From Nitrospira sp. LK70 (lineage in GTDB: Bacteria; Nitrospirota; Nitrospiria; Nitrospirales; Nitrospiraceae): 58,447 nucleotides of DNA. Under the pieces are notes generated by a model, which saw only the letters and a program-made list of their open reading frames with translations, was not told the DNA's origin and did no database searches. Both the position numbers and the translations under genes were made by a program. Below are positions 1-58,447 of the stretch, one piece after another (positions within the stretch are counted from its first letter, which is position 1; each line of letters opens with the position of its first letter). The stretch lies in assembly GCA_011090425.1 (NCBI GenBank), contig PHGD01000015.1:1-58447 (forward strand), read 5' to 3'.

Positions 1-129
1 ACGCTCCTGCGCAAGGCCGCAGCACGAACGGTCGATAACCTGTGGCGCAAACTCGGCCAGCTGCTTGACACCTTCCAGCCCAACGAGTGCGCCAATTACT
101 TCAGAAATGCAGGTTATGCGTCAACCTAA
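1..129 (+). CDS. IS630-family transposase, C-terminal end only
   Basis: The reading frame is open from the first base of the window and ends at TAA after 42 codons. The peptide has the closing signature of IS630-family transposases: a Thr-Val-Asp-Asn-Leu-Trp helix, then Asn-Glu-Cys-Ala-Asn-Tyr-Phe followed by Gly-Tyr. The DDE catalytic core would lie upstream, outside the window, so whether the element is intact cannot be judged. It borders an AT-richer accessory patch, as expected for a mobile element. Confidence 0.8.
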   Translation, partial: TLLRKAAARTVDNLWRKLGQLLDTFQPNECANYFRNAGYAST

Positions 130-198
130 AAAGGGAACGCTCTAGGTGGGAGAAGATGTTGGTCCAGTGGTTCGACGTGCTGGAGAAAGAGAAACCAA

Positions 199-1083
199 AT
201 GAATCTGCCGAGAGAAAGAATGGGGAGACCACACAGAGGAAAAGGGATTGCTATAGTAACAAAAGAGTATTGTCAGGAGAAGTACAGGGAGTTCAAGAAT
301 GTCCATTCTGGGGTTCCGCTGAGAAAGGAGTTCTTGAGGTTTGCTAAGATGCCCAGGGGACAATTGGGAATCTTGTATGGAAGAGATGCGTACTCTAAAC
401 TCCAAAAAGATTGTGGAGATGAAGCGAATAAGTTGAATCTCGAAAGAACTCCGAGAGAGAAAATAATGAGGCAGTACGGCGATCTAGCAAAGCATTTGAA
501 GGAACTGCCTCGGTCTTCAGATTGGGTTCATCACGGATTACGCCCTTCGATATCAGGACTTGAAAAGGCTCCCCACTTTATTAAATGGTCAGATTTTCCT
601 TTGCAGTTTATGGAATGGGTCAAAGAGGGGGAGATTGTTGGCTATGGAGAGGTACTGGGCTATATCAGCGGAGTAGGTGATAAATCCAAAGGGAAAGCTG
701 AAAAAATAGATACCGAGTTTAGACGTGTTGTCCAGGATGTTCGGATATGGTCTCCCGCGCGGCGAAGAAATAGCGAAGGGGAATATAAGATTGAACTGCG
801 AGCGCATCTGAAGTCAATCGGGTATCCTCTGAATGAAGAATTTGGGGAAAGCAATGTTGATTTGCTTGTAAACAAGAGGCACGTGATAGAAGCAAAGAAG
901 GAGCCACAGCTTGCCGATTATGACCGGCTATTTGGCCAGCTGGCTAGGCATCTACAGCATCATCGAAACGTCATCGCGTGCATTTTTGATATTCCAAGCG
1001 GGGACAAGTTCGATAATTTTGTGTCATTGGTTGATAGGTATTTGAATAAGGAGGGAAGTTCGGTGGAAGTCATAAAGAAGTAA
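199..1083 (+). CDS. Putative PD-(D/E)XK nuclease with N-terminal DNA-binding repeats
   Basis: This 294-residue protein has no recognised name. Residues about 22-80 and 90-145 look like two copies of the helical homing-endonuclease-associated repeat: an alpha-helix, a short region with Pro, then a conserved hydrophobic-Gly turn. Near residues 225-240 the C-terminal part has an Asp-Leu-Leu-Val strand followed by Val-Ile-Glu-Ala-Lys-Lys, that is D-x(n)-E-x-K, the core of the PD-(D/E)XK restriction-like fold. A basic helix with Gln-Leu-Ala-Arg-His follows. The gene is visibly AT-richer than its surroundings and lies next to an IS630 remnant, suggesting transfer. ATG 199 follows a weak GGAG-like site; ATG 220 is an alternative. 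A DNA-cutting role in defence or mobility is inferred from fold only. Confidence 0.6.
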   Translation: MNLPRERMGRPHRGKGIAIVTKEYCQEKYREFKNVHSGVPLRKEFLRFAKMPRGQLGILYGRDAYSKLQKDCGDEANKLNLERTPREKIMRQYGDLAKHLKELPRSSDWVHHGLRPSISGLEKAPHFIKWSDFPLQFMEWVKEGEIVGYGEVLGYISGVGDKSKGKAEKIDTEFRRVVQDVRIWSPARRRNSEGEYKIELRAHLKSIGYPLNEEFGESNVDLLVNKRHVIEAKKEPQLADYDRLFGQLARHLQHHRNVIACIFDIPSGDKFDNFVSLVDRYLNKEGSSVEVIKK

Positions 1084-1222
1084 ATGCCAATATTTTCGAC
1101 CTCCAGTAGAGCCAGCAATGCATTTTTACATCCTCTAATCCCCCAGATCTCTGGTAAGACGCTTTGATGGTGAGCGACCGTGTCATACGAGAACAAAGCT
1201 GGCGGACTTTTTCGCAAATATG

Positions 1223-1288
1223 CTATCCGAACAGATCCATCTGTGCCGGCTGGGGGGACTTAATATTCAAGACTGGTGTGGCTGGGGT
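1223..1288 (-). pseudogene. Detached copy of the 3' end of the uracil-DNA glycosylase gene
   Basis: These 66 bases match 1958-2023, the last codons of the glycosylase gene, in the same orientation, with 8 differences, all of them transitions. They encode the same closing peptide, Gln-Pro-Ala-Gln-Met-Asp-Leu-Phe-Gly-stop. The rest of the glycosylase is absent here. The two copies bracket the toxin-antitoxin pair as direct repeats. An open frame reads through to 1492 but has no glycosylase homology beyond this tail. Confidence 0.75.
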
Positions 1289-1349
1289 CGAGGATTGGGC
1301 TAGATGAGGGACGCGGTTGTGGTATAGATCTCTATTTTGAGCAGCTCGC

Positions 1350-1386
1350 TTGCTAGGGCTCGTACCAGCCACTATAATGGCCATTA
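1350..1386 (+). promoter_or_regulatory. Promoter and operator of the toxin-antitoxin pair
   Basis: A -35 box TTGCTA (1350-1355) and a perfect -10 box TATAAT (1373-1378) are separated by 17 bases. The 12-base perfect palindrome TAATGGCCATTA (1375-1386) overlaps the -10 box. That is the expected position for an operator through which a Phd/YefM-type antitoxin represses its own operon. Transcription would start near 1385, with a Shine-Dalgarno AGGAGG-like site before the TTG at 1409. Confidence 0.65.
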
Positions 1387-1408
1387 CGAAAGCTAGTAGG
1401 AGGTAGCC

Positions 1409-1633
1409 TTGCCGCAGGTCGATGAGTTTGTCTCCGTCAGTGAGGCCAAGAATAAGTTGTTGGACATGATCAGACGGATGAAGCATAAACAAGAGATCGT
1501 CGCTATTACGCGCGACGGCGTTCCTTCGGCTGTGCTCTTGAGTATGGATCAGTTTGAGGGACTCATGGAGACGATCGAGATTTTGAGCGATCAGAAGTCG
1601 ATGCGTGCGCGGCGGAGAAAGGGAAGTGGATAA
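1409..1633 (+). CDS. Phd/YefM-family antitoxin
   Basis: This 74-residue protein has the Phd/YefM fold signature. An N-terminal strand-helix unit (Val-Ser-Val-Ser-Glu-Ala-Lys-x-x-Leu) is followed by the central Ile-Val-Ala-Ile-Thr-Arg-Asp-Gly-Val-Pro-Ser-Ala-Val-Leu strands, which form the DNA-binding dimer. The basic C-terminal tail would bind the toxin. The start is TTG, chosen because TAGGAGG lies just upstream and no ATG or GTG is in frame there. It would neutralise the RelE-like protein encoded 31 bases downstream and repress the shared promoter. The gene appears intact although the toxin does not. Confidence 0.85.
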   Translation: MPQVDEFVSVSEAKNKLLDMIRRMKHKQEIVAITRDGVPSAVLLSMDQFEGLMETIEILSDQKSMRARRRKGSG

Positions 1634-1664
1634 GTCATGACGCAGTGTTTGGCCGCGAGAATCC

Positions 1665-1927
1665 GTGAAAGGCTATCGAGCTCGGTATACGCCGGAGGCA
1701 GCTGAGCGAATCCGCAAGTTTCACCCGCAAGTCAAGCAGGAGATCAAAGAAGGTATCAGGGAGCTACTGATCTCTCCACTTGCCGGTCATGCTCTCCAGT
1801 TTGAACTCGCCGGACTACGATCCTATCGCGTCCGGACCTATCGAATTATCTACCGCATTTTGGTCCACGTCGCAATGTGTATGAAGAACTAAGGACATTG
1901 CTGCTCGCGAGGGGGAGAACTGAATAG
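1665..1927 (+). pseudogene. RelE/ParE-family toxin, inactivated by a frameshifting deletion
   Basis: From GTG 1665 the frame gives a RelE/ParE start (Tyr-Thr-Pro-Glu-Ala-Ala-Glu-Arg-Ile-Arg) and runs to Arg-Ile-Ile-Tyr-Arg-Ile, then diverges and stops at 1892. The expected family ending Gly-Pro-Arg-Arg-Asn-Val-Tyr-Glu-Glu-Leu continues in another frame from about 1863 to a stop at 1925-1927. Family members have roughly ten more residues (the last beta strand) between these blocks, so a deletion with a frame change near 1860 best explains the sequence. The ribonuclease or gyrase-poisoning activity typical of the family is probably lost. Confidence 0.75.
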
Positions 1928-1957
1928 TCCGCTTGTTATGGACTTGAATCAGCTAGG

Positions 1958-2635
1958 CTATCCGAACAAATCCATCTGTGCCGGCTGGGAGGATTCAATG
2001 CTCAAGACCGGTGCGGCTGGGGTAGGGGTTGCGGTGGTTGACTGAGTCGGTTTGGAGTGGCGGTCTAGGAATTCCTTCAGTTTCTTGAAATCCTCTTTCA
2101 ACGTTTCAAGCAGGTTGCCTTGATGGAGGGCAGCTGCTGGGTGCAGCAACGGAAAGATGACGAAATTCTTCATGTAGAAGGCTTGTGCCTTTACCTTGGT
2201 GATGCCGACTTTGCGTTCCAGTAACGTCTGAGTGGCCCAGTTGCCCAAGGTACAGACCAGCTTCGGCCGAATCAATTGTATCTGCTGCATCAGGAACGGC
2301 TTGCAGGTTTCCACTTCGTCTTGCTCCGGGTCGCGATTGTTTGGCGGTCGGCACTTGATGACGTTTGCAATGTAGATTTGGTCGCGCGAGAGACCTGCCG
2401 AAGCCAGGAGGTCGTTCAGGAGCTTCCCAGCCGCTCCCACAAATGGCTCACCCTTCTGATCTTCATTGAAACCTGGCGCTTCTCCGACAAACATGATACT
2501 GGCATGAGGATTCCCGACGCCAAAGACAACTTGGCTGCGTCCCAACTTGGCCAGCTTGCAGCGCTGGCAGTTGACGAGGGATTGCGCGAGGTCTTGAAGC
2601 GGAGTGAGCTCCATGAGTTGTGAGTGCGACGACAT
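1958..2635 (-). CDS. Family 4 (iron-sulfur) uracil-DNA glycosylase with clamp-binding tail
   Basis: Removes uracil from DNA in base excision repair. Seen: the Cys-x2-Cys pair near the N-terminus and two later cysteines (Lys-Cys-Arg-Pro-Pro; Glu-Thr-Cys-Lys-Pro) that ligate the 4Fe-4S cluster of family 4 enzymes, the uracil-binding Gly-Glu-Ala-Pro-Gly motif, and His-Pro-Ala-Ala near the C-terminal side of the catalytic domain. A Ser/Thr/Ala/Pro-rich linker then leads to Gln-Met-Asp-Leu-Phe-Gly, which fits the bacterial sliding-clamp-binding motif QxxLF. ATG 2635 is preferred because a promoter lies just upstream; an in-frame ATG at 2692 would lie upstream of that promoter. The product is 225 residues. 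Confidence 0.9.
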   Translation of the reverse strand: MSSHSQLMELTPLQDLAQSLVNCQRCKLAKLGRSQVVFGVGNPHASIMFVGEAPGFNEDQKGEPFVGAAGKLLNDLLASAGLSRDQIYIANVIKCRPPNNRDPEQDEVETCKPFLMQQIQLIRPKLVCTLGNWATQTLLERKVGITKVKAQAFYMKNFVIFPLLHPAAALHQGNLLETLKEDFKKLKEFLDRHSKPTQSTTATPTPAAPVLSIESSQPAQMDLFG

Positions 2636-2638
2636 GAG

Positions 2639-2674
2639 TAGCGGTATCTTAAAAACGGTAAGCCAGGATGTCAA
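2639..2674 (-). promoter_or_regulatory. Promoter of the uracil-DNA glycosylase gene
   Basis: On the minus strand TTGACA (2674-2669) and TAAGAT (2651-2646) are separated by exactly 17 bases, with a predicted start site near 2639. The glycosylase ATG is at 2635, so the transcript would have only a few bases of leader and no Shine-Dalgarno site, implying leaderless or near-leaderless translation. Confidence 0.55.
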
Positions 2675-2710
2675 TCGAGATAATGTGGTCATAGAACGAG
2701 GGAGGCAGGT

Positions 2711-3331
2711 ATGAAGCTCACGAGCATGGGAACTATGCTGCTGACAATGTTGCCGGCCCTGACAACCGCGGCCTCGGTGGAGCTGGCGGCGTTTGCGAAT
2801 AAACCCTTTTGTGAAAACGTGGCGGCGTTGTTCGGAGAAGATCTGGATCTGAATACTGAGCTGTTGAAGACCGTGCAGTGGGAGCCGGTTGCGTTGAAAG
2901 GACAGGGGCCTACAACGCGACGCTGCTCGCGCTTCGACAGGACGAGAATGGATCTCGACAACGATGGAGGAGAGGATCTTGTGGTGAAAGCCACCTTCTG
3001 TATGAAAGGTGTCCCAAGCGACAGTCTCTACGTGTTTCCCGCCGACAGCGAGGTTCTAGAACAAACCAGTTGGCAGGACACCAGCCCGTTGTTGGCAACG
3101 CCGAATAAGGTCGAACGGACCGGCGGCACCTATCCGCTGACAGTGCTCAGGATTGATGGAGTCTCGTCGACTCCCAGCCTCACGACGGCCTTTTCGCTCC
3201 AACCCTTTGTATTTGGTGGGGTGGCCTATGTTGGGCTGACGGATACCCGACGGGAATGGATGGCGATCGCGAAGTACCGAGGCGGTGATCAGTTTGAAGA
3301 TCTGTGCTACTTCCACGCTGGAAAATCTTGA
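2711..3331 (+). CDS. Exported protein of unknown function
   Basis: This 206-residue protein opens with a typical signal peptide: Met-Lys, a hydrophobic Leu/Met-rich core, and Thr-Ala-Ala cleavage around residue 21. The mature part has four cysteines and an Asp-Leu-Asp-Asn-Asp-Gly-Gly-Glu-Asp segment near residue 80, resembling an FG-GAP or calcium-binding loop. The ATG follows GAGGGAGG at good spacing. It is transcribed divergently from the glycosylase. I do not recognise the family; a periplasmic or secreted protein is the furthest the sequence supports. Confidence 0.7.
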   Translation: MKLTSMGTMLLTMLPALTTAASVELAAFANKPFCENVAALFGEDLDLNTELLKTVQWEPVALKGQGPTTRRCSRFDRTRMDLDNDGGEDLVVKATFCMKGVPSDSLYVFPADSEVLEQTSWQDTSPLLATPNKVERTGGTYPLTVLRIDGVSSTPSLTTAFSLQPFVFGGVAYVGLTDTRREWMAIAKYRGGDQFEDLCYFHAGKS

Positions 3332-3743
3332 CTATTCGCCCATGTATCCTTTTGTTGCGAGCATGTACCCTTTTGCATCCAGTTAGGTTGACTTCCATCG
3401 CCCGTCATTGCCGACATTTCGAGAATACTGTAGCAAGACCAGACAGAACGCCGACAGAACAGACTCGCCTCTGATTTGCTGAAAGCAGCAATTCTCGACA
3501 ACTCAAAGAGTTAGCAATTACAGCTCAATTCTTAATGATAAGTAGACCGAAAAGGAATGAACAATGCATGTTGAATTGGCCTTGCATCGAACCGGTATCA
3601 GGAATATATAGCGGGATAGTTGAGGGGAAGAAAGTTGTCCCTTTTGCCTGACCGGTAACAATTCAAGTATCAGGCAAGGCATAGGGTTGACGAAATATAT
3701 GTCGGCTTAGCCGTAAGGGGTAGAGTGGATCAAGTCACGCACG
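3332..3743. other. Intergenic region with an 8-base inverted repeat
   Basis: No credible gene is visible in these 412 bases. TTGCCTGA (3644-3651) and its exact complement TCAGGCAA (3670-3677) are 18 bases apart, about 70-100 bases before the sigma-54 activator gene. It could be an operator for autoregulation or a hairpin. No clear -35/-10 pair or sigma-54 site was found for the downstream gene. Confidence 0.4.
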
Positions 3744-5300
3744 GTGTTCACCATGCGGCGTTTCACCGTAGGGCACCAACATATCTGCAATCATGACACG
3801 GTTGTTGGAGCAGCCGACTTCCAGTGGAAAGTCGTGCTTTGGGAATCCCAATCTGATCGGCTGAGGCTCATCGAACGCGTGGTGACAGAGTGCGGTGCTC
3901 ATCCCTGTTGTGTCGAGCAACTAGTCGATATTGAACAGGTCGCTCGTTCGCCCTGTTGCGCTGCAGTGGTCGCGCTAGGAAAGTATCAGACAGATGATAC
4001 CTTGGCCTCAAAAGCTGTCAGCTGTATGAAGCAGGCGGGATTGACCGTGCTCGCTCATGAACGAGGTACTCGTTCTTGGCCGGTGGGCATACGGTGCCGA
4101 GCTTTATTGGCCGGGGCCTCGTGTGTCCTCGACAGTGAAGAGGATGGTTTTGGGCCGGAGTTACAGCGAATTCTGACAAGTGTTCTGAGGCAGAAAACAT
4201 GTGAAACTGTGGAAAAAGAGCACAATCATGCGCTCATGAAAACCTTCGGCATCGAGGGAGAAAGCCATGCGATAGAGGACGCATTTCGACAGGCTTTGAG
4301 GGTCGTGAGTTTCAGCGATTTAGCCGTGCTGATCACCGGAGAGTCTGGAACAGGGAAGGAACTGATGGCACATGCCATTCATCAGCTTGACCCAAAACGC
4401 CGGACTGGTCCGTTCGTGGCGATCAATTGCGGAGCGCTCAGCCCGGGTCTCATTGAAAGTGAATTGTTCGGTCACAGCAGGGGAGCCTTTACCGGCGCAG
4501 ATCGAGATCGAAAGGGATTGATTCGCGCGGCAGATGGGGGCGTGCTCTTCTTGGACGAGATTGGAGAACTGGGCAGTGACGTGCAGGTCAAGCTCCTGCG
4601 AGTGCTGCAAGACCGCCGAATCATGACGGTCGGCACTGATCACGATGTGGGCGTGGACCTCCGAGTGATCGCCGCCACGAATCGTAATCTGGAACTGATG
4701 ATGCAGCGGGGACAGTTCCGGGAAGATCTGTTTCACAGATTGAACACGCTGTCCGTGCATCTTCCACCGCTCCGGGAGCGAGCAGCAGACCTCGAACCGT
4801 TGATCGGTAACTTTCTCACGAAGTATCGATCGGCTGCGAGATCAAGGACCACTTCGATCGATCGTGACTTTCTCGAGGCGCTCGCTCAATTAGACTTTCC
4901 CGGTAATGTGAGGCAACTCGAAAACATTGTCCGACGCGCCCTCGTCAATAAGGTAGACGATACGCCACTCAGCTTAAGTGATCTTTCTCCGGAGATATGG
5001 CGGCAGCTCTGTCAGCCAAGACCGGCGAGCATTGAACCACCGAGTCTCAACTCCCCCATGACTCCCGCACATGCCGATCTACCGCCCTCGCTCTCGGATT
5101 GTGTGGCGAGCCTCTGGACGCAATCGAGTCCTCAGGAATGGAACCTTGCGTGTGTGGTGGGGCATTGTGAACGGATGCTGATAGAAGAGGCGTTGAAATG
5201 TGCGCAAGGGAATCATTCTTTAGCCGCACGAGCGTTAGGAATCACGCCTCGCACGCTCTACAACAAATTGAAGAAGCACCATCTCGCCCAGGGAACGTAA
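3744..5300 (+). CDS. Sigma-54-dependent transcriptional activator with a degenerate receiver domain
   Basis: This enhancer-binding protein of about 518 residues would open sigma-54 promoters by ATP hydrolysis. Residues about 25-155 resemble a response-regulator receiver but lack the acidic pair and the phospho-acceptor Asp (the strand reads Ala-Ala-Val-Val-Ala-Leu-Gly). The AAA+ core has Walker A Gly-Glu-Ser-Gly-Thr-Gly-Lys-Glu, the sigma-54 contact loop Gly-Ala-Phe-Thr-Gly-Ala and Walker B Leu-Phe-Leu-Asp-Glu-Ile-Gly. A Fis-type HTH closes the protein (Ala-Ala-Arg-Ala-Leu-Gly-Ile-Thr-Pro-Arg-Thr-Leu-Tyr). The start may be GTG 3744 or ATG 3753. It directly precedes the large same-strand cluster and a candidate sigma-54 site, so it is the likely regulator of that cluster; the signal is unknown. 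Confidence 0.93.
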   Translation: MFTMRRFTVGHQHICNHDTVVGAADFQWKVVLWESQSDRLRLIERVVTECGAHPCCVEQLVDIEQVARSPCCAAVVALGKYQTDDTLASKAVSCMKQAGLTVLAHERGTRSWPVGIRCRALLAGASCVLDSEEDGFGPELQRILTSVLRQKTCETVEKEHNHALMKTFGIEGESHAIEDAFRQALRVVSFSDLAVLITGESGTGKELMAHAIHQLDPKRRTGPFVAINCGALSPGLIESELFGHSRGAFTGADRDRKGLIRAADGGVLFLDEIGELGSDVQVKLLRVLQDRRIMTVGTDHDVGVDLRVIAATNRNLELMMQRGQFREDLFHRLNTLSVHLPPLRERAADLEPLIGNFLTKYRSAARSRTTSIDRDFLEALAQLDFPGNVRQLENIVRRALVNKVDDTPLSLSDLSPEIWRQLCQPRPASIEPPSLNSPMTPAHADLPPSLSDCVASLWTQSSPQEWNLACVVGHCERMLIEEALKCAQGNHSLAARALGITPRTLYNKLKKHHLAQGT

Positions 5301-5442
5301 CCCGAATCCCTCCGAACATTCTGCTGCACACGTCGATTTGTCTCGACTGCGACCATTCCGTCACTGGCTCGCCTCACGGTATCTCTGTATCTCACCTGTC
5401 GCATCGTACCATGCGGAAAAGATCTTCCAGGTCTGAGCTGAC

Positions 5443-5461
5443 CCTTTCCGGAAAGGTTTTT
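5443..5461 (+). terminator. Candidate rho-independent terminator after the activator gene
   Basis: CCTTTCCGGAAAGG (5443-5456) can fold as a 5-bp stem with a 4-base loop and is followed directly by TTTTT (5457-5461). The stem is short, so termination would be partial, but the position between the activator and the cluster fits separate transcription units. Confidence 0.4.
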
Positions 5462-5557
5462 CTTCGCTTCTCCCCCTCCACAGATCGTTTCGGGCGCCAG
5501 GTGGCGCAACACAATGTTTTTCAATCAATGAGCGCCGGCAACGAGCTGTTCTTGCCG

Positions 5558-5573
5558 TGGCATGTCGGCTGCT
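5558..5573 (+). promoter_or_regulatory. Candidate sigma-54 promoter of the 5.6-16.3 kb cluster
   Basis: TGGCATGTCGGCTGCT matches the sigma-54 consensus TGGCACG-N4-TTGCW with two changes and keeps the essential GG (-24) and GC (-12) separated by 10 bases. Transcription would begin near 5584. This lies about 260 bases after a sigma-54 activator gene and just before the first cluster gene. If real, it makes GTG 5602 rather than GTG 5557 the start of that gene. Confidence 0.5.
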
Positions 5574-5601
5574 AGATGCCTTCATAGAGGACGAGAAGAT
5601 T

Positions 5602-5844
5602 GTGGCTATCGAAGGATTCCGTTTTTTATTGAATCGGTTCGTGCGCTTCAAAGTGAGCGATGTCACCATCCCTGCTCCTCAAACAGTCGTCACTGAACTG
5701 TATGGTGGAGACATCGTGCAAGGGAAGGTTGTTGATATCACGGAGAGCGGAACCCAGGAGCAAGCGTTCATTGTTGTGAAGGTGGATGCCATGAAGGACT
5801 TTCTCATTCTTCCCGCAGAGAAAGTGATTGGAATCACGGACTAG
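5602..5844 (+). CDS. Small protein of unknown function, first gene of the cluster
   Basis: A protein of about 80 residues (95 if it starts at GTG 5557). It alternates short hydrophobic strands with charged turns (Phe-Val-Arg-Phe-Lys-Val, Gly-Lys-Val-Val-Asp-Ile, Ala-Phe-Ile-Val-Val-Lys-Val, Phe-Leu-Ile-Leu-Pro-Ala-Glu-Lys-Val-Ile-Gly-Ile), suggesting a small beta-barrel. GTG 5602 is preferred because the candidate sigma-54 promoter overlaps the earlier start and GAGG lies upstream. It is followed 39 bases later by the transglutaminase-like gene. No family is recognised. Confidence 0.6.
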   Translation: MAIEGFRFLLNRFVRFKVSDVTIPAPQTVVTELYGGDIVQGKVVDITESGTQEQAFIVVKVDAMKDFLILPAEKVIGITD

Positions 5845-5883
5845 TGAGCGAAGTGTGACAGGGAGATCCTGAGGGAGCGACAC

Positions 5884-6996
5884 GTGAATCAAACGATGAA
5901 TGGCACGAAATCGAGTGGGCCGTGCCGATGCAAAACCATGAGTGATTTGCCCGGCGCGAATCTCAAGTTGAGTAGAAAACATGCTCCGTCCACACAGAGG
6001 TACACGCCGTTACCGTTCACCTCGCCGAAGATCACTCTCGGGCATATCCCGACTGGTTGGCGCGGCACGGAAAGAACGGTTGAGCATGTACAGGCGCTGA
6101 TTCGGTCCGGAGCGAGAGATTTTTATGTACGTCAGAAGGCCATCGATATCTTGCTGGAGAAACCTGTCAAGCCCAAAGACTACTTGGGGGAGATTCAGGC
6201 CCTCTTCGAATGGGTCCAGCGGCATATTCGGTATACCAAGGATACGTTTCAGGTGGAGGTGCTTCATTCGGCGCGGCGCATGCTGGAGTTGCGGGCCGGC
6301 GATTGCGACGACATGACCATACTCCTGGGAGCAATGTTGGAGGCCATCGGTCACCCAGTGCGGCTGGTCCTCAGCGGACCGGACCCGCTCAAACCGGACC
6401 TCTTCACCCATATTTATCTGGAAGTGTTTCACAAAGGCCGCTGGATTCCGCTGGACGCCACTATGCCCTATCCGATGGGCTGGGCGCCGAGCACAGTGGT
6501 GAAAAAGATCATTGCGATCGAAAGGAGGGCGAACATGATGGCCGAGGACATCGAACTGCAAGGCTTGAGCGACATCGGTGCCGTACCGGACTGGTTGAGG
6601 GGGCTGCTTCGGGCCGTGCGCCACGAAGCCCTGCAGCCCAAAGACACGAGAGTGAAGTCCCTCTGGGATCTGCTGCGGCAGCGGCAATTGCTGCAGCGAA
6701 GCCCATGGCTCAGGGCGGTCTTACGCCGTGTCTGGGACCGTGGGTTGTCCGCTCGACCTCATCCACGTACCGCGAGACGGATAAAAATACGATTGCGGCA
6801 TTGGCGGATCTTGCCGCCGATTGCAGTGAGTGCGGCGGCCTATCGTCCGGCAGGCATACGCGCGAGAGCCCAATCTGCTGTCCAGCCGGCTCGACCTGTG
6901 ATGCTTAAGCCAGTCGCGTCGGTACGGCCTGTGGCCATGCAGCCGGTGCAGCCCGTACAGATGAAGCCGGTAGGTATGAAGGCAGCGGCGAAATGA
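5884..6996 (+). CDS. Transglutaminase-like (cysteine protease fold) protein
   Basis: This 370-residue protein has a transglutaminase-like core at about residues 95-215. The catalytic Cys is in Gly-Asp-Cys-Asp-Asp-Met, the His in Thr-His-Ile-Tyr-Leu-Glu-Val, and the Asp in Leu-Asp-Ala-Thr. Such domains cross-link proteins or cleave peptide bonds. There is no signal peptide. After the core come a short segment Glu-Asp-Ile-Glu-Leu-Gln-Gly-Leu (like the motif repeated in the acidic protein downstream), a basic helical region, and a tail of Pro-Val/Lys-Pro-Val repeats. GTG 5884 follows GAGGG. Its stop overlaps the next start by 4 bases, so the two are translationally coupled. It may process or cross-link other cluster products; this is inference. 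Confidence 0.8.
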   Translation: MNQTMNGTKSSGPCRCKTMSDLPGANLKLSRKHAPSTQRYTPLPFTSPKITLGHIPTGWRGTERTVEHVQALIRSGARDFYVRQKAIDILLEKPVKPKDYLGEIQALFEWVQRHIRYTKDTFQVEVLHSARRMLELRAGDCDDMTILLGAMLEAIGHPVRLVLSGPDPLKPDLFTHIYLEVFHKGRWIPLDATMPYPMGWAPSTVVKKIIAIERRANMMAEDIELQGLSDIGAVPDWLRGLLRAVRHEALQPKDTRVKSLWDLLRQRQLLQRSPWLRAVLRRVWDRGLSARPHPRTARRIKIRLRHWRILPPIAVSAAAYRPAGIRARAQSAVQPARPVMLKPVASVRPVAMQPVQPVQMKPVGMKAAAK

Positions 6997-7358
6997 GCTG
7001 CCGATGTCAGACATGTTCCGGTAATGGTGGCGATAATTCATCGCTTGTGGGGGAAATCTTTGAGGCGATACCAATGGAGAGCGTGCAGCAAGGAATGGCT
7101 CTCTACCGAGGGTTCAATGGCTTTGAACCGGCTCAGGTCGTGAAAGTTCATCATCACAGAGTGATCCCGCCGGTGGTGGTGGAGCTGGGTGAATTGGTGG
7201 GTCTGATGTATCGCTCTGATAAGGGGCAACCAGGTCAACCTCAAACCTACATTCACCGGATGGACGACCCACCGCGTCTGGTCAGCAACATTGAGGGAAC
7301 GCAACTCTACATCGTGGGTGGCAGTTATCAGGTCACTCCACGAGGGATTGAGGGCTAG
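6993..7358 (+). CDS. Small Cys- and His-containing protein of unknown function
   Basis: This 121-residue protein starts at an ATGA overlap with the gene before. It begins Met-Ser-Cys-Arg-Cys-Gln-Thr-Cys, a metal-binding-like cysteine cluster, and has a His-His-His stretch in the middle. The rest is predicted beta-rich (Pro-Pro-Val-Val-Val-Glu-Leu-Gly-Glu-Leu-Val-Gly-Leu). No family is recognised. It is part of the cluster and followed 10 bases later by the next gene. Confidence 0.7.
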   Translation: MSCRCQTCSGNGGDNSSLVGEIFEAIPMESVQQGMALYRGFNGFEPAQVVKVHHHRVIPPVVVELGELVGLMYRSDKGQPGQPQTYIHRMDDPPRLVSNIEGTQLYIVGGSYQVTPRGIEG

Positions 7359-7368
7359 GGGGAGTGAC

Positions 7369-7686
7369 ATGAGAAGTGACCAACAGCTCGGGCTGGATGA
7401 ATTGATGATCGTGAACCCCAGTTCTGCAAGGACCGACATTATGTTTCTGAGTGACGATGGAACCTTGTACCAGGTTCAAGGCCTGGGTGGAGAACGTGCA
7501 GTGAAGGGATTGGGACAATGTTTTCTGGGCGAAGATGGGTCGCTCTATCAGGTACAGGGCTTCGAAACGGACAGTTCGGAAGAGCCAGCTAACCCTTCAG
7601 GCGAAAAACTGCAAGCAGAAGGCAGCCCTGCAGCCGGCCAATATTTCCTCGGGGCAGACGGGACGTTATACGAGGTTGTCAGATAG
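7369..7686 (+). CDS. Small protein with three DG-[TS]-LY-[QE] repeats
   Basis: This 105-residue protein starts at ATG 7369 after AGGGGGAG. It carries three copies of a module of the form Phe-Leu-x-x-Asp-Gly-[Thr/Ser]-Leu-Tyr-[Gln/Glu]-Val, at about residues 26, 53 and 96. The first two are followed by Gln-Gly-[Leu/Phe]. The same module appears in the large repeat protein at 8390-9346. Between copies are Gly-Leu-Gly elements. There is no signal peptide or membrane segment. Function is unknown; a shared interaction module within one assembly is the natural inference. Confidence 0.75.
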   Translation: MRSDQQLGLDELMIVNPSSARTDIMFLSDDGTLYQVQGLGGERAVKGLGQCFLGEDGSLYQVQGFETDSSEEPANPSGEKLQAEGSPAAGQYFLGADGTLYEVVR

Positions 7687-7717
7687 GCGCTCATTATTAC
7701 GAATAAAGGAGGTTGCT

Positions 7718-8362
7718 ATGGCAAAGGTTCAAGGCATGAAAGAAAAGTTTCACTCGCCCTTATTCGATGCCTTCTTCGTGAAGGACGAAGATAGGACCGG
7801 AGGAGGGAAAAAAAAGTTCACAGACTTTATGACAGATCCACGGGTTATTCGCTTCTTTGTGGATATTCAGAACAAGACCAAACTGGAAACAAATATGCAG
7901 GCATCGGGTGTCTTGCCTAGCTTGAATACCTTCGAGGCACGCGCTTTGCGCGTGGTGGTCTCCAGTCTCCATCGTTTTAGCCCCAAAAGGAGCAAAGCGG
8001 ATGAGCTCCAAGCTGAGCGCAACGAGGCTGAGATCCTTGCTGATCTGATCTACAACTCAGTCACGTCTTTGATCGTGGGTGAAAAGATCATGATCGAAAT
8101 GCCCACCTTCTGGTTTCCATCCGGCGCTGGTGTCAGTCCTGGCCTCACCGTCTCCAACCACGGTGAACCTGACCCGACCGCGACATTCCGCTTCGCGGAA
8201 CCGGTGTATATCGAGCCGCAGCAGGGCTTCCGAGTCGAGATGGCATTCCCTCAGGGTGTCCCAGGAGTAAGTCCGGTAGACGATCAAAAATTGGCTCATG
8301 TGACGGGCCCGCTTCGGATCTGGGTCGTGCTGGATGGCTATCTAACCCGCGATGTTCAGTAA
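7718..8362 (+). CDS. Candidate structural protein of the cluster, unknown fold
   Basis: This 214-residue protein starts at ATG 7718 behind a consensus AAAGGAGG site, implying strong translation. It has a Lys/Asp-rich N-terminus, then an apparently beta-rich body with aromatic strands (Pro-Thr-Phe-Trp-Phe-Pro, Val-Tyr-Ile-Glu-Pro-Gln-Gln-Gly-Phe-Arg-Val-Glu-Met-Ala-Phe) and a closing strand Leu-Arg-Ile-Trp-Val-Val-Leu-Asp-Gly-Tyr-Leu. That ending resembles the Ala-Glu-Leu-Phe-Ile-Val-Leu-His-Gly-Tyr end of the protein at 9450-10112, so the two may be distant relatives. No signal peptide is present. A capsid or shell role is a guess from strong translation and beta content only. Confidence 0.75.
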   Translation: MAKVQGMKEKFHSPLFDAFFVKDEDRTGGGKKKFTDFMTDPRVIRFFVDIQNKTKLETNMQASGVLPSLNTFEARALRVVVSSLHRFSPKRSKADELQAERNEAEILADLIYNSVTSLIVGEKIMIEMPTFWFPSGAGVSPGLTVSNHGEPDPTATFRFAEPVYIEPQQGFRVEMAFPQGVPGVSPVDDQKLAHVTGPLRIWVVLDGYLTRDVQ

Positions 8363-8389
8363 CCGGCGAAATCATATAGGAGGCGAACC

Positions 8390-9346
8390 ATGCAGTACTT
8401 GAGTGAAGACCAAGCAACCCAGATGATGGGCATGGGCTACATCGGCGAGGTGCGGCAGGGGCCTGATGGGAATCTCTATCAGTATGTGCAGGGGGTGGAC
8501 GGGCTGGGCAATCCTCTGGGCTTCTGGCGCAGGTTGAAGCGGTTGGCTCGCCGTGTCGTCCGCAAGGCGCTGCCCATAGCGCAACAATTCGCTCCATTTA
8601 TTCCAGGCGGGACTGCGGCGCTCACGGCCGTGACTCCATTCCTCAAACAGGCCGGAGTCGCCGGGCAAGATGGTATCGGCGCTCTCTATCAGGCTCCCGA
8701 TGGCACCCTGTACCAGGAGGTCCAGGGTGTAGCCGAAAACGAGGAGCTTCGGGGGTTAGGAGAGGATGAGGTCGCACAGATGATGGGCATGGGCTACATC
8801 GGCGAGGTGCGGCAGGGGCCGGATGGGAATCTCTATCAGTATGTGCAGGGGGTGGATGGGCTGGGCAATCCTCTGGGCTTCTGGCGCAGGTTGAAGCGGT
8901 TGGCTCGCCGTGTCGTCCGCAAGGCGCTGCCCATAGCGCAACAATTCGCTCCATTTATTCCAGGCGGGACTGCGGCGCTCACAGCAACGACTCCGTTCCT
9001 AAAACAAGCCGGCGTTGCAGGCTACGAAGGCTTGGACGAGGATGAAGAACTGCGAGGACTGGACGAAGATGACGAACTGCGTGGACTTGATGAAGACGAC
9101 GAATTGCGTGGTCTCGATGAGGATGAAGAACTCCGCGGTCTGGAGGCGGACGACGAGCTACAGGGCCTTGCCGAAGATGACGACTTGCGCGGAGCCGGAG
9201 AAGATCAGGAGATGCAAGGCGTTGATGGCTATATCCGGCAGAATACTATGAGTGGATTAGAGGCCTATGTGCCGCAGGAGCCTCCGCAGACTCGCTGGCA
9301 CGTGACCCCCGCCCAGCCGCCGGAGGTGTGGAAACCACTGTGGTAA
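8390..9346 (+). CDS. Large internally duplicated protein with acidic ELRGL repeats
   Basis: This 318-residue protein has three parts. A unit of about 119 residues occurs twice: a DG-N-LY-Q module, then a Trp-Arg-Arg-Leu-Lys-Arg basic helix, then Ala-Leu-Pro-Ile-Ala-Gln-Gln-Phe-Ala-Pro-Phe-Ile-Pro-Gly-Gly and an Ala/Thr-rich hydrophobic stretch, the best candidate for a membrane-active helix. Seven tandem 9-residue acidic repeats of the type DEDDELRGL follow (residues about 216-278). A Pro/Trp-rich tail ends Lys-Pro-Leu-Trp. ATG 8390 follows TAGGAGG. A basic amphipathic unit coupled to an acidic repeat block suggests a scaffold or self-masking arrangement. Function is unknown. Confidence 0.8.
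   Translation: MQYLSEDQATQMMGMGYIGEVRQGPDGNLYQYVQGVDGLGNPLGFWRRLKRLARRVVRKALPIAQQFAPFIPGGTAALTAVTPFLKQAGVAGQDGIGALYQAPDGTLYQEVQGVAENEELRGLGEDEVAQMMGMGYIGEVRQGPDGNLYQYVQGVDGLGNPLGFWRRLKRLARRVVRKALPIAQQFAPFIPGGTAALTATTPFLKQAGVAGYEGLDEDEELRGLDEDDELRGLDEDDELRGLDEDEELRGLEADDELQGLAEDDDLRGAGEDQEMQGVDGYIRQNTMSGLEAYVPQEPPQTRWHVTPAQPPEVWKPLW
8420..8982 (+). repeat. Near-identical 206-base direct repeat inside one gene
   Basis: Bases 8420-8625 and 8777-8982 are the same except for about two to three substitutions, with a 357-base offset. Similarity continues more weakly to about 8666 and 9023. The high identity at synonymous sites points to a recent duplication or ongoing gene conversion within the coding sequence. 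Confidence 0.9.
9035..9223 (+). repeat. Seven tandem 27-base repeats encoding acidic nonapeptides
   Basis: In frame the units read DEDEELRGL, DEDDELRGL, DEDDELRGL, DEDEELRGL, EADDELQGL, AEDDDLRGA and GEDQEMQGV. The first four are nearly uniform and the last three decay, so the array probably expands and contracts at its 5' side. Confidence 0.9.
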
Positions 9347-9449
9347 GCCGAGTGACAAGATGCCCCATCCTGCATCTCGGACAGGCGCTCTGTGTGACCA
9401 TCATACGAGATGCCTGTGATGTGGGACGAGGGGGTAGGAGGTACAGACG

Positions 9450-10112
9450 ATGCGATTAGGATTGGGTCAAGACCAGCAACCGGTCCCCACACGATCAGTG
9501 CCGGACATGATGCAGCCGTCGGTGGCATCGCCAACTACCAAAGAGATTCCATACGACTATGTGGCCAAGTTCACGTTGAAAGGAGAACGCGGCAATCGTG
9601 TGCAGGATGTGATCAACATCAGCATCGAGGGCGCATTCATCGCAACGGCCATCGGCTATAGCTTTGTCCCCGCTAAGTTGCCAGATTTGACGGGAACTCT
9701 CACTGTACTCAGCTCAGCAACGAGTGACAGCGTGGCCTTGTTGATCAACAGTCTTCTATCTTTGGAAGACAAGAACGATCCACGCATGTTTGCGCAGTGT
9801 CTACTCGTGAAACTCTGCGGAATCGACTTCAAGTACAGCATCGTCGATAGCGGGAGCGGCCGCGAGTTGCAGAATCAGCCGATCCATAATATCGCGGGGC
9901 TCGGTGAGGCAACCGGGGAACGGCCGTTCCGTCCCCTGGCCAAACCGATGCTGTTCACGCCCCGCTCGACTGTCCGTATCGAGGTCGAAGAAATTTCGGT
10001 GGGACCTATTTATGGTTATGAGGATCAGCTGACCAAACAGCGTGTTGGTGCTGAGCTCTTCATCGTGTTGCACGGCTACAAGATTTTGGGCTATGGAACG
10101 GGGTTGTCATGA
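9450..10112 (+). CDS. Candidate structural protein of the cluster, unknown fold
   Basis: This 220-residue protein starts at ATG 9450 after GTAGGAGG. It begins Met-Arg-Leu-Gly-Leu-Gly-Gln, another Leu-Gly-type N-terminus of this cluster. It appears beta-rich, with a body of alternating hydrophobic residues (Val-Ile-Asn-Ile-Ser-Ile-Glu-Gly-Ala-Phe-Ile) and an Ile-Ala-Gly-Leu-Gly-Glu element near residue 150. It ends Ala-Glu-Leu-Phe-Ile-Val-Leu-His-Gly-Tyr-Lys-Ile-Leu-Gly, similar in pattern to the end of the protein at 7718-8362. The stop overlaps the next start (ATGA), indicating coupled expression. No known family is recognised. Confidence 0.75.
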   Translation: MRLGLGQDQQPVPTRSVPDMMQPSVASPTTKEIPYDYVAKFTLKGERGNRVQDVINISIEGAFIATAIGYSFVPAKLPDLTGTLTVLSSATSDSVALLINSLLSLEDKNDPRMFAQCLLVKLCGIDFKYSIVDSGSGRELQNQPIHNIAGLGEATGERPFRPLAKPMLFTPRSTVRIEVEEISVGPIYGYEDQLTKQRVGAELFIVLHGYKILGYGTGLS

Positions 10113-10603
10113 ACGCCAACCATGCGTGCGCTGTTCATCGGGACGTCGGTTATTCCAACCTGTGCCAAGTCTGCGGCATTCCCATGGACGCCGGGTATTT
10201 CGATGTCGCAAGCATCAAAGCGGCGCCACCGGTTGGAAAAGAAGTCGAACTCGCTCGCTACCAGCTACACCCTCAGTATTGCGGGACATTGCTGTATTTC
10301 ATGCAATATGCGGAAGAATCGACAACAAACAAGCAAGTGCTCTCGAACACGCCAGGGTACGAATGGCTGATCCTTTGCAACAATCAGCCGCGGGCGCCCT
10401 ACTTGCCTACGAGCCTCATCTTGAACCCATGGGGCTATAACTCCCTTCCGATCCATTTGAGGTTGGAAGAGGGCTGTACGCTGAGGTTCGTCGTGAGAAG
10501 AGTCGCGGCTATCGTGTCGCCGGAGTTGTCGCAAGTGGGAGGCCGGCTCCTCGGCCGTTCCTGGTACAACACCATCTATGGAGGAATACCGAATCGTTTG
10601 TGA
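10109..10603 (+). CDS. Protein with an N-terminal cysteine cluster, unknown function
   Basis: This 164-residue protein overlaps the preceding gene by 4 bases. The first 30 residues carry Cys-x(n)-His and Cys-x2-Cys pairs (Cys-Ala-Val-His-Arg; Leu-Cys-Gln-Val-Cys-Gly), which could bind zinc. The remainder is predicted beta-rich with several aromatic residues (Leu-Leu-Tyr-Phe-Met-Gln-Tyr; Trp-Gly-Tyr-Asn-Ser-Leu-Pro-Ile-His-Leu-Arg-Leu). It may form a complex with the 9450-10112 product, given the coupling. The family is unknown. Confidence 0.7.
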   Translation: MNANHACAVHRDVGYSNLCQVCGIPMDAGYFDVASIKAAPPVGKEVELARYQLHPQYCGTLLYFMQYAEESTTNKQVLSNTPGYEWLILCNNQPRAPYLPTSLILNPWGYNSLPIHLRLEEGCTLRFVVRRVAAIVSPELSQVGGRLLGRSWYNTIYGGIPNRL

Positions 10604-10629
10604 GCTCGTTCTCTAAGAGGAGGTTCAAT

Positions 10630-11460
10630 ATGTACATCAAAACCGATGGAGGTTTAGGACTAGCCCCAATGCTAGATGGTCCTATTGCCGGTCTTGGTGC
10701 TGCCAGGAAATGGGTGCATCGCCGGCGACCTCGCTCTGGATCTGGACGTGCGCCGAGCCGCACGGCTGGTCTCGGCGGATTCGGTGCGCCAGTGTTCGAC
10801 GTGCAGTGTCCCGACCCGCCTGGCTGCGCGCCGGGGGTTGATGCAGCCGGATGCCGTGCCGCCATACGTGCCGCGGTGCGGGAAGCGATCAGGCTGGCGA
10901 ACAACGCCGCAAACAAACTCGAGGCCGCGATCGCGGTACCACCCGCTTCACGCGACGCGGACGCCCAACGAACCGCGAAGCGCTTCAAGTTCTTTTTCCG
11001 CCATGACCCAGCACATGCGATCAAGTGGGCAGGACATGAGGAGTCTGGCGTCAGCGTCGCCAAACGGTTTCGAGCAGTGGCAAAGGAATTGGACGGCGGG
11101 CGGCGAGTGGTTTTTCATTGCCGGCCGACGAGGGTTCCCTGTGCCGATACGGACCTGACGTGCTGCCCGGCGGATGTGAACGCCTGGTTCAGCACAGACG
11201 TGCAAAACGGGGTCAACCTGTGTGATGGCTTCTGGAATCCCCCAACGGACTTGCCGCCAGGACTTCCAGTCCGGAGTTTCCGTGCTGCGATCATCATCCA
11301 CGAGATGCTGCACATGCTCTTCGAACATCTCCGTGACGTGGGTCAGGGCAGGATCAGAGCGGCCTGCTATGAAGCCTTCGCCTTGCGTGCGGCGGGCATT
11401 CCGGCTGACCGGTTTGATGTCTGCCAATGCCGCGGCACCGTGCCATGCCCGCCACCATGA
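10630..11460 (+). CDS. Zinc metallopeptidase (HExxH) with the MYIKT-GGLG N-terminal signature
   Basis: This 276-residue protein starts at ATG 10630 behind a perfect AGGAGG. The zinc site is Ile-Ile-Ile-His-Glu-Met-Leu-His-Met-Leu (HExxH, near residue 222). It is preceded by a Cys-rich region with Val-Asn-Leu-Cys-Asp-Gly-Phe-Trp and followed by Ala-Cys-Tyr-Glu-Ala-Phe-Ala-Leu. That layout recalls deuterolysin (M35)-like or lysine-specific metallo-endopeptidases. The N-terminus is not a signal peptide: it reads M-Y-I-K-T-D-G-G-L-G, then Ile-Ala-Gly-Leu-Gly-Ala and an Arg-rich stretch. Neighbouring hydrolase genes begin similarly, suggesting a shared sorting or assembly tag. The substrate is unknown. 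Confidence 0.8.
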   Translation: MYIKTDGGLGLAPMLDGPIAGLGAARKWVHRRRPRSGSGRAPSRTAGLGGFGAPVFDVQCPDPPGCAPGVDAAGCRAAIRAAVREAIRLANNAANKLEAAIAVPPASRDADAQRTAKRFKFFFRHDPAHAIKWAGHEESGVSVAKRFRAVAKELDGGRRVVFHCRPTRVPCADTDLTCCPADVNAWFSTDVQNGVNLCDGFWNPPTDLPPGLPVRSFRAAIIIHEMLHMLFEHLRDVGQGRIRAACYEAFALRAAGIPADRFDVCQCRGTVPCPPP

Positions 11461-11588
11461 GCAAGCGTGAGGATGATGTGCGCCTGTCAATTCTCATTGA
11501 TCGGGCGGCAACCAGGCTGATGGCGTCCGTTGCCGAGCAGAAAGTAGAAGGGGAAAGACCATGTACATCCGGACTGGTGGAGACTTAG
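11457..11588 (+). CDS. Possible 43-residue coupled small protein
   Basis: An ATG at 11457 overlaps the stop of the metallopeptidase gene (ATGA), and the frame stays open for 43 codons, past the start of the next gene. The peptide is a plausible charged helix (Arg-Leu-Ser-Ile-Leu-Ile-Asp-Arg-Ala-Ala-Thr-Arg-Leu-Met). There is no separate Shine-Dalgarno site, so it would rely on coupling. It may equally be a chance frame. Confidence 0.3.
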   Translation: MSKREDDVRLSILIDRAATRLMASVAEQKVEGERPCTSGLVET

Positions 11589-12724
11589 GGAGGCTCTCAA
11601 CCTCATACCTTTATGATTCTTCGATAAGGGGGGTTGGGGAGCCATCGCGCAAGCCAGTTCTACTGACCCATTATCACGTGAGGAAGTATTTGGATCCTGC
11701 TTCGCTGGCGCTGCTGTCGGACCCCGACGCCAGCATCATGACGGCCGCACAGATGAAGCCGGGCTTCGTGGATGACCCACGGCGCGTGAGCCTGCAGAGG
11801 GAACTGACGACGCTGGTCCATGGCAAGTATCTAGCGGCGGTGTCGCCCAAGGTACAGTTGCGGATTGCTCTCGTGGATCTGACGGAGGTAAAGCACCACA
11901 CGCCGATCTTCGCCGGCTTCTCGGCGTGGAACCGGAGCGACCCGGGAGAAGGAGCGACAATGGAAGGGGACAGTCTCCCCAAGATCCTTGCGCTGTACGC
12001 GGTCTACCAGTTGCGCTTCGACTTGAACATCTTTGCCAAGCTCAATAACATCGCCAGAGGCAGTGCGTTGCAGACCGCCATAGAGAAGGAGTGGAAGAAG
12101 GCGGGGCTCCAGTCGCAGCCCGGTCTTACAAAGCTGTTCCAGTTCACGGAAAAGGATGGTAGCCCGGTGGAGGCAAGGCTACGGCGAACGCCGGCAGTAC
12201 ATGGCAACTGGGACGCGCGCGCCCTCATCGTTGCCTTGGGCTTCGAGTACATCGGCTCAGTAGCACTGCAATCGGGCCTCTTCGACGAAAAGCACGGCGG
12301 CTTGTGGTTGAGGGCCGCCTATGAAAAGCCGGCGCTCACCTGGTGGGGCAGTCCGTTCCCAACACTGCCCCGTCATAGTGCCACAGCTTATGCGGCGGCA
12401 ACCTTCTTTACACTGCTGGCTCAGGGGCGCCTAGTGAATCAGGCGTCGTCGAACGAAATCGCCAACGTACTGAAGTCGCGGCAGTGCATGGAAAATGGCC
12501 TTCTCGCTGGAGTGAAGCAGCTTCCGGGCGCGCCGCCGGCGTCGGCCAATAAGTGCGGGCTTGTTCGTCCTCGTTATCACGATGCGATCCACGTGATCCG
12601 CCAGCCTGCGGCAGGAAAACGGCTGGAGTATGTCGCGGTGGTCCTTTCCGAAGAACCTCCGGAACTGGACTTCACCGCCCTGGGGAAGGACCTGGACAAC
12701 ATTATTGAGAAGCAGAATCCCTGA
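11561..12724 (+). CDS. SxxK serine-hydrolase-like (beta-lactamase fold) protein with MYIRT-GGDLG N-terminus
   Basis: This 387-residue protein starts at ATG 11561 after AGGGGAAAG. Residues about 140-150 contain Gly-Asp-Ser-Leu-Pro-Lys-Ile-Leu-Ala-Leu-Tyr, the Ser-x-x-Lys motif at the start of the long helix in penicillin-binding-protein/beta-lactamase-fold enzymes, preceded by a phenylalanine-rich strand. A later segment Ser-Ala-Thr-Ala-Tyr could supply the second motif, and no clear Lys-Thr-Gly was found. No signal peptide: the N-terminus is M-Y-I-R-T-G-G-D-L-G, matching the flanking metallopeptidase and amidase. A peptidoglycan- or D-amino-peptide-directed activity is inferred from fold and neighbours. 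Confidence 0.65.
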   Translation: MYIRTGGDLGRLSTSYLYDSSIRGVGEPSRKPVLLTHYHVRKYLDPASLALLSDPDASIMTAAQMKPGFVDDPRRVSLQRELTTLVHGKYLAAVSPKVQLRIALVDLTEVKHHTPIFAGFSAWNRSDPGEGATMEGDSLPKILALYAVYQLRFDLNIFAKLNNIARGSALQTAIEKEWKKAGLQSQPGLTKLFQFTEKDGSPVEARLRRTPAVHGNWDARALIVALGFEYIGSVALQSGLFDEKHGGLWLRAAYEKPALTWWGSPFPTLPRHSATAYAAATFFTLLAQGRLVNQASSNEIANVLKSRQCMENGLLAGVKQLPGAPPASANKCGLVRPRYHDAIHVIRQPAAGKRLEYVAVVLSEEPPELDFTALGKDLDNIIEKQNP

Positions 12725-12739
12725 TAATGAGGCCTCTCC

Positions 12740-13816
12740 ATGTATCTTCGCTATGCGCACGGACTGGGGCGGGCTGCCGCAGTGACAACCATCACCAGCC
12801 CGGACAGCAGGCTGGTCAAGCAAGTGACTCCAGCAGCCCTCTGCGGGGTGTGGCGCAGCGGTGGCGCTCCTAAAGTGCGCGGCTGGCCCAGCATTACCCA
12901 TGTAGTCATCCATACCCTGATCGGGTCCGCCGCCACCACGATCCGGCACTGGCATGGCGGACAAAACTGCCTTCCACCCCATTACGTGATCGACAAGAAC
13001 GGCGAGATCACCCAGATGGTCGCCGAACGCTACTACGCTCAGCACGTCGGGACGGCCAACACCTATTCGATTGGCATCGAACACGAAGGGGGTTGCTACA
13101 ACACCCCAGCGTGCTTCTCCGAGTCTCTGTATCAGGCCTCGGCCGCTCTGGTGCGAGATATCTGCGAACGGCAAAAAATTCCCAAAGACCGCGCACACAT
13201 CATCGGTCACGACGAAGCGCCCGGTACAGGCCACGGCGACCCAGGCGGCTACTGGGATTGGGATTACTACATGGCTTTGCTCCAATGGGACGGCCGCACA
13301 GCCAGCCTAAAACCGCAGCGCATCGTGCTGGATTACAATTCTCTCTTCACCTTCCCACTTACGGCCAACTGGAACGAGGGTGTGCGTCTACCAGTCAAGT
13401 GGGGTCCCGGGCACGAGCAGAGTTATGCCGCTAAATATTATTATGCAGAGGCCGACCCAGTGGCCAAAGAAGATGACGCCGTCGAATACTCTGGTGCAAT
13501 CACTGACAGCGGCCAGTGGATACTCTCCGCTTGGTGGCCGGTGTTGCGCGGTAGTAACACTGCGGCGCTCATCAACGTCGCTACCACCAACCGTGATCCA
13601 GCCCAGCGCTCTTTCTCCGGGACCTACGACCAAAGCGCGCGCGGACTCATGGCGCGGCAGACAGCGGCTTTGTACTCAACGCACACCTGGATGCCGGTCC
13701 ACACTTTCACGCTGAACACTGGTGACGGCGTCAGGATCTCGGTTTCACGGCGCAGCAGCGCGCGCGGCAGGGTCATCGCCGATGCGTTTCGCTTGCTAAA
13801 AACTGGCTCGTTGTAG
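12740..13816 (+). CDS. N-acetylmuramoyl-L-alanine amidase (Amidase_2) with golvesin-like C-terminal domain
   Basis: This 358-residue protein would cleave the amide bond between muramic acid and the stem peptide. The Amidase_2 domain spans about residues 45-190: Val-Val-Ile-His-Thr, Tyr-Val-Ile-Asp-Lys-Asn-Gly-Glu-Ile, Ile-Gly-Ile-Glu-His-Glu-Gly, and Ile-Ile-Gly-His-Asp-Glu-Ala with a late Gly-His-Gly-Asp-Pro-Gly zinc segment. Residues about 210-355 form a beta-sandwich like the golvesin/xanthan-lyase carbohydrate-binding unit, ending Ile-Ala-Asp-Ala-Phe-Arg-Leu. The N-terminus M-Y-L-R-Y-A-H-G-L-G replaces a signal peptide and resembles the tags on the two hydrolases upstream. ATG 12740 has GAGG upstream. 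Confidence 0.85.
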   Translation: MYLRYAHGLGRAAAVTTITSPDSRLVKQVTPAALCGVWRSGGAPKVRGWPSITHVVIHTLIGSAATTIRHWHGGQNCLPPHYVIDKNGEITQMVAERYYAQHVGTANTYSIGIEHEGGCYNTPACFSESLYQASAALVRDICERQKIPKDRAHIIGHDEAPGTGHGDPGGYWDWDYYMALLQWDGRTASLKPQRIVLDYNSLFTFPLTANWNEGVRLPVKWGPGHEQSYAAKYYYAEADPVAKEDDAVEYSGAITDSGQWILSAWWPVLRGSNTAALINVATTNRDPAQRSFSGTYDQSARGLMARQTAALYSTHTWMPVHTFTLNTGDGVRISVSRRSSARGRVIADAFRLLKTGSL

Positions 13817-13825
13817 GAGATACCC

Positions 13826-14155
13826 ATGTATATTGACGGTCTACAAAGCAACAGTCAGACACAGAATCTGAGTGTAACGCTCGGTGTCTCTGCGGCATCT
13901 GGCGCAGCTCCGGCGCTGAGCGCTGCTGCCTTGAAGAAGGCAGTCACTGTGAATCGGGTCTATGCCCGCATGATCGGCTGGAGGAATTATACGAGCCAGA
14001 TCGCAGTTCGCCTGGGCATTACCACGAAGAACCCGGATGTCTGGAGCTTCGTCCAGGCCCTCGCCAACTGGCAAGCGCGCAACATGATGAAATCGCCCGA
14101 CGGCATTCTAGGACCGGAATGGTATGACCTGCTGACGCGGAATCGTCGAGCTTGA
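13826..14155 (+). CDS. Small protein with a possible peptidoglycan-binding ending
   Basis: This 109-residue protein starts at ATG 13826 after GTAGGAG. It begins M-Y-I-D-G-L, a shorter form of the cluster's N-terminal pattern. Its last 45 residues (Trp-Ser-Phe-Val-Gln-Ala-Leu-Ala-Asn-Trp-Gln, then Ser-Pro-Asp-Gly-Ile-Leu-Gly-Pro-Glu-Trp-Tyr) have the Asp-Gly-Ile-x-Gly-Pro-x-Thr/Trp layout of peptidoglycan-binding domain 1. It lies between the amidase and an exported-fibre-like gene, consistent with a wall-targeting accessory. Confidence 0.6.
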   Translation: MYIDGLQSNSQTQNLSVTLGVSAASGAAPALSAAALKKAVTVNRVYARMIGWRNYTSQIAVRLGITTKNPDVWSFVQALANWQARNMMKSPDGILGPEWYDLLTRNRRA

Positions 14156-14209
14156 AGACACCGAGTTGTTTTCGTCAAGGACAACACGTTGAATTACAGG
14201 AGAACCACG

Positions 14210-14740
14210 ATGTCTACTATTGCAATCACATCACACGACGGCAAGCTCAGCGCTGCATCGGCAGTTCTTGAAGTGAGTGCCACCAATCCGAACTATAACC
14301 AACCCGTGTTGCGGATCAAACAAGCCGGTACCAGCGGAGGGGCGGCCTCTATAAGGATCGATGACCCGAATCCCGACATCGAGTTTGTTGAGACGGGCTT
14401 AACGGGTCCTGATCCCGGAGCCGGGAAGTTCGAGATTGCCGTTCAGGCGGACCAACTCCAGATCAACGGCCGCAACGCCGAGGTCGGTTCCGACAAAGGC
14501 TTCGATAACATCGTCGCCCTTACCCGACCGGCAGCAGGTGGCAACATCGGAATCGGGTTTCCGGAAGCCAAAGACTACAAGAGGTTTGGAGGAGGAAAGG
14601 GTGTCATCGTGATCGCAAATGCCACTGTGGCTCCTTCCCCATCCAAGAAGCTCGCCGGCGCGGGAATTTTGTATGTTGAGGATGGAGCGCTCAAGTATAT
14701 GGGTTCGGAGGGAACGGTGACGGAGATCGCCCCTGCTTAA
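14210..14740 (+). CDS. Beta-rich fibre-like protein of unknown function
   Basis: This 176-residue protein starts at ATG 14210 behind ACAGGAG (an earlier in-frame TTG at 14189 lacks such a site). It is low in cysteine and rich in Gly, Ala, Thr and Asn, with a repeated strand-turn pattern (Gln-Pro-Val-Leu-Arg-Ile-Lys-Gln-Ala-Gly; Ala-Ser-Ile-Arg-Ile-Asp-Asp; Gly-Asn-Ile-Gly-Ile-Gly). It ends Ala-Gly-Ile-Leu-Tyr-Val-Glu-Asp-Gly-Ala-Leu-Lys-Tyr-Met-Gly-Ser-Glu-Gly-Thr-Val-Thr. This style is common in phage tail-fibre and spike proteins, where each repeat is a strand of a trimeric helix. That comparison is a pattern judgement, not a family match. Confidence 0.6.
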   Translation: MSTIAITSHDGKLSAASAVLEVSATNPNYNQPVLRIKQAGTSGGAASIRIDDPNPDIEFVETGLTGPDPGAGKFEIAVQADQLQINGRNAEVGSDKGFDNIVALTRPAAGGNIGIGFPEAKDYKRFGGGKGVIVIANATVAPSPSKKLAGAGILYVEDGALKYMGSEGTVTEIAPA

Positions 14741-14757
14741 TCGAAAGGAATGGGACC

Positions 14758-16347
14758 ATGAAGCGCAAAACAAGAGACGCCCATCAAAAATCATCGTCTC
14801 GCGCTCAGCGCGTCGTTCCCTTCATCTGGCCCCTCAGCAAGAGCTCCACGCCGGACGAGATGAACACGTCCTTCGGTCCGCGTATCGACGCGGATCGCTG
14901 GGATTTCCACGACGGCATCGACCTGCCCGCTCCCGTCGGCACGCCAGTCCATGCCATGGCGGACGGCATCGTGCAGCGCGCTGGGCCAGCGGATAAGACC
15001 GAGTCGGGCCAAGGTTTCGGCTCAACCCATATCATTCTCAAGGTCGTTGATCCGATCGACGGGAAGGATGACCTATTCCTTGTCTATCTCCATCTCGACA
15101 GCATCGCGGAGGGGGTGATCCCAGAGGCAGAGGTGAAGCAGGGCAACATCATCGCCGCGGTGGGTCAAGAAGATGCGACCTATCCTCATCTTCATTTCGA
15201 GTTCAGAAAGGGTGAGGAACCTAAACCAGAAAACAGTGTGCACCCGTTGCGCTATCTGGGCTGCCCCAACACAGCGAACTTCAGGCAGCTCCGTCTGGAC
15301 CGCTGTAATTTCTCTGGCACGAATGGTGAGAAGAGAGCGGTGCGACTTCCCTTTGTCGTCCGGAACCGTCGGGAAGGCGATGTGCAAGGCGTTGATGTGT
15401 CGTTGAAGGGCGAAGGAATAGAGCCTCGGACGCTTCACGTCGACTTCGATGACCGGAACACCATCAATAGTGACAAGGGGGACGACAAGGCTTTCAAGAA
15501 TGGAATTGCTGTGGAAGGCTACCAGAAATCCAATCTGAAGGGAGCGGGATTGCGCGTGCTGCACTATGGCGTGCTGGTCAAGGACATCGTTCCCGAATAC
15601 GAATCCGTGGAATTGCGAGTCCTGGATGTCAAGAATGAGAAACCGAAAAGCGCCAAGTTCCTTCTGCCGAAACTCGAAGTAGGCGAAAGTCCCATCTATA
15701 GCCGTGCAAATTTCGAAGAGGGGGAAACATTCCCGCCGCAGGGGTGGGAATTATCTCTCTTATCGGGCAATGTCTGCAGACCGGACGCCGTTCCCACAGG
15801 CGGCCGCACCTTACTCTGCCAGGATCTTCAGAGTTTGCCAGAGGCATTGATCCGTGCTGGGCTGCGCTTCGCCTTACCCGTCGAGGGCTCGCGTATCCTC
15901 CCCATGTCCTGGCGCTTGAAGGCAAATATCCACCCCAAGGAACTTGATATGGACAAGGGACTGGTGATTCATCCATTGGCGTTCCTGGCGGGCAACGATG
16001 TGGTCGCGGCTGCCTGCCTGCGGAAGATCGGGGGCAATACATTCGTCGCAGGCGTCTTGATTCGCAGCGCGGACGGCTTGTTTCGTGAACGAATCGATGT
16101 GAGTGAGGGAGAGATATTCCTGGATGAATCGGTCAGTTGGGAGCTTGAGCTGCTACGATTAGGCACCCGGCAAACGACTGCGGTATTGCGACTGAGCAAC
16201 AACGTCGTGGCCCGCATCAACGGCGACACCACGAACGTCGAGCCTGATGCCGCTTGCGTCGGGATACTGCATAGGCACGGGGGATTACAGATCACGCTGC
16301 ATGTCGATGAATTACGCCTGACGGAAGCGCCACGAAGATCTGGGTAA
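14758..16347 (+). CDS. M23-family metallopeptidase with long beta-rich C-terminal region
   Basis: This 529-residue protein is a LytM/lysostaphin-type peptidoglycan endopeptidase. The M23 domain occupies about residues 30-170: Ser-Phe-Gly-Pro-Arg, His-Asp-Gly-Ile-Asp-Leu (H-x3-D), Gly-Thr-Pro-Val-His-Ala-Met-Ala-Asp-Gly, then Leu-Val-Tyr-Leu-His-Leu and Pro-His-Leu-His-Phe-Glu (HxH), so all zinc and catalytic residues are present. The remaining 350 residues look like two beta-sandwich domains without a recognised family. There is no signal peptide, only a basic start (Met-Lys-Arg-Lys-Thr-Arg). It is the last gene of the cluster and meets convergent hpnE after 9 bases. Confidence 0.87.
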   Translation: MKRKTRDAHQKSSSRAQRVVPFIWPLSKSSTPDEMNTSFGPRIDADRWDFHDGIDLPAPVGTPVHAMADGIVQRAGPADKTESGQGFGSTHIILKVVDPIDGKDDLFLVYLHLDSIAEGVIPEAEVKQGNIIAAVGQEDATYPHLHFEFRKGEEPKPENSVHPLRYLGCPNTANFRQLRLDRCNFSGTNGEKRAVRLPFVVRNRREGDVQGVDVSLKGEGIEPRTLHVDFDDRNTINSDKGDDKAFKNGIAVEGYQKSNLKGAGLRVLHYGVLVKDIVPEYESVELRVLDVKNEKPKSAKFLLPKLEVGESPIYSRANFEEGETFPPQGWELSLLSGNVCRPDAVPTGGRTLLCQDLQSLPEALIRAGLRFALPVEGSRILPMSWRLKANIHPKELDMDKGLVIHPLAFLAGNDVVAAACLRKIGGNTFVAGVLIRSADGLFRERIDVSEGEIFLDESVSWELELLRLGTRQTTAVLRLSNNVVARINGDTTNVEPDAACVGILHRHGGLQITLHVDELRLTEAPRRSG

Positions 16348-16356
16348 GCGAACGTT

Positions 16357-17673
16357 TTAAGCAGGATCGCCGGCGACGAGCTCCGCGCAGCGACGGGCGC
16401 TGACGAGCGCGCTCTCTAGATTGGCCGGCCATCCGGTGTCGGTCCATGGCCCGGTGACGAGCAAGTTCTGAATGGGACTTTGTTGTAGTGGCCTCAATCG
16501 CGTAGCGCCCGGTGTAAGTACGAGGGCAGCGTGGTCCTCGCGAAAGATTGCCCGGGATGTCACGTCCTCTCCAGTCATTTCAGGGAGCAGCATGGAAAGC
16601 TCGACCTGTGCCCTGGCAAATAATTGATCATCGTCGGATTTCATGAGCGCGTTGCCGACCGCAGACAGCCGATATGTGATTTCGCCAGAACCGAGTGATG
16701 TGCTGATGAACTGGTGGAACGGTCGGCCCGAGAGGAGGAGCAGCCGAAGCCTTTGCTCCGCAGCCGGACAGGTCAACTGAACATCGACTCCGCTCAAACT
16801 CTTGATCTCGGTGATCTGTGCGAAGTAGGCGTAGCGTGTCAGCAGCCGTTCCGGTAGTAGCCGCAATAGATTCTGATAGGAGAGTGCAACGATGTACCGG
16901 TCGGCGCGCAGCCTGCTGTCGTCGTGAAGCCGGACTTCGCTCACGCCGTTCTGTCCAAACCGTAGGGTAGGCCGATGGGTCAGGGAGACGATCCGCACAT
17001 GACCTTGTTGGAGCGTCTGTTTCATGGGTGCGATGAAACGGTGCTCGACGGAGCCGGTCAGGTGGGTGAGCCTCGCGTCCGATGCGTCGCGCAGAAACAC
17101 GGTTGAAAGCAAATGGACGAAGGTTGCAGCGGAGAGACAGGTCAGCCCGTTGTCGGTCAACCATTGAGCGAGCGGATCCCAAATCCGCTCGCTCGCTTCG
17201 GGACTTTGCCCGGTTGTCGTCAGCCATTCCTCCGCAGTCCGATTTTCCAAATCTGCAGGGAGGGTTTGGGCTTGTTCCCAAATGTGCTCGACATGGGAGA
17301 AGAGTCTCCACCGATCCTGCCAGGAAAGACCATCAAAGCTGAAGAGGCTCATCATCCATTGAAAAGCGCCGGGGAGGCGGGTCGATTGATAGGGGACGAT
17401 TCGTCCATCGGACAACCGAAATTCCAGTGGAATCGTTCGGTCGCCTTCCGAAGGCTTTTCTCGCTCGAGCGCGCGAAGGATTCGCCTCGTCTCATGGTGA
17501 CATCCCAGAACGATCGGAGCTGGTTGGGATGCGTCGGTCCGGAATCCATCGAACCAGGCAGGATGATCGAGCAGGGTGACTTGATAGCCCTGTTGATGAA
17601 GATGGTACGCGGTGGTCAGGCCGGCCAGCCCGGCACCGAGAATGAGGATGGTGTGTGAGGATGGCTCGGTCAC
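16357..17673 (-). CDS. hpnE: Hydroxysqualene dehydroxylase (squalene-associated FAD-dependent desaturase)
   Basis: HpnE reduces hydroxysqualene to squalene in the bacterial hopanoid route. The protein of about 438 residues has the FAD Rossmann motif Gly-Ala-Gly-Leu-Ala-Gly close to the N-terminus and the flavin amine-oxidase ending (Leu-Leu-Val-Thr-Gly-Pro-Trp-Thr-Asp-Thr-Gly-Trp-Pro-Ala-Asn-Leu-Glu-Ser-Ala), with Trp-Pro-Ala typical of HpnE. GTG 17673 is preferred because it overlaps the hpnD stop (GTGA); an in-frame TTG at 17694 is an alternative. The order hpnD-hpnE supports the assignment. HpnC and squalene-hopene cyclase are not in this window. Confidence 0.9.
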   Translation of the reverse strand: MTEPSSHTILILGAGLAGLTTAYHLHQQGYQVTLLDHPAWFDGFRTDASQPAPIVLGCHHETRRILRALEREKPSEGDRTIPLEFRLSDGRIVPYQSTRLPGAFQWMMSLFSFDGLSWQDRWRLFSHVEHIWEQAQTLPADLENRTAEEWLTTTGQSPEASERIWDPLAQWLTDNGLTCLSAATFVHLLSTVFLRDASDARLTHLTGSVEHRFIAPMKQTLQQGHVRIVSLTHRPTLRFGQNGVSEVRLHDDSRLRADRYIVALSYQNLLRLLPERLLTRYAYFAQITEIKSLSGVDVQLTCPAAEQRLRLLLLSGRPFHQFISTSLGSGEITYRLSAVGNALMKSDDDQLFARAQVELSMLLPEMTGEDVTSRAIFREDHAALVLTPGATRLRPLQQSPIQNLLVTGPWTDTGWPANLESALVSARRCAELVAGDPA

Positions 17674-18530
17674 GAGAACCGGGAGCGGAGCCAAACACGT
17701 AGGGCAATAACCATTCGTTGGGCGTTGGTGAGACTAATACGCGGTCCGAAGACCTGATAGTTCGACTGTTCGATCCGTTCCAGAATCCGACTGTACACGC
17801 CACGCATGATTTCCGCGACGGTCAGCGCGCGGCGCTCTTGAGGCGATAGTCCCATGAGGGCCGCATCGGCGCGCTTATAATAGTGGTGTGCCCGAGATGC
17901 CTCATACTCCATCAATGCACGGAACTCCGGGGAATAGCTTCGATTGAGGACGGCTTTTTCCGAATGATTCCACTTCCGTAAGTCGTCCAACGGCAGATAA
18001 ATACGACTTTCGGCGGCGTCTGTTCCGACGTCGCGGAGGATGTTGGTCAGTTGGAAGGCCATGCCGAGTGCCACCGCATAATCCTGGGCGCGCGCCGATG
18101 TGACACCAAAGACATGCAAACAGATGAGCCCTACGACGGAGGCGACGCGATAGCAATAGAGCGACAGCTCATCGAATGTGACATAGCGATTGTTGAACAA
18201 ATCCATCTCGACGCCTTTAATCAATTCCTCGAAGTACGCCTTCGGAATACCCAAGCCCTTCACATGGTGGGCGAGGCTCACCATGATAGGGCTGGTCGAG
18301 GTGCCCGAATACACCGCCTCCAGCTCATCACGCCAATGCTTGAGTTCGTCTTTGGGATTGTTCCCGGCGGAAGGTTCGTCAACGGCGCTGTCGACGGCCT
18401 TGCAGAAGGCATAGACCGTGTACATGGCGTCGCGTTTGGATTTTGGAAGGAACAGGAACGAATAGTAAAAGTTGCTGCCGCTGTGCTTCGTGTAGGCGGT
18501 GCAATAGGCTTGAGCTTCAGAGACCGTCAT
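17670..18530 (-). CDS. hpnD: Presqualene diphosphate synthase
   Basis: HpnD condenses two farnesyl diphosphates to presqualene diphosphate, the first committed step to squalene and hopanoids. The 286-residue protein has both Asp-rich motifs of squalene/phytoene synthases: Cys-Lys-Ala-Val-Asp-Ser-Ala-Val-Asp-Glu (DxxxD) and Asn-Ile-Leu-Arg-Asp-Val-Gly-Thr-Asp (DxxxD). The Tyr-Cys-Tyr-Arg-Val-Ala-Ser-Val-Val-Gly segment and final Leu-Pro-Leu-Asp-Asp-Leu are also typical. ATG 18530 overlaps the upstream stop (ATGA), so it is coupled to the cobalamin-binding-like gene, and its stop overlaps hpnE. Confidence 0.93.
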   Translation of the reverse strand: MTVSEAQAYCTAYTKHSGSNFYYSFLFLPKSKRDAMYTVYAFCKAVDSAVDEPSAGNNPKDELKHWRDELEAVYSGTSTSPIMVSLAHHVKGLGIPKAYFEELIKGVEMDLFNNRYVTFDELSLYCYRVASVVGLICLHVFGVTSARAQDYAVALGMAFQLTNILRDVGTDAAESRIYLPLDDLRKWNHSEKAVLNRSYSPEFRALMEYEASRAHHYYKRADAALMGLSPQERRALTVAEIMRGVYSRILERIEQSNYQVFGPRISLTNAQRMVIALRVWLRSRFS

Positions 18531-19468
18531 GACGTGCAGCTCTCTGTGAAGATAGTGGCCTCAAGTTTGATCGCTTTGGCTCGGTCGATTGGATGGTCAG
18601 GCGTCGGGTGCAGCATGGCTGCGAGCAGCTCTACGCCGTCGACGAGTCGAGGGCCAGGGCGGCTGAAGAAGGATGCTGCATCAACGACGTAGAGATCCGC
18701 CTTCTGTTCACAGGCCCGCCGCCATACGTCACCGGTTGGTCCCATGCGCCTGAGTTCATTGACCGTGCCCTCGACGGAGTACCCGCAGGGCATTACAAGG
18801 ATCACATCGGGATGAGCTGCCTCCACGGCGTGCCATGTCGTTTCATGTGATGGGACGTCTTGAGATCCAAGGACATTCTCGCCACCGGCCAGCTCGACCA
18901 TTTCAGGAACCCAGTGGCCTGCGACATAGAGAGGATCCAGCCATTCAAGACATACCACGCGCGGTCGCGCGAGCATCCTACCGGTCTCTTTGCGAACCTG
19001 GTCCATTCGACGACGGAGTTTCTGGGCCAATGCCTGTCCTTTACCACGTACACCTGCCGCTTCGGCGATGCGCTCGACATCATGGATCATGTCGTCTAAC
19101 GTCGTCGGACTGAGTGTGAGTATCTTGGGTCGATGCCGAAGTGAGTCGATCGCGCCGGTGAGTTGGTCCGGTGTGATCGAGCAGACGTGACACAGGTCTT
19201 GCGTCAAGATAAGGTCCGGATTGGCTCGGCACAGGGCGTCCTCGTTGAGTCGGTAAAGTCGCTGTCCTGATGCAACGAGCTCTTTGACCTGCCTGTCGAT
19301 GTCCAGACCGGAGCTTCCGTTCTTTCCGACCAGAGGCTCGATCATGACCGGAACGTGTCGAACCGAGGCAGGAAAATCGCATTCGTGACTGATGCCGACC
19401 AGTTGGTCGGCCAAATCGAGAGCGGCGACCACTTCCGTCGCCCCGGGGATGAGTGAGCAGATTCTCAT
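18527..19468 (-). CDS. BtuF-like cobalamin/iron-siderophore-binding domain protein without signal peptide
   Basis: This 313-residue protein belongs to the periplasmic-binding-protein type III (BtuF/FecB) fold. It opens Met-Arg-Ile-Cys-Ser-Leu-Ile-Pro-Gly-Ala-Thr-Glu, has the Val-Gly-Ile-Ser-His-Glu-Cys-Asp segment typical of the cobalamin-binding branch, the Pro-Asp-Leu-Ile-Leu-Thr-Gln strand and the long interdomain helix. No signal peptide is visible, so it may be cytoplasmic or exported otherwise. No ABC permease or ATPase is adjacent. It sits between a HAD phosphatase and hpnD with overlapping ends, so it is co-expressed with hopanoid genes. Ligand specificity cannot be read from sequence. 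Confidence 0.8.
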   Translation of the reverse strand: MRICSLIPGATEVVAALDLADQLVGISHECDFPASVRHVPVMIEPLVGKNGSSGLDIDRQVKELVASGQRLYRLNEDALCRANPDLILTQDLCHVCSITPDQLTGAIDSLRHRPKILTLSPTTLDDMIHDVERIAEAAGVRGKGQALAQKLRRRMDQVRKETGRMLARPRVVCLEWLDPLYVAGHWVPEMVELAGGENVLGSQDVPSHETTWHAVEAAHPDVILVMPCGYSVEGTVNELRRMGPTGDVWRRACEQKADLYVVDAASFFSRPGPRLVDGVELLAAMLHPTPDHPIDRAKAIKLEATIFTESCTS

Positions 19469-19481
19469 CGTTGTATCGAGC

Positions 19482-20165
19482 TCATGTCGGCCACAAGCGG
19501 GTGCGCAACTCCTCGATGCGTGTTTCGCTCAAACTATAGCTGATTGCATCGGCCTCGTGAAGGTCTTGGACGGTGTATGTATTGGCGACCGCCAAGACCC
19601 TCATTCCCGCTGATCGTGCGGCCCGAATGCCGGGGTGTGAGTCTTCGATGGCCAAACAGGCATCCGGCGGGATCGAGGCGGCGGAATGATGACGGTTCAA
19701 TCCGGCCAGAGCTTGCAGGAACGGCTCGGGATTTGGTTTGCCGCACGTGACATCCTCCGCGCTCGTAATGTGACGAAACGCTTTTCGGATCCCGATCTGT
19801 TCCAGCACCAATTCAATCTCAGGGCGCAAGGCACCTGAGGCGATGGCAATGGGGTAGGCGGCTGCGGCCTCCTCGACAAATTCTCTGACACCCGGAAAAA
19901 TCACGAGGTGATCCTTGATGGATGTCAGATAAGCGGCAGCTTTTTTCGCCATCAACTCCTCGACGAGTAAGGGAGAGACCGGCCGCCGATTGATTCGTAG
20001 TGCTTCCAGAATACATCCACGATCGTCGAAGCCAAGATAGTCGGCGTAATAGTCTGCCTCGGTCAGAATGATCTGGATGTCTGCGAGAATCCGGCGCAAA
20101 CATTCAAAATGAAGTGGCTCGGTGTCGGCGATGACTCCGTCGAAGTCGAAGATCACGGCGCGCAT
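19482..20165 (-). CDS. HAD-superfamily hydrolase, beta-phosphoglucomutase-like
   Basis: This protein of about 227 residues has the HAD motif I Phe-Asp-Phe-Asp-Gly-Val with the nucleophile and acid/base Asp. Its helical cap domain has Asp-Tyr-Tyr-Ala-Asp-Tyr-Leu-Gly-Phe-Asp-Asp. Motif II is Ile-Ala-Ser-Gly, motif III Lys-Pro-Asn-Pro-Glu-Pro and motif IV Glu-Asp-Ser-His-Pro-Gly-Ile. This is the pattern of the phosphoglycolate phosphatase/beta-phosphoglucomutase group (subfamily IA). ATG 20165 after an AGGA site is preferred over GTG 20192. It is the first gene of the run leading to hpnD and hpnE. The substrate, probably a sugar or small-organic phosphate, is unknown. Confidence 0.87.
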   Translation of the reverse strand: MRAVIFDFDGVIADTEPLHFECLRRILADIQIILTEADYYADYLGFDDRGCILEALRINRRPVSPLLVEELMAKKAAAYLTSIKDHLVIFPGVREFVEEAAAAYPIAIASGALRPEIELVLEQIGIRKAFRHITSAEDVTCGKPNPEPFLQALAGLNRHHSAASIPPDACLAIEDSHPGIRAARSAGMRVLAVANTYTVQDLHEADAISYSLSETRIEELRTRLWPT

Positions 20166-20286
20166 GGATTCCTGTAGCTTGTGATGTTTCACCTACACGA
20201 TGGAGGCGCGAACGGGCGGCATTATACCACAGGGGGCGGCGATATGACCGCTCCCTGTGCGTGGCGAGAATGGCGCGATCAGACGA

Positions 20287-21057
20287 TCAGGGTTTCAATT
20301 TAAGCTGCTTCTCCGTCAACCAACCTTTCGTGCCGAAGTCGCTGCGCACGGAATAGACCCAACCGCCGACCTGCAGGTCGCCGTCGAGAATGGTGAGAGC
20401 GGTTCCCGGTGGAATGGACGGGCCCGGTCTTGTTCCTTCTGCATCCTGGTGAAGAACGACCTTTTCACCGGGCGCGGCGGGATTCGGCAGTACGCTGACC
20501 CGTTGGCCTTCGCTGAAGAGCGGAGTTGGTGAAGCTGTGACTGGTATAGCGGGTGATGCGGTTGGTTGTGGTGCGGCTTCTGTCGGAGCTGAGGCTGTCG
20601 GCATCGGCTGGGCCGATGGAGGAACAGGAGCGGGAGTCGTCATCGGCGCGGCTTGCGGGACCTCGACTTGTGCTGCAGGGGCCGGAGTCGAAGTAGCGGC
20701 TTGAGGCTGAGCAGCCGGGACAGGTGGCACCGGCTTCGGTGGCGCCGGTTTTCTGGCAGTAGGTGGTGGTTGCGGGGCCGGCGATTCGCCGAGAAGGGGC
20801 CTGACATAGTCCATGATCATCTCCGGCTCCATCGCGACATAGGCGCCGGCGCCGATCAAAACCAGCACTACTACCCAGAGAAGTGGGCGCCCACTCGATT
20901 TCTTGGGCGGCTTCATGGGGGAAGGTGATCGAATCGTGGTGGTCTGTTCCAGCTCCTCTTCCGTGAATTCAAGATCCGGTTCCGGCTGACGAGCAAAAAA
21001 TAGATTCCAATTCAGAGGACTGCCGACGAACGACGGACCTCCAGCGATAGCAAACAT
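20287..21057 (-). CDS. Single-pass membrane protein with Pro/Ala-rich linker and SH3-like domain
   Basis: This 256-residue protein starts at ATG 21057 behind AGAGGGAGG (an in-frame start at 21114 lacks this). The layout is a short cytoplasmic region rich in Glu (Glu-Phe-Thr-Glu-Glu-Glu-Leu-Glu-Gln), a single membrane helix at about residues 58-75 (Leu-Leu-Trp-Val-Val-Val-Leu-Val-Leu-Ile-Gly-Ala-Gly), and a 120-residue Pro/Ala/Thr linker. The C-terminal SH3b-like domain (Val-Ser-Val-Leu-Pro-Asn, Gly-Gly-Trp-Val-Tyr-Ser-Val-Arg, Lys-Gly-Trp-Leu-Thr-Glu-Lys-Gln-Leu) often binds cell wall. Specific function is unknown. Confidence 0.8.
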   Translation of the reverse strand: MFAIAGGPSFVGSPLNWNLFFARQPEPDLEFTEEELEQTTTIRSPSPMKPPKKSSGRPLLWVVVLVLIGAGAYVAMEPEMIMDYVRPLLGESPAPQPPPTARKPAPPKPVPPVPAAQPQAATSTPAPAAQVEVPQAAPMTTPAPVPPSAQPMPTASAPTEAAPQPTASPAIPVTASPTPLFSEGQRVSVLPNPAAPGEKVVLHQDAEGTRPGPSIPPGTALTILDGDLQVGGWVYSVRSDFGTKGWLTEKQLKLKP

Positions 21058-21343
21058 CGAGCACCTCCCTCTAGCGAACAGCGTCATAGAATCTGAAAAG
21101 GTACTTATCACCAAGGCAAGGGACTGTCAATTTTGTAGGCGCTTTTGACAGGTTTATTCGGTGTGGATGCGCTCTCGACAGGATTGAACGTGAGAGCAGG
21201 ACAGGACTTAATGCTCGTGACTGCCGGAGCGATACACGGTCAACGTCTTGTGGCTGAGTGCGTCGATTAGTAGGAAGACGAAGATCGCTCTGGCCTCTTG
21301 CATGTCGGTCGATGCGGCAGGCACAATGCTGCGATCAACGACC

Positions 21344-21757
21344 ATGAAGTCCTACCGTGAAGAACTCTGGTTTGAGACAAAGACCAGGCGGGCCTATATC
21401 AATATCACGCCCCAGGTGGAGGCTGTGGTGAAGAAGAGCGGAGTACGGGAAGGCTTCGTACTGGTGAACGCCATGCACATCACAGCCAGTGTGTACATCA
21501 ATGACGATGAGTCCGGCCTGTTGCAAGACTACGACGATTTCTTGGAACGGCTCGCTCCTCAGGAGGCGGTGTATCGGCATCACGACACAGGCGAAGACAA
21601 CGGTGATGCTCATCTCAAGCGACAGGTGATGGGGCGAGAGGTCGTCGTCGCCCTCACGGAGGGAAAACTCGACTTTGGTCCTTGGGAGCGTATTTTTTAT
21701 GGCGAGTTCGACGGACGTCGCCGAAAACGGGTTCTCGTGAAGATTATCGGAGAATAG
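21344..21757 (+). CDS. YjbQ-family protein (UPF0047)
   Basis: This 137-residue protein starts at ATG 21344; the upstream in-frame extension lacks family homology. It has the family signature: Arg-Ala-Tyr-Ile-Asn-Ile-Thr near the start, [14 protein letters not shown], and [16 protein letters not shown]. These carry the His/Asp/Glu cluster of the YjbQ active site, and the end reads [11 protein letters not shown]-x-Arg. Family members show weak thiamine-phosphate synthase activity in vitro; the physiological role is unsettled. Confidence 0.93.
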
Positions 21758-21888
21758 GGATGTGCATCGATTAAGGCGTGGCGAGTCGCGAATAATCGTC
21801 CTGGCGCTTGCATGGGTAGGAAAAGTTTGGCAACATACTTTCTGAATCATCGAGCCGTGACCATTGGCTCGTACAGTAGGGAGCCTCG

Positions 21889-22902
21889 ATGTTAGGCTGG
21901 TCTCGCCCCGACCCACTCACACGGGACCTGATTCATCTCATCAATGCGCGTCGCCACGATCATGGCGACACCGATGATGCGATCGATACCTTGCAGGCGT
22001 TTCTCGAGCAAGGACGGGAGCACGATCTACTGACCGTGCTGGCGGCGCTCGACGAAGAGATGGCCGAATGGCTGTTCGATCGGGTCGCCGAGGCAAGTTG
22101 CACCTTGCTGTTGGACGGGCAGAACGACGAAAAACCGGCTTATGCTACGATGGCTGCCCTTGAGCTTCCACTGCAGGCGAACTTAGCCGCCCCACTCAAG
22201 CTGAAGATTGATCCGATCGCCACGGCCGATCTTCTGCACAAGTACCTCCAACTCCCTGCCGGAACGGTTGTTCGCGTGGAATCGCGTCTTTTGACCGATG
22301 CCACCCTGGAAATGTTGAGTCTTCAATCACTCCATGACCACCTTGTGACGGTCGCAGATTCCAGGCATGTCCAATCCGTGGCGGCGCGATTGCTTCCTCC
22401 GGTCGAAAATACTGCATTTCTGCTGTTTGAGCTGATCGGCGCGCCGGATCCAGGTTTGCCCGATGCGTGGGAGGATCGGCAGCGTCGTGAGGTTCTCGAC
22501 GTGCTGAAGAAGCAATGTCCCGAGCTGGCATGTGCGCCGGATACGATTGAGGCTCCGGTGTACGCTGCCTATGCCATGTTCGACGCGCAGAATGCAGTGC
22601 GCCTCCATCACCTTGCCGATGAGACCGCCGCTGTGTGGAGGGAACTGGATCCGTTGGTGAGGTCTCGCACCATCGTGCACCTTCACACACAATGTGGAAA
22701 TGGGGTCTACATGCCTGTGTGGACCGATCTGTTCGATCCGGAGCTTCCGGACGAACACGGCCCTGCCTGGACTTCTCCCGACGTTTGGGTCTTCACCGCC
22801 GATCTGCCGATTGAATGGCCTGGTGAGATGTTGACCAATCGATTATTGGCGGAAGGCTGTACCAGGTTCGAGAACCACATCGTTGAAACCCCGGACAACT
22901 AG
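21889..22902 (+). CDS. Conserved-looking hypothetical protein, 337 residues
   Basis: The protein has an acidic, helical N-terminal half (Asp-Thr-Asp-Asp-Ala-Ile-Asp-Thr-Leu-Gln-Ala-Phe-Leu-Glu-Gln; many Leu-Leu pairs) and a mixed C-terminal half with two Cys-rich points. It has no signal peptide, membrane segment or motif I can name. The third-position GC content matches its neighbours, so the frame is likely real. There is no strong Shine-Dalgarno before ATG 21889 (GTAGGGAG lies about 8 bases upstream). It stands alone between YjbQ and a Cys-rich protein gene on the same strand. Confidence 0.7.
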   Translation: MLGWSRPDPLTRDLIHLINARRHDHGDTDDAIDTLQAFLEQGREHDLLTVLAALDEEMAEWLFDRVAEASCTLLLDGQNDEKPAYATMAALELPLQANLAAPLKLKIDPIATADLLHKYLQLPAGTVVRVESRLLTDATLEMLSLQSLHDHLVTVADSRHVQSVAARLLPPVENTAFLLFELIGAPDPGLPDAWEDRQRREVLDVLKKQCPELACAPDTIEAPVYAAYAMFDAQNAVRLHHLADETAAVWRELDPLVRSRTIVHLHTQCGNGVYMPVWTDLFDPELPDEHGPAWTSPDVWVFTADLPIEWPGEMLTNRLLAEGCTRFENHIVETPDN

Positions 22903-23027
22903 TTCCATCCACTCCAGCCTTGTCTTTATCATGTATCTTTCGAGCGAGCCGTTCGGTCGAGGGTACGGGATTGCACGAAACTCCGGTTTCGATGATTTTC
23001 CTGCAACTTTATTCTATCCTCACCGCA

Positions 23028-23639
23028 ATGAAGACTCCTCACAGTCAGGAACGATTCGGAAAGGCTGTCACCAACTCCATCTCAGTAGCGGGGTTGATCC
23101 TAGTCTGGGCCATCATCTGGGCACATTTCCCATCGAAGGAGGAACTCTTCTCGGCGCAATCGGCTTCATCGATGGATGACACGCAGCGCGTACCTCAGCT
23201 CGACCTGACGATCCCAGGCATGGTCAGCCCATCTGCTGAACGCTCGGCGGGAACGACAGACCCGTCAGCTAAGACCACTCTTGGTGGATTGTCTGTTCCG
23301 CATGACAGGCGTGCCAGGGAAATCGCAGAAGTGAAGTGCGAGGCCGAAGTCCAGCGCTATTGTCCCGATTCTCTGACGGATGAAGATCGGCGGCGTTGCG
23401 CGATACAACGCCTCAAGCGGCTGGATGCACCATGTCAAGAGATCGTCCGGCAACGGCTGGTACGCTGGAGGGAAGCTGAAGGATATAAGCTTGCCTGCGT
23501 TGAAGATGTGAAGCGGCTTTGTCTGACAATGCAGCCGGGTGACGGCCGCATTCTCCAATGCTTGCAGGAACACGAACAAGACCTCTCGGTAGGTTGCTAC
23601 CAAAGCTTGCCCAAAGGCCGCCTTCAGTATCGAAACTGA
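23028..23639 (+). CDS. Membrane-anchored protein with two GLG1-type cysteine-rich repeats
   Basis: This 203-residue protein starts at ATG 23028; the open frame extends upstream to 22920 without support. An N-terminal membrane helix (Ser-Val-Ala-Gly-Leu-Ile-Leu-Val-Trp-Ala-Ile-Ile-Trp) precedes a Ser/Thr linker. Two cysteine-rich modules follow: Lys-Cys-Glu-Ala-Glu-Val-x-x-Tyr-Cys then Cys-Ala-Ile-x-x-Leu, and Leu-Ala-Cys-Val-Glu-Asp-Val-Lys-Arg-Leu-Cys with Cys-Leu-Gln-Glu-His-Glu-Gln-Asp-Leu-Ser. This is the Golgi-apparatus-protein-1 repeat (four cysteines per module), which also occurs in bacterial periplasmic proteins. Function is unknown. Confidence 0.75.
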   Translation: MKTPHSQERFGKAVTNSISVAGLILVWAIIWAHFPSKEELFSAQSASSMDDTQRVPQLDLTIPGMVSPSAERSAGTTDPSAKTTLGGLSVPHDRRAREIAEVKCEAEVQRYCPDSLTDEDRRRCAIQRLKRLDAPCQEIVRQRLVRWREAEGYKLACVEDVKRLCLTMQPGDGRILQCLQEHEQDLSVGCYQSLPKGRLQYRN

Positions 23640-23781
23640 AGATTCGTATATCAGCACGGGTCGCACAGCTTGGCTGGTGTCGTGTTCAACTCCCGCAGTT
23701 ACGCGATTCATAGCGGTGACCGAATAGGGTCGATCGGAAAGCGAAACTCCTGTGAAGAATCCAGAGACGCAGCCCATGTAG

Positions 23782-25179
23782 TTAGGCGGCCAATCCTTCG
23801 AGGCAGGACCGAAGTTCCATGGCGAACTCGCCGGCGCGGCGATAGCGGTGGACCGGGTCCTTGTGCAACGCTCGGTCCAGGACTTCCTTTATCGCGGGAG
23901 GGAGATCTGGCCTGATCGCTCTTACGCTGAGATGCGGTGTGTGAGCGATGGCAAACAGCAGCGCCGAGACATTATCGGCAATAAAGGGTGGGCGACCGGT
24001 CAGGAGTTCGAACATCACGACGGCGAGCGAAAAAATATCTGATCGCCCATCCACCTTCTTCCCGGCGATCTGTTCGGGGGACATGTACATGGGAGTTCCC
24101 ATCACGATATTCGTCTGAGTTTTCGACGACGTCGCCATTTTGGCGATACCGAAGTCCATGATCTTCACGACCCTTTCGGTGGTCAGCATGATGTTCGCCG
24201 GTTTGATGTCGCGATGCACGACGCCTTGCTGATGAGCATAGTCCATCGCTTCTGCGACGGTCGCCAGGATCGAGATCACTTGTTCGAGCGTCAGGAGGTT
24301 CGGTTTCCGTGACCATTGCGTGAGCGTGGTGCCTTGGAGGAGTTCCATGGCGATATAGCCGAGGCCGTTTTCTTCTCCTGCGTCGAAAATCGTGACGATA
24401 TTGGCGTGAGACAATCGTCCGGTCGATTCGGCCTCCCGAAAGAACCGAGCCTTCACCTCCTGCAGTTTATCGCGGTCGTCGATCTCGTCGAGTCGCATGG
24501 TCTTGATCGCTACGAATCGTTGGATCGTCGGGTCCTTCCCAAGATACACCACTCCCATCGAGCCCCGTCCTAGCTCCTTTAAGACCTTGTACCGGCCGAG
24601 TGTACCGGGTGAACTATTCTCTGTGGTGGGGAGCTGCGCTGCGGTTTCGGACGCGCTGCTTTCTTGTGTTGGGTCGATTTCGTCGGCACCTTCGGCCGGC
24701 GCTGCAGATTCTTGACGTCGAGTCGATGGCGCAGGTCTCGCAAAGAAACGCTGAAGTGCATCGAGGTGCAGGAGCCATGTGGCGGTGATCCAGATCCCGA
24801 TCAGGGTCAATGACGCAGCGTAGACCTTGAAATACTGTGTGAGTCCGACAGGATCGAGAAGCAAAAGCCCGGCAACCCGGAGACCCTTATCCATCACGAT
24901 CACCATGAACAGGGCCGTAACCGGAAGGATCAGTTGGCGCAGAAACGAGAAACCTCGTCCGTTGTCCGGCATCTGTCGGAATGCGCGAAGCAAAAGCATG
25001 CAAAGAGCGACCAGTCCCACTCCTTCAACGATAAGGCGAAGGGATTGGAAACCTGTCAGACCGAACAACATGAGAGGAAACGACTGCGCAGCCGGCAGTT
25101 TGCTCAGTAGGGGACCGGCAAAGAGTGCAACCAGTGCGACAAGTACATATTGAACGGCCCAGCTCGACGCGTTGATCAT
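23782..25179 (-). CDS. Membrane Ser/Thr protein kinase with N-terminal transmembrane domain
   Basis: This 465-residue protein has four to five predicted membrane helices in the first 150 residues, a Gln/Ala/Ser-rich linker, then a complete Hanks-type kinase domain (residues about 195-460). The P-loop reads Gly-Arg-Gly-Ser-Met-Gly-Val-Val-Tyr and the catalytic Lys is in Val-Ala-Ile-Lys-Thr-Met. His-Arg-Asp-Ile-Lys-Pro-Ala-Asn, Asp-Phe-Gly-Ile-Ala-Lys and Met-Ser-Pro-Glu-Gln complete the active site. Most bacterial PknB-type kinases have the kinase domain first; here the membrane part is first, so the N-terminal bundle may sense a membrane signal. No phosphatase or substrate gene is adjacent. 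Confidence 0.93.
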   Translation of the reverse strand: MINASSWAVQYVLVALVALFAGPLLSKLPAAQSFPLMLFGLTGFQSLRLIVEGVGLVALCMLLLRAFRQMPDNGRGFSFLRQLILPVTALFMVIVMDKGLRVAGLLLLDPVGLTQYFKVYAASLTLIGIWITATWLLHLDALQRFFARPAPSTRRQESAAPAEGADEIDPTQESSASETAAQLPTTENSSPGTLGRYKVLKELGRGSMGVVYLGKDPTIQRFVAIKTMRLDEIDDRDKLQEVKARFFREAESTGRLSHANIVTIFDAGEENGLGYIAMELLQGTTLTQWSRKPNLLTLEQVISILATVAEAMDYAHQQGVVHRDIKPANIMLTTERVVKIMDFGIAKMATSSKTQTNIVMGTPMYMSPEQIAGKKVDGRSDIFSLAVVMFELLTGRPPFIADNVSALLFAIAHTPHLSVRAIRPDLPPAIKEVLDRALHKDPVHRYRRAGEFAMELRSCLEGLAA

Positions 25180-25266
25180 GGGTGCGAGATCTGAAGAAGA
25201 TAAGCAGAGTCTAGCGGATACCGAAGAGGAGTCAATGGATTGGGAGAAACATGCGGAGGATACTGT

Positions 25267-26115
25267 CTAAAGTCGTCCGGTAGCTTTCTTCATCTTGGGA
25301 AGCAGTGAGGGTGGAATGTGTAACGTGCCCTTACCGATACCGACTTCGATGTCGGGTTTCGTGAGACCATGAAAGTCGCTTCCACCGGTGACCAGTAGGC
25401 CGAGCTGTTGAGCCAGGTTGAGGTATTCTCGAGTCTGTCGCGCAGCATGTGTACTGTAGTAGACCTCGACACCGTCGAGCCCGTCGGCTTTGAGCTGTCG
25501 AACCAGATCAACCAGAGAACAATCTTCAAGCTTGACCCATGTCGGGTGGGCCAGAACGGCAAGTCCGCGAGCCGCTTTGATCCAGCTGATTGCTTCGGCG
25601 GGGCTTGGGAGCTCCCGAGGAATGTAGGCCGGTTTACCCTCGGCAAGGAAACGATCAAAGGCTTCTTTGGCGGAAGCGACGACGTGCTTATCCATTAAGA
25701 CACGGGCGATATGCGGTCTGCCGATCGAATCGGTGCCGGCGAGCGCGCGGACTTCGTCATACGTAATGTCGATCCCGAGGGTCTGTAATCGTTCGATGAT
25801 CCGAGGGTTTCGGCGATGGCGACTTTCTCGCAGGGTCGTCAAGCGCTCAAGCAAATCGAAGTCCTGCCAATCAAGAAAATATCCAAGAATGTGCAACTCG
25901 GAGTTGCCGGCAAACGAGCTGATTTCCACTCCTGGTATGATTTCGATACCACACTGTTGTCCCGCCGTAAAGGCTTCGGCCATACCCGTCGTGATGTCGT
26001 GATCGGTGATCGCCAAGGCCGTCACCCCCGCGCGGTGTGCCATGGTCACCACCTCAGTCGGCGTGCAACTTCCGTCGGAGTGAGTGGTATGCAGATGAAG
26101 GTCCAGACGGCTCAT
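25267..26115 (-). CDS. PHP-domain phosphoesterase
   Basis: This 282-residue protein starts at ATG 26115, which overlaps the stop of the upstream gene (ATGA). It has the PHP metal-binding pattern: Asp-Leu-His-Leu-His-Thr-Thr-His-Ser-Asp-Gly-Ser, Ile-Thr-Asp-His-Asp-Ile, Gly-Val-Glu-Ile-Ser, Val-Leu-Ala-His-Pro and Gly-Gly-Ser-Asp-Phe-His-Gly. Members hydrolyse phosphate esters such as 3',5'-nucleoside bisphosphates (RNase AM/TrpH type); Leu-Gly-Tyr-Phe-Leu-Asp and the insertion domain fit that group. The exact substrate is not resolved. Confidence 0.88.
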   Translation of the reverse strand: MSRLDLHLHTTHSDGSCTPTEVVTMAHRAGVTALAITDHDITTGMAEAFTAGQQCGIEIIPGVEISSFAGNSELHILGYFLDWQDFDLLERLTTLRESRHRRNPRIIERLQTLGIDITYDEVRALAGTDSIGRPHIARVLMDKHVVASAKEAFDRFLAEGKPAYIPRELPSPAEAISWIKAARGLAVLAHPTWVKLEDCSLVDLVRQLKADGLDGVEVYYSTHAARQTREYLNLAQQLGLLVTGGSDFHGLTKPDIEVGIGKGTLHIPPSLLPKMKKATGRL

Positions 26116-27053
26116 ATCGATGGTCCTGGAACCAAGGGTTTCTGTGCTGCCAGTTGGGCCGTGTAGACGCACTCCAAGCCGCTCGTTCCTTCGTGGAGCC
26201 CTTCGTCATAATGGAGAATGCGGAGGCCGGGTACGAGGCTTAAGAGTTCACAGGGTGCAAGGCAAAACTCTTGACGCTTTGGATGTCGGCGCCGGACGTG
26301 GTTCTCGACGGTGAAGGTTTCACACAGCAAGACACCGCCTGGCTTCAACGCGTCGATGAGATAGGGGAGGAGCGGCCGGTTCAGGTAAAAGAAGATGAGA
26401 ATGGCCTCGTACGTTTCATGTCCGAGCTTCGGTTCCTGTGGCGGCGACTGTTCCAAATCAAGCACTCGCGAGCTGATACCGGAGAGCTGTCGTGTTCGGG
26501 CGACGGCAGAAAGTTGTGTGAGGGCCAGCTCATCGCGATCGACGGCTTCGACCTGGTAGCCCAGAGAGGCCAGGAACAGCGCGTGACGTCCGCTGCCGGA
26601 GGCCACGTCGAGGACCTTCCCCTTGGGAAGCCGATGAAGCTGTTGGATGAGAAACTGGGCCGGTGGTGGATCAGCGTGGACGACCTGCTGCGCGAGCCTT
26701 GTGCGCTCGATGCAGATCCCGACGGAGCGGGTTACGAAGGCAATCGGGGGATGCAACTTCCGCAGCCATAGTTTGATGCGATTGATCGGGAATTCATCGA
26801 ACAGGGCGGCCAGGAGTCGTTCCCCCAGGGTTTCCAGCAGTTGAGACTCTCGAACGGTTCCAATGTCGACGACACGCTGAGTCACTTTCGCATAGTCGAT
26901 CGTGCGAACAAGATCGTCGGACAACCCTGCCGTCTCCAGGCGACAGTCCAATTCCAAATCGACGGCAAGGGGTTGGGGGCGAGCGCGCTCCTCGGGCGTC
27001 ACGCCGCAACGGCCGCGGAACTCCAATTGTTCGATCACGATCTGTCCACCCAT
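26112..27053 (-). CDS. Dihydroneopterin aldolase (FolB) fused to a SAM-dependent methyltransferase
   Basis: This 313-residue protein has two domains. Residues 1-118 are FolB-like: Gln-Leu-Glu-Phe-Arg-Gly-Arg-Cys-Gly-Val-Thr-Pro-Glu-Glu, Asp-Tyr-Ala-Lys-Val, Leu-Leu-Glu-Thr-Leu-Gly-Glu-Arg-Leu and Leu-Arg-Lys-Leu-His-Pro-Pro. This is the tunnelling fold with the conserved Glu and Lys that cleaves dihydroneopterin in folate synthesis. Residues about 130-310 are a class I methyltransferase resembling the TehB group: Val-Leu-Asp-Val-Ala-Ser-Gly-Ser-Gly-Arg-His-Ala, then Val-Asp-Arg-Asp and Leu-Lys-Pro-Gly-Gly-Val. The frame is continuous across the junction. The methyl acceptor is unknown. Confidence 0.85.
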   Translation of the reverse strand: MGGQIVIEQLEFRGRCGVTPEERARPQPLAVDLELDCRLETAGLSDDLVRTIDYAKVTQRVVDIGTVRESQLLETLGERLLAALFDEFPINRIKLWLRKLHPPIAFVTRSVGICIERTRLAQQVVHADPPPAQFLIQQLHRLPKGKVLDVASGSGRHALFLASLGYQVEAVDRDELALTQLSAVARTRQLSGISSRVLDLEQSPPQEPKLGHETYEAILIFFYLNRPLLPYLIDALKPGGVLLCETFTVENHVRRRHPKRQEFCLAPCELLSLVPGLRILHYDEGLHEGTSGLECVYTAQLAAQKPLVPGPSI

Positions 27054-27137
27054 TGAAGCATTGTCGAGGATCGGATTTCAGGCTGTCAAGCTAGGAAGGA
27101 AGATGGGCTGGGGGTGACAGACGCGTCGGTTACGAGG

Positions 27138-28694
27138 CTAGACGAAGTAACGGATGGTGTCGAATTTGTGCTCCGTATTGTCGATCAGGCGTATGATGCT
27201 GTGACGGTACTCGCCGACCTCGTCTTTCTCGGTCAGGTCCAGCTCAGGGCCGTGATCGACGGGAGTACCCTGCGCATCGGTGATGACTTTGACGAGCGGC
27301 CGCTCGCTCTCGGCCTTGTCGGTGGCAGGCTTGAGCACGACGGCAAATTCGTCGGAGTCGAGGACCACCAGGCTTCCGATCGGGATGATCCCCACGCAAT
27401 TGACGAAGAGTTTGAGCAAGGTCGCGTCAAAACTTCTGCCGGATTTCGCGAGCATCATGTTGAGCACTTTCGAGGGCGACATCGGTTCCCGGCGGTAGAC
27501 GCGGGAAGACGTCATGGCATCGTAACAATCGGCGATCGTGAGAATGCGCCCCGTTACGGAAAGTGTCCATGGTGTTTTTAATTTGGGATAACCTGAATGG
27601 TCCGAGTTCATGTGGTGCTCAAAGGAGGCTGCGGCCATGCGCGATGGAAGGTTGGTAATACCGCGTAACTGTGTGAGACTCAAAACTCCTTCCGTGGGGT
27701 GATTGCGCATTCTCGTCCAATCGTCTTCGGTAAACTCACCCGGTTTATTCAGGACTTCAAGGGGAATGGTCGATTTTCCCATGTCGTGAAACAGGGCGGC
27801 CAATCCGAGATCGGCCAGCTCGACCTTCGGATAACCGGCTTTGTTTGCGAGCGCGATGGAGAGTAGTGAGACGTTGACGGAGTGATTATGCGTATATTGA
27901 TCGTGACAGCGAAGCGTGGTGAGGCCCAGCATGATCGGTTCGTCCTGCACCATCAAGTCGACGATATTTTGAATGGCACGTTTAGCTTGCTTAAAGTTCA
28001 GCGCCTTGCCGTCGCGAGACGATTGAGTCAAAGTGCCCACCGCATCGCCCGCTTTCCCGTACGCAGCTTTCGAGCGTGCTTTCTGCCGAGTCTTCGAATT
28101 CCCCTCGTCGGGAAGATCCTCTTTCAGGTTGAGGAATCGAGGGTCTTTCAGTTCGATGCCGGCTACGGCTAGGTTCGTCAATTCCTGTCGGAAATCTGCA
28201 ATCGTCTTCGTTGCTGGGTCAAGACTGACGAAGAGGTTGGCGAACTCGCGAAGGTCCTTGGAAGCAACCGATGAGGAAAAGGTCAAACCGCCGATCCCCC
28301 ACTTTTTCAAGGCGTCAAGGATGCTTGAGACGACCAGCATTTGTTGCGCCGTCACTTTCAGATGGTTGTCGCCGAGGAAGAGGAAATCATCCTGCACCCA
28401 CAAGGTGACCGGTTGGTCGTGGGCAAGGGTTTCGATGAGGGTCAACATCGTTTCGACGGGTTTGTCGAGAGCAGCGTTGGCCCGGCCATGGATCCTCGAC
28501 GTCTTAATCAGCGTATTCAACTGTGTGATGAGCTGAAAGCCCAGCATCACCAACTGTTGATCGAGGATATCTCCGGCTTCTGATCCTTGACCGATCTTCC
28601 GCGAGAGGGACTTTTCGTGTGTCAGGATCGGTTGCGTATGGTCTTCGCCGAGCGGGTATCGCGGAGACTTTATCTGGCGTTCCTTCACGATCAC
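27138..28694 (-). CDS. HD-GYP domain protein (cyclic-di-GMP phosphodiesterase type)
   Basis: This protein of about 518 residues starts at GTG 28694 after GGAAGG; the longer open frame to 28952 only shadows the upstream gene. The N-terminal half is helical with no named domain. From about residue 245 it has the HD-GYP fold: His-Asn-His-Ser-Val-Asn-Val, Phe-His-Asp-Met-Gly-Lys, Glu-His-His-Met, then His-Ser-Gly-Tyr-Pro in place of the usual His-x-Gly-Tyr-Pro, and Ile-Ala-Asp-Cys-Tyr-Asp-Ala-Met. These are the metal ligands and the c-di-GMP-binding loop. It is followed by no obvious target gene. It sits 5 bases after the HEAT-repeat gene, so the two are probably one operon. Confidence 0.87.
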   Translation of the reverse strand: MIVKERQIKSPRYPLGEDHTQPILTHEKSLSRKIGQGSEAGDILDQQLVMLGFQLITQLNTLIKTSRIHGRANAALDKPVETMLTLIETLAHDQPVTLWVQDDFLFLGDNHLKVTAQQMLVVSSILDALKKWGIGGLTFSSSVASKDLREFANLFVSLDPATKTIADFRQELTNLAVAGIELKDPRFLNLKEDLPDEGNSKTRQKARSKAAYGKAGDAVGTLTQSSRDGKALNFKQAKRAIQNIVDLMVQDEPIMLGLTTLRCHDQYTHNHSVNVSLLSIALANKAGYPKVELADLGLAALFHDMGKSTIPLEVLNKPGEFTEDDWTRMRNHPTEGVLSLTQLRGITNLPSRMAAASFEHHMNSDHSGYPKLKTPWTLSVTGRILTIADCYDAMTSSRVYRREPMSPSKVLNMMLAKSGRSFDATLLKLFVNCVGIIPIGSLVVLDSDEFAVVLKPATDKAESERPLVKVITDAQGTPVDHGPELDLTEKDEVGEYRHSIIRLIDNTEHKFDTIRYFV

Positions 28695-28699
28695 CCTTC

Positions 28700-30499
28700 C
28701 TACTGTGGTGCGCCGGTGGACGGGATGCCGCGTTGTAGCCGTTGAGCCTGTGACAAGGCCGCGGCGCAAGCCTGACGGACCGCGGCGCTTCCTTTTTTGA
28801 CTCCGAGTGAGAGAGCCTCGATCGCGGCAGGAGTGGCGAGCTTCCCGAGTGTTTCTGCTCCGAGGACCGCCAACTCTTCCTTTTTTCTCCGATTCATCCA
28901 GGCCCATTCGGTCATCAGACCTTGCCAATAGGGAACTGCTTCGTCGCCGCATGTGGCGCGGACAGCCTGAAAGATCGCTCGGCGTTCACTGATGGGGCGA
29001 TCCATGAACCCTTCTTCCGACAGAAGAGGAGACCAAAGGGAGAAGGGAACGGTGTACTGGCCGGACATGAGCAGCTTGAGCGACGCAAAGCGGACCCCTT
29101 CGTCTTCATCGGTCGAGAGGGAGACGAGTTTCGTGCCATTGCCGTTGGGTCGGAACAAGCCGAGAGCACGGACCACTTCGCGACGAACTTGCGCGTCGGG
29201 ATACCGGATCAATTTTTCAACCGGATCGGCGAACTTGGGGTTATTCCACTTGATGAGGATCGAAAGCAGATTGCGAACATACCCAGGCTTGCGATCCGAT
29301 AATCCGCGTAACAACGGATCCGGGTGATCCGTCGCCGAGACCGCGAGGGCCTCCGACACAATGGCTTGGTGGACCGGCGATGTGACGTTCGCGAGAAGCG
29401 AACAGAGCGAAGGGACCGCATCCGCTTTCATCAGCAGCAGGATGGTGGACAGTCCTTTCACGTCGGCGTTGGGGCTCCGGTTTAGATAGGTCTCGATCAT
29501 CTTCACCCGTTCAGAGCGGCCGAGTCCATTGAGGAGCGAGGCCAACTGTTGCTTGTGTTCCTCGTCCAGATCAGGCCGTACGGCATCCGTTTCGTGGAGG
29601 AGGCTCAAGACATTCTCCAGCACCGTCCATTTGCCTTCGCGAAGAAGGGAGTCCACGACGTTGCTCCACAGATTGAAGAGTTTCGTCAGCAGCGCCGGAG
29701 ACTGCTCTGATGCGAGGATCGCGGTCAGCATGTCCAGGATGTACATGAGACTATCCTGTTTTCGCTCTGCCTCGATTTCTTGCGCCAGGACGGCAAGCTC
29801 TTCTTCCGTGACCTCATAGCCCGCAAGTCCGGACTGGAAACGGTTCTTGGCGTTCCCGGAACCTCCGTCCTCGGAATCGGTTCCCGCTCCGCTGCGCTTT
29901 TTGCGTTCTCGTTCCCGATCCAGCAATTCTCTGAGCGTCGAATCCGACGAACTCATGGTTCCGTCGAGGCGGATGAAGGCGTTGTTACCTGTCGAAAAGT
30001 TTGAGAGTTCCTCTGCCGTCACGAGCGTGATCGTCGAGAGGTTCCGAGACCACAGGCGGGTGACGATATCATCGTCGTCCTCGTTCGAGTCGACGTCGCT
30101 CCATAAGGAGGTGAGGAAAAGCGACAGATCCTCCTGTGTGAGACCCTGGTGTAGGACCAGTTCTCGGATGCCGTCGGCGTAGAGCTTGAAAGCGATGCTC
30201 TCGCTTCCTCCATCCTTTTCCGCTTGGTACACGACGTAGTCCTTGCACATCAATTCAGACCGTTGAACGAGAAAAGCCAATTTCGAATGAGCCTCGAGGT
30301 GGTGGGTCAATTCTTCGAACAGCTGCTGCGTGAATTTCTGGGCAACGGGATTTGTGGATCCGTATGTCCGGTTCGATTTGGCCGTCTTATCCAGCAGTTT
30401 GAGGACACGTTTGACGGAGACAATTTCCGGGTCTTCAGCGGCGCGAGCGGCGACGGCGGCGGCCATCATTTCTTGAGCCGTTTTGAGGTCCGTCGTCAT
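28700..30499 (-). CDS. HEAT-repeat-like helical protein
   Basis: This 599-residue protein is almost entirely helical. From about residue 330 it shows tandem helix pairs of HEAT type: Asp-Pro-Val-Glu-Lys-Leu-Ile-Arg-Tyr-Pro-Asp-Ala-Gln-Val-Arg-Arg-Glu and Asp-Glu-Asp-Glu-Gly-Val-Arg-Phe-Ala-Ser-Leu-Lys-Leu-Leu. The end reads Gly-Lys-Leu-Ala-Thr-Pro-Ala-Ala-Ile-Glu-Ala-Leu-Ser-Leu-Gly. An acidic cluster (Asp-Ser-Asn-Glu-Asp-Asp-Asp-Asp) lies near residue 140. The first 150 residues resemble the N-terminal domain of the downstream HD-GYP protein (search for Thr-Leu-Ile-Lys-Thr-like helices). A scaffold working with the HD-GYP protein is inferred. Confidence 0.78.
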   Translation of the reverse strand: MTTDLKTAQEMMAAAVAARAAEDPEIVSVKRVLKLLDKTAKSNRTYGSTNPVAQKFTQQLFEELTHHLEAHSKLAFLVQRSELMCKDYVVYQAEKDGGSESIAFKLYADGIRELVLHQGLTQEDLSLFLTSLWSDVDSNEDDDDIVTRLWSRNLSTITLVTAEELSNFSTGNNAFIRLDGTMSSSDSTLRELLDRERERKKRSGAGTDSEDGGSGNAKNRFQSGLAGYEVTEEELAVLAQEIEAERKQDSLMYILDMLTAILASEQSPALLTKLFNLWSNVVDSLLREGKWTVLENVLSLLHETDAVRPDLDEEHKQQLASLLNGLGRSERVKMIETYLNRSPNADVKGLSTILLLMKADAVPSLCSLLANVTSPVHQAIVSEALAVSATDHPDPLLRGLSDRKPGYVRNLLSILIKWNNPKFADPVEKLIRYPDAQVRREVVRALGLFRPNGNGTKLVSLSTDEDEGVRFASLKLLMSGQYTVPFSLWSPLLSEEGFMDRPISERRAIFQAVRATCGDEAVPYWQGLMTEWAWMNRRKKEELAVLGAETLGKLATPAAIEALSLGVKKGSAAVRQACAAALSQAQRLQRGIPSTGAPQ

Positions 30500-30633
30500 A
30501 CGTAAGATCTACCGGCAGCTCACCGCTTCGTCAAGAAAATCACGGTTCCTTACCGTCGTTTTACTCTCGGTACGCCGTTGATCCAGCGGCTTGTTTGTCC
30601 CGGCAGGCATCGGTAGAATCGAGCCGCAGTCAT

Positions 30634-31272
30634 ATGAGTAGCACTACGCTCATCATCTGTTTCGGCGACAGCCTGACGGCGGGATTCCAGTCGCCGACCA
30701 GGGACAATCCGACCGGACGGGAGACTCCATACGGGCAGTTTCTGCAAGCTTTGTTAGGCCCTGCGGGGGACGTTCGCATCTCCGGGATCTGCGGTGAGTT
30801 GACCGGTGAAATGGTCATGCGATACCGGCGTGATGTGCTCGATCATCAGCCGGGCTATGTTCCGATCCTCGGGGGGACCAACGATCTGGGGTGGAACGCG
30901 GCACCCTCAGAAATCATGCGTAATCTGGCCACGATGTACGAGCAAACGCTTGCGATAGGAAGCCTGCCGATTCCAGTGACGGTTCCTTCGATACGAGTAG
31001 AGGATGGTCCAGGCAGCGCGGCAAGCCAAGTGTGGATCTCCGAGCATCTAGACCGCCGAAGCAGATTGAACGGGCTTATCCGAGAGTACGCCGGCTCCAG
31101 AGGACTTACCTGGGTCGATCTTTTCGAAGCCACCGCGGATCCGGAGAGCGGCCAGTTGGCGGAGACGTACTCGAACGACGGGATTCACCTCACCACCGCT
31201 GGGTATCGGCTATTTGCCGAGCAGGTCGCGCACATCCTGAAGCCGCTGTTGGGGCAAAACACGCGACCATGA
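30634..31272 (+). CDS. GDSL-type (SGNH) esterase/lipase
   Basis: This 212-residue protein has the SGNH blocks in order: Gly-Asp-Ser-Leu-Thr-Ala-Gly (catalytic Ser), the Gly block (Ser-Gly-Ile-Cys-Gly-Glu), Gly-Gly-Thr-Asn-Asp-Leu, and Asp-Gly-Ile-His-Leu-Thr (Asp and His). ATG 30634 is used; an in-frame TTG at 30595 is also possible. No signal peptide is seen. Its stop overlaps the thioredoxin start (ATGA). Substrates of such enzymes include short acyl esters, lysophospholipids and acetyl groups. Confidence 0.9.
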   Translation: MSSTTLIICFGDSLTAGFQSPTRDNPTGRETPYGQFLQALLGPAGDVRISGICGELTGEMVMRYRRDVLDHQPGYVPILGGTNDLGWNAAPSEIMRNLATMYEQTLAIGSLPIPVTVPSIRVEDGPGSAASQVWISEHLDRRSRLNGLIREYAGSRGLTWVDLFEATADPESGQLAETYSNDGIHLTTAGYRLFAEQVAHILKPLLGQNTRP

Positions 31273-31601
31273 GTTCCCGTCTCCAAGCCGTCACCGACCG
31301 GGAGTTCGATGAGGTGGTTTCGGTAAGCACCGTCCCTGTGCTGGTGGAATTTTGGAAACCAGGCTGCGATCATTGCCGAGCCCTCATGGCGGAGCTCGAA
31401 GGCTTGCAAGTCGATATGGGATCGAGCCTTCTCATTCTTACGATGAATGTGGATGAAAATTTTCAAATCCCCGCCGAATTGGAGATCTCGTCTCTTCCCG
31501 CACTGGCGCTCTATCGCAACGGTGAATTTGTGAAATTTATCGGAGGGCTGGGGAAGAGGGAGGAGATTATGGAAAAAATTAACCAAAGGCCGAACGGGTG
31601 A
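31269..31601 (+). CDS. Thioredoxin-like protein with a CDHC active site
   Basis: This 110-residue thioredoxin fold carries Val-Glu-Phe-Trp-Lys-Pro-Gly-Cys-Asp-His-Cys-Arg, a Cys-x2-Cys site with Asp-His between the cysteines instead of Gly-Pro. The cis-Pro region is Ile-Ser-Ser-Leu-Pro-Ala-Leu. Acidic/His residues between the cysteines usually raise the redox potential, so it may act more as an oxidant, isomerase or a dedicated reductant than as general thioredoxin. It is translationally coupled to the GDSL esterase gene. Confidence 0.88.
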   Translation: MSSRLQAVTDREFDEVVSVSTVPVLVEFWKPGCDHCRALMAELEGLQVDMGSSLLILTMNVDENFQIPAELEISSLPALALYRNGEFVKFIGGLGKREEIMEKINQRPNG

Positions 31602-32014
31602 TGTATTTGACCCGAGCTTGAGCTTCAGATTCCCACCATCGTCATGCATTTGTAATGTTAGCGATTTACATTGACAGTTGTTCTGGTCCAGCAGATCACC
31701 AGAGCATAGGATTCTGGATCTGATCGATACACTATAGAATCTTTTTAGCTACACCCCTAGCGCATTCTGAATGAGCCTCCATAGCGTCCATTCCAAAATG
31801 CACAAAGAATATGTGCAACACGTACCCAGCTATTTTGTGGCACATATTTTGTGTATGCGACATGTTGTACCTGAGTAAAACCACCAGATATTGGATTGAC
31901 TAGTAGTTTATCTTAGGCTATATGGACCCGCGTAATCGGATGAGCGAAGAATCATAGCTTCCCAACAGTACCGGCCAAAGGAATGATGCCACTAGGAAAT
32001 CTGTTTGAAAGTAA
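31602..32014. other. Intergenic region with a 9-base inverted repeat
   Basis: These 413 AT-richer bases hold no credible gene. AATATGTGC (31808-31816) and GCACATATT (31840-31848) are perfect complements with a 23-base loop, forming a possible hairpin or a double binding site upstream of the protease pseudogene promoter. A GTGCAACACGT-like stretch nearby adds partial symmetry. Confidence 0.4.
31896..31924 (+). promoter_or_regulatory. Promoter of the split protease gene
   Basis: TTGACT (31896-31901) and TATATG (31919-31924) are separated by 17 bases, giving a start near 31931 and an 80-base leader before ATG 32015. This is a good match at -35 and a moderate one at -10. Confidence 0.45.
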
Positions 32015-32104
32015 ATGTGCGAAAAGGTTGGTCCGGAAGAGCTGCTACAGAGGCACTTGTTCCCGACGGAGGTTTCGACAACAGGCATGGTGTTTTTGGA
32101 TTTA

Positions 32105-33053
32105 GAGCTTATCCGTAAATAACATGATACACTGCGTGCCCATCTCGACTCGTCCGCATAGGGAGGTTAGCGATGGCGACACGCACGACGAAGCAGCGGG
32201 TGCCAGCATGGGCTGTGTCGGACGCCTTGTGGCAGCGGGTCGCACCCTTGATTCCACCGCGCCAGCGGGTACCGACCAAACGGTAGGTTCGCCAACCCGG
32301 CGGGGGCCGCAAACCCAAAGACGCGCGCCTCGTGTTCGAGGCCATCGTGTACGTCTTACGCACGGGGTGTCAGTGGAAGGCCCTGCCCGCCGAACGCTTC
32401 GGAAGCGCGAGTGCGATTCACCAGCGCTATCTGGAGTGGCAGCAAGCCGGGGTATTCGAAGCCCTGTGGAAGACCGGGTTGGCGGGATATGACGACATGG
32501 AAGGCATCGCGTGGCGATGGCAGAGTATCGACGGGGCCATGCTGAAAGCGCCGCTGGCTCAGGACGCCGTCGGGCCGAACCCCACGGATCGGGGGAAAAA
32601 ATGGCAGCAAACGCCACCTGTTGGTGGACGGGCGTGGCGTCCCGCTGTCGATCATCGTGACCGGAGCCAACAGGCATGATGTCAGCCAGCTGGCTGCGGT
32701 CCTGGACAGCATGGTGGTTCAGCGGCCCACGCCGCCAGCGCGACGCAGCAAACACTTGTGTGCTGATGCGGGCTATACTGGTGAGGTGGCGCAGGGCATC
32801 ATGGAAGCACATGGCTACATTCCCCACGTCAAAGGACGCGGGCAGGAAGTCAACGAGAAGCGGCGGCATCCGACGAAGCGAGCCAGGCGATGGATTGTAG
32901 AGGTTGCCCATAGCTGGTTCACTCGCTTTCGCAAATTGCTCGTGCGGTATGAGAAACTCGCGCGCAGCTTCCTCGGCCTCACCCATCTGGCTGCGGCGAT
33001 CATCGCGTTCCGGAAAATCCATGTGACGACAAATATTATTCACGGATAAGCTC
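32105..33053 (+). mobile_element. IS5-family insertion sequence, 949 bases
   Basis: The ends are inverted repeats GAGCTTATCCGTAAATAA (32105-32122) and, on the other strand, GAGCTTATCCGTGAATAA (33053-33036), with one difference. Both sides carry TTA (32102-32104 and 33054-33056), the target duplication. End sequence, 3-base duplication and transposase type point to the IS427-like group of the IS5 family. The precise target site shows a single clean insertion into the protease gene. Confidence 0.9.
32173..33049 (+). pseudogene. IS5-family transposase, inactivated (in-frame stop plus frame change)
   Basis: ATG 32173 opens the transposase (Leu-Trp-Gln-Arg-Val-Ala-Pro-Leu-Ile-Pro-Pro), but an in-frame TAG at 32284 follows codon 37. 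The frame then carries Phe-Glu-Ala-Ile-Val-Tyr-Val-Leu-Arg-Thr-Gly-Cys-Gln-Trp and Ser-Ile-Asp-Gly-Ala-Met, and runs to 32595. At a GGGGGAAAAAA tract (32591-32601) the DDE second half (Asp-Gly-Arg-Gly-Val-Pro-Leu-Ser-Ile; Gly-Ala-Asn-Arg-His-Asp; Gly-Tyr) continues one base out of register to 33049. Family members of this group can frameshift here, but the register needed is +1 rather than the usual -1, and the TAG adds a second lesion. Confidence 0.8.
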
Positions 33054-33754
33054 TTAGTCAAACTTACTGCGCTGAGGGCTCGTACCAGCGGGCGCCCTGA
33101 GGTGCGGATCGGCCTCATTGATGGCCCAGTCCTGATGCATCATCCCGATTTGACCCAAGACCACATCCGCGAAGTCTCAGGGCCTAATGGAGGGGCTTGT
33201 ACCTCGGCCAACAGCGCCGCCTGTCTGCATGACACCTTTGTTGCCGGCATTCTCTCTGCGACGCGATCGTCATCGGCTCCCACGATTTCTCCTCACTGTA
33301 CCCTTATGGTGCGTCCCATTTTTCCCAAAGCCACTTCAGGACGTGACGCTATACCGAGCGCCACTCCACAAGAACTTGCCACAGGAATCCTGGATTGTCT
33401 CTATGTAGGAGCACGAGTCATCAATTTGAACCTGGCGCTGGCGCACCCATCTACTGCCGGAGAACGGGAGCTGGAGGAGGCGCTGAATCAAGCGGCCAGG
33501 CGAGGTGAATATGTCAAGACTTTCAACTGAAGCTGCCTCAAGGTGAGACCAGTATGCTGGTTATCTTTATGACGGTGCGCCAGGCGCACCCGCTACATGA
33601 TGTGTCTCAGGGTGGGCAGGATTGTGCATACGTATAGTGGCACTTCGTAAGGGATGGGTGTCCGACTCCGAAAGGATCATGTCTTGTGGGGAAGGCTGAA
33701 TCAGATCTGGGACCATGAGGCACTGGACGCTAACAAGATTCAGCTAGAGGAGCG

Positions 33755-34303
33755 CTACTTCAGGAGAGAGTCCAGGTTGAGAACTAGTCCAGGCAAGAGG
33801 GGTGATGAACATTGAACTGGACGCGTAGCCCGACATACTTCAACATAGGGCCCATCCTTCAGGACGAGAATCTCCAGGGTGTTGCTGCCGGGATCAACCA
33901 TCCAGTACTCTTGTACGCCGAAGCGCTCATAGCGCTTACGCTTTAACTCGCGATCGCGTGCGGCCGTGCTGGGGGACAACACCTCGAGAATGAGGTCTGG
34001 TGGGCCTTGAACATTGTTCTCCGTGATGGCGGCACGACCGTTATTCAGCACCAGAAGGAGGTCGGGCTCGACAACATCCGTATCACTGAGTACCACGTCA
34101 TATGGCGCAGTAAACACCGTTCCAATGGGGTGAGTTTCGAGATACGTCATCAAGTGGTGGAGGAACCTGCCGACGATCAATTGGTGGCGAGTCACGGGAG
34201 AAGGAGTCACGAATAGGTCACCATCGAGAATTTCATACTGCTTCCCATCACTGGGCAGAAGTACGTAGTCATGATAGGTCAGTCTCGTCGTGGCCAAGTT
34301 CAT
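33755..34303 (-). CDS. Uma2-family (DUF820) putative endonuclease
   Basis: This 182-residue protein has the PD-(D/E)XK core of the Uma2 group: Thr-Tyr-His-Asp-Tyr-Val near the start, Gly-Asp-Leu-Phe-Val-Thr-Pro-Ser-Pro, then Val-Val-Glu-Pro-Asp-Leu-Leu-Leu-Val (catalytic Asp), Pro-Asp-Leu-Ile-Leu-Glu-Val-Leu-Ser-Pro-Ser-Thr (Glu) and Lys-Arg-Lys-Arg-Tyr-Glu-Arg (Lys/Tyr), then Tyr-Trp-Met-Val-Asp-Pro. RBS TAGGAG precedes ATG 34303. Uma2 proteins are abundant in some genomes, often in accessory regions; their biological role is not settled. This gene lies next to the IS and protease remnants. Confidence 0.9.
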   Translation of the reverse strand: MNLATTRLTYHDYVLLPSDGKQYEILDGDLFVTPSPVTRHQLIVGRFLHHLMTYLETHPIGTVFTAPYDVVLSDTDVVEPDLLLVLNNGRAAITENNVQGPPDLILEVLSPSTAARDRELKRKRYERFGVQEYWMVDPGSNTLEILVLKDGPYVEVCRATRPVQCSSPLLPGLVLNLDSLLK

Positions 34304-34446
34304 CTCGGGGCTCCTACACCAATTTTACCATACTGAAAATGCCTATCTGAGTCAATGAGCGAGCCGAACTGGAAAGGTCTTCGCCTGGCGTGTGGTGGCT
34401 GTTGAGCACCTGCGATAATAGTGGGATCGACCGATTCCGATGGTTT

Positions 34447-35994
34447 CTACAGCACCCGCCAGGTGCGGCCGTCGTTTTGGATCAGGCGGTCTGCTTCCAC
34501 CGGTCCCCAGGTACCGGCTTGATACTCGGGGAGCCAGCGCTGGCCCGACTTGTCCCAGGCTTCGAGGATCTGGGTGATCCAGGCCCAGGAGGCTTCGACG
34601 GCATCGCGCCGCATGAAGCGGGAAGCATCACCCGCCATCACGTCGAGCAGGAGCCGTTCGTAGGCTTCCGGAGATGGTCGACCGAAGACCTCGCAGTACT
34701 TGAAGCTCATCTCGACCGGATGAGTTTGCTCGCGGGTGCCGGGCACGCGGGAGACGATGCGGAGCGTAAGCCCTTCCTCGGGCTGAATTTTCAACGCCAG
34801 CACGTTTGGAGCTTGGGGAGTCTGTCCGCCGGCATTGAAGAGGATCTGTGGAATTTCTTTGAATTGCACCGCGACTTCACTGGCCCGCAGGGGCAACGCT
34901 TTTCCCGTCCGCAGGTAGAACGGCACGCCGGACCAACGCCAGTTTTCCACGAAACATTTTACGGCCACGTAAGTTTCAGTGATGGAGTCCGGCTTCACCC
35001 CCTTTTCGCGGCGATAGCCTGGCACCGGCGTACCATGTGCCGTCCCTTCCGTGTATTGGGCCCGCACAGTAAACTTGGCCACATCCTTGGCCGTGATGGG
35101 CCGCAGGCAGCGAAGCACTTCCATCTTGGCGTTTCGCACCACGTCCGGATCGAGCGAATAGGGCGGTTCCATCGCGACGAGACAGAGCAATTGAAGCATA
35201 TGATTCTGGATCATGTCCCGCAGAGCGCCGGCTTCTTCATAGTACGTGGCCCTAGTCCCCACGCCTTCGGCTTCGCTGACAGTGATCTGGACATGGTCGA
35301 CGTACTTATAGTTCCAGATCGGCTCGAAAATGCTGTTGGCGAACCTGACCACCATCAAATTTTGGACCGTCTCTTTGCCCAGATAATGATCGATCCGGAA
35401 AATCTGCGATTCGTCGAAGACGCGGCCTGTCACTTCGTTGATGGCCTGGGCAGAGGCCAAGTCACGCCCGACGGGTTTTTCGACGATGACGCGCGTGTAA
35501 GGTACGCGGGAGCCGAGAGTACCTGCGAGACCTGACTGGGACAAGCCTTCACAGACCGCAGTAAACGAACTGGGGGGAATGCTCAGGTAGAAAATACGAT
35601 TCCCCGGTAGTTGAAATCTCCGCTCAAGATCCTCGATCCGCTCCTTCAGTCGCACATAGGTCTGGGGGTCATCATTTCCTCCTGCCAAATAAAACAGGTG
35701 CTGAGAAAAGGCATTCCATGTCTCTTCGATTAAAGCCTGCCGGGAATGTTTGACCACGCCGTTGCGGACGGTGGCTCGGAACTCTTCGTCGCTCATGGGG
35801 GTGCGGCCTAGGCCGAGCACGGCGTAGTTCGTCGGCAGCAATCCGTCGAGAAGAAGATTGTAAACAGCGGGGATAAGGCGTCTGCGGGCCAAGTCTCCGG
35901 AGCCGCCGAAAATCACCAATGTACAAGGTTCGACGGATGACAGCGGTTCTTGGGCAGGACTGATGTCGATCCGTTGACTAGTCGTTTGGGTCAT
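34447..35994 (-). CDS. zwf: Glucose-6-phosphate 1-dehydrogenase
   Basis: This 515-residue enzyme oxidises glucose 6-phosphate to 6-phosphogluconolactone, the entry to the oxidative pentose-phosphate pathway. The N-terminal nucleotide-binding site is Gly-Gly-Ser-Gly-Asp-Leu-Ala. The substrate/active-site motif Arg-Ile-Asp-His-Tyr-Leu-Gly-Lys-Glu is present, and the C-terminal beta-sheet domain is full length. AGGAGAT precedes ATG 35994. gnd lies 80 bases upstream on the same strand, making a two-gene oxidative pentose module. Confidence 0.96.
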   Translation of the reverse strand: MTQTTSQRIDISPAQEPLSSVEPCTLVIFGGSGDLARRRLIPAVYNLLLDGLLPTNYAVLGLGRTPMSDEEFRATVRNGVVKHSRQALIEETWNAFSQHLFYLAGGNDDPQTYVRLKERIEDLERRFQLPGNRIFYLSIPPSSFTAVCEGLSQSGLAGTLGSRVPYTRVIVEKPVGRDLASAQAINEVTGRVFDESQIFRIDHYLGKETVQNLMVVRFANSIFEPIWNYKYVDHVQITVSEAEGVGTRATYYEEAGALRDMIQNHMLQLLCLVAMEPPYSLDPDVVRNAKMEVLRCLRPITAKDVAKFTVRAQYTEGTAHGTPVPGYRREKGVKPDSITETYVAVKCFVENWRWSGVPFYLRTGKALPLRASEVAVQFKEIPQILFNAGGQTPQAPNVLALKIQPEEGLTLRIVSRVPGTREQTHPVEMSFKYCEVFGRPSPEAYERLLLDVMAGDASRFMRRDAVEASWAWITQILEAWDKSGQRWLPEYQAGTWGPVEADRLIQNDGRTWRVL

Positions 35995-36074
35995 CAGGAT
36001 CTCCTATGCAGGATGTTGAAAAAAATCCGCCGACATCGAAGCGGTTTCAATAGCATGCTCGTGATACGAGGCTG

Positions 36075-36968
36075 TCATCGCCGGACGGCGTGACCACCGA
36101 AGGCATTTCGCAGGGCTGCCAGCATTTTTTCGGCAAACGATTCTTCCTGTCTCGATCGAAACCGGGTGAAGAGCGCCGTCGTGAGGGTGGGAACCGGCAC
36201 ATCCTTTTCGATCGCATCGGCGATCATCCAACGGCCTTCTCCGGAGTCTTGAACATACCCTTTGAGTTTGTCCAGCTTTTGGTCGTCCTTGAGCGCACCA
36301 GCGGCCAGTTCCAATAACCAGGATCGGACGACGCTCCCGTGCATCCACAAGTCGGCCACGCGCGCGAGGTCCAGCTTGTACTCGCTCTTCGACATCAACT
36401 CAAATCCTTCGGCATAACCTTGCATCATGCTGTACTCGATGCCGTTGTGGACCATCTTCACATAATGCCCGGCACCAACCGCGCCGACGTGGGCCCAACC
36501 GTTTTCAGGCGCCAGGGTCTTCAACACCGGCTCAAGCCGTTTGACGGCTGCGTCTTCTCCGCCGACCATGAGACAATAGCCGACTTTCAATCCCCAGATC
36601 CCTCCGCTGGTTCCCGCGTCGACATAGTGGATACCTTTTTTCTTCAGCTCGGCAGCCCGCCGCACATCGTCGTGAAATCTTGTATTTCCACCGTCCACGA
36701 TGCTGTCGCCGGATTGCAACAGTGCAGCCACGGCTTGGATGGTTTCTTCAGTAGGGGCTCCGGACGGAACCATAATCCAGACGGCGCGCGGAGCGCTCAA
36801 CTTTCCGACAAGATCGGAGAGGGACGAAGAACCGACGCAGCCCTGGCTCTCAGCCTGTTTGATCAACTCGTTGGATCGGTCATACACCACCACGCGGTGT
36901 TGATCGCGCCGAAGGCGGGTCACCATATTCATCCCCATCTTGCCGAGTCCGATAAATCCCAGTTCCAT
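36075..36968 (-). CDS. gnd: 6-phosphogluconate dehydrogenase, short (decarboxylating) type
   Basis: This 297-residue protein belongs to the short, single-C-terminal-domain 6PGDH group. ATG 36968 behind AAGGAG is chosen over 36998. The Rossmann motif is Gly-Leu-Gly-Lys-Met-Gly, the second strand ends Val-Val-Tyr-Asp-Arg with Asp (more usual for NAD than NADP preference; inference), and Ser-Gly-Gly-Ile-Trp-Gly-Leu and Lys-Met-Val-His-Asn-Gly-Ile-Glu-Tyr (catalytic Lys/His/Asn/Glu) are present. It converts 6-phosphogluconate to ribulose 5-phosphate after Zwf. Dimeric 470-residue Gnd is not seen here. Confidence 0.93.
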   Translation of the reverse strand: MELGFIGLGKMGMNMVTRLRRDQHRVVVYDRSNELIKQAESQGCVGSSSLSDLVGKLSAPRAVWIMVPSGAPTEETIQAVAALLQSGDSIVDGGNTRFHDDVRRAAELKKKGIHYVDAGTSGGIWGLKVGYCLMVGGEDAAVKRLEPVLKTLAPENGWAHVGAVGAGHYVKMVHNGIEYSMMQGYAEGFELMSKSEYKLDLARVADLWMHGSVVRSWLLELAAGALKDDQKLDKLKGYVQDSGEGRWMIADAIEKDVPVPTLTTALFTRFRSRQEESFAEKMLAALRNAFGGHAVRR

Positions 36969-37102
36969 TAGAGAGCTCCTTGGTTTGTGGCTTATCACGG
37001 TCGATGCGATGGTCGTTGATCGATCGACAGGCAGGTGCGGTTCCTCTCACCGTATGTGCGCAACACTTTCCTGACGCAGAGACGGCCGGTTGAATGTCTC
37101 GG

Positions 37103-37885
37103 TCAGTCGATGCGAGCAGGATTCGGGACATCCTTAAAAAGGAGATCAGCAAATTGCCGGCCGAAATTGAGCCGATCGGGGAGGGTGGCGGCCGTCAGGA
37201 ATTGTCCGGCCAGGTCGGCAAGCGCCGGCTCGCGCGAAAACATGAACCGATGAACATCCACCGGGGCCACCAACCAAAACCCTCTCAAACGAAAAAACGC
37301 CGAGATGCAATCCTCGTAAAACAGCATCAATAGATAGTGGGCCGTTCCAGGCTTGTCCATGAAGTCCTGGGTCTTGCCCAACAGGTGATAGCACTCGGCC
37401 TTGAGGCGAATTTGTTCATTGATCGAAGCCGGTGGCGGACCCTGGCGAAAGCGCTGGTGCACCTTTTCGATCAAATTCGCGCAGATGCCGTCGTGATCGA
37501 AAAGGACTCTGCCTTTTCGAAGCAGCGAGGGGAGCCGAAGCGAGTACGTGAGGTCCTCCTCGACGGAGTGGTGGCCATGGTAGCGAATATCCGCCATACG
37601 ATCGCCGACGCGGAGGATTTCCTGGCTGTCGGCATCTCCCTTGACGAGGGCGATCAGATCGATATCGCTATGAGAAGTCACGGCCCTCCGAGCTCCCGAT
37701 CCCACGAGTATGATGCCCACCAGGTCACCGCCCCGTCGGCCTTTGATATGCCGCAGTGCGATGTCTAGACTGTCCTCAAACCCCGGAGGAGGCGGCGATT
37801 CCGGCTGCTCCGGCGGTTCAGGGACTTCGAGCAGCTCGGCATTCAACTCTTCACGAGTGGGAGTGCTTGTCGTGGTGGAGTCCAT
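37103..37885 (-). CDS. Nucleotidyltransferase-domain protein
   Basis: A protein of about 260 residues beginning with a Pro/Glu-rich stretch (Pro-Glu-Pro-Pro-Glu-Gln-Pro), then a polymerase-beta-like minimal nucleotidyltransferase core: Ile-Leu-Val-Gly-Ser-Gly-Ala-Arg-Arg, then Ser-His-Ser-Asp-Ile-Asp-Leu-Ile-Ala-Leu (GSGAR-x(n)-SDIDL), with the two metal-binding Asp residues present. The rest is helical. The start is uncertain: ATG 37885 is near an AGAG site, and the open frame extends to 37939. Such proteins modify small molecules or other proteins with a nucleotide. The substrate is unknown. Confidence 0.82.
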   Translation of the reverse strand: MDSTTTSTPTREELNAELLEVPEPPEQPESPPPPGFEDSLDIALRHIKGRRGGDLVGIILVGSGARRAVTSHSDIDLIALVKGDADSQEILRVGDRMADIRYHGHHSVEEDLTYSLRLPSLLRKGRVLFDHDGICANLIEKVHQRFRQGPPPASINEQIRLKAECYHLLGKTQDFMDKPGTAHYLLMLFYEDCISAFFRLRGFWLVAPVDVHRFMFSREPALADLAGQFLTAATLPDRLNFGRQFADLLFKDVPNPARID

Positions 37886-37986
37886 AACCGTCTCTGAGTA
37901 TGGGATGAGTATGTAAATCGTATTCGAAAACCAGATCACTCGATCAGATTCTATGGATCGAGGACTATCGTGTCAACGCCGAACGA

Positions 37987-39018
37987 TCAACCTGTGAGGA
38001 CCTTGGCAAAGACAGCTGCTGCTTCGTCGATCTGCTTGTCCGTGATCTGCAGATGGGTCACCGCTCGATAGCTCAGTCCTCCGACGGCGTTGATGAGTAC
38101 GCCCTGCGCTTTGAGCGCGGCCACCAGTTGGGCCGGCGAGCGCTGCTCGTCGATGATATCGAATATGACGATATTCGTTTCGACGTGCTGCGGTGCGACC
38201 TGGATGGCAGGAATTTGCTGCAGCAGGCGAGCCAGTTTTTTCGCATGGTCATGGTCGGTCTTGAGCCGAGCGACATGCCGCTCCAAGGCATAGATGCCGG
38301 CTGCGGCCAGAATGCCCGCTTGGCGCATCGCACCTCCATACATGCGGCGAAAGCGGCGTGCGCGCTCCATGAGTCGCTGGTCGTTGGAGATCAGCAGCGA
38401 TCCGACGGGAGCTCCCAGCCCCTTCGAGAGACAGACAGAGACGGTTTCGAAGTGCTGGGCATACGCCGTCGGAGGCAAGGTGGTGGCGGCCACGGCGTTG
38501 AAGAGCCTAGCGCCGTCGAGGTGCATGGGAATGCCATGTCTCACGGCGAGGGCTCGGAGTTTTTCGATCGTGGAGAGCGGATAAATCGTGCCGCCTCCGG
38601 CATTGTGCGTGTTCTCGATGCAGATCAAGGCCGTCGTGATGCTGTGCGGATCGTTCGGCCTGATGGCGGCTTCCACCTGCTCAGCCGTCATGACCCCTCG
38701 CTCACCGGTCACCCAATGAAGTTGCACGCCGGCCAGCGCCCCGGCTGCTCCCTGTTCATAGCGAACGACATGACTCTTGCTCTCGACGATGATCTCCTGC
38801 CCTGGCTGGGTCTGCGACCGGATCGCCAACTGATTGGCCATGGTGCCGGAGGGGACGAAGAGGGCGAACCGCTTGCCGAGCATGGCCGCCGCCATATCTT
38901 GGAGGCGATTGACGCTCGGGTCTTCGCCGTAGACGTCATCGCCGACTTCCGCACGCGCCATGGCTTTCCGCATTTCGTCGGTCGGCTTGGTGACGGTATC
39001 GCTACGAAGATCGATCAT
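37987..39018 (-). CDS. ltaE: Low-specificity L-threonine aldolase
   Basis: This 343-residue PLP enzyme cleaves L-threonine and allo-threonine to glycine and acetaldehyde. It opens [12 protein letters not shown] and has [10 protein letters not shown], the Asp of His-Leu-Asp-Gly-Ala-Arg, and the PLP lysine in [11 protein letters not shown]. TAGGAG precedes ATG 39018. It is transcribed divergently from the MFS carrier with about 235 bases between. Confidence 0.95.
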
Positions 39019-39254
39019 ATCTGTTGTCTCCTAAAAATTCCGTACGGTCTCGGCATTCTAACAGATCCGCCGCTTGGAGGTGGAGCCCCACGGCTTCACA
39101 GACGTGGTCCCTGTTTGTTCTTCGGCAACACCTCGCGAAGCCTGTTCTTCTTCGCCAAGACGTCGGAGGATGCCCGCTGCGCATTCCTACACGGTTTGAT
39201 AGCCGTGGCTTCTTGCGTAGGCGGGTGAAAACATACCTGCTACACTGCGCAGGG

Positions 39255-40544
39255 ATGAGCGTACCGAGTCAACCGATAGTTGATCGATGGGTGAACTCCT
39301 TAGGAGCCAAACGGGACGAGCTTGTTCCGCTGGCCTGGGCATTCACGTATTTTTTCTGTCTCCTCTGCGGCTACTCCATTCTCCGCCCGGTGCGCGACGA
39401 AATGGCCATCGAAGGGGGATTGAAACATCTCCCCTGGATGATGACCGCGACATTCCTCACCATGCTTGCCGCCACACCGCTGTTCGGATGGCTCTCGGCG
39501 CGCTGCTCGCGCTACCGGCTGCTGCTGACCGTCTATGCGTTTTTCATCACGAATCTGTTGGCTTTCTACGTGTTGATGACGAGTCATCTGCATCCGGAGT
39601 GGGTGGCTCGTGGGTTTTTTGTCTGGCTGTCGGTGTTCAATCTGTTCATCGTGTCGGTCTTCTGGAGTTTCATGGACGATCTCTTTACACCGGAGCAGGG
39701 GGCTCGGCTGTTTGGCGTGATCGCGGCCGGGGGAAGCAGTGGAGCGTTGCTCGGCCCGCTCTTCACCACGGGCCTCACGCTTGTCTTCCCGATTCCAGTG
39801 CTCATGGTGGTATCGAGCCTGTTCTTGGGCGCCTGCATCGGATGCGTGTACCGATTGGAGCTATGGGGGCGGACACAGACGATCCATCATCGGTCCCAGC
39901 AGGGTGAGCCGCTCCACGGCAGCTTTCTCGCGGGGGTTCGTCTGACCTTCTCGTCGCCCTATCTGCTTGGGATCTGCGGCTATCTGACGCTCCTGACCAT
40001 GACCGCCACATTTCTGTATCTTGAGCAGACCCGCTTGGTTGCGGAATATCTTGACCGACCTGAGGCCCGTACGCGGCTCTTTTCCACCTTGGACTTCACG
40101 ACGAGCCTTCTGACCTGGACCACGCAGGTATTCATGACCAGAAGGCTCATCAGCCGGTTTGGTCTCGTGGCAGCGTTACTGTCCTTGCCGGCGATCAGCC
40201 TGGTGGGATTTCTGGGGATCGCCTTATGGCCGAGCCTCGCGGTCTATGTCGTCTTTTCCGTGTTGCGAAGAGTGGGGGAATATGCGCTGTCCAAACCGGC
40301 TCGGGAGGTTTTGTTCACGGTCGTCAGTCGTGAGGAAAAATACAAGGCCAAGAACTTCATCGATACGGCCATCTCGCGTGGCGGCGACGCCTCGACCGCC
40401 TGGCTCGTGACCGCGGTGAAATCTCTCGGGGCGACCACTACCCACATCGCCTGGGCATTGGTTCCTTTCATGGGGGTATGGGCCTGGCTCGCCACGGTCC
40501 TGGCTCGTCAAGAAAAGCGTCGGTCGGCATCTCTTTCACCCTAG
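39255..40544 (+). CDS. MFS transporter, ATP/ADP-carrier-like branch
   Basis: This protein of about 429 residues has 10-12 hydrophobic helices in the MFS arrangement. Its opening (Tyr-Phe-Phe-Cys-Leu-Leu-Cys-Gly-Tyr-Ser-Ile-Leu-Arg-Pro-Val-Arg-Asp-Glu-Met) is typical of the bacterial proteins annotated as NTP/NDP exchangers. A cytoplasmic loop with Gly-Gly-Ser-Ser-Gly-Ala-Leu-Leu-Gly follows TM4-5. ATG 39255 immediately follows AGGG; the open frame upstream to 39024 is not supported. Substrate is uncertain: the group also includes carriers for other phosphorylated metabolites. Confidence 0.85.
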   Translation: MSVPSQPIVDRWVNSLGAKRDELVPLAWAFTYFFCLLCGYSILRPVRDEMAIEGGLKHLPWMMTATFLTMLAATPLFGWLSARCSRYRLLLTVYAFFITNLLAFYVLMTSHLHPEWVARGFFVWLSVFNLFIVSVFWSFMDDLFTPEQGARLFGVIAAGGSSGALLGPLFTTGLTLVFPIPVLMVVSSLFLGACIGCVYRLELWGRTQTIHHRSQQGEPLHGSFLAGVRLTFSSPYLLGICGYLTLLTMTATFLYLEQTRLVAEYLDRPEARTRLFSTLDFTTSLLTWTTQVFMTRRLISRFGLVAALLSLPAISLVGFLGIALWPSLAVYVVFSVLRRVGEYALSKPAREVLFTVVSREEKYKAKNFIDTAISRGGDASTAWLVTAVKSLGATTTHIAWALVPFMGVWAWLATVLARQEKRRSASLSP

Positions 40545-40573
40545 GGGTGCGTCTCAAACGTTTTTCTCTGGAC

Positions 40574-40697
40574 CCGTTCGCCCTGAACTTGTCGAAGGAC
40601 GTGCGACTTCAGGCGGTTCCGTTCATGCGTTTTGACCTGGTTCACCGCAGAGTTCGCTAAGCCCGTTCTGAGTCAATCGAAGGACTCACCACGAACG
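40574..40697. repeat. Two degenerate REP-like palindromes upstream of the TIR protein gene
   Basis: Bases about 40574-40605 and 40663-40697 are hairpins that share the frame CCGTTC...GAA/CG. The second reads CCGTTCTGAGTC with a partner GACTCACCACGAACG on the other side. They resemble the better-preserved copies at 43558-43590 and 43618-43650, so this 303-base gap is mostly extragenic repeat sequence. Confidence 0.6.
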
Positions 40698-40847
40698 TAT
40701 TTCCGGGGTACCACAGCAGGAGTTTCTGGTTCTTGCCTTTGTCTGGCGAAAGCGTAGAATCGGCAAACTCCGGGAGATGGGCCATACGAATACGTTCGTA
40801 GGAGCCTCTATTTATGGTCTAAGCATCGCTCAAACGAGAGCAGCTAA

Positions 40848-43466
40848 ATGCCCACTGGGGACTTCGATGTATTTCTGAGCTATCACTGGCACGACCATGC
40901 CCAGGTGGAGGTGCTCGCCCATCGCTTACGGGAGCAGAATCTCACGGTGTTTCTCGACCGGTGGTATCTGACGCCGGGGCAATCCTGGCCGAAGGCCTTG
41001 GAGGCCACCCTGGCGAGCTGTCGGGCGGTGGCCCTTTGCATCGGTCAGGGCGAGATGGGGCCCTGGCAGCAGCGAGAGCAGTATCTGGCGCTGGAGCGTC
41101 AGGTAGCCGCCGAGCGTCGTGGCCAGCGTTTTCCCGTCATTCCCGTGCTCCTTCCTGGCGCCGAACCGCCGCTCGGATTCTTGAGTCAGAATACCTGGGT
41201 CGATTTTCGGGCTCGCGCTGACGATCCGGTTCTGCTGGCCACGCTGGTTAGCGCCGTTCATGGGAAGCCGCCAGGCCCGGATGCGCTGGAGACAGTCCGC
41301 AACACACTCGCCTCCATCTGTCCTTACCGAGGCCTGCTCTATTTCCGGGAGGAAGATGCGCCGTTTTTCTTCGGGCGTGAAGCGGCTATTACCCAGCTCG
41401 TGAGTGCGGTTCAGCAGCACAATCTCGTGGCGGTGGTTGGGGCGTCGGGCAGCGGAAAGTCGTCGGTCGTGAGGGCCGGCCTGGTGCCGGAACTGCGCAA
41501 GAGTCGCGATCGTGTCTACGAGATCGCGACGATCGTGCCGACGGATCGCCCGGTCCATGCCTTGGCGGCGATCCTCATGCCGTTCCTGGAGCCGGACATG
41601 AAAGAAACCGAGCGGTTGATCGAAACGAATAAGCTGGCCGAGGCGCTGCTCAGTCGAACGGTCGCCCTCCGCGATATCGTTGACCGGGTGCTCGCCAAGC
41701 AGCCAGGTACGGATCGTTTGCTCCTGATCGCCGATCAGTGGGAGGAATTGTTCACACTCTGTCAGGACGACACGGCGAGGCGCTGTTTGATCGACAATAT
41801 TCTGGAAGCCACGGCTATGACGAAGCTCTGCGTGGTGCTGACTCTGCGGGGAGATTTTTTCGGTCGGGCCGTGACCGGCTATCGCGCCCTGTCCGACCGA
41901 CTGCAAGGAGCCCAAGTCAATCTTGGACCGATGAAGCGGGACGAATTGCGTCAGGCCATTGAAGAGCCGGCTCGGAAGGTGGGGCTGAGCTTCGAAACCG
42001 GCCTCGTGGATTTGATCCTTGAGCAGGCAGGCGATGAACCAGGCCATCTCCCCTTGCTGGAATTCGTGCTGCGGCGCTTATGGGAGGATCGACAGGGTAG
42101 CAGGCTGCATCATGCGGCCTATCAGGCAATGGGCCAACTTGAAGGAGCGATCGCCACGAAGGCCGAGTCAATCTATCGCCGCTTGAACGGGCACGATCAA
42201 CGGCGTGTGCAACAGATCTTCATCCGCCTGGTTCGGCCGGGAGAAGGGGAGGCGGATACCAGGCGCCGTGCGACGTCGAGCGAGCTGGGCACAGAGGTGC
42301 AGAGCCTGGTGAAGGCACTGGCCGATGAGCGACTCGTGGTGACCTCGCGGGTGACGGGCAGCGAGGAGGACACGATCGAGGTGTCGCATGAGGCACTCAT
42401 TCGGCATTGGGAGCGGCTCAAGGGGTGGGTTGACGCGGATCGCCGGTTCCTCGCCTGGCAGCAGCGCCTACACACATCGGTCGAACAGTACGAAGAGAAT
42501 CCCAAGGACGCCGGTGTTCTCCTCCGCGGATTTCCTCTCACCGAAGCGTTAGAGTGGCTGAAGAAAAAGCCGGACTCGTTCTCCGCGCACGAGCGTCAAT
42601 TTGTCACGGCGAGCAAGACGCATGTGATGCGTCAGCGATGGCGCACCGTTACAGTTGGTCTGCTCGCGCTGCTGGTGGTCGGAGGGCCTCTACTCTGGGT
42701 GGAGCGACATGGGGTTACGCTTAAATATGCCGGCTCCATTGTCATGGCACGGACGCATCTGGTATCAGTGGCTGAGCCGGAAATGGTCACGATCTCAGAA
42801 GGGAACTATCGACAGGGAGACCTCCGCAATCTTGGGTCCCAGGATGAACAACCTGTCCGACAAGTGACAATCGAACCGTTCGCCATAGGCAAGTATGAAG
42901 TGACATTCCAAGAGTACGATCGGTATGTGGAGTTGACCGGGGGTCGATTGCCAAGCGATGAATCATGGGGGCGAGAGAGGCGCCCCGTGATCAACGTCTC
43001 ATGGGATGATGCAGTGGCCTATGCGAAGTGGCTCTCTCAAGCAACGGGCAAACACTATCGACTTCCCACAGAATCGGAATGGGAATATGCAGCGCGTAGT
43101 GGGAGCAAAGATGAGACCTGGGCAGGGACATCGGATGAGAAGCAGCTGGTCGATTATGCGGTGTACCAGCAGAGTGGGACGGAGTCAGTTGGGAGCAAAA
43201 AGCCTAACGGGCTCGGCCTCTTTGACATGAGCGGCAATGTCTACGAATGGGTGGAGGATTGCTGGCACAAGAATTACCAAGACGCTCCGACTGACGGCTC
43301 GGCTTGGTTAGGGACGAATGGAGGCGACTGCGGCCAGCGCGTGCTCCGTGGTGGGGCCTGGTACGACAGGCCGGGGAACCTGCGTGCGTCGAACCGGGGC
43401 GGGGGCCTCGCCGGCTACCGGGGCAGCCTCCTGGGGTTCCGTCTCATCCAGGACAATTCCGAATAA
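40848..43466 (+). CDS. TIR-nSTAND-FGE protein, likely immune receptor with a variable C-terminus
   Basis: This 872-residue protein has four parts. Residues 5-145 are a TIR domain (Phe-Asp-Val-Phe-Leu-Ser-Tyr, then Gln-Arg-Glu-Gln with a candidate catalytic Glu), probably an NAD-cleaving or signalling unit. Residues about 165-590 are an nSTAND NTPase: Tyr-Arg-Gly-Leu, Walker A Gly-Ala-Ser-Gly-Ser-Gly-Lys-Ser-Ser near residue 197, and Walker B Leu-Leu-Leu-Ile-Ala-Asp-Gln-Trp-Glu-Glu. A membrane-like helix lies near 600-618. Residues 645-870 are a formylglycine-generating-enzyme (FGE/SUMF1) fold, ending in the region described at 43347-43446. TIR-STAND-FGE receptors are known in biological conflict systems. 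A DGR reverse transcriptase is not in the window. Confidence 0.88.
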   Translation: MPTGDFDVFLSYHWHDHAQVEVLAHRLREQNLTVFLDRWYLTPGQSWPKALEATLASCRAVALCIGQGEMGPWQQREQYLALERQVAAERRGQRFPVIPVLLPGAEPPLGFLSQNTWVDFRARADDPVLLATLVSAVHGKPPGPDALETVRNTLASICPYRGLLYFREEDAPFFFGREAAITQLVSAVQQHNLVAVVGASGSGKSSVVRAGLVPELRKSRDRVYEIATIVPTDRPVHALAAILMPFLEPDMKETERLIETNKLAEALLSRTVALRDIVDRVLAKQPGTDRLLLIADQWEELFTLCQDDTARRCLIDNILEATAMTKLCVVLTLRGDFFGRAVTGYRALSDRLQGAQVNLGPMKRDELRQAIEEPARKVGLSFETGLVDLILEQAGDEPGHLPLLEFVLRRLWEDRQGSRLHHAAYQAMGQLEGAIATKAESIYRRLNGHDQRRVQQIFIRLVRPGEGEADTRRRATSSELGTEVQSLVKALADERLVVTSRVTGSEEDTIEVSHEALIRHWERLKGWVDADRRFLAWQQRLHTSVEQYEENPKDAGVLLRGFPLTEALEWLKKKPDSFSAHERQFVTASKTHVMRQRWRTVTVGLLALLVVGGPLLWVERHGVTLKYAGSIVMARTHLVSVAEPEMVTISEGNYRQGDLRNLGSQDEQPVRQVTIEPFAIGKYEVTFQEYDRYVELTGGRLPSDESWGRERRPVINVSWDDAVAYAKWLSQATGKHYRLPTESEWEYAARSGSKDETWAGTSDEKQLVDYAVYQQSGTESVGSKKPNGLGLFDMSGNVYEWVEDCWHKNYQDAPTDGSAWLGTNGGDCGQRVLRGGAWYDRPGNLRASNRGGGLAGYRGSLLGFRLIQDNSE
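43347..43446 (+). other. Candidate DGR variable region in the FGE domain
   Basis: The codons spell Arg-Gly-Gly-Ala-Trp-Tyr-Asp-Arg-Pro-Gly-Asn-Leu-Arg, then an aromatic/Gly/Leu-rich stretch, then Leu-Gly-Phe-Arg-Leu. This is the layout of diversity-generating retroelement (DGR) target ends on C-type-lectin/FGE folds. Where other family members carry Asn (AAC), this gene has TAC, GAC, GGC, GGC, CTC, GGC, TAC, GGC, AGC and CTC: third base C throughout, with first and second bases changed. That is the pattern left by adenine-specific mutagenesis of an AAC template. No template repeat is seen in the window. Confidence 0.5.
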
Positions 43467-43557
43467 CCCTGTGCCCTTTGTTCTTTTACCCTTTGCATCC
43501 GATTCCGCTGGGCGAGGGGAGTCTTCAAGAGGTTGTGGAATTAACTGACTCCGAAAC

Positions 43558-43650
43558 CCGTTCATGGTTCGACAAGCTCACCACGAACGGAGAACCTCAG
43601 TATATTCAATGACCGCTCCGTTCGTCCTGAGGTTCTCGAAGGATGAACGG
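43558..43650. repeat. Two REP-like palindromes (33 bases each)
   Basis: Bases 43558-43590 and 43618-43650 each read CCGTTC-N21-GAACGG, with stems of about 11 bases: CCGTTCATGGT pairs with ACCACGAACGG, and CCGTTCGTCCT pairs with AGGATGAACGG. Each pairing has one or two mismatches. They are separated by 27 bases and lie between the TIR gene and the TA-like pair. They are typical of extragenic palindromes that are mobilised by RAYT-type transposases. Confidence 0.8.
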
Positions 43651-43670
43651 ATGGTCTTCCCGCAGCCTCC

Positions 43671-43972
43671 TAATCCCGAATGACCACCGAGCTGATCACG
43701 TAGGAACTGGCTCGTCCCGACTTGGCTCCTCGTATCAGAACCTCCGACACGTTGCGTACCTATTGGCGGATGTTCCAGTGAGGTCCCGGCTTTCATCTCC
43801 GGCCAGAACCACCAGGTTCCATCGCGCTTCCGGAACCAGAGTTGAATCGAGGTGTCCGGCAGCACCGAAATCGATTCCATGTCGAAATACGTCGGCGCGC
43901 GATTCTCGGTATGGCTCACCCAGACTTTGATCCATTGATTCTGATCGTGAGAGGACAGGACAGGGGGAGTCT
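43671..43972 (-). pseudogene. Detached, frameshifted copy of the 3' end of the lipoprotein gene
   Basis: About 302 bases match the last 302 bases (44862-45163) of the lipoprotein gene at 44861-45691, in the same orientation, at roughly 80-90% identity. A 90-base block shows 9 differences. The copy retains Asn-Gln-Trp-Ile-Lys-Val-Trp-Val, Phe-Asp-Met-Glu-Ser-Ile-Ser-Val-Leu and Arg-Lys-Arg-Asp-Gly-Thr-Trp-Trp. The frame shifts within the Lys-Ala-Gly block so the original ending (Ser-Ser-Tyr-Val-Ile-Ser-Ser-Val-Val-Ile-Arg-Asp-stop) is out of register. The copy breaks off at its 5' side. Confidence 0.75.
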
Positions 43973-44004
43973 CGAGAGGGGCGTCAGGCCCCCTTATTGT
44001 TCCG

Positions 44005-44487
44005 TTATGCCGCCTTGCCTGATGTGGGCTTGGTTCGCACAAGAAGCTCGATCTCACAGTCCAAGATGTGCAAGAGGGACAGGAGTTGATCGACCGATTT
44101 GCGGTAGTTCGTCTGGTCCAGCAGACGGTAGAGCTGCGTCGGGGATGTCTTCAGCCGGCGAATGATCTCCCGTTTCGAGAGGGGACTCGCGCGTACCCTT
44201 TTCTGCGCCTCGACCGTCAGCTTATACAACAGCGCATCGCGCAAGTAGCGCGAGTCTTGGTTGTATTCCAACACCTGCTCACTGTGGACCGTACCCCCAT
44301 TGCCTGATTCCAACACATAACTGAACCCTTCCCGTCCCAGTTCCTGATCGACAGAGACGCTGACGATCGGATTGGTGCCGGTTGGTTGAGGATCGACCTT
44401 GCAGTAGGGAAGCCAAAACGACTGTTTCGAGGACTTTACGAGGAAAGCCTTTCTGCGATTGTTAGAGGTGACCGATCGAATTTTCAT
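44005..44487 (-). CDS. HTH protein, likely antitoxin partner of the DUF4160 protein
   Basis: This 160-residue protein has an N-terminal half of alternating strands and a C-terminal XRE-type helix-turn-helix: Leu-Ser-Lys-Arg-Glu-Ile-Ile-Arg-Arg-Leu-Lys-Thr-Ser-Pro-Thr-Gln-Leu-Tyr-Arg-Leu-Leu, then Ser-Val-Asp-Gln-Leu-Leu-Ser-Leu-Leu-His. A basic tail ends Ser-Gly-Lys-Ala-Ala. It starts at an ATGA overlap with the DUF4160 gene, so the two are coupled. An operator that would suit it lies at 44689-44702. The combination is a toxin-antitoxin-like arrangement. Confidence 0.75.
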   Translation of the reverse strand: MKIRSVTSNNRRKAFLVKSSKQSFWLPYCKVDPQPTGTNPIVSVSVDQELGREGFSYVLESGNGGTVHSEQVLEYNQDSRYLRDALLYKLTVEAQKRVRASPLSKREIIRRLKTSPTQLYRLLDQTNYRKSVDQLLSLLHILDCEIELLVRTKPTSGKAA

Positions 44488-44678
44488 AGCGCCCCCTCGG
44501 AGTCCAGTTCTTCGATCAGCATGCGCACTCGCCGCGTGGCCTTGCCGAGCATCGGCTGGTTGTTATCCAGATCCCACTTCACGATGAGCACTCCATCGCG
44601 ATACACATGCACGTGCCGAGGAGAATGGTCGCTCTTCCACGTTAGGAAGAGGTAGCCGCCCCGGCGAACCTTGCCCAT
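44484..44678 (-). CDS. DUF4160-family small protein, likely toxin partner
   Basis: This 64-residue protein matches the DUF4160 pattern: His-Ser-Pro-Arg-His-Val-His-Val-Tyr-Arg-Asp-Gly, then Val-Lys-Trp-Asp-Leu-Asp-Asn and Gly-Lys-Ala-Thr-Arg-Arg. It has paired histidines and a conserved Trp-Asp. DUF4160 proteins occur beside HTH or DUF2442 proteins and are thought to be TA-like, though the activity is not defined. The gene precedes its HTH partner and appears intact. It lies in the segment bracketed by the two copies of the lipoprotein 3' end. Confidence 0.82.
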   Translation of the reverse strand: MGKVRRGGYLFLTWKSDHSPRHVHVYRDGVLIVKWDLDNNQPMLGKATRRVRMLIEELDSEGAL

Positions 44679-44684
44679 ACCGTA

Positions 44685-44713
44685 GTGCTACCTCAGGAGG
44701 TAACAGTTGTCAA
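44685..44713 (-). promoter_or_regulatory. Promoter and operator of the DUF4160/HTH pair
   Basis: On the minus strand TTGACA (44713-44708) and TAGCAC (44690-44685) are 17 bases apart. The inverted repeat TACCTC-N2-GAGGTA (44689-44702) lies between and over the -10 box, placing an operator where repression is expected. The predicted start site coincides with the A of the DUF4160 ATG (44678), so the message would be leaderless. Confidence 0.55.
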
Positions 44714-44860
44714 GTGCGACTCGGGCTTGTACGCTTCTTGGGGTCGAAGGCCTTTGCGGAGCCAGACGTGGCGGCTCTGGCTGCCCGCGATCGGGCCTAC
44801 GCCCAGGAAATTACTGTCTTTTGGGGGGGGGGACGAAGTCATCGCCGCCACGATGGGACG

Positions 44861-45691
44861 CTAGTCCCGAACGACCAGCGAGCCAATCACATAGGAACTG
44901 GGTCTGCTCGACTTGGTTCCTCGTAGCCGAACCTCCGACACATCGCGCACATGCTCACGAATGGTCCAGGTGTTGCCGGCTTTCAGCTCAGGCCAGTACC
45001 ACCAGGTGCCGTCGCGTTTCCGGAACCAGAGTTGAATCGATGTATCGGACAGCACCGAAATCGAGTCCATGTCGAAATACATGGGTGCATGATTGTCGAG
45101 ATTGCCGACCCAGATTTTGATCCACTGATTCTGATTGTGGGAGGACAGGACACGAGGAGTCTTCGTCCAATCGACATCGGTGCATTTAAAGTCCACGAGT
45201 TTGCCGAACCCTTTACCGAGCCCGTCTCCCGGATCCGGAAGGGTGTAGCATTCGACTCCTCCTTCCATGTTCAAATGGAAATGTGTGAGGCCGATGGTGT
45301 CGAGGTTGACATCGCTTCGTGAACAACGTTGGCGGTAGGCCCAGCAGTCGCTATGTTTCGACGGATCACACATCTGCAAGGGCCCGAATCCGATTCGGGT
45401 CGTCCTGTATGCTAGCGTTGATCTGGCCTGGCCATAGATATGTTCCAGTGCGGCCTCATTGTCGAAATTGATCAGGCATGGTTGTGAACTGCTGTCGTTG
45501 GGACGGGCTTGTACGACCTTGAGAGGTTGACTGTCCCGCTCCCGTTCGGCCGATTGTTCGGGTGTGGCTTGCGTTGGAGGATTCAGCGGGTTCACGGGTT
45601 TGTGTTGAGCACAGGCTCCCAGTACCGCTCCCAAAACCATACAGAGAGTCAGTCCGAGAGCACTTTCATTGACCTGAGCTAATGAGCCCAT
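44861..45691 (-). CDS. Lipoprotein of unknown function, 276 residues
   Basis: ATG 45691 behind AAAGGAAGG starts a lipoprotein signal peptide with lipobox Leu-Gly-Ala-Cys near residue 27. The mature part begins with Gln/Pro/Thr-rich sequence and then a mixed domain with seven cysteines. Near the end is Asn-Gln-Trp-Ile-Lys-Ile-Trp-Val, Phe-Asp-Met-Asp-Ser-Ile-Ser-Val-Leu and Trp-Phe-Arg-Lys-Arg-Asp-Gly-Thr-Trp-Trp-Tyr-Trp-Pro-Glu, a strand-rich block that recurs in the detached copy at 43671-43972. No family is recognised. Confidence 0.75.
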   Translation of the reverse strand: MGSLAQVNESALGLTLCMVLGAVLGACAQHKPVNPLNPPTQATPEQSAERERDSQPLKVVQARPNDSSSQPCLINFDNEAALEHIYGQARSTLAYRTTRIGFGPLQMCDPSKHSDCWAYRQRCSRSDVNLDTIGLTHFHLNMEGGVECYTLPDPGDGLGKGFGKLVDFKCTDVDWTKTPRVLSSHNQNQWIKIWVGNLDNHAPMYFDMDSISVLSDTSIQLWFRKRDGTWWYWPELKAGNTWTIREHVRDVSEVRLRGTKSSRPSSYVIGSLVVRD

Positions 45692-45896
45692 CGCCCTTCC
45701 TTTCTCTTGCGCCAACGCGAGCCGGCACACCGCTTCTCATTCATTAGCTCAAAGTTCAATTGTAGCAGGTTGAACTGCGAGGCTTTCCGTTATTTACTCA
45801 TGAAAAAAACGCGTGGTATAGTCCGTCGCCCTGAACCTGAATCGGCAGCATTGTCTCAGGGAGATGAATTGATTGCAATGAACCAATGGAGCCAGT

Positions 45897-47264
45897 ATGG
45901 CGATTGAAGTTCCGGTCAAGCTCTACCTCGATAAGCTCTTGAAGGACTGCAGGAACGTCGCGGTCGGTCTGACGCTGCTTCCAGCTCCGGTGAAGGCGAA
46001 GGCGCTGCATGCCGTTGCCGATCGAGTGGCTGCGGATGAAACTGCCATTCTCGCGGAAAACGCCAAAGATGTCGAAGCCGTAGGCAAGTCCTTTGAGAAA
46101 GCGGAGACGAAAGATCGGGTGAAGGCCGCCGTCTCTCGCGTGCGCATGACGGCGGACCACATCAAGGAGATCGTGGAACGACTTCACGTCATCGGCGATC
46201 TGCTGGACCCTGTCGGCGCCGTGACGTCGCGGCGGGAACGTCCGGATGGGTTGCAAGTCTCCCGGGTGAGGGTGCCGATCGGAGTGATCGGCGTGATCTC
46301 CGAACGGAGTCCGCTCGTCACGGTGGAATCGATCGCGCTCTGTCTGAAATCGGGCAACCTCTGTGTGTTTCGCGGGGCTCCGGAATGGAAGTTGACGCAT
46401 CAGGCGATTGATGTGCGATTCCGTGAGGCGGCAGCGGAAAGCGGCATTTCCAATGGAGCCTGGGTTCTCATCGATCGCCCGGAGAAGGAAGTCGCGCTCG
46501 AGCTGATGCGCTCGGGGAAATACCTGGACGCGATCATCGTGCGTGGCGGAGCCGGGTTACGAAAGACAGTTGCAGAGCAAGCCAGGGTGCCGGTGCTCTG
46601 CGATGACGGAGGCCTCACGCATTTGTACGTCGATGAAGACCTTGACATGTCCGTCGCGCAAAACTTGGTGATCAACTCGAAGGTGCAGCAGGCGGGAGCC
46701 TCCAACGCGCTGGATACCTTGCTGGTGCAGCAGGTCGTGGCACGACAATTCTTGCCTCCATTAATCAACCGCCTGTTGGACCAATTCAAGGTAGAAGTGC
46801 ATGCCTGCCCGAAGACGGTCGCGCTCATGGGGCAAATGGCGATGACGGGACATACCGCGATCGTTCCGGCGACGGATGCGGATTGGCAGACCCAGTTCGC
46901 CGGTCCGATCTTGGCCGTCAAAATGGTCGAAGACCTCGATGAGGCGCTGGCCCATATCAGAATGCACGGTCCCTGCCTCACCGCTGGAATCGCCACCACG
47001 CGCTACGACTCCGCCATGCGATTCACCAGGGAAGTCGATGCCGGCGCGGTGCTGGTAAACGCATCGACCAGGCTCCATGCGGGCGATAGTTTTGGGATGG
47101 GGAGCGATCTGGGGCTGAGCCTGGGGAGATTGCATGCGAAGGGTCCGATCGGCCTGGAGCAGCTGACCTGTGAGAAGTATGTGGCCTTCGGGGCGGGGCA
47201 GCTTCGGTTGCCGCATCCTGTTCCGGAAACGTACTTTGATGCCATCATGCTCAAGAGACCCTAG
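45897..47264 (+). CDS. ProA-like gamma-glutamyl phosphate reductase homologue without the catalytic Cys
   Basis: This 455-residue protein has the ALDH-like fold of glutamate-5-semialdehyde dehydrogenase: Ile-Gly-Val-Ile-Ser-Glu-Arg, Cys-Leu-Lys-Ser-Gly-Asn, and Tyr-Val-Asp-Glu-Asp-Leu-Asp. In ProA the catalytic Cys lies in Gln-Arg-Pro-Ser-Val-Cys-Asn-Ala-Leu-Glu-Thr; here the block reads Gln-Gln-Ala-Gly-Ala-Ser-Asn-Ala-Leu-Asp-Thr (TCC), so Ser replaces Cys. It may be a paralog with another activity or none. proB is not adjacent. A true proA would be expected elsewhere. Confidence 0.85.
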   Translation: MAIEVPVKLYLDKLLKDCRNVAVGLTLLPAPVKAKALHAVADRVAADETAILAENAKDVEAVGKSFEKAETKDRVKAAVSRVRMTADHIKEIVERLHVIGDLLDPVGAVTSRRERPDGLQVSRVRVPIGVIGVISERSPLVTVESIALCLKSGNLCVFRGAPEWKLTHQAIDVRFREAAAESGISNGAWVLIDRPEKEVALELMRSGKYLDAIIVRGGAGLRKTVAEQARVPVLCDDGGLTHLYVDEDLDMSVAQNLVINSKVQQAGASNALDTLLVQQVVARQFLPPLINRLLDQFKVEVHACPKTVALMGQMAMTGHTAIVPATDADWQTQFAGPILAVKMVEDLDEALAHIRMHGPCLTAGIATTRYDSAMRFTREVDAGAVLVNASTRLHAGDSFGMGSDLGLSLGRLHAKGPIGLEQLTCEKYVAFGAGQLRLPHPVPETYFDAIMLKRP

Positions 47265-47394
47265 GCGCCCGCTGAAAACGCCCGCCAGCTTCGTTCTCAG
47301 TCGTTCGAACCACTCAACGTACCCTCACCACGTACGCCTCGTGGTTCTCACTCCTTGCGGCCTTGCCGGCAACCGTTTTGAGCGAGCGCAGTAA

Positions 47395-48579
47395 ATGGCC
47401 CTTGATTTCCTGCGGCAAGCACTCCGCGAGCATCTTGCCTGGTGGGGGCTCCGGCACTTCACATCCGACCGAGAGTATTTCGCTTGGCAGCGACAGCAGC
47501 TCTCGATCGAAGAGCTGAACCAGCTCAATAGCCAGGCCGAACGAAAACGCACCGGCGATCGCTTCGATGAAATCGCGTTCTATGATCTCGCCGCGCAGCC
47601 GACGATCTTGCCGGTTCTCTATAGCCAACGCTATGAATATTACGAGGAGATCGGGCTGCGGACGACGGCCCGCCTTGGCCAGGCGAAAGCCGTGCTCGAT
47701 TTTGGCTGTGGCATCGGAGTGCTGACGATCTTCTATGCCCGTCTCTTCCCGGAGAAGAATTTTGTGGGTGTCGACCGGTCATCCGCTTCCGTCGCCGTTG
47801 CGCAGGGAAAGGCCGACAAGCTTGGGTTACGCAATCTCCGCTTTGCGTGCGTGGATGTGGAGACTGAGCCGCTCTCAGGTGCGTACGATCTCGTGGTGGT
47901 GACCCATGCGCTGGTGCAGGCTGAACAAGACCGCGGTCTTCCGAGCCGCAGTTGGCGGGCCTTCGAACGAGAGCAGGATTCCTCGCAGCAGCTGTCATTC
48001 GAACAGCGGACAGGGCTTGCGATTCGACTGGACCGGCTATGCCAAGTCCTGAACCCATCAGGCCGCATGATTGTGAATGAGAAAACGCGGCAGTTGGCCA
48101 GAAGAGTGCCGTTTCAGCGCGCGTTGGCGAACAGAGGACTACGGCTCGCCGAGCGCCCAGCCCTGATCCGATATCAAACGGTGGAAGAAGTGGTGGACGA
48201 CGGCCCGTTGTATGTGCTTGATCGCAAAGGCGAGGCGGCTCTGAACTGGGATGAGCAGCCGGAGCGGGATCAAGGACAGCTCTTCGATCCGGGCGCCGTT
48301 TCGATGTCAGCTGGGGATGCCGATAGGATGCTCTACGAGAATCATTGGCCATCGGCACAAAGGGCTTGGGAACAATTGAAAGATCGCCAGGTCATCAGCG
48401 AGACCACCCGCCAGGCAGCCGATGGTCGACAAGTGCATGCCGAACGAGGGCGCTCTCGCGGGCAGCACTATCTTTACTGTGCCAACACCTTCGACCAGCG
48501 GCAACTGGTCATCGTCGAGGAGGCACATTCAGCGATGCTGGATGAGTACTATCAAGAAATCATACGAGGGCTCACCTAG
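47395..48579 (+). CDS. SAM-dependent methyltransferase, class I
   Basis: This 394-residue protein has the class I Rossmann core near residues 95-185: Ala-Val-Leu-Asp-Phe-Gly-Cys-Gly-Ile-Gly-Val-Leu (motif I), Phe-Val-Gly-Val-Asp-Arg-Ser-Ser (acidic residue after beta-2), and Leu-Val-Val-Val-Thr-His-Ala (motif IV region). The N-terminal 90 residues are helical with an aromatic-rich start. The C-terminal half after residue 250 is unusual in length and charge. It may methylate a small molecule or be a methyltransferase with an added domain; the acceptor is unknown. Confidence 0.82.
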   Translation: MALDFLRQALREHLAWWGLRHFTSDREYFAWQRQQLSIEELNQLNSQAERKRTGDRFDEIAFYDLAAQPTILPVLYSQRYEYYEEIGLRTTARLGQAKAVLDFGCGIGVLTIFYARLFPEKNFVGVDRSSASVAVAQGKADKLGLRNLRFACVDVETEPLSGAYDLVVVTHALVQAEQDRGLPSRSWRAFEREQDSSQQLSFEQRTGLAIRLDRLCQVLNPSGRMIVNEKTRQLARRVPFQRALANRGLRLAERPALIRYQTVEEVVDDGPLYVLDRKGEAALNWDEQPERDQGQLFDPGAVSMSAGDADRMLYENHWPSAQRAWEQLKDRQVISETTRQAADGRQVHAERGRSRGQHYLYCANTFDQRQLVIVEEAHSAMLDEYYQEIIRGLT

Positions 48580-48767
48580 TAAAACTACTGGCTTGTACTG
48601 GTCTGCCGGCTCTCCGGACCTCAATATCCAAAAATACCCGATATTTTCCTTGCAATCATTTTTCGCTCTCGCTAACCTTGGGCCTCCCCCCAACAGGTTG
48701 CTGACGGTAGGTCCGTTGCTTTCTCGTTTGTGCTCGTTCCAGGCGTGAGTCGGAAGGAGGAATCACC

Positions 48768-49400
48768 ATGAAAGCGGCGCGCACCATTATTGTCGCCCTG
48801 AGTTTGGTCTATATCGGTTGCGCGACCCCGCCGGAAGTCAAACAGGCTTTGATCGATAAGGATCAGGCCTATGCCGAAAATGAACGGCTGATGCAGCAGT
48901 ACCGTGAGTTGGTGGGCAACGTCACCAAACGGCATCAGCAGTGGTATCGCTATGTCCAATCTCGGCTGAAACTGAACCTGGCGCTGCAATGGGCCACGAC
49001 GAATCCCACACTGACCGACGTGGCCGACACCGATTTAACGAAAGACGATGCCGACCTGTTGGGTCCCGAGGTGATCTCGCTGATCAACGATATTCGGCTG
49101 AAAGATTTGCCGGAACGAAAAGGGCCTACCGGAGAGATCGTCTTCCAGGCTGGTACGGGGGATATGAACAATCTTCTGCACAAATTTCCCGAACTGATCG
49201 GACGAGTCGAGCAGCGCGTTGAAAAAGATTCGCAGGCGGCGTCGACGGTCGACCTGACGGCGTTCGATCAATATCGCACCAACGTGGAAGCGCTTCGCCG
49301 AATCAATGCCATCATTAAACATTACCTGGATATCGACGTAACCTTGTCGCGCGACGACGTTCAGTCGGTCGCGGAGGCCGTGCGCGAGTTGCGCCGCTGA
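48768..49400 (+). CDS. Coiled-coil lipoprotein, first gene of a five-gene operon
   Basis: This 210-residue protein has a lipoprotein signal (Tyr-Ile-Gly-Cys-Ala, lipobox cysteine near residue 18) followed by a long helical region: Lys-Gln-Ala-Leu-Ile-Asp-Lys-Asp-Gln-Ala-Tyr-Ala-Glu-Asn-Glu-Arg and a helix near the end. No named domain. GGAAGGAGG precedes ATG 48768. The next gene starts 33 bases downstream and has the same general build. Confidence 0.75.
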   Translation: MKAARTIIVALSLVYIGCATPPEVKQALIDKDQAYAENERLMQQYRELVGNVTKRHQQWYRYVQSRLKLNLALQWATTNPTLTDVADTDLTKDDADLLGPEVISLINDIRLKDLPERKGPTGEIVFQAGTGDMNNLLHKFPELIGRVEQRVEKDSQAASTVDLTAFDQYRTNVEALRRINAIIKHYLDIDVTLSRDDVQSVAEAVRELRR

Positions 49401-49433
49401 CGCGCCGGGATGGGTGAGCGGAAGGAGACCAGC

Positions 49434-50141
49434 ATGATCGGACGAGCCTTAGTCGGGACGATCGGGCTCATTCTCATGAGCCTGGTGGGATGCCACTCGA
49501 TTCACAGCGATGCGGTCCGCGAACTCCTCCAGAAGGAAGGCGCTAAGATTGACGCAGCCCAGACCAATATCGATCTGTTCCAGAAAGAAACCGAGGTGCG
49601 CATCACGTTCTTGGAGCAGGCGCGCAGCTCGCTCCATGAGAGTTTCATGGCGTTGCAAGCGCAGGAAGCCAAGCATCAATTCGTCCTTTCCTCGTACCGG
49701 AATATCGCGGGCAAGAAAGACGAGGCGGCATACGCAGCGGCCTATCTGGTCGGTCAAATGTACCTGACTGAATATCAGGGACTGGAAAAAGCCCTGTGGG
49801 ATCAGTTTGAAGAAGATTTCTGCGGTCTGCGCGATACGGCCAATGCCTTGAACGATTCGTGGAAACGGACCGCGACGATTCAGGCTCAATTGAAGCGCTA
49901 TGCCGACCAATCGGCCCTGGCCTCCGTCGACCCGGAGTTTGTATCGGCGTTGATCGAGCAGGCTCCCGGACAATCCGAGCGCATCAGGGAGGTGCTGAAT
50001 CGTTCACGGACCGTCAACGATGCCTTGGAAGAAGTGGCGGGCTCGCGCATCATCCGTCTGAGGGCTCTGGAACGGACGCAGACCTTTACCGCCGACTTGG
50101 TCGACCTTCTGGACAAACTGAAGAAAGGCGACGGGCCATAG
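49434..50141 (+). CDS. Coiled-coil lipoprotein, second gene of the operon
   Basis: This 235-residue protein starts at ATG 49434 behind GGAAGGAG. The signal ends Leu-Val-Gly-Cys-His, so it is probably lipidated at residue 20. The mature protein is one long alpha-helical stretch (Gln-Thr-Asn-Ile-Asp-Leu-Phe-Gln-Lys-Glu-Thr-Glu-Val-Arg-Ile) with a Tyr-rich centre. Two such lipoproteins in tandem with a third coiled-coil gene suggest a multi-subunit envelope structure. Confidence 0.75.
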   Translation: MIGRALVGTIGLILMSLVGCHSIHSDAVRELLQKEGAKIDAAQTNIDLFQKETEVRITFLEQARSSLHESFMALQAQEAKHQFVLSSYRNIAGKKDEAAYAAAYLVGQMYLTEYQGLEKALWDQFEEDFCGLRDTANALNDSWKRTATIQAQLKRYADQSALASVDPEFVSALIEQAPGQSERIREVLNRSRTVNDALEEVAGSRIIRLRALERTQTFTADLVDLLDKLKKGDGP

Positions 50142-50151
50142 AGGAGGCACC

Positions 50152-50670
50152 ATGGAGACCAGTATCGGAGGGGTCGTCGGATTTTTGCGAGACAACGATA
50201 GTCTGATCAAGCAGCTGATGGAAACCGCCGAGAGCGCGAATCAGGAGATCAGTGATCTCTCGGTCCAAGTGGACCATGCCCGTGATGAGGCCAAGGTGCT
50301 GGTCGATCAGTTAGGTGCCGTCGAATTCGCAGTAGGAAAACAGGATGAAACGAAGGTCCGTCAGCAGGCGCTGCTGGAGGCCGTTGCGGCACTGCGGAAG
50401 AAATTCGAAACCTATAAGAACGACCCACTTCGGCGCGGCATCTATGCGGCGGAAATCTCCAATCTGTACCTCCAGCTGGCCAACACGTGTAATAACGAAA
50501 CCGTGGCCCAAATCGTTCCGTTCAGCAACGACGAGATCGAAACCTACAAGGAGTTGATGAAGAAAGCTGTGCTCGACGCGGCCTCTCGGAAAAAGCGGGC
50601 TGCCGTCATCAAGGCTGCTGCGCAGGTCTCCAGACTCGCTTTGGGAATTGCCGCGAAGTTGGCGGTGTGA
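50152..50670 (+). CDS. Cytoplasmic-type coiled-coil protein, third gene of the operon
   Basis: This 172-residue protein has no signal peptide. It has a first helical half (Gln-Glu-Ile-Ser-Asp-Leu-Ser-Val-Gln-Val-Asp-His-Ala-Arg-Asp-Glu-Ala-Lys) and an Ala/Lys-rich C-terminus (Ala-Val-Ile-Lys-Ala-Ala-Ala-Gln-Val-Ser-Arg-Leu-Ala) that could be amphipathic. AGGAGG precedes ATG 50152. It may be the cytoplasmic partner of the two lipoproteins. Confidence 0.72.
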   Translation: METSIGGVVGFLRDNDSLIKQLMETAESANQEISDLSVQVDHARDEAKVLVDQLGAVEFAVGKQDETKVRQQALLEAVAALRKKFETYKNDPLRRGIYAAEISNLYLQLANTCNNETVAQIVPFSNDEIETYKELMKKAVLDAASRKKRAAVIKAAAQVSRLALGIAAKLAV

Positions 50671-50677
50671 GACTGTG

Positions 50678-51463
50678 ATGGATCGAACGGAGTGGCAGGC
50701 TCTCTTTCTAATGACGGTCATTGGCATCGGCTATGGTTGTAGCCTTGATGCAGCCTCCCGGGGTCCGTTCGGTCCGGAAGATCCGGAGACACCAGTAGGG
50801 AAGGCCAGGCTGCCCGATAAGCCCCCGTCGACGCACGTACTCCAATTTACAGGTGATGACACTGGTGGTCACCACAAGCCGAACATGGTTGGTGCCATCA
50901 CGGATCCCGCGGTGAAGCGGTCCGCGAATGCTTCGGCTGTGTTGACCGCGAACGAGGTTACAGCATTGCGGAAAGTCGCCGAAGGCGACCGTCGAGTCAC
51001 AGTGCTTCTGGGAAGCCGATGGGCGTTCATCGACGCTGATCGCATACCGCCCGAGGGTAAGCTTTCGTTTGGTTGTTGTCGTCACACAACAAGCCAGACA
51101 AGGCTGGTGTATTACAGTTACAGTCAAAATGTCGCAGTTGACGTCCGCATGAAGGAAATGAACCTGCTCAGTGTCTCGCGTCTTGAAAGCTATCAACCCC
51201 CTGAGGGAGAGCAGGATGTACAGCGGGGGATCGAGTTGGCCAAAGCGGATCCTCGTTTGGTCGGCAAGGTTGAGCAACTCCAAGGCCATGGATTGCTCAT
51301 GCAGCCGGACCGTGGGTTCTTCAGGAACGATCCCGGCTACGCCCACCGCACGATTTGGATCAGCTTTTCAGAAGGGCAGGATGGAGATCCGAAATATTGG
51401 GCGGTCGTCGATTTGACAGAGGATAAGGTCTTGGAAGCCGGGCAGGAACCGCCTCGGTCATGA
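50678..51463 (+). CDS. Lipoprotein of unknown function, fourth gene of the operon
   Basis: This 261-residue protein starts at ATG 50678 and has a lipobox-like Gly-Tyr-Gly-Cys near residue 21. The mature part has a disordered Pro/Glu start, then a domain with Phe-Ser-Phe-Gly-Cys-Cys-type cysteines and Tyr-Tyr-Ser-Tyr-Ser. Its stop overlaps the next start (ATGA). No family is recognised. Confidence 0.7.
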   Translation: MDRTEWQALFLMTVIGIGYGCSLDAASRGPFGPEDPETPVGKARLPDKPPSTHVLQFTGDDTGGHHKPNMVGAITDPAVKRSANASAVLTANEVTALRKVAEGDRRVTVLLGSRWAFIDADRIPPEGKLSFGCCRHTTSQTRLVYYSYSQNVAVDVRMKEMNLLSVSRLESYQPPEGEQDVQRGIELAKADPRLVGKVEQLQGHGLLMQPDRGFFRNDPGYAHRTIWISFSEGQDGDPKYWAVVDLTEDKVLEAGQEPPRS

Positions 51464-52455
51464 ACAGGAATGAGATGAAACGAATCTGGTGGAGCGCGGT
51501 GATCATGTTCTGCGCGTTTTCCCCGTCCCAGCCCTTGTTTGCCGAGACGCAATCCGAGCATGTGGACTGGGGACGTTGGAGTTTCGACTGGGAGGTTCGA
51601 GACAACACTGGACTGGCATTGCGAAATGTGAAGTATGCGGATGAGCTGATTCTCAATAAGGCCAGCATGCCGGTCATCCGTGTCAAATATGTCAAGGAAC
51701 GTGTCTGGTGGAACCCCTTTACCTGGTTCGGTTCACGGGCCGACAGTGGACGTTGCGGGCCGTTTCAAGATCGCCTGCGGTGGCAGGACCTCGTGCCGAT
51801 CGTGAACTGTGGCAATCAGAAAGTCTGCATGGAGAACGCCACTCAGAATAATGTGAAGTGGCTTGAGGTGGGAACGTACGCTCGGATCGGTGAATACCAT
51901 ATTTATCAATCGTGGCATCTGTCGGAGGACGGCGAACTCCGTCCTGTGCTCCACAGCCGAGGGCTCTCTTGCAACACTAACCATGATCATCATCCCTATT
52001 GGCGGTTTGATTTCGACATCAACGGCAACGGCATGGATCAGGTGTTCGTCCATGAAGAGGGAGGGGCGGATGGGGGTTGGGGACCGGGCTGGCGGAAATA
52101 TATGAATGAACGGAACGATATCAAGATTCCAGCGCTCAACAAAACATGGCTGGTTCGCGACCAAATGAACGGCCATGGTGTCTGGATCTTGCCCGGTACT
52201 GGGTACGCTCCATTAAAAGATGATGGAGAACGAGACAAGTTCGCCGATTTCGATGTGGCGATCAGGCGGGCCAACGCGACCGAGGACGTGCCGTGGAGTT
52301 TCGGAGCGCGTGGTCAACTGGGATATGACGAAGATAACCAGGGAGTGCAGGAGCAAGACATCGTGTTTTGGTACGTCGCCCACCTGCCTCATATGTCCGC
52401 CTTGGGACCGACCAAATGGCTAGCCTTAGGTCCCATCCTCCGCGTGCAGCGCTAG
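51460..52455 (+). CDS. Exported protein resembling the catalytic fold of copper amine oxidase, non-catalytic
   Basis: This 331-residue protein is coupled to the upstream lipoprotein by an ATGA overlap. After a signal peptide (Phe-Cys-Ala-Phe-Ser... Phe-Ala-Glu near residue 28) it reads Trp-Glu-Val-Arg-Asp-Asn-Thr-Gly-Leu-Ala-Leu-Arg-Asn-Val-Lys-Tyr and later Asn-His-Asp-His-His-Pro-Tyr-Trp-Arg-Phe-Asp-Phe-Asp-Ile-Asn-Gly. These match the opening strand and the His-x-His copper-site block of copper amine oxidases. The topaquinone motif (Asn-Tyr-Asp/Glu) is absent, and the length is half that of an oxidase. It may bind copper or a ligand but is unlikely to be an oxidase. Confidence 0.6.
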   Translation: MNRNEMKRIWWSAVIMFCAFSPSQPLFAETQSEHVDWGRWSFDWEVRDNTGLALRNVKYADELILNKASMPVIRVKYVKERVWWNPFTWFGSRADSGRCGPFQDRLRWQDLVPIVNCGNQKVCMENATQNNVKWLEVGTYARIGEYHIYQSWHLSEDGELRPVLHSRGLSCNTNHDHHPYWRFDFDINGNGMDQVFVHEEGGADGGWGPGWRKYMNERNDIKIPALNKTWLVRDQMNGHGVWILPGTGYAPLKDDGERDKFADFDVAIRRANATEDVPWSFGARGQLGYDEDNQGVQEQDIVFWYVAHLPHMSALGPTKWLALGPILRVQR

Positions 52456-52665
52456 AAATTGGTTCTCAAGCTATTGGACAATCAGGGCATGCCACTCAGT
52501 CCGGCTCTTATGACGGAAGTAGCATCGCCTATGCCTGTGCCAGCCCGGTAGGGCCGCGATTCTACTTATTGACAGTGGCGATCCAACAGGAGTAAGGAGA
52601 AAGTAGTCCAGTGACTTGTCGTGTGTGCAATGCTTCGAGTCATTCCTTAACAGGAGGAGGTGGAG

Positions 52666-52737
52666 ATGGAAGACCTGAGTCCACCGGATCACGTCGGCCC
52701 GCCGAACCATGGGCGGGTGCCTCGCCAGTCATGCTAG
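52666..52737 (+). CDS. Possible 23-residue peptide gene
   Basis: ATG 52666 follows AGGAGGAGGTGG at ideal spacing and opens a 23-codon frame ending in Cys. The peptide is Pro/His/Gly/Arg-rich without hydrophobic segments. The strong Shine-Dalgarno is the only argument; it may be a leader or chance. Confidence 0.2.
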   Translation: MEDLSPPDHVGPPNHGRVPRQSC

Positions 52738-52929
52738 CCTTTCTCAATCGGCCGTCGTATTTCCCGCGTAGGGGATTTAGAGGCAGGTGTGTTGTGAGGA
52801 GATTCGAGTCTGGCGTAAAAGCATGATCGCTGGTATGTCGATTTTTTGTTCCTAGCAAAGCACCCCTCGACCCATCCTTCGCGCGGGTCCTTAACAGAAG
52901 AGATTCTTCCGGCGTCCTAAGCGCCATGC

Positions 52930-52962
52930 GCGGGCGATCTCCTATTCAGAGAGGTCGCCCGC
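52930..52962. terminator. Strong GC hairpin, possible transcription end
   Basis: GCGGGCGATCTC (52930-52941) pairs with GAGGTCGCCCGC (52951-52962) around a 9-base loop, with one G-U-type mismatch. A T-rich run (TCTTTTC) lies 12 bases later rather than directly after, so it may be a rho-assisted terminator or an RNA-protecting hairpin after the upstream operon. Confidence 0.35.
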
Positions 52963-53066
52963 ACCATTCGCAGTCTTTTCATGGCTTGAAGGCGGAGAAG
53001 GTCACGCGAGGCTAATACACTGTCCCAGTTCACGCTACGAAACGATAAGGAAGAAAGGAGTTGGTC

Positions 53067-53150
53067 ATGGACAGTAGCTTCTTAATATTCGTATTCGTCA
53101 TGCTTGGGATTCTCGTGGGTGGGATCGTCGTCTACAAGAAAAGCCAATAA
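53067..53150 (+). CDS. 27-residue single-pass membrane protein
   Basis: ATG 53067 follows AAAGGAG at good spacing. The peptide begins Met-Asp-Ser-Ser, continues with about 18 hydrophobic residues (Phe-Leu-Ile-Phe-Val-Phe-Val-Met-Leu-Gly-Ile-Leu-Val-Gly-Gly-Ile-Val-Val) and ends Tyr-Lys-Lys-Ser-Gln. This resembles CcoQ/CydX-like small subunits attached to a membrane complex; the actual partner is not in view. A c-type cytochrome lies convergently downstream. Confidence 0.6.
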   Translation: MDSSFLIFVFVMLGILVGGIVVYKKSQ

Positions 53151-53340
53151 CTCGCGGTCACGTACAGTTGTGATGGTGAAATGGCTTGCAGCCAAAGCAC
53201 CGGTTGCGAGTGCCGAACCGACGGTCAAGAGCGACGTCGTTGAACGGAAGCAGATGTGCGAAAATCGTCACTAGGGCGCCGGTGCCTGGCGGCTGAGCTT
53301 TTGGACTGACGAGACGCAAGAACCTTCCCTCACTCATTGC

Positions 53341-53871
53341 CTATTTTGAAGCCTCCTGACTCGACGGGAACAGAATGAACGGTCCCTTCGGTTCCTGCCC
53401 TGGCGGTAGATAAGCTGGTGCTGGTTCGCCGGCTGGTCCAAGGTTTCTGATGAACCGATAGATGGCCCGCAGGTCCTGTTCAGTCATCTCGCGAAGAGCG
53501 AACCACGGCATGGGCGGTCGAAACTCATCCGAACGTGCGATCTTGATCCATTGGGTTTCCGAAAGATTCTGCATAGAAAGGCGCAGGTTGCTCGCGTAGG
53601 TGGTGCCCCAGGGACCGCGCCAACCCATCGAATCTCCCTTGAGCCAATCTTTCTCCGGAATCTTGCCGGCCGCTTCTGCGTAGCCGGTCGTGTGACAATC
53701 ATTGCATCCGGCGATCTTGATGACATACCTCGCCCGATTCTCGGTTTGCTTATCCAATGGCGAAGCTTGACTGTTTGTGCGTGTTTTCTCACCAGCGAAT
53801 GTTGCAGTAACCATGGCTCCAACGAATAACAGGCAGAGCGTTGAAGTTCGGACGATCTGAAACCTGGGCAT
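53341..53871 (-). CDS. Exported c-type cytochrome
   Basis: This 176-residue protein has a signal peptide ending Ala-Thr-Phe-Ala-Gly and one haem-binding site Cys-Asn-Asp-Cys-His near residue 56. The distal Met is probably Pro-Pro-Met-Pro-Trp (near 120). The remaining sequence is helical with Leu-Ser-Glu-Thr-Gln-Trp and Ala-Ile-Tyr-Arg-Phe-Ile-Arg, typical of class I cytochromes. The electron partner cannot be assigned. Confidence 0.9.
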   Translation of the reverse strand: MPRFQIVRTSTLCLLFVGAMVTATFAGEKTRTNSQASPLDKQTENRARYVIKIAGCNDCHTTGYAEAAGKIPEKDWLKGDSMGWRGPWGTTYASNLRLSMQNLSETQWIKIARSDEFRPPMPWFALREMTEQDLRAIYRFIRNLGPAGEPAPAYLPPGQEPKGPFILFPSSQEASK

Positions 53872-53919
53872 CGTTCTCTCTCCTTCGTCGATGTGGAGGC
53901 CGGTCCAGAGGAACGGAAT

Positions 53920-54093
53920 TCAGTATTCATCGATTTCATCGGTCTCATCGAGCATCTCCGCCGTGATCTCATCGGCCTCGGAGGCCCATTGAGCCAGTGG
54001 AATGCCCTTGGCTTTTAAAATGGCTTCCTGCTCTGTTCCTGCGGCTGTCGTCAGTTCATACGTGACAGTTTGCCTGACTTGAAACATTCTCAT
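53920..54093 (-). CDS. 57-residue acidic protein
   Basis: ATG 54093 lies behind AAGGGGA on the minus strand and opens a 57-codon frame. The peptide begins with strand-like Met-Arg-Met-Phe-Gln-Val-Arg-Gln-Thr-Val and ends in an acidic run (Glu-Met-Leu-Asp-Glu-Thr-Asp-Glu-Ile-Asp-Glu-Tyr). It stops 48 bases before the cytochrome c start, so the two could be one operon. No family is recognised. Confidence 0.65.
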   Translation of the reverse strand: MRMFQVRQTVTYELTTAAGTEQEAILKAKGIPLAQWASEADEITAEMLDETDEIDEY

Positions 54094-54230
54094 AAGTATT
54101 CCCCTTTGAACTTCTAAAATCTGATCACGGGTTTTCCTCGGGTAACCGGTGCATTGTAATCGATCCGGTCATTGATACTATAGAGAGTGTTCATCCACGA
54201 TGTCATGTTCTAAGACATGCGGTTGTTGTC

Positions 54231-54260
54231 TTGACTCCATTTCCGTTGCTTTGCTAGAGT
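54231..54260 (+). promoter_or_regulatory. Possible promoter of the NHL-repeat gene
   Basis: TTGACT (54231-54236) and TAGAGT (54255-54260) are separated by 18 bases. It would give a 65-base leader before GTG 54334. Confidence 0.35.
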
Positions 54261-54333
54261 GACCAATCCTGGTCTAAGCGATTGAAAGTCCACTGTTTCT
54301 GAATTGTTCCACCAGCAATCCGAGGGCAACACC

Positions 54334-57300
54334 GTGAAGAAAGCTTGGCTTTTCGACGACACCTGTACAGGCAATCCGTTCCCTCTCTGTATCGAAGGGC
54401 TTCAGGGAGAATGGGGCGGGGGAGATGTGGTAGCGGAAGAAGAATTACCGTTGCCCCCGCAGAACGTTCAGGCAAAACCAGGGAATGGACGCATTACCAT
54501 TACTTGGGACCCGGTTCCGGATGCCATGTACTACAATCTCTACTTTCAGACGACCAAGGGTGTCCAGATCAAGTTCTCGGAGCTGACTCGTCCCATCGCC
54601 GGTCCCGAAGATTTCAAGAGCGTGATCGGAGTGAAGAAAGACAAGGCGACCTGCCTGGAAGGAGCCTCCAGTCCCTACGTTCATGACGACCTTGCCAACG
54701 GCAGCTGTTATCACTATGTCGTCACCGTCGTCACTCCGAAAGGGGAAAGTCCTGAATCGCAAGAGGTGATGGCCATCCCATCGCCCTATCTCCTCGCCAT
54801 GGTTGTCGGCCATGAGGGAGCGGGCGACGGAGAGTTGAGCTCGCCCACGGGGATCGCACTTGACAAGGACGGCAACATCTACGTGGCTGATACCGACAAC
54901 CATTCGGTCCAAAAATTCGATAAGACCGGAAAGTTCTTGGCCCGATGGGGCGGTGAGCCCGGTTCACAGGAAGGCCAGTTTTACTACCCTCGCGGTTTGG
55001 CTGTCGGGCCGGACGATGCCGTGTACGTGGCCGATAGCGGCAACAATCGGGTGCAGAAGTTCGATCTCGAAGGCAATGTGCAGAAGGCGTGGGGCAAGTT
55101 CGGGTTCGCCTGGCGTGGGGCCGACATGGGGCGCTTCGACGTACCCTGGGGCATTACGACGGACCAAGAGGGCAATGTGTACGTTTCCGACACGAGCAAC
55201 GCGCGCATTCAAAAATTCCAGGCCGACGGCCAGCCGCTGTTGAAGTGGGGTCGTGACGGCAGCTTCGACGGCGCCTTCTTTTTTCCCCGCGGCGTTGCGG
55301 TGGATTTCGTCGGCAACATCTATGTCGCCGACGAAAGCAACAGTCGTATCCAAAAATTCGATGCCCGCGGAAGTTTCTTAGCCAAGTGGGGACGAGAAGG
55401 CCAGGGACCAGGACAGTTCAAGTCTCCGTGGGGCATCGCCTGTGACGCGTTGGGCAACGTCTATGTCGTCGACAGCGGTAACCACCGGATTCAGAAGTTC
55501 GACGGCAACGGCACCTTCCTCTGTTCGTTCGGGAATCGCGGGAAAACAGAGGGGCAGGTCAACTTCCCCTACGGCATCGCTGTAGACAGGGAGGGCGCGG
55601 TGTACGTCGTCGACAGCGGCAACAACCGTGTCCTCAAGTATGTACCGACAGAAGAAGAGATGAATCGTGGGAAGGATCAGCCGACGCAACCGGTGGAGGC
55701 CGGGGCGTTGCAGCCACCCCGTAGCCTTGCCGTCAAGGCCGGTGACACGGAGGTCTTTCTGAGCTGGATGGAAGTGCCCGATGCGCAATCCTATAATCTC
55801 TATTTCAGTACCTCGCCCCATGTCGCGCTTGAGGGAGCGACGAAGATCGAAGGTGTGACGAACCCCTACACGCATGAAGGCCTCACCAACGATACACCCT
55901 ATTTTTATGCCGTGACCGCGTTGTTGGAGGACGGGACGGAGAGCGGACTGTCGGAAGAAGTGACGGCGACGCCCGTGCTCATCGATATCACGGCGCCGCA
56001 GAATCCCTACGCGGTGATCAATCATGGGGCCTTCATGACGAATTCCCACGATGTCGTGGTGACGATTTCGGCGACTGATTTGGATTCGGGCGTCGGGGCC
56101 TATTTTATTTCAGAAAGTCCGCTCACACCGATGGCTGGGACACCAGGGTGGGTGGATGCAACGCCGGCGATCAAGTTTGGAGCCACGATTCCGTTCATTC
56201 TCTCGCCGGGGGACGGACACAAGACCATTTATGTGTGGTTCAAAGACATCGGCAACAATGTCTCCACGCCGGCCGGCACCACAATTTTGGTCAATACATC
56301 GGGCTATCTGTGCGTATCGAAATGGGGGAAGCCGGGACGGGGCGCATCGCTGTTGCACGGCGGAGAGTTTATGGCTCCGATGTACGGACTGTGCGTCGAT
56401 CAGCAGGGATCGATGTTTGTCGTCGACAACGGCAACAATCGCGTACAAAAGTTCGACAATGCCGGGAACTTCATCATTCTGTGGGGGAGTTTCGGCTCAG
56501 CCAATTCGAATTTTCACAATCCCACCGGCATCGCCTGCGACGGCAAGGGCGATGTCTGGGTAGTGGATACCAACAACCACCGGGTTCAAAAGTTCGATGG
56601 GAAGCTCGGCGGCTATCTCATGAAGTTCGGTTCGCGCGGAAACGGTGAAGGACAATTTAATGCGCCTTGGGGGATTGCCGTCGACCGCGTGCGCGGCTAT
56701 CTCTATGTCGTCGACAGCGCCAATTTCCGTGTGCAGAAATTCGACATGTCCGGCGAGTTCATCATGGCCTGGGGTGGCTTCGGCAATGGGGATGGGCAGT
56801 TCTATTTCCCACGCGGGGTGGCGGTCGATCCGGAGGATGGGGCGGTCTATGTGGTCGACATGGGAAACCACCGCATCCAGAAATTCGACACCAGCACCAA
56901 TGTCTTGCCGCAGCTGCTGACGAAGTGGGGAGGCAGTCCAGCGGCCGGGCACGCCAGCAGTTCGTTGGCACAGGAGGCCGGTCAATTGCGCTCTCCCTGG
57001 GGCGTCACCGTCGACGGAGCCGGGGATGTTTACGTGACGGATACGGGGAATCATCGGATCGAGAAGTTTGATCGCGAGGGCAATTTCATCACCCAGTGGG
57101 GCGGGTTCGGCAACGGGGACGGGCAATTCAATTTTCCATACGGGATCGCCGTCGACGCGAAGGGGAGTGTCTTTGTCGTGGACAGCGGCAACACGCGGGT
57201 GCAGCAGTTCATGCCGGCCGAAGAGGGCAGCGAACGATTGCAGGACGAGGCCGAGGAACTGGCCGAGCTGGAAAATGCCCAACGAACCCGGAAAGAATGA
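54334..57300 (+). CDS. Large NHL-repeat/fibronectin type III protein (two six-repeat propellers)
   Basis: This protein of about 988 residues starts at GTG 54334 behind GAGGG (TTG 54304 lacks a site). No signal peptide is visible. The order is a fibronectin type III-like domain (residues about 50-150), six NHL repeats (Asp-x-Gly-Asn-Ile-Tyr-Val-Ala-Asp-type strand, then Arg-Ile-Gln-Lys-Phe-Asp), a second fibronectin-like domain (about 475-560), an Ig-like domain (to about 670), and six further NHL repeats. Each repeat set would make one six-bladed propeller. The C-terminus is Glu-rich. Such proteins bind peptides or carbohydrates; the ligand is unknown. It ends 10 bases before guaB. Confidence 0.9.
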   Translation: MKKAWLFDDTCTGNPFPLCIEGLQGEWGGGDVVAEEELPLPPQNVQAKPGNGRITITWDPVPDAMYYNLYFQTTKGVQIKFSELTRPIAGPEDFKSVIGVKKDKATCLEGASSPYVHDDLANGSCYHYVVTVVTPKGESPESQEVMAIPSPYLLAMVVGHEGAGDGELSSPTGIALDKDGNIYVADTDNHSVQKFDKTGKFLARWGGEPGSQEGQFYYPRGLAVGPDDAVYVADSGNNRVQKFDLEGNVQKAWGKFGFAWRGADMGRFDVPWGITTDQEGNVYVSDTSNARIQKFQADGQPLLKWGRDGSFDGAFFFPRGVAVDFVGNIYVADESNSRIQKFDARGSFLAKWGREGQGPGQFKSPWGIACDALGNVYVVDSGNHRIQKFDGNGTFLCSFGNRGKTEGQVNFPYGIAVDREGAVYVVDSGNNRVLKYVPTEEEMNRGKDQPTQPVEAGALQPPRSLAVKAGDTEVFLSWMEVPDAQSYNLYFSTSPHVALEGATKIEGVTNPYTHEGLTNDTPYFYAVTALLEDGTESGLSEEVTATPVLIDITAPQNPYAVINHGAFMTNSHDVVVTISATDLDSGVGAYFISESPLTPMAGTPGWVDATPAIKFGATIPFILSPGDGHKTIYVWFKDIGNNVSTPAGTTILVNTSGYLCVSKWGKPGRGASLLHGGEFMAPMYGLCVDQQGSMFVVDNGNNRVQKFDNAGNFIILWGSFGSANSNFHNPTGIACDGKGDVWVVDTNNHRVQKFDGKLGGYLMKFGSRGNGEGQFNAPWGIAVDRVRGYLYVVDSANFRVQKFDMSGEFIMAWGGFGNGDGQFYFPRGVAVDPEDGAVYVVDMGNHRIQKFDTSTNVLPQLLTKWGGSPAAGHASSSLAQEAGQLRSPWGVTVDGAGDVYVTDTGNHRIEKFDREGNFITQWGGFGNGDGQFNFPYGIAVDAKGSVFVVDSGNTRVQQFMPAEEGSERLQDEAEELAELENAQRTRKE

Positions 57301-57310
57301 AGGGGGAGCG

Positions 57311-58447
57311 ATGCTTGACAAAGAACCGCGACTGGGATTGACGTACGACGACGTGGTCCTCGTGCCGGCCAAGTCGCAGATTGTGCCCAATGAAGTCGAT
57401 ACCGCTACCTTCGTGTCGCGCAATCTGCGGATTAATATTCCGCTCGTCAGCGCGGCTATGGATACGGTAACGGAGTCGCGGTTGGCGATCGCGATGGCGC
57501 GCGAAGGGGGAATCGGGATCATCCATCGCGTGCTGTCTCCGGCGGATCAGGCGATGGAGGTGGATAAAGTCAAGAAGTCCGAAAGTGGAATGATCCTCGA
57601 TCCGGTGACGATTTCTCCGGATGAGACGATTCGCGATGCGCACCAGCTCATGGCGAAATATCGGATCTCAGGCATCCCTGTCACGAAAGGGCGCAAGCTG
57701 GTCGGGATTCTCACCAACCGCGACCTGAGGTTCGAAAGCAGGATGGACCTGAAGGTCTCGCAGGTGATGAAGCGAGACCGGCTCATCACTGCACCGGAAG
57801 GCACCAGCCTGGAGAAAGCACGAGAAATTCTCCATGAACATCGGATCGAAAAGCTGCCGGTGGTCAATAAGCAGTTTGAACTCAAGGGTCTGATTACCAT
57901 CAAGGATATCGAGAAACGGATCAAGTACCCGAATGCCTGTAAAGACAGCCACGGGCGCTTGCGGGTCGGAGCGGCGGTCGGGGTCGGAGCGGATACCGAG
58001 GAGCGGGTCGGGCTGCTCAAGAAATCCGGCGTGGATCTGGTGGTGATCGATACGGCTCACGGTCATTCGCAAGCCGTCTTGGATACAGCGAAAATGATCA
58101 AAAAACAGTATCAGGATCTTGAGCTGGTGGTAGGAAACATCGGCACCGCCGAGGCGGCCAAAGATCTCCTCAAAGTCGGAGTCGATGCGGTCAAGGTCGG
58201 GGTCGGGCCTGGATCGATCTGCACCACGCGTATTGTATCGGGGGCCGGCATGCCGCAGCTGACCGCTATCGCAGATTGCGCCAAAGCCTTACAGGGGAGC
58301 AGGGTGCCGGTCATTGCCGATGGAGGCATCAAGTTTTCCGGCGATATCACGAAAGCCTTGGCTGCCGGGGCGTCTTCCGTGATGCTCGGCGGTCTCTTTG
58401 CCGGAACGGAAGAGTCTCCCGGTGAGACGGTACTGTATCAAGCCAGA
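57311..58447 (+). CDS. guaB: Inosine-5'-monophosphate dehydrogenase, 3' end cut by window
   Basis: The first 379 residues are present, behind AGGGGGAG. GuaB converts IMP to XMP, the committed step to GMP. It opens [12 protein letters not shown] and has Ser-Ala-Ala-Met-Asp-Thr-Val-Thr-Glu, two CBS domains (about residues 95-205), and Gly-Pro-Gly-Ser-Ile-Cys-Thr-Thr-Arg with the catalytic Cys. Ala-Asp-Gly-Gly-Ile (phosphate loop) follows. The frame is open to the last base. Confidence 0.97.

Follow-up and report, generated by a model that had tools for sequence, protein, structure and literature searches.

On balance, we read a gene cluster of Nitrospira sp. LK70 as a virion module of a tailless-phage lineage that was domesticated under sigma-54 control and whose particles would carry tagged wall- and protein-degrading enzymes, a reading that we hold with slightly more confidence than doubt. 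The cluster lies in a window of 58,447 nucleotides, by which we mean the whole stretch of DNA that was analyzed. Fourteen co-directional + strand ORFs, tightly packed with intergenic gaps of -4 to 103 bp, extend from 5602 to 16347 (the initial annotation had counted thirteen or more), and the sigma-54 activator that had been placed upstream of them is borne out by Pfam. The features, with positions in the window, are as follows:

3332..16356, + strand: accessory island (activator, core, cassette and two 3' genes), between gene 2711-3331 and hpnE (16357-17694)
3744..5300, + strand: sigma-54-dependent activator (AAA+, Fis HTH; Pfam Sigma54_activat 1.9e-63)
5558..5573, + strand: sigma-54 (-24/-12) promoter-like site TGGCATGTCGGCTGCT, kept 5' of the first gene in 15/19 loci
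5602..5844, + strand: small core protein, 80 aa, with homologues at the equivalent position in L041, L042 and L044-L046
5884..6996, + strand: transglutaminase-like core protein (TG; Pfam Transglut_core 1.2e-12), SSIP-1 gp34 homologue
6993..7358, + strand: core protein 6993, with relatives on six phage contigs
7369..7686, + strand: core protein called 7360, with a [DN]E[LV]MIVNP motif and a weak SSIP-1 gp55 match
7718..8362, + strand: 7718, best-conserved core protein and candidate shell subunit, C-terminus LDGYLTRDVQ, with relatives on phage contigs
8390..9346, + strand: core protein 8390, possibly membrane-active, with two DGLGNPLGFW and cationic amphipathic stretches, acidic repeats and a C-terminal KPLW
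9450..10112, + strand: 9450, jelly-roll core protein and candidate shell subunit (AF2 model, fold matches)
10109..10603, + strand: core protein 10109 with a CxxC knuckle, in the cross-phylum core
10630..11460, + strand: tagged cargo 1, M35-like HExxH peptidase (Pfam Aspzincin_M35-like 2e-6), tag MYIKTDGGLGLAP
11561..12724, + strand: tagged cargo 2, SxxK serine hydrolase (Pfam Beta-lactamase2/SxxK 1.1e-5), tag MYIRTGGDLGR
12740..13816, + strand: tagged cargo 3, N-acetylmuramoyl-L-alanine amidase (Pfam Amidase_2 + Golvesin_C 1.3e-24), tag MYLRYAHGLGR
13826..14155, + strand: tagged cargo 4, small protein starting MYIDGLQ (weak PG_binding_1), with a homologue in Chloroflexota (L032)
14210..14740, + strand: constant 3' gene 14210, shared across Nitrospiraceae carriers
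14758..16347, + strand: constant 3' gene, M23 peptidase (Pfam M23 3.7e-18), no tag

The first gene starts with GTG at 5602, the gene called 7360 with ATG at 7369 and the M35-like peptidase gene at 10630. Pfam confirmed both the transglutaminase-like protein, whose Cys-His-Asp residues are intact (Cys141/His176/Asp191 are invariant), and the four peptidoglycan- or peptide-directed enzymes (M35-like, SxxK, Amidase_2 and M23) proposed earlier, although it should be considered that the Aspzincin_M35-like match lies slightly below the curated cut-off. The M35-like peptidase has homologues in G313, in Mycolicibacterium and in further loci, G226 and G313 carry extra, truncated M23 copies, and the C-terminus of 14210 resembles that of a Xanthomonas phage tail fibre (51% over 47 aa). 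For the core genes other than TG, no convincing family was found by Pfam, PHROGs, NCBIfam or PADLOC. The only PADLOC defence-system match was that of the activator's AAA+/HTH part to RtcR-type models, and no catalogued defence gene set was matched. As had been noted, the cassette enzymes have no Sec-like hydrophobic N-terminus. The terminase, integrase, replication, sheath and baseplate genes that the initial annotation had reported as absent were likewise not found among the cluster genes by Pfam or PHROGs, and neither was a packaging ATPase; no transposase was seen in the island.

Among four Nitrospiraceae genomes, the genes from the activator through 10603, as well as 14210 and the M23 gene, are common at ~58-98% identity, and the genes between 10603 and 14210 are swapped among close relatives. 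The initial annotation missed that the enzymes are the variable part of the cluster, changing from genome to genome. The search for the same gene order elsewhere, suggested as a check at that time, was performed with the transglutaminase as query against 84,980 species genomes. The core order TG-6993-7360-7718-8390-9450-10109 recurs in about eight phyla, being found in Nitrospirota, Gammaproteobacteria (Methylococcales), Chloroflexota, Actinobacteria, Acidobacteria, KSB1, Calditrichota and Verrucomicrobia, with certain core members undetected in some loci. The distant transglutaminase hits L047-L053 were rejected as cluster members, as they belong to other transglutaminase families and lack the core. 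In an architecture that we call type B, the 7718 protein is longer and the 9450 domain is present in 2+1 copies. The cluster is rare everywhere: it was found in 4/175 genomes of the family and, in counts that take in each starting genome, in 1/297 Acidobacteriota, 1/241 Verrucomicrobiota, 1/40 Calditrichota, 5/201 genomes of the order of Methylomonas and 1/250 of the order of Mycolicibacterium. Named carriers are Methylomonas methanica NCIMB 11130, Mycolicibacterium vaccae NBRC 14118 and Streptomyces atriruber NRRL B-24165.

A common N-terminal tag, MY[LIV]...G[LIF]G, which the earlier reading of the window had overlooked, marks cassette proteins that otherwise belong to many unrelated families. 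Cassette and control ORFs were called by one rule, with starts chosen by a script that preferred ATG with a Shine-Dalgarno sequence and was blind to the next residue. An MY start was found in 35 of 41 type A cassette ORFs, as compared with 1 of 128 control ORFs (Fisher 7e-29); this p-value is optimistic, as homologous cargo is counted repeatedly, and the set includes many separate homology clusters and singletons. The second part of the tag, G[LIF]G within the first 26 residues, was present in 14/35 MY-starting cassette ORFs and 2/128 control ORFs. Tagged cassette ORFs, of which there are up to seven per locus, are mostly preceded by good ribosome-binding sites. In four whole genomes, the DNA pattern of the full tag matched six times, in every case within the cluster, while the reversed-pattern control gave no match. 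Besides the tags of the M35-like peptidase, SxxK hydrolase and amidase listed above, cassette proteins start with MYLRTAEGLGQVP, MYMSVGLGQPQ, MYIHLHGLAQPQ (OmpA-like), MYIQTRENVGQIS (trypsin-like, KSB1), MYLRQDDGFGAA (Acidobacteria) and MYISQDQTGIGQP (Chloroflexota). The tag is nonetheless loose; several cargo proteins (13826 and the MYIYDR group) are without the G-L-G part. The Gln of GLGQxP was considered as a transglutaminase substrate, a notion that was dropped because the cargo in the window reads GLGL, DLGR and GLGR.

A protein-secretion or polymorphic-toxin system, with MY...GLG as secretion signal and the core as machine, would likewise combine a constant core with exchangeable effectors that bear one N-terminal signal, as known from other effector systems; the TIR-domain gene of the G226 cluster also agrees with it. 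We consider this very unlikely, as neither a membrane channel nor an energising ATPase nor any recognised secretion family was found among the core genes by Pfam, PHROGs or NCBIfam, and no obvious immunity genes are seen.

The near-consensus sigma-54 promoter proposed ahead of the cluster held up well. The site TGGCATGTCGGCTGCT at 5558 scores 9/11, a score reached or exceeded about once per 9.7 kb per strand within the window, and its support comes from conservation: two other Nitrospira carry the identical site, and in 15 of the 19 related loci a near-consensus site stands directly 5' of the first core gene, as compared with ~0.07 expected per searched stretch when derived from the window's own rate. 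An activator adjoins the core also in Acidobacteria, Verrucomicrobia, KSB1, Calditrichota and methanotrophs.

The block from the activator to the M23 gene is an accessory island between genes that are adjacent in cluster-free Nitrospira genomes. In the window, G169 and G313, it lies exactly between hpnE and the 2711 gene, which adjoins a uracil-DNA-glycosylase-like (UDG) gene. In cluster-free Nitrospira, the distance from hpnE to the 2711 gene is 1.0 kb (G204) or 0.34 kb (G147), with the UDG gene next, while in G226, which belongs to another genus, the cluster is located elsewhere. The genome of Nitrospira sp. LK70 comprises 4.7 Mb. The core genes are under purifying selection, with dN/dS values of 0.07-0.26 between species, like those of flanking housekeeping genes.

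A tailless-phage lineage is very probably the origin of the device, because three core families and the tag are found on uncultivated phage contigs and because TG matches a structural protein of Salisaeta icosahedral phage 1 (SSIP-1), a tailless membrane phage. TG is homologous to SSIP-1 structural gp34 (hhalign 98.4%, E 8e-15; tblastn 2e-6), so that the cluster has a counterpart to the virion transglutaminase-like protein of that phage, and the 7369-7686 product matches gp55 weakly (hhalign 55%). SSIP-1 also has two neighbouring structural proteins of ~210 aa, gp45 and gp46, that are close in size to 7718 and 9450; a likeness seen by eye was dropped, as profile comparison gave no signal between the two pairs. 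The phage encodes an ATPase, an integrase and a primase that the cluster lacks, whereas the cluster has a variable tagged enzyme cassette that the phage lacks. A Persicobacter plasmid protein also matches TG; behind the shared domain it has an amphipathic stretch that looks like 8390 to the eye.

In a scan of IMG/VR with the cross-phylum 7718 alignment as query, and then with its two hits, distant 7718 relatives were found on eight contigs, with a similar C-terminal ending, LDG...VQ (profile comparison 95%, E ~1e-8). These contigs also carry relatives of 6993 (six contigs; best 2.2e-7) and of TG (two contigs; hhalign 98.1%), and the relatives on the contigs show ~26-30% identity to the cluster proteins. 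The unclassified phage contigs compared were L075, L076-L078/L085 and L079-L084. One contig of 41 kb encodes an M23 peptidase starting MYVRRGLGALTPP (MYVRRGLG) and, directly behind the transglutaminase, a protein starting MMYVSSRGLGQVVPP (MYVSSRGLGQ). On four contigs an MY[LV] gene stands directly behind the 7718 relative, and RG[LMFVI]G near the N-terminus was present in 10/168 phage-contig ORFs versus 0/110 (p 0.007). The tag is therefore not confined to the bacterial clusters; virion proteins have probably long carried it as a signal, either for their incorporation or for cleavage during maturation. It should be considered that the contigs are virus predictions: a holin-family gene and glycosyltransferases are present, tail, terminase and ATPase genes were not recognised in the stretches examined, and no hallmark gene other than the holin was recognised by PHROGs or Pfam, so that the tailless nature of these phages is presumed. 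No sigma-54 activator and no enzyme cassette were seen in the same stretches. No convincing relative of 9450, 10109 or 8390 was found on the contigs, and single-sequence searches of phage, plasmid and viral collections gave nothing for 7718, 9450, 6993 or whole-length 14210.

The same links could be expected if the cluster were a provirus, or a satellite, of an uncharacterised tailless phage that goes on packaging DNA by means of a packaging ATPase and replication genes encoded elsewhere, with the enzymes as ordinary virion lysins and accessory genes. This is the main rival explanation, and it would account for the phage contigs having three of the core families as well as tagged proteins, for the resemblance of TG to gp34 and for the patchy distribution; we nonetheless regard it as unlikely. 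The island has no integrase, replication or packaging gene, its chromosomal site is the same in three species and empty in others, and up to seven tagged genes per locus go beyond the lysis needs of a phage; for these reasons, a DNA-packaging phage is disfavored. The dN/dS values resembling those of neighbouring housekeeping genes and the lack of a close core relative on viral contigs also speak against a provirus.

Structure prediction, which had also been suggested as a check, was informative for 9450 but not for 7718. The AF2 model of 9450 (30 rows; pLDDT 75.7, pTM 0.67) is an eight-stranded jelly roll with a disordered N-terminal extension, while that of 7718, built from four close sequences, reached a pLDDT of only 31. 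The best matches of the 9450 model among solved structures are middling, tied at Z ~8, and comprise the copper enzyme PHM, the capsid protein of Sulfolobus polyhedral virus 1 (SPV1; 127 residues aligned) and that of SH1, followed by haloarchaeal-virus and plant-virus capsid proteins. The modeled fold is thus compatible with a capsid subunit, while being tied with PHM, and no family name was adopted from the viral-library fold matches, as most TM-scores were low. PDB profile searches of 7718, 9450 and 10109 gave nothing convincing, and 7718 has no sequence match to any solved capsid. Judging from its sequence, 8390, with a net charge of +9 and a hydrophobic moment of ~0.56 in its first amphipathic stretch, may act on membranes.

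A jelly roll with a disordered extension might instead belong to a cell-surface or extracellular scaffold, in which a coat or fibre, as in Ena spore appendages, displays the tagged enzymes. The 9450 model has a weak similarity to Ena2A fibres, and the missing signal peptides would fit assembly inside the cell and later release. We give this explanation a small chance, less than that of the provirus, as three families are common to the cluster and phage contigs, the tag is present on phage-contig proteins too, and the island has no export or anchoring gene. The domesticated virion module remains our preferred reading.

In eCIS loci, the genes of a constant particle precede variable effectors that bear N-terminal signals, and the cluster resembles them in its constant core followed by variable tagged enzymes, whereas no family of eCIS or tailocin sheath, tube, baseplate or AAA+ loader was found in it by Pfam or PHROGs. 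Encapsulins likewise have shell genes and direct their cargo by a short tag at one terminus; the tag of the cluster is N-terminal, and several cargo proteins, mostly lytic, are encoded per locus. An intracellular compartment with an encapsulin-like role, sequestering lytic and proteolytic enzymes, would accord with the lack of export genes and with the pairing of candidate shell genes and a short terminal tag, which is how encapsulins load their cargo. We nonetheless consider it the least probable of the explanations weighed here, as the recognisable cargo, mostly peptidoglycan binders and enzymes that degrade walls or proteins, suits targets outside the cell, and as the candidate shell protein 9450 is modeled as a jelly roll, with no Pfam or NCBIfam match to an encapsulin HK97-fold shell. 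Gene transfer agents are derived from tailed phages and carry DNA, while the virion module proposed here has no terminase, and what varies in it is a set of tagged cassette proteins; no Pfam or PHROGs match to an HK97 capsid, terminase or tail gene was obtained for the scanned genes. By the features tested, the cluster is thus neither a gene transfer agent, an eCIS, a tailocin nor an encapsulin. To our knowledge, all known domesticated phage particles (gene transfer agents, tailocins and eCIS) come from tailed phages. The cluster would share with gene transfer agents and other viriforms that the particle genes are virus-derived, vertically kept and host-regulated (PMC9953437), and the same review points to tailless phages as another potential, so far unfilled, source of viriforms.

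Tailless phages of the Sphaerolipoviridae and SSIP-1-like groups encode a packaging ATPase alongside their capsid genes (PMC5332951). None is found among the fourteen genes by Pfam or PHROGs, the sole AAA+ protein being the sigma-54 activator, and the cluster fails as a tailless phage because this ATPase is missing. As for the two small major capsid proteins with jelly-roll folds that mark these groups, the 9450 model matches SPV1 and SH1 at Z ~8, tied with PHM, and 7718 has its relative on a phage contig. The initial annotation could match the cluster to no named system; this stands for the known devices compared above, whereas the families on phage contigs and the gp34 match now point to a tailless-phage origin. 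Our literature search, with most subscription papers and all preprints outside its scope, found no description of the cluster.

If the virion module works as we propose, the sigma-54 activator would, on a signal, transcribe the island from 5558, and 9450, 7718 and the smaller core proteins would build a shell or particle that TG cross-links, trims or matures. Cassette enzymes would be loaded through MY[LIV]...G[LIF]G in place of a genome, the cargo being peptidases, the amidase, the SxxK hydrolase and peptidoglycan-binding and other proteins, while 8390 may disturb a membrane through its cationic amphipathic stretches. The producer would presumably lyse to release the particles, and wall hydrolases and peptidases would then reach neighbouring cells, whose walls and proteins are the most likely targets. 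That wall-lytic enzymes are delivered by an inducible particle or an export device had been suggested previously, and the conserved core, cargo tag, sigma-54 site and missing signal peptides agree with it; the particle itself and the delivery are what we infer.

It is quite possible, although we would stop just short of calling it probable, that the cluster represents a cross-phylum class of viriforms, in which domesticated tailless-phage shells under sigma-54 control deliver proteins instead of DNA, using a modular virion-derived N-terminal tag and exchangeable cassettes. The cluster is thus a concrete candidate for a tailless-phage-derived viriform and, if confirmed, would represent a virus-derived particle of a new kind. 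Bench testing is feasible because the core is conserved in sequence and the cluster is present in named strains. A short transferable cargo tag, if true, would reveal how proteins are addressed into such shells.

Where the cassette of variable enzyme genes ends on its 3' side, the constant gene 14210 is duplicated in tandem, together with truncated copies of the constant M23 peptidase gene, in the Nitrospira carrier G313 (L020/L021, 18375-19984 of the joined stretch) and likewise in G226, a carrier of another genus (L013, 142-540). These duplications and truncated copies are perhaps marks of cassette exchange. The G226 cluster also contains a gene for a TIR-domain protein that lacks the N-terminal tag shared by cassette proteins (L013, 1396-2151), flanked by two 14210/M23 copies, and a toxin or immunity function is possible for it.

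In Mycolicibacterium vaccae (L035, about 15142-16374, - strand), an additional tagged gene (MYVVTGPGLGQPPGAS) lies on the opposite strand and faces the cluster. A related untagged protein is common to three clusters of the type B architecture (L066, 6009-6797; L067 and L068, reverse strand), where it is found near the cassette end and, as judged by eye, resembles a methyltransferase.

As for the cluster flanks, hpnD and hpnE are partially duplicated adjoining the cluster in G313 (L021), which is either real or an assembly effect. In the window, a Phd/YefM-type antitoxin is followed by a small ORF (1409-1892), likely as a toxin-antitoxin pair, and both are also present in the Nitrospira carrier G169.

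The methanotroph loci (L031, L033, L064 and L065) present a different regulator arrangement: in place of the upstream activator, a different sigma-54 activator is encoded downstream of the cassette, as is a receiver-like protein.

The unclassified IMG/VR phage contigs with distant core relatives (L075, L076-L078, L085 and L079-L084), of which full-length members are 35-44 kb, encode hardly any recognisable proteins and perhaps represent an undescribed lineage of tailless phages.

Follow-up and report, generated by a model that had tools for sequence, protein, structure and literature searches.

A window of 58,447 nucleotides from Nitrospira sp. LK70 (contig PHGD01000015.1) contains a gene cluster between positions 3744 and 16347, which comprises the following genes:

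3744–5300, plus strand: sigma-54-dependent activator with an AAA+ domain and a Fis-type HTH (Pfam Sigma54_activat, E 1.9e-63; HTH_8)
5557–5844, plus strand: small conserved protein of unknown role, with orthologues in loci L005, L006 and L011
5884–6996, plus strand: transglutaminase-like, virion-type protein (Pfam Transglut_core, E 1.2e-12)
6993–7358, plus strand: conserved small protein related to a viral-contig protein (hmmsearch, L132 9288–9560, E 1.2e-7)
7369–7686, plus strand: small protein with a repeated DG-x-LYQVQGLG-type motif (ORF list, orthologues)
7718–8362, plus strand: best-conserved protein of the backbone and candidate for major shell protein 1 (orthologues, position, motif)
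8390–9346, plus strand: repeat protein, candidate scaffold, with two LYQYVQGVDGLG units and LRGLDEDEE repeats (alignment A4)
9450–10112, plus strand: beta-rich protein, candidate shell protein 2, N-terminus MRLGLGQDQ (hmmsearch matches)
10109–10603, plus strand: cysteine-containing shell-type protein (hhalign, viral family F14, probability 94, E 1.5e-7)
10630–11460, plus strand: putative cargo 1, M35-like zinc metallopeptidase (PF14521, E 1.9e-6), tag MYIKTDGGLG at 10630–10659
11561–12724, plus strand: putative cargo 2, SxxK/beta-lactamase2-type protein (PF13354, E 1.1e-5), tag MYIRTGGDLG at 11561–11590
12740–13816, plus strand: putative cargo 3, Amidase_2 with a golvesin-type domain (PF01510, E 1.3e-24; PF25275, E 3.6e-10), tag MYLRYAHGLG at 12740–12769
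13826–14155, plus strand: putative cargo 4, small, possibly peptidoglycan-binding (PG_binding_1, E 0.13, below cut-off), tag cut to MYI
14210–14740, plus strand: conserved protein, fibre-like by eye, behind the cargo block of Nitrospira-type clusters (alignment A10)
14758–16347, plus strand: M23 peptidase, final gene of the cluster (PF01551, E 3.7e-18)

An orthologue of the activator occupies the same position in L005, L006 and L007, and a different activator of the sigma-54 type was seen by eye downstream in L012, L013, L050 and L051. Judging from its place, the 3744 protein may control the cluster; the sigma-54 promoter consensus has no match in seven of eight loci and two matches in L051. 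Pfam assigned no family over the cut-off to the 5557 protein. The start of the 7369 gene, which lies inside the 7291 ORF, was set by count. The 14210 protein shows 83–86% identity in its alignment, with no counterpart seen in the Methylococcales clusters, and the terminal M23 peptidase is without the tag.

The first-pass annotation had described a short N-terminal sequence shared by the four genes from 10630 to 13826. All four indeed begin with MY followed by I or L, exactly at the coordinates listed above, but the 13826 protein (MYIDGL) shares MYI alone and not G-L-G. The proteins behind this start are unrelated, as was proposed: they carry differing Pfam domains, and BLASTP of their bodies finds no link among them. 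The PF14521 match of the metallopeptidase is just below the family cut-off, and the sequence contains the motif HEMLH; its body is 96% identical in L007. Relatives of the SxxK protein in L005, L007 and L013 carry different MY starts. For the amidase, no homologue at E 1e-20 was found in 115 other genomes, so that this search is uninformative on untagged copies.

Eight orthologous clusters, four of the Nitrospira type and four from Methylococcales, were compared in a blind count, in which one rule picked all starts and the pattern was MY[ILVMF]. The pattern begins 27 of 36 ORFs within the blocks. It begins none of the 857 ORFs that served as background, drawn from 975 kb of genomes G000 and G633, and none of the 167 that the eight loci contain outside their blocks. 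The L007 ORF at 12313, which extends beyond the block edge, was not part of the count. The nine misses comprise four antisense ORFs, one misplaced start (L005 12444, true start MYIYNRQ), one ORF that is probably spurious (L006 15534) and three that narrowly miss the pattern, beginning MSYLYFRQERGLG, MFVFTSKDLG and MTVYIFASEGLGQ. Among the cargo ORFs of L050 and L051, obtained once the motif was already fixed, seven of eight conform. A search of the whole G000 genome with the tag pattern gave 11 matches, three of them within the cluster, and two of the remaining eight are plausible gene starts. The tag is therefore nearly confined to the block, and it persists in orthologous clusters although the enzymes behind it vary; both expectations of the first-pass annotation, rarity elsewhere and retention among orthologues, were borne out.

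A curated list of 32 cargo proteins was also compiled. Because knowledge of the tag guided the choice of its starts, the fair comparison is the blind count; the list omits the antisense ORFs, L006 15387/15534, the short L006 14227 and the L006 17567 remnant. The 32 proteins fall into 17 families with mutually unrelated bodies. Tyrosine occupies residue 2 in 29 of them, as against 5 of 857 background ORFs, and this residue and the aliphatic residue 3 are the best conserved of the tag; five cargos beginning MYIY or MYLW are without a nearby G-L-G part. None of the 32 has a hydrophobic N-terminus of Sec type: not one exceeds the hydropathy surpassed by 46.8% of background ORFs. Few tags contain a GG pair (10630, 11561, L006 12370 and L007 12313) and no ABC exporter was seen by eye in the clusters; double-glycine leaders end in GG or GA and go with a C39-ABC exporter nearby, and we give a leader-peptide reading low probability. 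A profile of all 23 tag rows recovered 23 sites in the clusters when run on whole genomes, all with E of 0.014 or below, its own targets being contained in it, with no site in four control Nitrospira genomes and four weak sites elsewhere (E 0.7–2.2). The hold-out profile (14 rows from three other clusters, six-frame, whole genomes) recovered no Methylococcales cargo and, amid noise, just one site, 10630 (E 1.84), which indicates that the motif is degenerate. The case for the tag is built on position-specific counts and not on profile search.

Sequence comparison shows four of the conserved backbone proteins to be related to virion proteins of tailless viruses. Searched against 50,697 phage records, the 5884 protein has a single match, gp34 of Salisaeta icosahedral phage 1 (SSIP-1), which is annotated as a structural protein (E 2e-6; hhalign probability 97.9). 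Proteins of this transglutaminase-like type also match 14 IMG/VR contigs (viral family F0, hhalign E 9e-36), and none was found in plasmids. Relatives of the 6993, 9450 and 10109 proteins were sought among contigs chosen by their transglutaminase-like gene: 9450 has hmmsearch matches in three of them (best E 2e-7) and 10109 has a match at E 2e-5, the matched contig proteins being putative capsid proteins. Scanning viral contigs directly with alignments A1, A6 and A7 gave no match, and 9450 as query found nothing in phages, plasmids or viral contigs. The 7718 protein, 71–88% identical among its orthologues in both phyla, has no significant profile score against viral proteins and no orthologue found in phages or plasmids; it is a candidate shell protein on account of its position and one motif, having the same place and length as family F2 in viral contig L132 and sharing with it a C-terminal VVLDG-x-L motif. 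The gene order of L132 (transglutaminase-like 6334, 6993-like 9288, F2 10307, 9450-like 11023) is that of the cluster, and this contig also encodes a viral family B polymerase and a phage lysozyme. PHROGs gave the backbone families nothing beyond weak matches, mostly to the repeat protein, and no family for ten viral-contig proteins; 7718, 9450 and 10109 have neither a Pfam nor a PHROG family. SSIP-1 gp46, searched in the viral contigs, found SSIP-1 itself and nothing else.

The explanation that we favour, and regard as somewhat more likely than not, is that the tagged enzymes are loaded through an N-terminal docking tag into a host-controlled particle derived from a tailless virus, the cargo being exchangeable and mostly wall-active. 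The cluster would be a chromosomal descendant, under host control, of an SSIP-1-like virion-assembly module, without viral packaging ATPase and replication genes nearby, and would probably build a particle of protein that may also contain a membrane. The tag, approximately the first ten residues with the form M-Y-[aliphatic]-x(3-5)-G-L-[GAE]-[Q], could be a signal for docking: by binding a component of the shell or scaffold, it would place the enzymes inside the particle or on its surface. Cargo enzymes of recognisable fold act mostly on cell walls; the likeliest use of the particle, presumably released by lysis, would thus be to attack or open neighbouring cells. We infer that a particle assembles, that the tag binds and the enzymes are loaded, what the target is and that the activator is in control. 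The packaging tag suggested by the first-pass annotation is supported in part, by the virion-related neighbour genes and the lack of Sec-like N-termini; nothing in the cluster indicates the HK97 shell of encapsulins, and nothing points to sortase-like attachment.

Tag-like G-L-G motifs also lie inside the structural proteins, as LYQVQGLG in 7369–7686, LYQYVQGVDGLG in 8390–9346 and MRLGLGQ at the start of 9450; this resemblance suggests that cargo proteins may mimic a contact made by the structural proteins. G[LMI]G occurs 8 times against 2.1 expected in five orthologues of the 7369 protein and 24 times against 5.2 in four orthologues of the repeat protein, in which Y-x(3,5)-G[LIV][GAE] occurs 9 times against 1.5. 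For viral contigs the count covered 10 of 14, with 69 G[LMI]G against 38.1 expected in virion-side ORFs and 23 against 29.2 in the other ORFs of the same contigs. In 11 SSIP-1 structural proteins, gp43 omitted, G[LM]G occurs 7 times against 2.5 expected (gp34 RGMG, gp37 RGLG, gp53 PGMG). No MY start was found among 310 viral-contig ORFs, so the MY part of the tag was not inherited from those contigs. Some cysteine proteases have a transglutaminase fold, and G-L-G could alternatively be a maturation site at which the 5884 enzyme cuts virion and cargo, the MY start being a removed pro-peptide. Recurrence of G[LM]G in SSIP-1 and viral-contig proteins agrees with this alternative, which is compatible with docking rather than exclusive of it. 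However, the conserved Y2 and residue 3 stand several residues away from the supposed cut, and a number of cargos lack G-L-G, which makes such a site improbable as the explanation of the tag.

The cluster is sparsely distributed, being present in 4 of 175 genomes of the family and 5 of 311 Methylococcales genomes; a Pseudomonadota sample gave 1 of 398, a genome already in the set, and a transglutaminase profile run on 198 genomes of the phylum gave two matches, both with the cluster. The hosts are bacteria of soil and water, nitrite-oxidising Nitrospira and methanotrophs, including the culture-collection strain Methylomonas methanica NCIMB 11130 (L013), whose two putative cargos start at 12930 and 14852. 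Such sparseness would also be expected of a defective or satellite provirus, in which the enzymes would be ordinary virion-associated lysins and which would still package DNA or be packaged by a helper. The relatives of the virion module are in keeping with a provirus, entry or lysis could be served by an amidase and an M23 peptidase, and one group of double-jelly-roll viruses is described as having no dedicated packaging ATPase (PMC5894146). We nevertheless consider a provirus unlikely. In tblastn searches at E 1, neither the SSIP-1 gp40 ATPase nor the L132 polymerase has a hit in the eight loci of 20–58 kb, and no integrase was seen by eye among the ORFs. Chromosomal neighbours differ from cluster to cluster. 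The cargos are several and unrelated, and have been swapped among clusters. The genes are intact and under purifying selection in two phyla (dN/dS about 0.03–0.3 in 16 pairs).

AlphaFold was run in two jobs with four-row alignments. The model of 7718 was useless (pLDDT 29.8), and that of 9450, a beta sandwich, was poor (pLDDT 51.5). In BFVD, and in PDB by VIA-align, the 9450 fold matches capsid proteins such as P23-77 VP16/VP17 and many unrelated beta sandwiches; a fold call from these matches was dropped, as the tool warns that such scores may reflect only a common arrangement. Among the sequences of solved structures, A5 and A7 had no match and A6 a single row at chance level (E 1.5). The poor 9450 model matches Ena endospore-appendage subunits (Z 6.6 and 6.2) about as well as capsid proteins, as it might if the enzymes were carried by a surface fibre or appendage and not by a closed shell. 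These values are, however, within the noise stated for such models, and tailless-virus-like contigs hold relatives in the same gene order, which leaves an appendage very improbable.

At shared tag residues the same codon is used in 374 of 942 comparisons, against 355.5 expected, which speaks against recent DNA copying; agreement only as codon usage predicts indicates that the tag is maintained at the protein level. A role of the shared start in translation initiation or in recombination at 5' ends, and none in the protein, might be suggested by the purine-rich, ribosome-site-like stretch before each of the four starts in the window and by the swapping of cargos as units between clusters, but is scarcely credible given this codon pattern (Y2 is encoded by TAC in 15 cases and TAT in 14) and the restriction of MY starts to the block in the same loci.

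Among known systems, the clusters resemble SSIP-1, which has a transglutaminase-like structural protein (gp34), virion-region genes for structural proteins about 210 residues long (gp45, gp46) and G-L/M-G motifs in its proteins. They differ in that SSIP-1 has the ATPase gp40, unmatched in the eight loci, and a whole viral genome, while the block of exchangeable tagged enzymes belongs to the clusters. Encapsulin cargo is recognised by a short peptide, usually C-terminal. In the clusters, the short peptide common to unrelated proteins (17 families) is a putative loading signal; it is N-terminal, with several unrelated putative cargos per locus. Encapsulins themselves are described in a review as HK97-fold shells of likely virus origin that are encoded in bacterial chromosomes and hold diverse cargo proteins (PMC8987985). 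Extracellular contractile injection systems would share with the clusters an N-terminal loading signal on effectors encoded beside structural genes. The Photorhabdus virulence cassette is reported to have N-terminal signals of 50–70 disordered residues that load different effectors encoded beside the structural genes, loading being via the AAA ATPase Pvc15 (PMC11495950). Unlike these systems, the cluster proteins include no tail, sheath, tube, baseplate or AAA loader family (Pfam; PHROGs for ten proteins), the sole AAA protein being the sigma-54 activator. Gene transfer agents and tailocins are host-controlled, phage-derived particles from tailed phages, whereas the module of the cluster matches tailless viruses.

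The clusters may represent a class of protein-delivery particles whose shell module comes from tailless, membrane-type viruses and not from tailed phages, host-regulated and genome-free, with an open cargo bay in which the ten-residue tag alone would select the enzymes and with arsenals of wall-attacking enzymes exchanged between nitrite oxidisers and methanotrophs; we put this broader proposal forward tentatively, as something a little short of an even chance. To our knowledge, domesticated virus shells and phage-derived delivery devices all come from tailed phages (HK97 shells, tails). If the proposal is true, tailless-virus modules would be a second source of domesticated carriers, the loading signal, ten residues at the N-terminus, would be unusually simple, and the tag together with position would mark proteins of unknown fold as probable effectors.

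The cargo block of the cluster (10630–14155) comprises four genes with unrelated bodies, as the first-pass annotation had recognized:
10630, M35-like zinc peptidase
11561, SxxK/beta-lactamase2-type protein
12740, Amidase_2-golvesin protein
13826, small protein
The four N-terminal starts that it had described for these products lie at the stated positions; the fourth shares M-Y-I only.

Eight clusters of readable length were compared: the window, L005, L006 and L007 (Nitrospira type) and L012, L013, L050 and L051 (Methylococcales). The start is retained in these orthologous clusters: under a single blind rule for choosing gene starts, MY[ILVMF] opens 27 of the 36 in-block ORFs of at least 100 codons, none of 857 background ORFs (975 kb from two of the cluster genomes) and none of 167 ORFs outside the block in the same loci (Fisher p 3e-46, overstated because homologues recur). 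The start is also nearly absent from the rest of the genome: a DNA-pattern search of genome G000 for MY-aliphatic-x5-aliphatic-G gave 11 matches, 3 within the cluster and 8 outside it. Of these 8, two look like true gene starts, one belonging to an RNase Y-like membrane protein and the other to a dehydrogenase (named by eye).

BLASTP of the bodies grouped 32 curated cargos into 17 families, 16 of which have at least one member with the MY[ILVMF] start (15 if L050 14299 begins at the upstream ATG, MSMYL); the remaining family starts with MSYLYFRQERGLG. Identical tag residues in different families use the same codon in 374 of 942 cases, versus 355.5 expected. The G-L-G-like tripeptide [GDE][LIVF]G occurs within residues 3–18 of 19/32 cargos versus 46/857 background ORFs. 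A Sec-type hydrophobic N-terminus is absent: none of the 32 cargos exceeds a hydropathy of 1.39 (12-residue window, first 60 residues), a value exceeded by 46.8% of the background ORFs. The weak point of the tag case is the hold-out test, in which the tag, short and degenerate, was not recovered by profile alone.

The block following the backbone varies in content among the eight clusters, with five or six tagged genes in L005 and L006. In L050 and L051 it encodes a C39-like peptidase and a small protein, together with a protein that combines a peptidoglycan-binding domain and an HExxH string, and one more peptidase-like protein; other cargos include OmpA-like and DUF2515 proteins and proteins without an assigned family. 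Two cargos without a Pfam match (L012:13869-15389 and L006:12370-12924) have C-terminal parts resembling, by eye, OmpA-type peptidoglycan-binding domains. The OmpA-like cargos L007:13429-14046 and L012:13225-13839, from a Nitrospira and a Methylococcaceae genome, are 78% identical, a sign of exchange across phyla. The presence in L006 of a truncated tagged ORF (14227-14421, start MYLETGLGQP) and a 70-aa remnant similar to part of the L005 SxxK cargo (17567-17779) indicates that cargo genes both decay and move. At L007:16325-19590, two copies of a 14210-like gene flank a truncated M23 gene (160 aa), with an intact M23 gene beyond.

The backbone from 5884 (transglutaminase-like) to 10109 is common to all eight clusters; in L050 the gene like 9450 (candidate shell protein 2) is apparently broken or mis-framed (10714-11790), the ORF list containing out-of-frame pieces only. 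dN/dS was 0.03–0.3 in sixteen gene pairs. Cluster flanks are, by eye, ordinary chromosomal genes that differ from cluster to cluster. A Phd/YefM antitoxin and ParE-type toxin pair (1409-1892) lies upstream of the window cluster, and 40848-43466 encodes a large protein, possibly a defence protein, that looks by eye like a fusion of an AAA-type ATPase with a TIR-like start and an end resembling a formylglycine enzyme. Of 175 genomes in the family, 4 encode the 9450 protein. The profile of 7718 (candidate shell protein 1) has matches in 3 genomes of a phylum-wide sample of 395, and in 5 of 311 in the order of Methylomonas methanica G461. Genomes G103 and G108 belong to the same genus as the window genome. 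In the GTDB species collection, a search that detects near relatives only gave seven 7718 loci, whose hosts we take to be Nitrospira, a further member of the Nitrospiraceae and three Methylococcaceae.

No described system of this kind was found in the open literature searched, which is not proof of its absence in print. A review of recruited mobile elements mentions encapsulins (HK97 fold), and the words jelly-roll and tailless are absent from its text (PMC8987985).

A search of 50,697 phage records with the transglutaminase-like protein gave two matches; these records are of Salisaeta icosahedral phage 1 (SSIP-1), and the matches lie in gp34, annotated as a structural protein. A review describes SSIP-1 as a membrane-containing phage with two types of capsid protein (PMC6356626). 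A profile of eight cluster transglutaminase-like proteins matched 14 IMG/VR contigs at 28–41% identity, several of them 33–38 kb long. Among the 436 proteins of these contigs and SSIP-1, 6993 matches L132 9288 (E 1.2e-7), 9450 matches L142 3971 (E 2e-7), with weaker matches in L143 and L132, and 10109 has matches in four contigs, the best at E 2e-5; in a profile comparison it reaches prob 94 (E 1.5e-7). The gene order in L132 is transglutaminase-like (a tblastn match whose span is partly covered by another frame in the ORF list), 6993-like, F2 (215 aa) and 9450-like; this contig also encodes a viral B-type polymerase and a phage lysozyme. The 214-aa product of 7718 occupies the position equivalent to F2 and has a similar C-terminal string; its profile scores against viral proteins are not significant. 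Neither the SSIP-1 ATPase gp40 nor the L132 polymerase has a match in the eight loci.

G[LMI]G occurs 69 times in virion-side ORFs of 10 viral contigs versus 38.1 in shuffles, without enrichment in their other 160 ORFs (23 versus 29.2), and 7 times in 11 SSIP-1 structural proteins versus 2.5 (p 0.0145). Among cluster proteins, it exceeds the shuffle level in 7369-7686 and the repeat protein 8390-9346, and is not enriched in the transglutaminase-like, 6993, 7718, 10109, 14210 or M23 proteins. All these counts are indications, because homologues were counted together. Within the 8390-9346 protein a unit of about 120 residues is duplicated, the two copies being almost the same in the window, and LRGLDEDEE repeats come after it. 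The MY start opens none of 310 ORFs of the viral contigs. Our reading is that G-L-G is probably a contact or processing motif of the virion structural proteins of this lineage, a version of which, preceded by MY-aliphatic, the clusters would have placed at the N-terminus of enzymes as a putative loading tag.

Follow-up and report, generated by a model that had tools for sequence, protein, structure and literature searches.

DGR-diversified sensors of the STAND/CLec type, some of them carrying a TIR domain, have been described by Doré et al. 2024 (PMC10907252), together with degenerate loci and activity in trans. The nSTAND1 domain was defined in PMC8195603, and large surveys acknowledge that remote targets escape them (PMC8144416).

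In this work, we analyzed a gene of Nitrospira sp. LK70 located in a stretch of 58,447 nucleotides (contig PHGD01000015.1, hereafter the window). A first-pass annotation, made from the sequence alone, had proposed that its product is a candidate immune receptor with the domain order of conflict proteins. That order indeed matches the DGR-diversified STAND sensors (PMC10907252), and the receptor reading is supported by the results presented here, from which we infer an immune role. The present analysis adds a DGR variable region (VR), a predicted membrane helix and the apparent loss of the DGR machinery. The kind of protein, a DGR-diversified STAND/TIR receptor, is already known; its orphaned Nitrospira member is new, and no description of the Nitrospira receptor set was found in the open-access literature. 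Altogether, it is likely that the gene encodes a transmembrane immune-type receptor that was the target of a DGR and is now orphaned from its bAvd, reverse transcriptase (RT) and template repeat (TR), with the last-written VR in place.

Results

Domain architecture of the receptor

The gene (40848..43466, +), delimited by ORF call, Pfam and orthologue alignment, is an intact reading frame of 872 aa with an ATG start codon. The domain order TIR, nSTAND NTPase, FGE noted in the first-pass annotation was borne out by Pfam, with E-values of 3e-22 for TIR_2, 6e-122 for nSTAND1 and 8e-54 for FGE-sulfatase. The nSTAND1 NTPase (aa 159-555; 41322..42512, +), assigned by Pfam, motifs and orthologue alignment, contains the Walker A motif GASGSGKSS (aa 198-206) and the Walker B motif LLLIADQWEELF (aa 291-302), both invariant across orthologues apart from a single Walker A position and conservative substitutions in Walker B. 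The P-loop, Walker B, nSTAND1 profile, N-terminal effector and C-terminal sensor that define a STAND NTPase receptor are all found in the protein. Hydropathy (2.1) and orthologue alignment predict a membrane helix (aa 600-618; 42645..42701, +) between the NTPase and the FGE domain; seven orthologues have it at the corresponding position, within a poorly conserved linker. The full-length relatives of the receptor are Nitrospira MAGs. The gene has no operon partner. PADLOC returned no full-length match to a catalogued defence-system protein, and its weak and partial matches concern the TIR or the P-loop, the best of them (4e-8) spanning aa 7-61.

The TIR domain (aa 8-123; 40869..41216, +) was assigned by Pfam, motif comparison and orthologue alignment. 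Its catalytic Glu had been singled out for checking, and a motif W73-Q-Q-R-E77, invariant in the seven orthologues, is present; it corresponds to the W-x-x-[KR]-E signature as found in PdTIR (W-P-Q-K-E) and SARM1 (W-V-H-K-E), with the putative catalytic residue E77 encoded at 41076-41078. As the full-length structure model was too poor for use (mean pLDDT 49), this motif was matched by sequence only, and it suggests that the TIR domain would cleave NAD. A profile alignment with SARM1 sets E83, not E77, opposite the catalytic Glu, and E83 is a less likely alternative. The same genome encodes a second TIR-nSTAND1-FGE protein, about 60% identical (L186, G000:C108:34000-39121, ORF 2352-4988), whose FGE domain ends early and carries no VR.

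The FGE/C-type-lectin domain (aa 643-867; 42774..43448, +), located by Pfam, sequence comparison and structure model, was modelled with confidence (pLDDT 94). Its nearest structures are PvdO, FGE and the DGR variable protein TvpA (PDB 2y3c), the last with a TM of 0.80 and a likeness that extends to the sequence level. The catalytic cysteine pair of FGE is absent from the domain, whose only Cys, C805 and C828, are invariant in the orthologues and also present in PvdO. A catalytic FGE enzyme is therefore ruled out and the domain would act in binding. The cysteine pair shared with periplasmic PvdO, together with the membrane helix, suggests that the sensor is probably periplasmic, a topology deduced from hydropathy and cysteines only.

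A DGR variable region at the end of the sensor

As judged from the pattern of adenine mismatches with TRs, the last 120 coding bases of the receptor (43332..43451, +) are the core of a DGR variable region. Compared with the consensus of eight Nitrospira TRs, the window VR is changed at 21 of 32 template adenines and at 5 of 88 other bases (Fisher p = 3e-11), and of the 22 bases that occur in the window VR alone, 20 fall on template adenines. As in DGR targets, the VR differs from the TR almost only at TR adenines and lies on a display fold, here that of a C-type lectin. Diversification of the sensor, which the first-pass annotation had suggested looking for, was confirmed by comparison between species: the FGE end is hypervariable and its changes fall on DGR template adenines. 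Neither of the conditions that the first-pass annotation had named as refuting, an unaligned catalytic Glu in the TIR or an invariant FGE sequence, applies.

VR/TR pairs from one and the same genome follow the same pattern, with 23 adenine changes and 0 of 86 others in G012, 21 and 3 of 86 in G058, and 10 and 0 in G066. Likewise, in the window's own genome, the VR on contig C121 differs from the genome's TR, on contig C155, at 14 adenines and at 0 of 87 other bases. This C155 TR was rejected as the parent of the window VR (10 of 87 non-adenine mismatches). The own genome has no TR that fits the window VR at all non-adenine sites, and the parent TR is a presumed one. Separately, a CCCTTTGC-CTTTGTTCTTTTACCCTTTGC stretch is conserved after the stop codon of almost all VRs of the genus, the dispersed ones included (e.g. 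43464-43500); a homing signal and a leftover spacer are the candidates for its role.

DGR parts elsewhere in the genome

When the own genome was searched with the final coding bases of the receptor, similar ends turned up on other contigs, along with an AAC-rich repeat at C155:1396-1517, directly after an RT with the motifs IGNLTSQ and YVDD, typical of DGR RTs. Overall, this genome holds one template repeat and eight dispersed VR-like ends (C24, C169, C104, C48 twice, C121, C90 and C170). The earlier description of the receptor gene as standing alone has to be qualified in that seven further genes or fragments of its genome bear the same kind of variable C-terminus. Among them, the short TIR-FGE receptors on C104 (L032) and C121 (L033) have no NTPase, and an ORF on C170 (L035, 919-3720) encodes two TIR domains plus an FGE domain and precedes a frameshifted remnant of bAvd.

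The RT on C155 is truncated at its N-terminus: the open frame has 284 aa, as against about 380 in relatives, the first ~100 residues being missing, and no other copy of this N-terminus was found in the 201 contigs of the genome. Nor was an intact bAvd found in the own genome, where only fragments adjoin the VRs on C48 and C170. The assembly has a completeness score of 99.98%. Several VR-bearing contigs are short, and the missing machinery could partly be an assembly-gap effect. Other candidates were discarded. A search for a concealed second TR, using a consensus derived from the own VRs, yielded further VRs only. By ORF and context reading, the RTs on C98, C35, C150 and C149 resemble group II intron maturases, and that on C68 is retron-like; the latter (L019, G000:C68:60000-68000, ORF 3593-4498, -) lies beside a helix-turn-helix gene and a nuclease-like ORF.

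Apparent loss of the DGR cassette beside the receptor gene

In the relatives, three orthologues (L040, L043 and L037) lie directly upstream of bAvd (PF22296), which is followed by a DGR RT and then, where the contig extends, by a TR. No RT, bAvd or TR was found in cis at the window locus. The bases after the VR (43464..43542, +) are homologous to the VR-to-bAvd spacer of the intact cassettes (84% to L037) over 79 bases, and this homology ends at the would-be bAvd start. Right after this break point comes a REP inverted-repeat pair (43558..43650), whose REPs at 43565-43589 and 43619-43643 are within an inverted repeat that is 83% complementary; another copy lies upstream of the gene (40575..40599, +). 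These are the only three REP matches in the 58-kb window and all of them flank the receptor gene, which agrees with the REP clusters reported beside it. The TA-like pair reported on its other side was not confirmed, since the gene at 44005-44487(-) has no Pfam or PADLOC match.

The sister genome G055 has a syntenic locus, flanked on either side by the same genes (MFS, ThrAld and ProA) at 93-96% identity, where the orthologue precedes a bAvd stub of 40 aa that ends at a REP. In the window's genome, REPs adjoin the window gene, another VR and the truncated RT, in the last case ~80 bases upstream of the break, while none was found in eight RT-linked loci of relatives. Of 13 REP copies with at most 3 mismatches, 4 are at DGR parts versus 0.03 expected, an enrichment whose p-value serves as a guide only, as the regions were picked post hoc and the two copies beside the window gene do not count as independent. 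Taken together, these results point to an apparent loss of the bAvd-RT-TR part next to the window gene, and REPs may have been the cause, although the RT break at a REP on C155 is possibly a misassembly. Further downstream, 43670-43972 and 44858-45747 both match the same part of G055, with about 300 bases in common; the segment that separates them, which contains the TA-like gene 44005-44487(-), resembles an insertion by which ~300 bases of the gene 44861-45730(-) were duplicated.

Selection and module exchange

In comparisons with orthologues, purifying selection acts on TIR and NTPase, with dN/dS of 0.05-0.09 in the TIR, the most constrained part of the receptor, and 0.10-0.22 in nSTAND1. 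The values are 0.07-0.17 in the FGE domain up to the VR and 0.4-1.8 in the VR itself, a short region with rough values. In most orthologue pairs the VR dS is below that of the flanking FGE region, as rewriting of VRs from templates would predict. VR identity is about 42-69% at any relatedness, even where the rest of the FGE domain is 84-85% identical. In WA-bin32 (L050), linker and FGE share 71-84% identity with the window receptor and TIR and NTPase only 27-32%, whereas the syntenic G055 copy has 85-87% in TIR and NTPase and 42-61% in linker and FGE. Judging by these identities, linker and FGE form a module that is exchanged separately from VR rewriting.

Discussion

In the mechanism that we propose, a C-type-lectin-fold sensor, probably in the periplasm, would expose the VR as a hypermutated ligand-binding face, and the membrane helix would join it to a cytoplasmic part that comprises the nSTAND1 NTPase switch and the TIR effector. 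A ligand on the VR face would induce NTP-dependent oligomerisation of the NTPase and this, in turn, activation of the TIR, whose output, NAD cleavage or signal synthesis, would halt or kill the cell. Excision of bAvd-RT-TR at a REP would have orphaned the receptor, whose VR would be the last one written prior to the loss. The steps of ligand, oligomerisation, TIR activation, NAD loss and arrest follow known STAND and TIR biology; the topology, the oligomerisation, the cleavage of NAD, the ligand, the role in defence and the halt of diversification are deductions of ours.

Several other readings were weighed. It is somewhat unlikely that the window locus is still diversified in trans, with an intact RT, bAvd and matching TR fallen in assembly gaps. 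Remote or trans DGR targets are documented (PMC10907252), the own genome has, on C155, an RT fragment and a TR that fits the C121 VR at every non-adenine position, which implies recent activity, and a number of VR-bearing contigs are short or stop close to the VR, as is typical of repeat-driven assembly breaks. Nevertheless, the own TR has ten non-adenine mismatches with the window VR, a search of the own genome found no other copy of the RT N-terminus and bAvd as fragments only, and the assembly scores 99.98% complete. An ordinary family of FGE paralogues, in which divergence and recombination vary the C-terminus and the adenine pattern is an illusion, is very improbable: the FGE region does vary by module exchange too, and the window VR differs from most TRs at 5-12 non-adenine positions, but the skew of its mismatches towards adenines (p 3e-11) and the linkage of RT, bAvd and TR to orthologues in relatives speak against ordinary divergence, and for the family the same-genome pairs with 0-3 non-adenine mismatches refute it.

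Nitrospira grows in flocs and biofilms, and C-type-lectin DGR targets elsewhere have roles in adhesion and cell-cell contact. The receptor might accordingly be an environmental or kin-recognition sensor, its lectin binding surface polymers or ligands of neighbours in flocs and its TIR acting as scaffold or regulator; a probably periplasmic sensor would also meet outside ligands ahead of intracellular phage products. We regard this as unlikely, given that a TIR, a STAND and a variable sensor make up a defence-receptor architecture (PMC10907252, PMC8195603) and that the NADase signature is invariant in orthologues within the most constrained part of the protein. An orphaned, DGR-written immune-type receptor is the reading that we retain.

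With only a truncated RT and one template in the window's genome, diversification may be frozen there, and the bacterium may carry a fixed set of once-adaptive sensors. It is tempting to speculate, as a possibility that we do not favor, that the dispersed receptors of this Nitrospira genome had their sensors written by a DGR and then frozen by REP-associated rearrangements, with whole sensor modules further reshuffled between different TIR or NTPase bodies. If true, adaptive-type receptors would have turned into an inherited, innate-type repertoire. In any case, DGR-diversified STAND/TIR receptors, hitherto mainly from multicellular bacteria, are extended to the nitrifier Nitrospira. Intact cassettes (G012 and G058), a stub (G055) and an orphan (the window) form a natural before-and-after series, which allows asking about the fate of a hypermutated receptor once its mutator is gone, and the clean VR/TR pairs make DGR activity directly testable by sequencing.

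Among the known proteins, the FGE enzyme and PvdO share the fold of the sensor (TM 0.81-0.85), and PvdO also the cysteine pair; in contrast, the FGE enzyme has catalytic cysteines, in a region that the VR takes up in the receptor. TvpA of Treponema denticola (PDB 2y3c) has the FGE-type C-type-lectin fold with the VR at its C-terminus but, unlike the receptor, neither TIR nor NTPase parts. The order effector, STAND NTPase, sensor is that of Avs (antiviral STAND) and bacterial NACHT (bNACHT) proteins, whereas the sensor described here is FGE/CLec and lies behind a membrane helix; to our knowledge, the sensors of Avs and bNACHT are not diversified by DGRs. More distant FGE relatives in Thiosymbion (L052) and a Thermoanaerobaculia MAG (L062) have DGR-like RTs nearby. 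The Thiohalocapsa and RT clade 5D systems (PMC10907252) share with the receptor a central STAND NTPase (nSTAND1 or NACHT), a C-terminal FGE/CLec domain with a VR and, in some, an N-terminal TIR, besides degenerate and remote loci. What sets the receptor apart from them is its occurrence in the genus Nitrospira, the membrane anchor, a single helix, that separates the NTPase from the sensor, the loss of bAvd-RT-TR next to a REP in the window copy, and the several unlinked receptors with one VR type in its genome: an orphaned, perhaps frozen, membrane-anchored and module-swapped state, with several receptors per genome.
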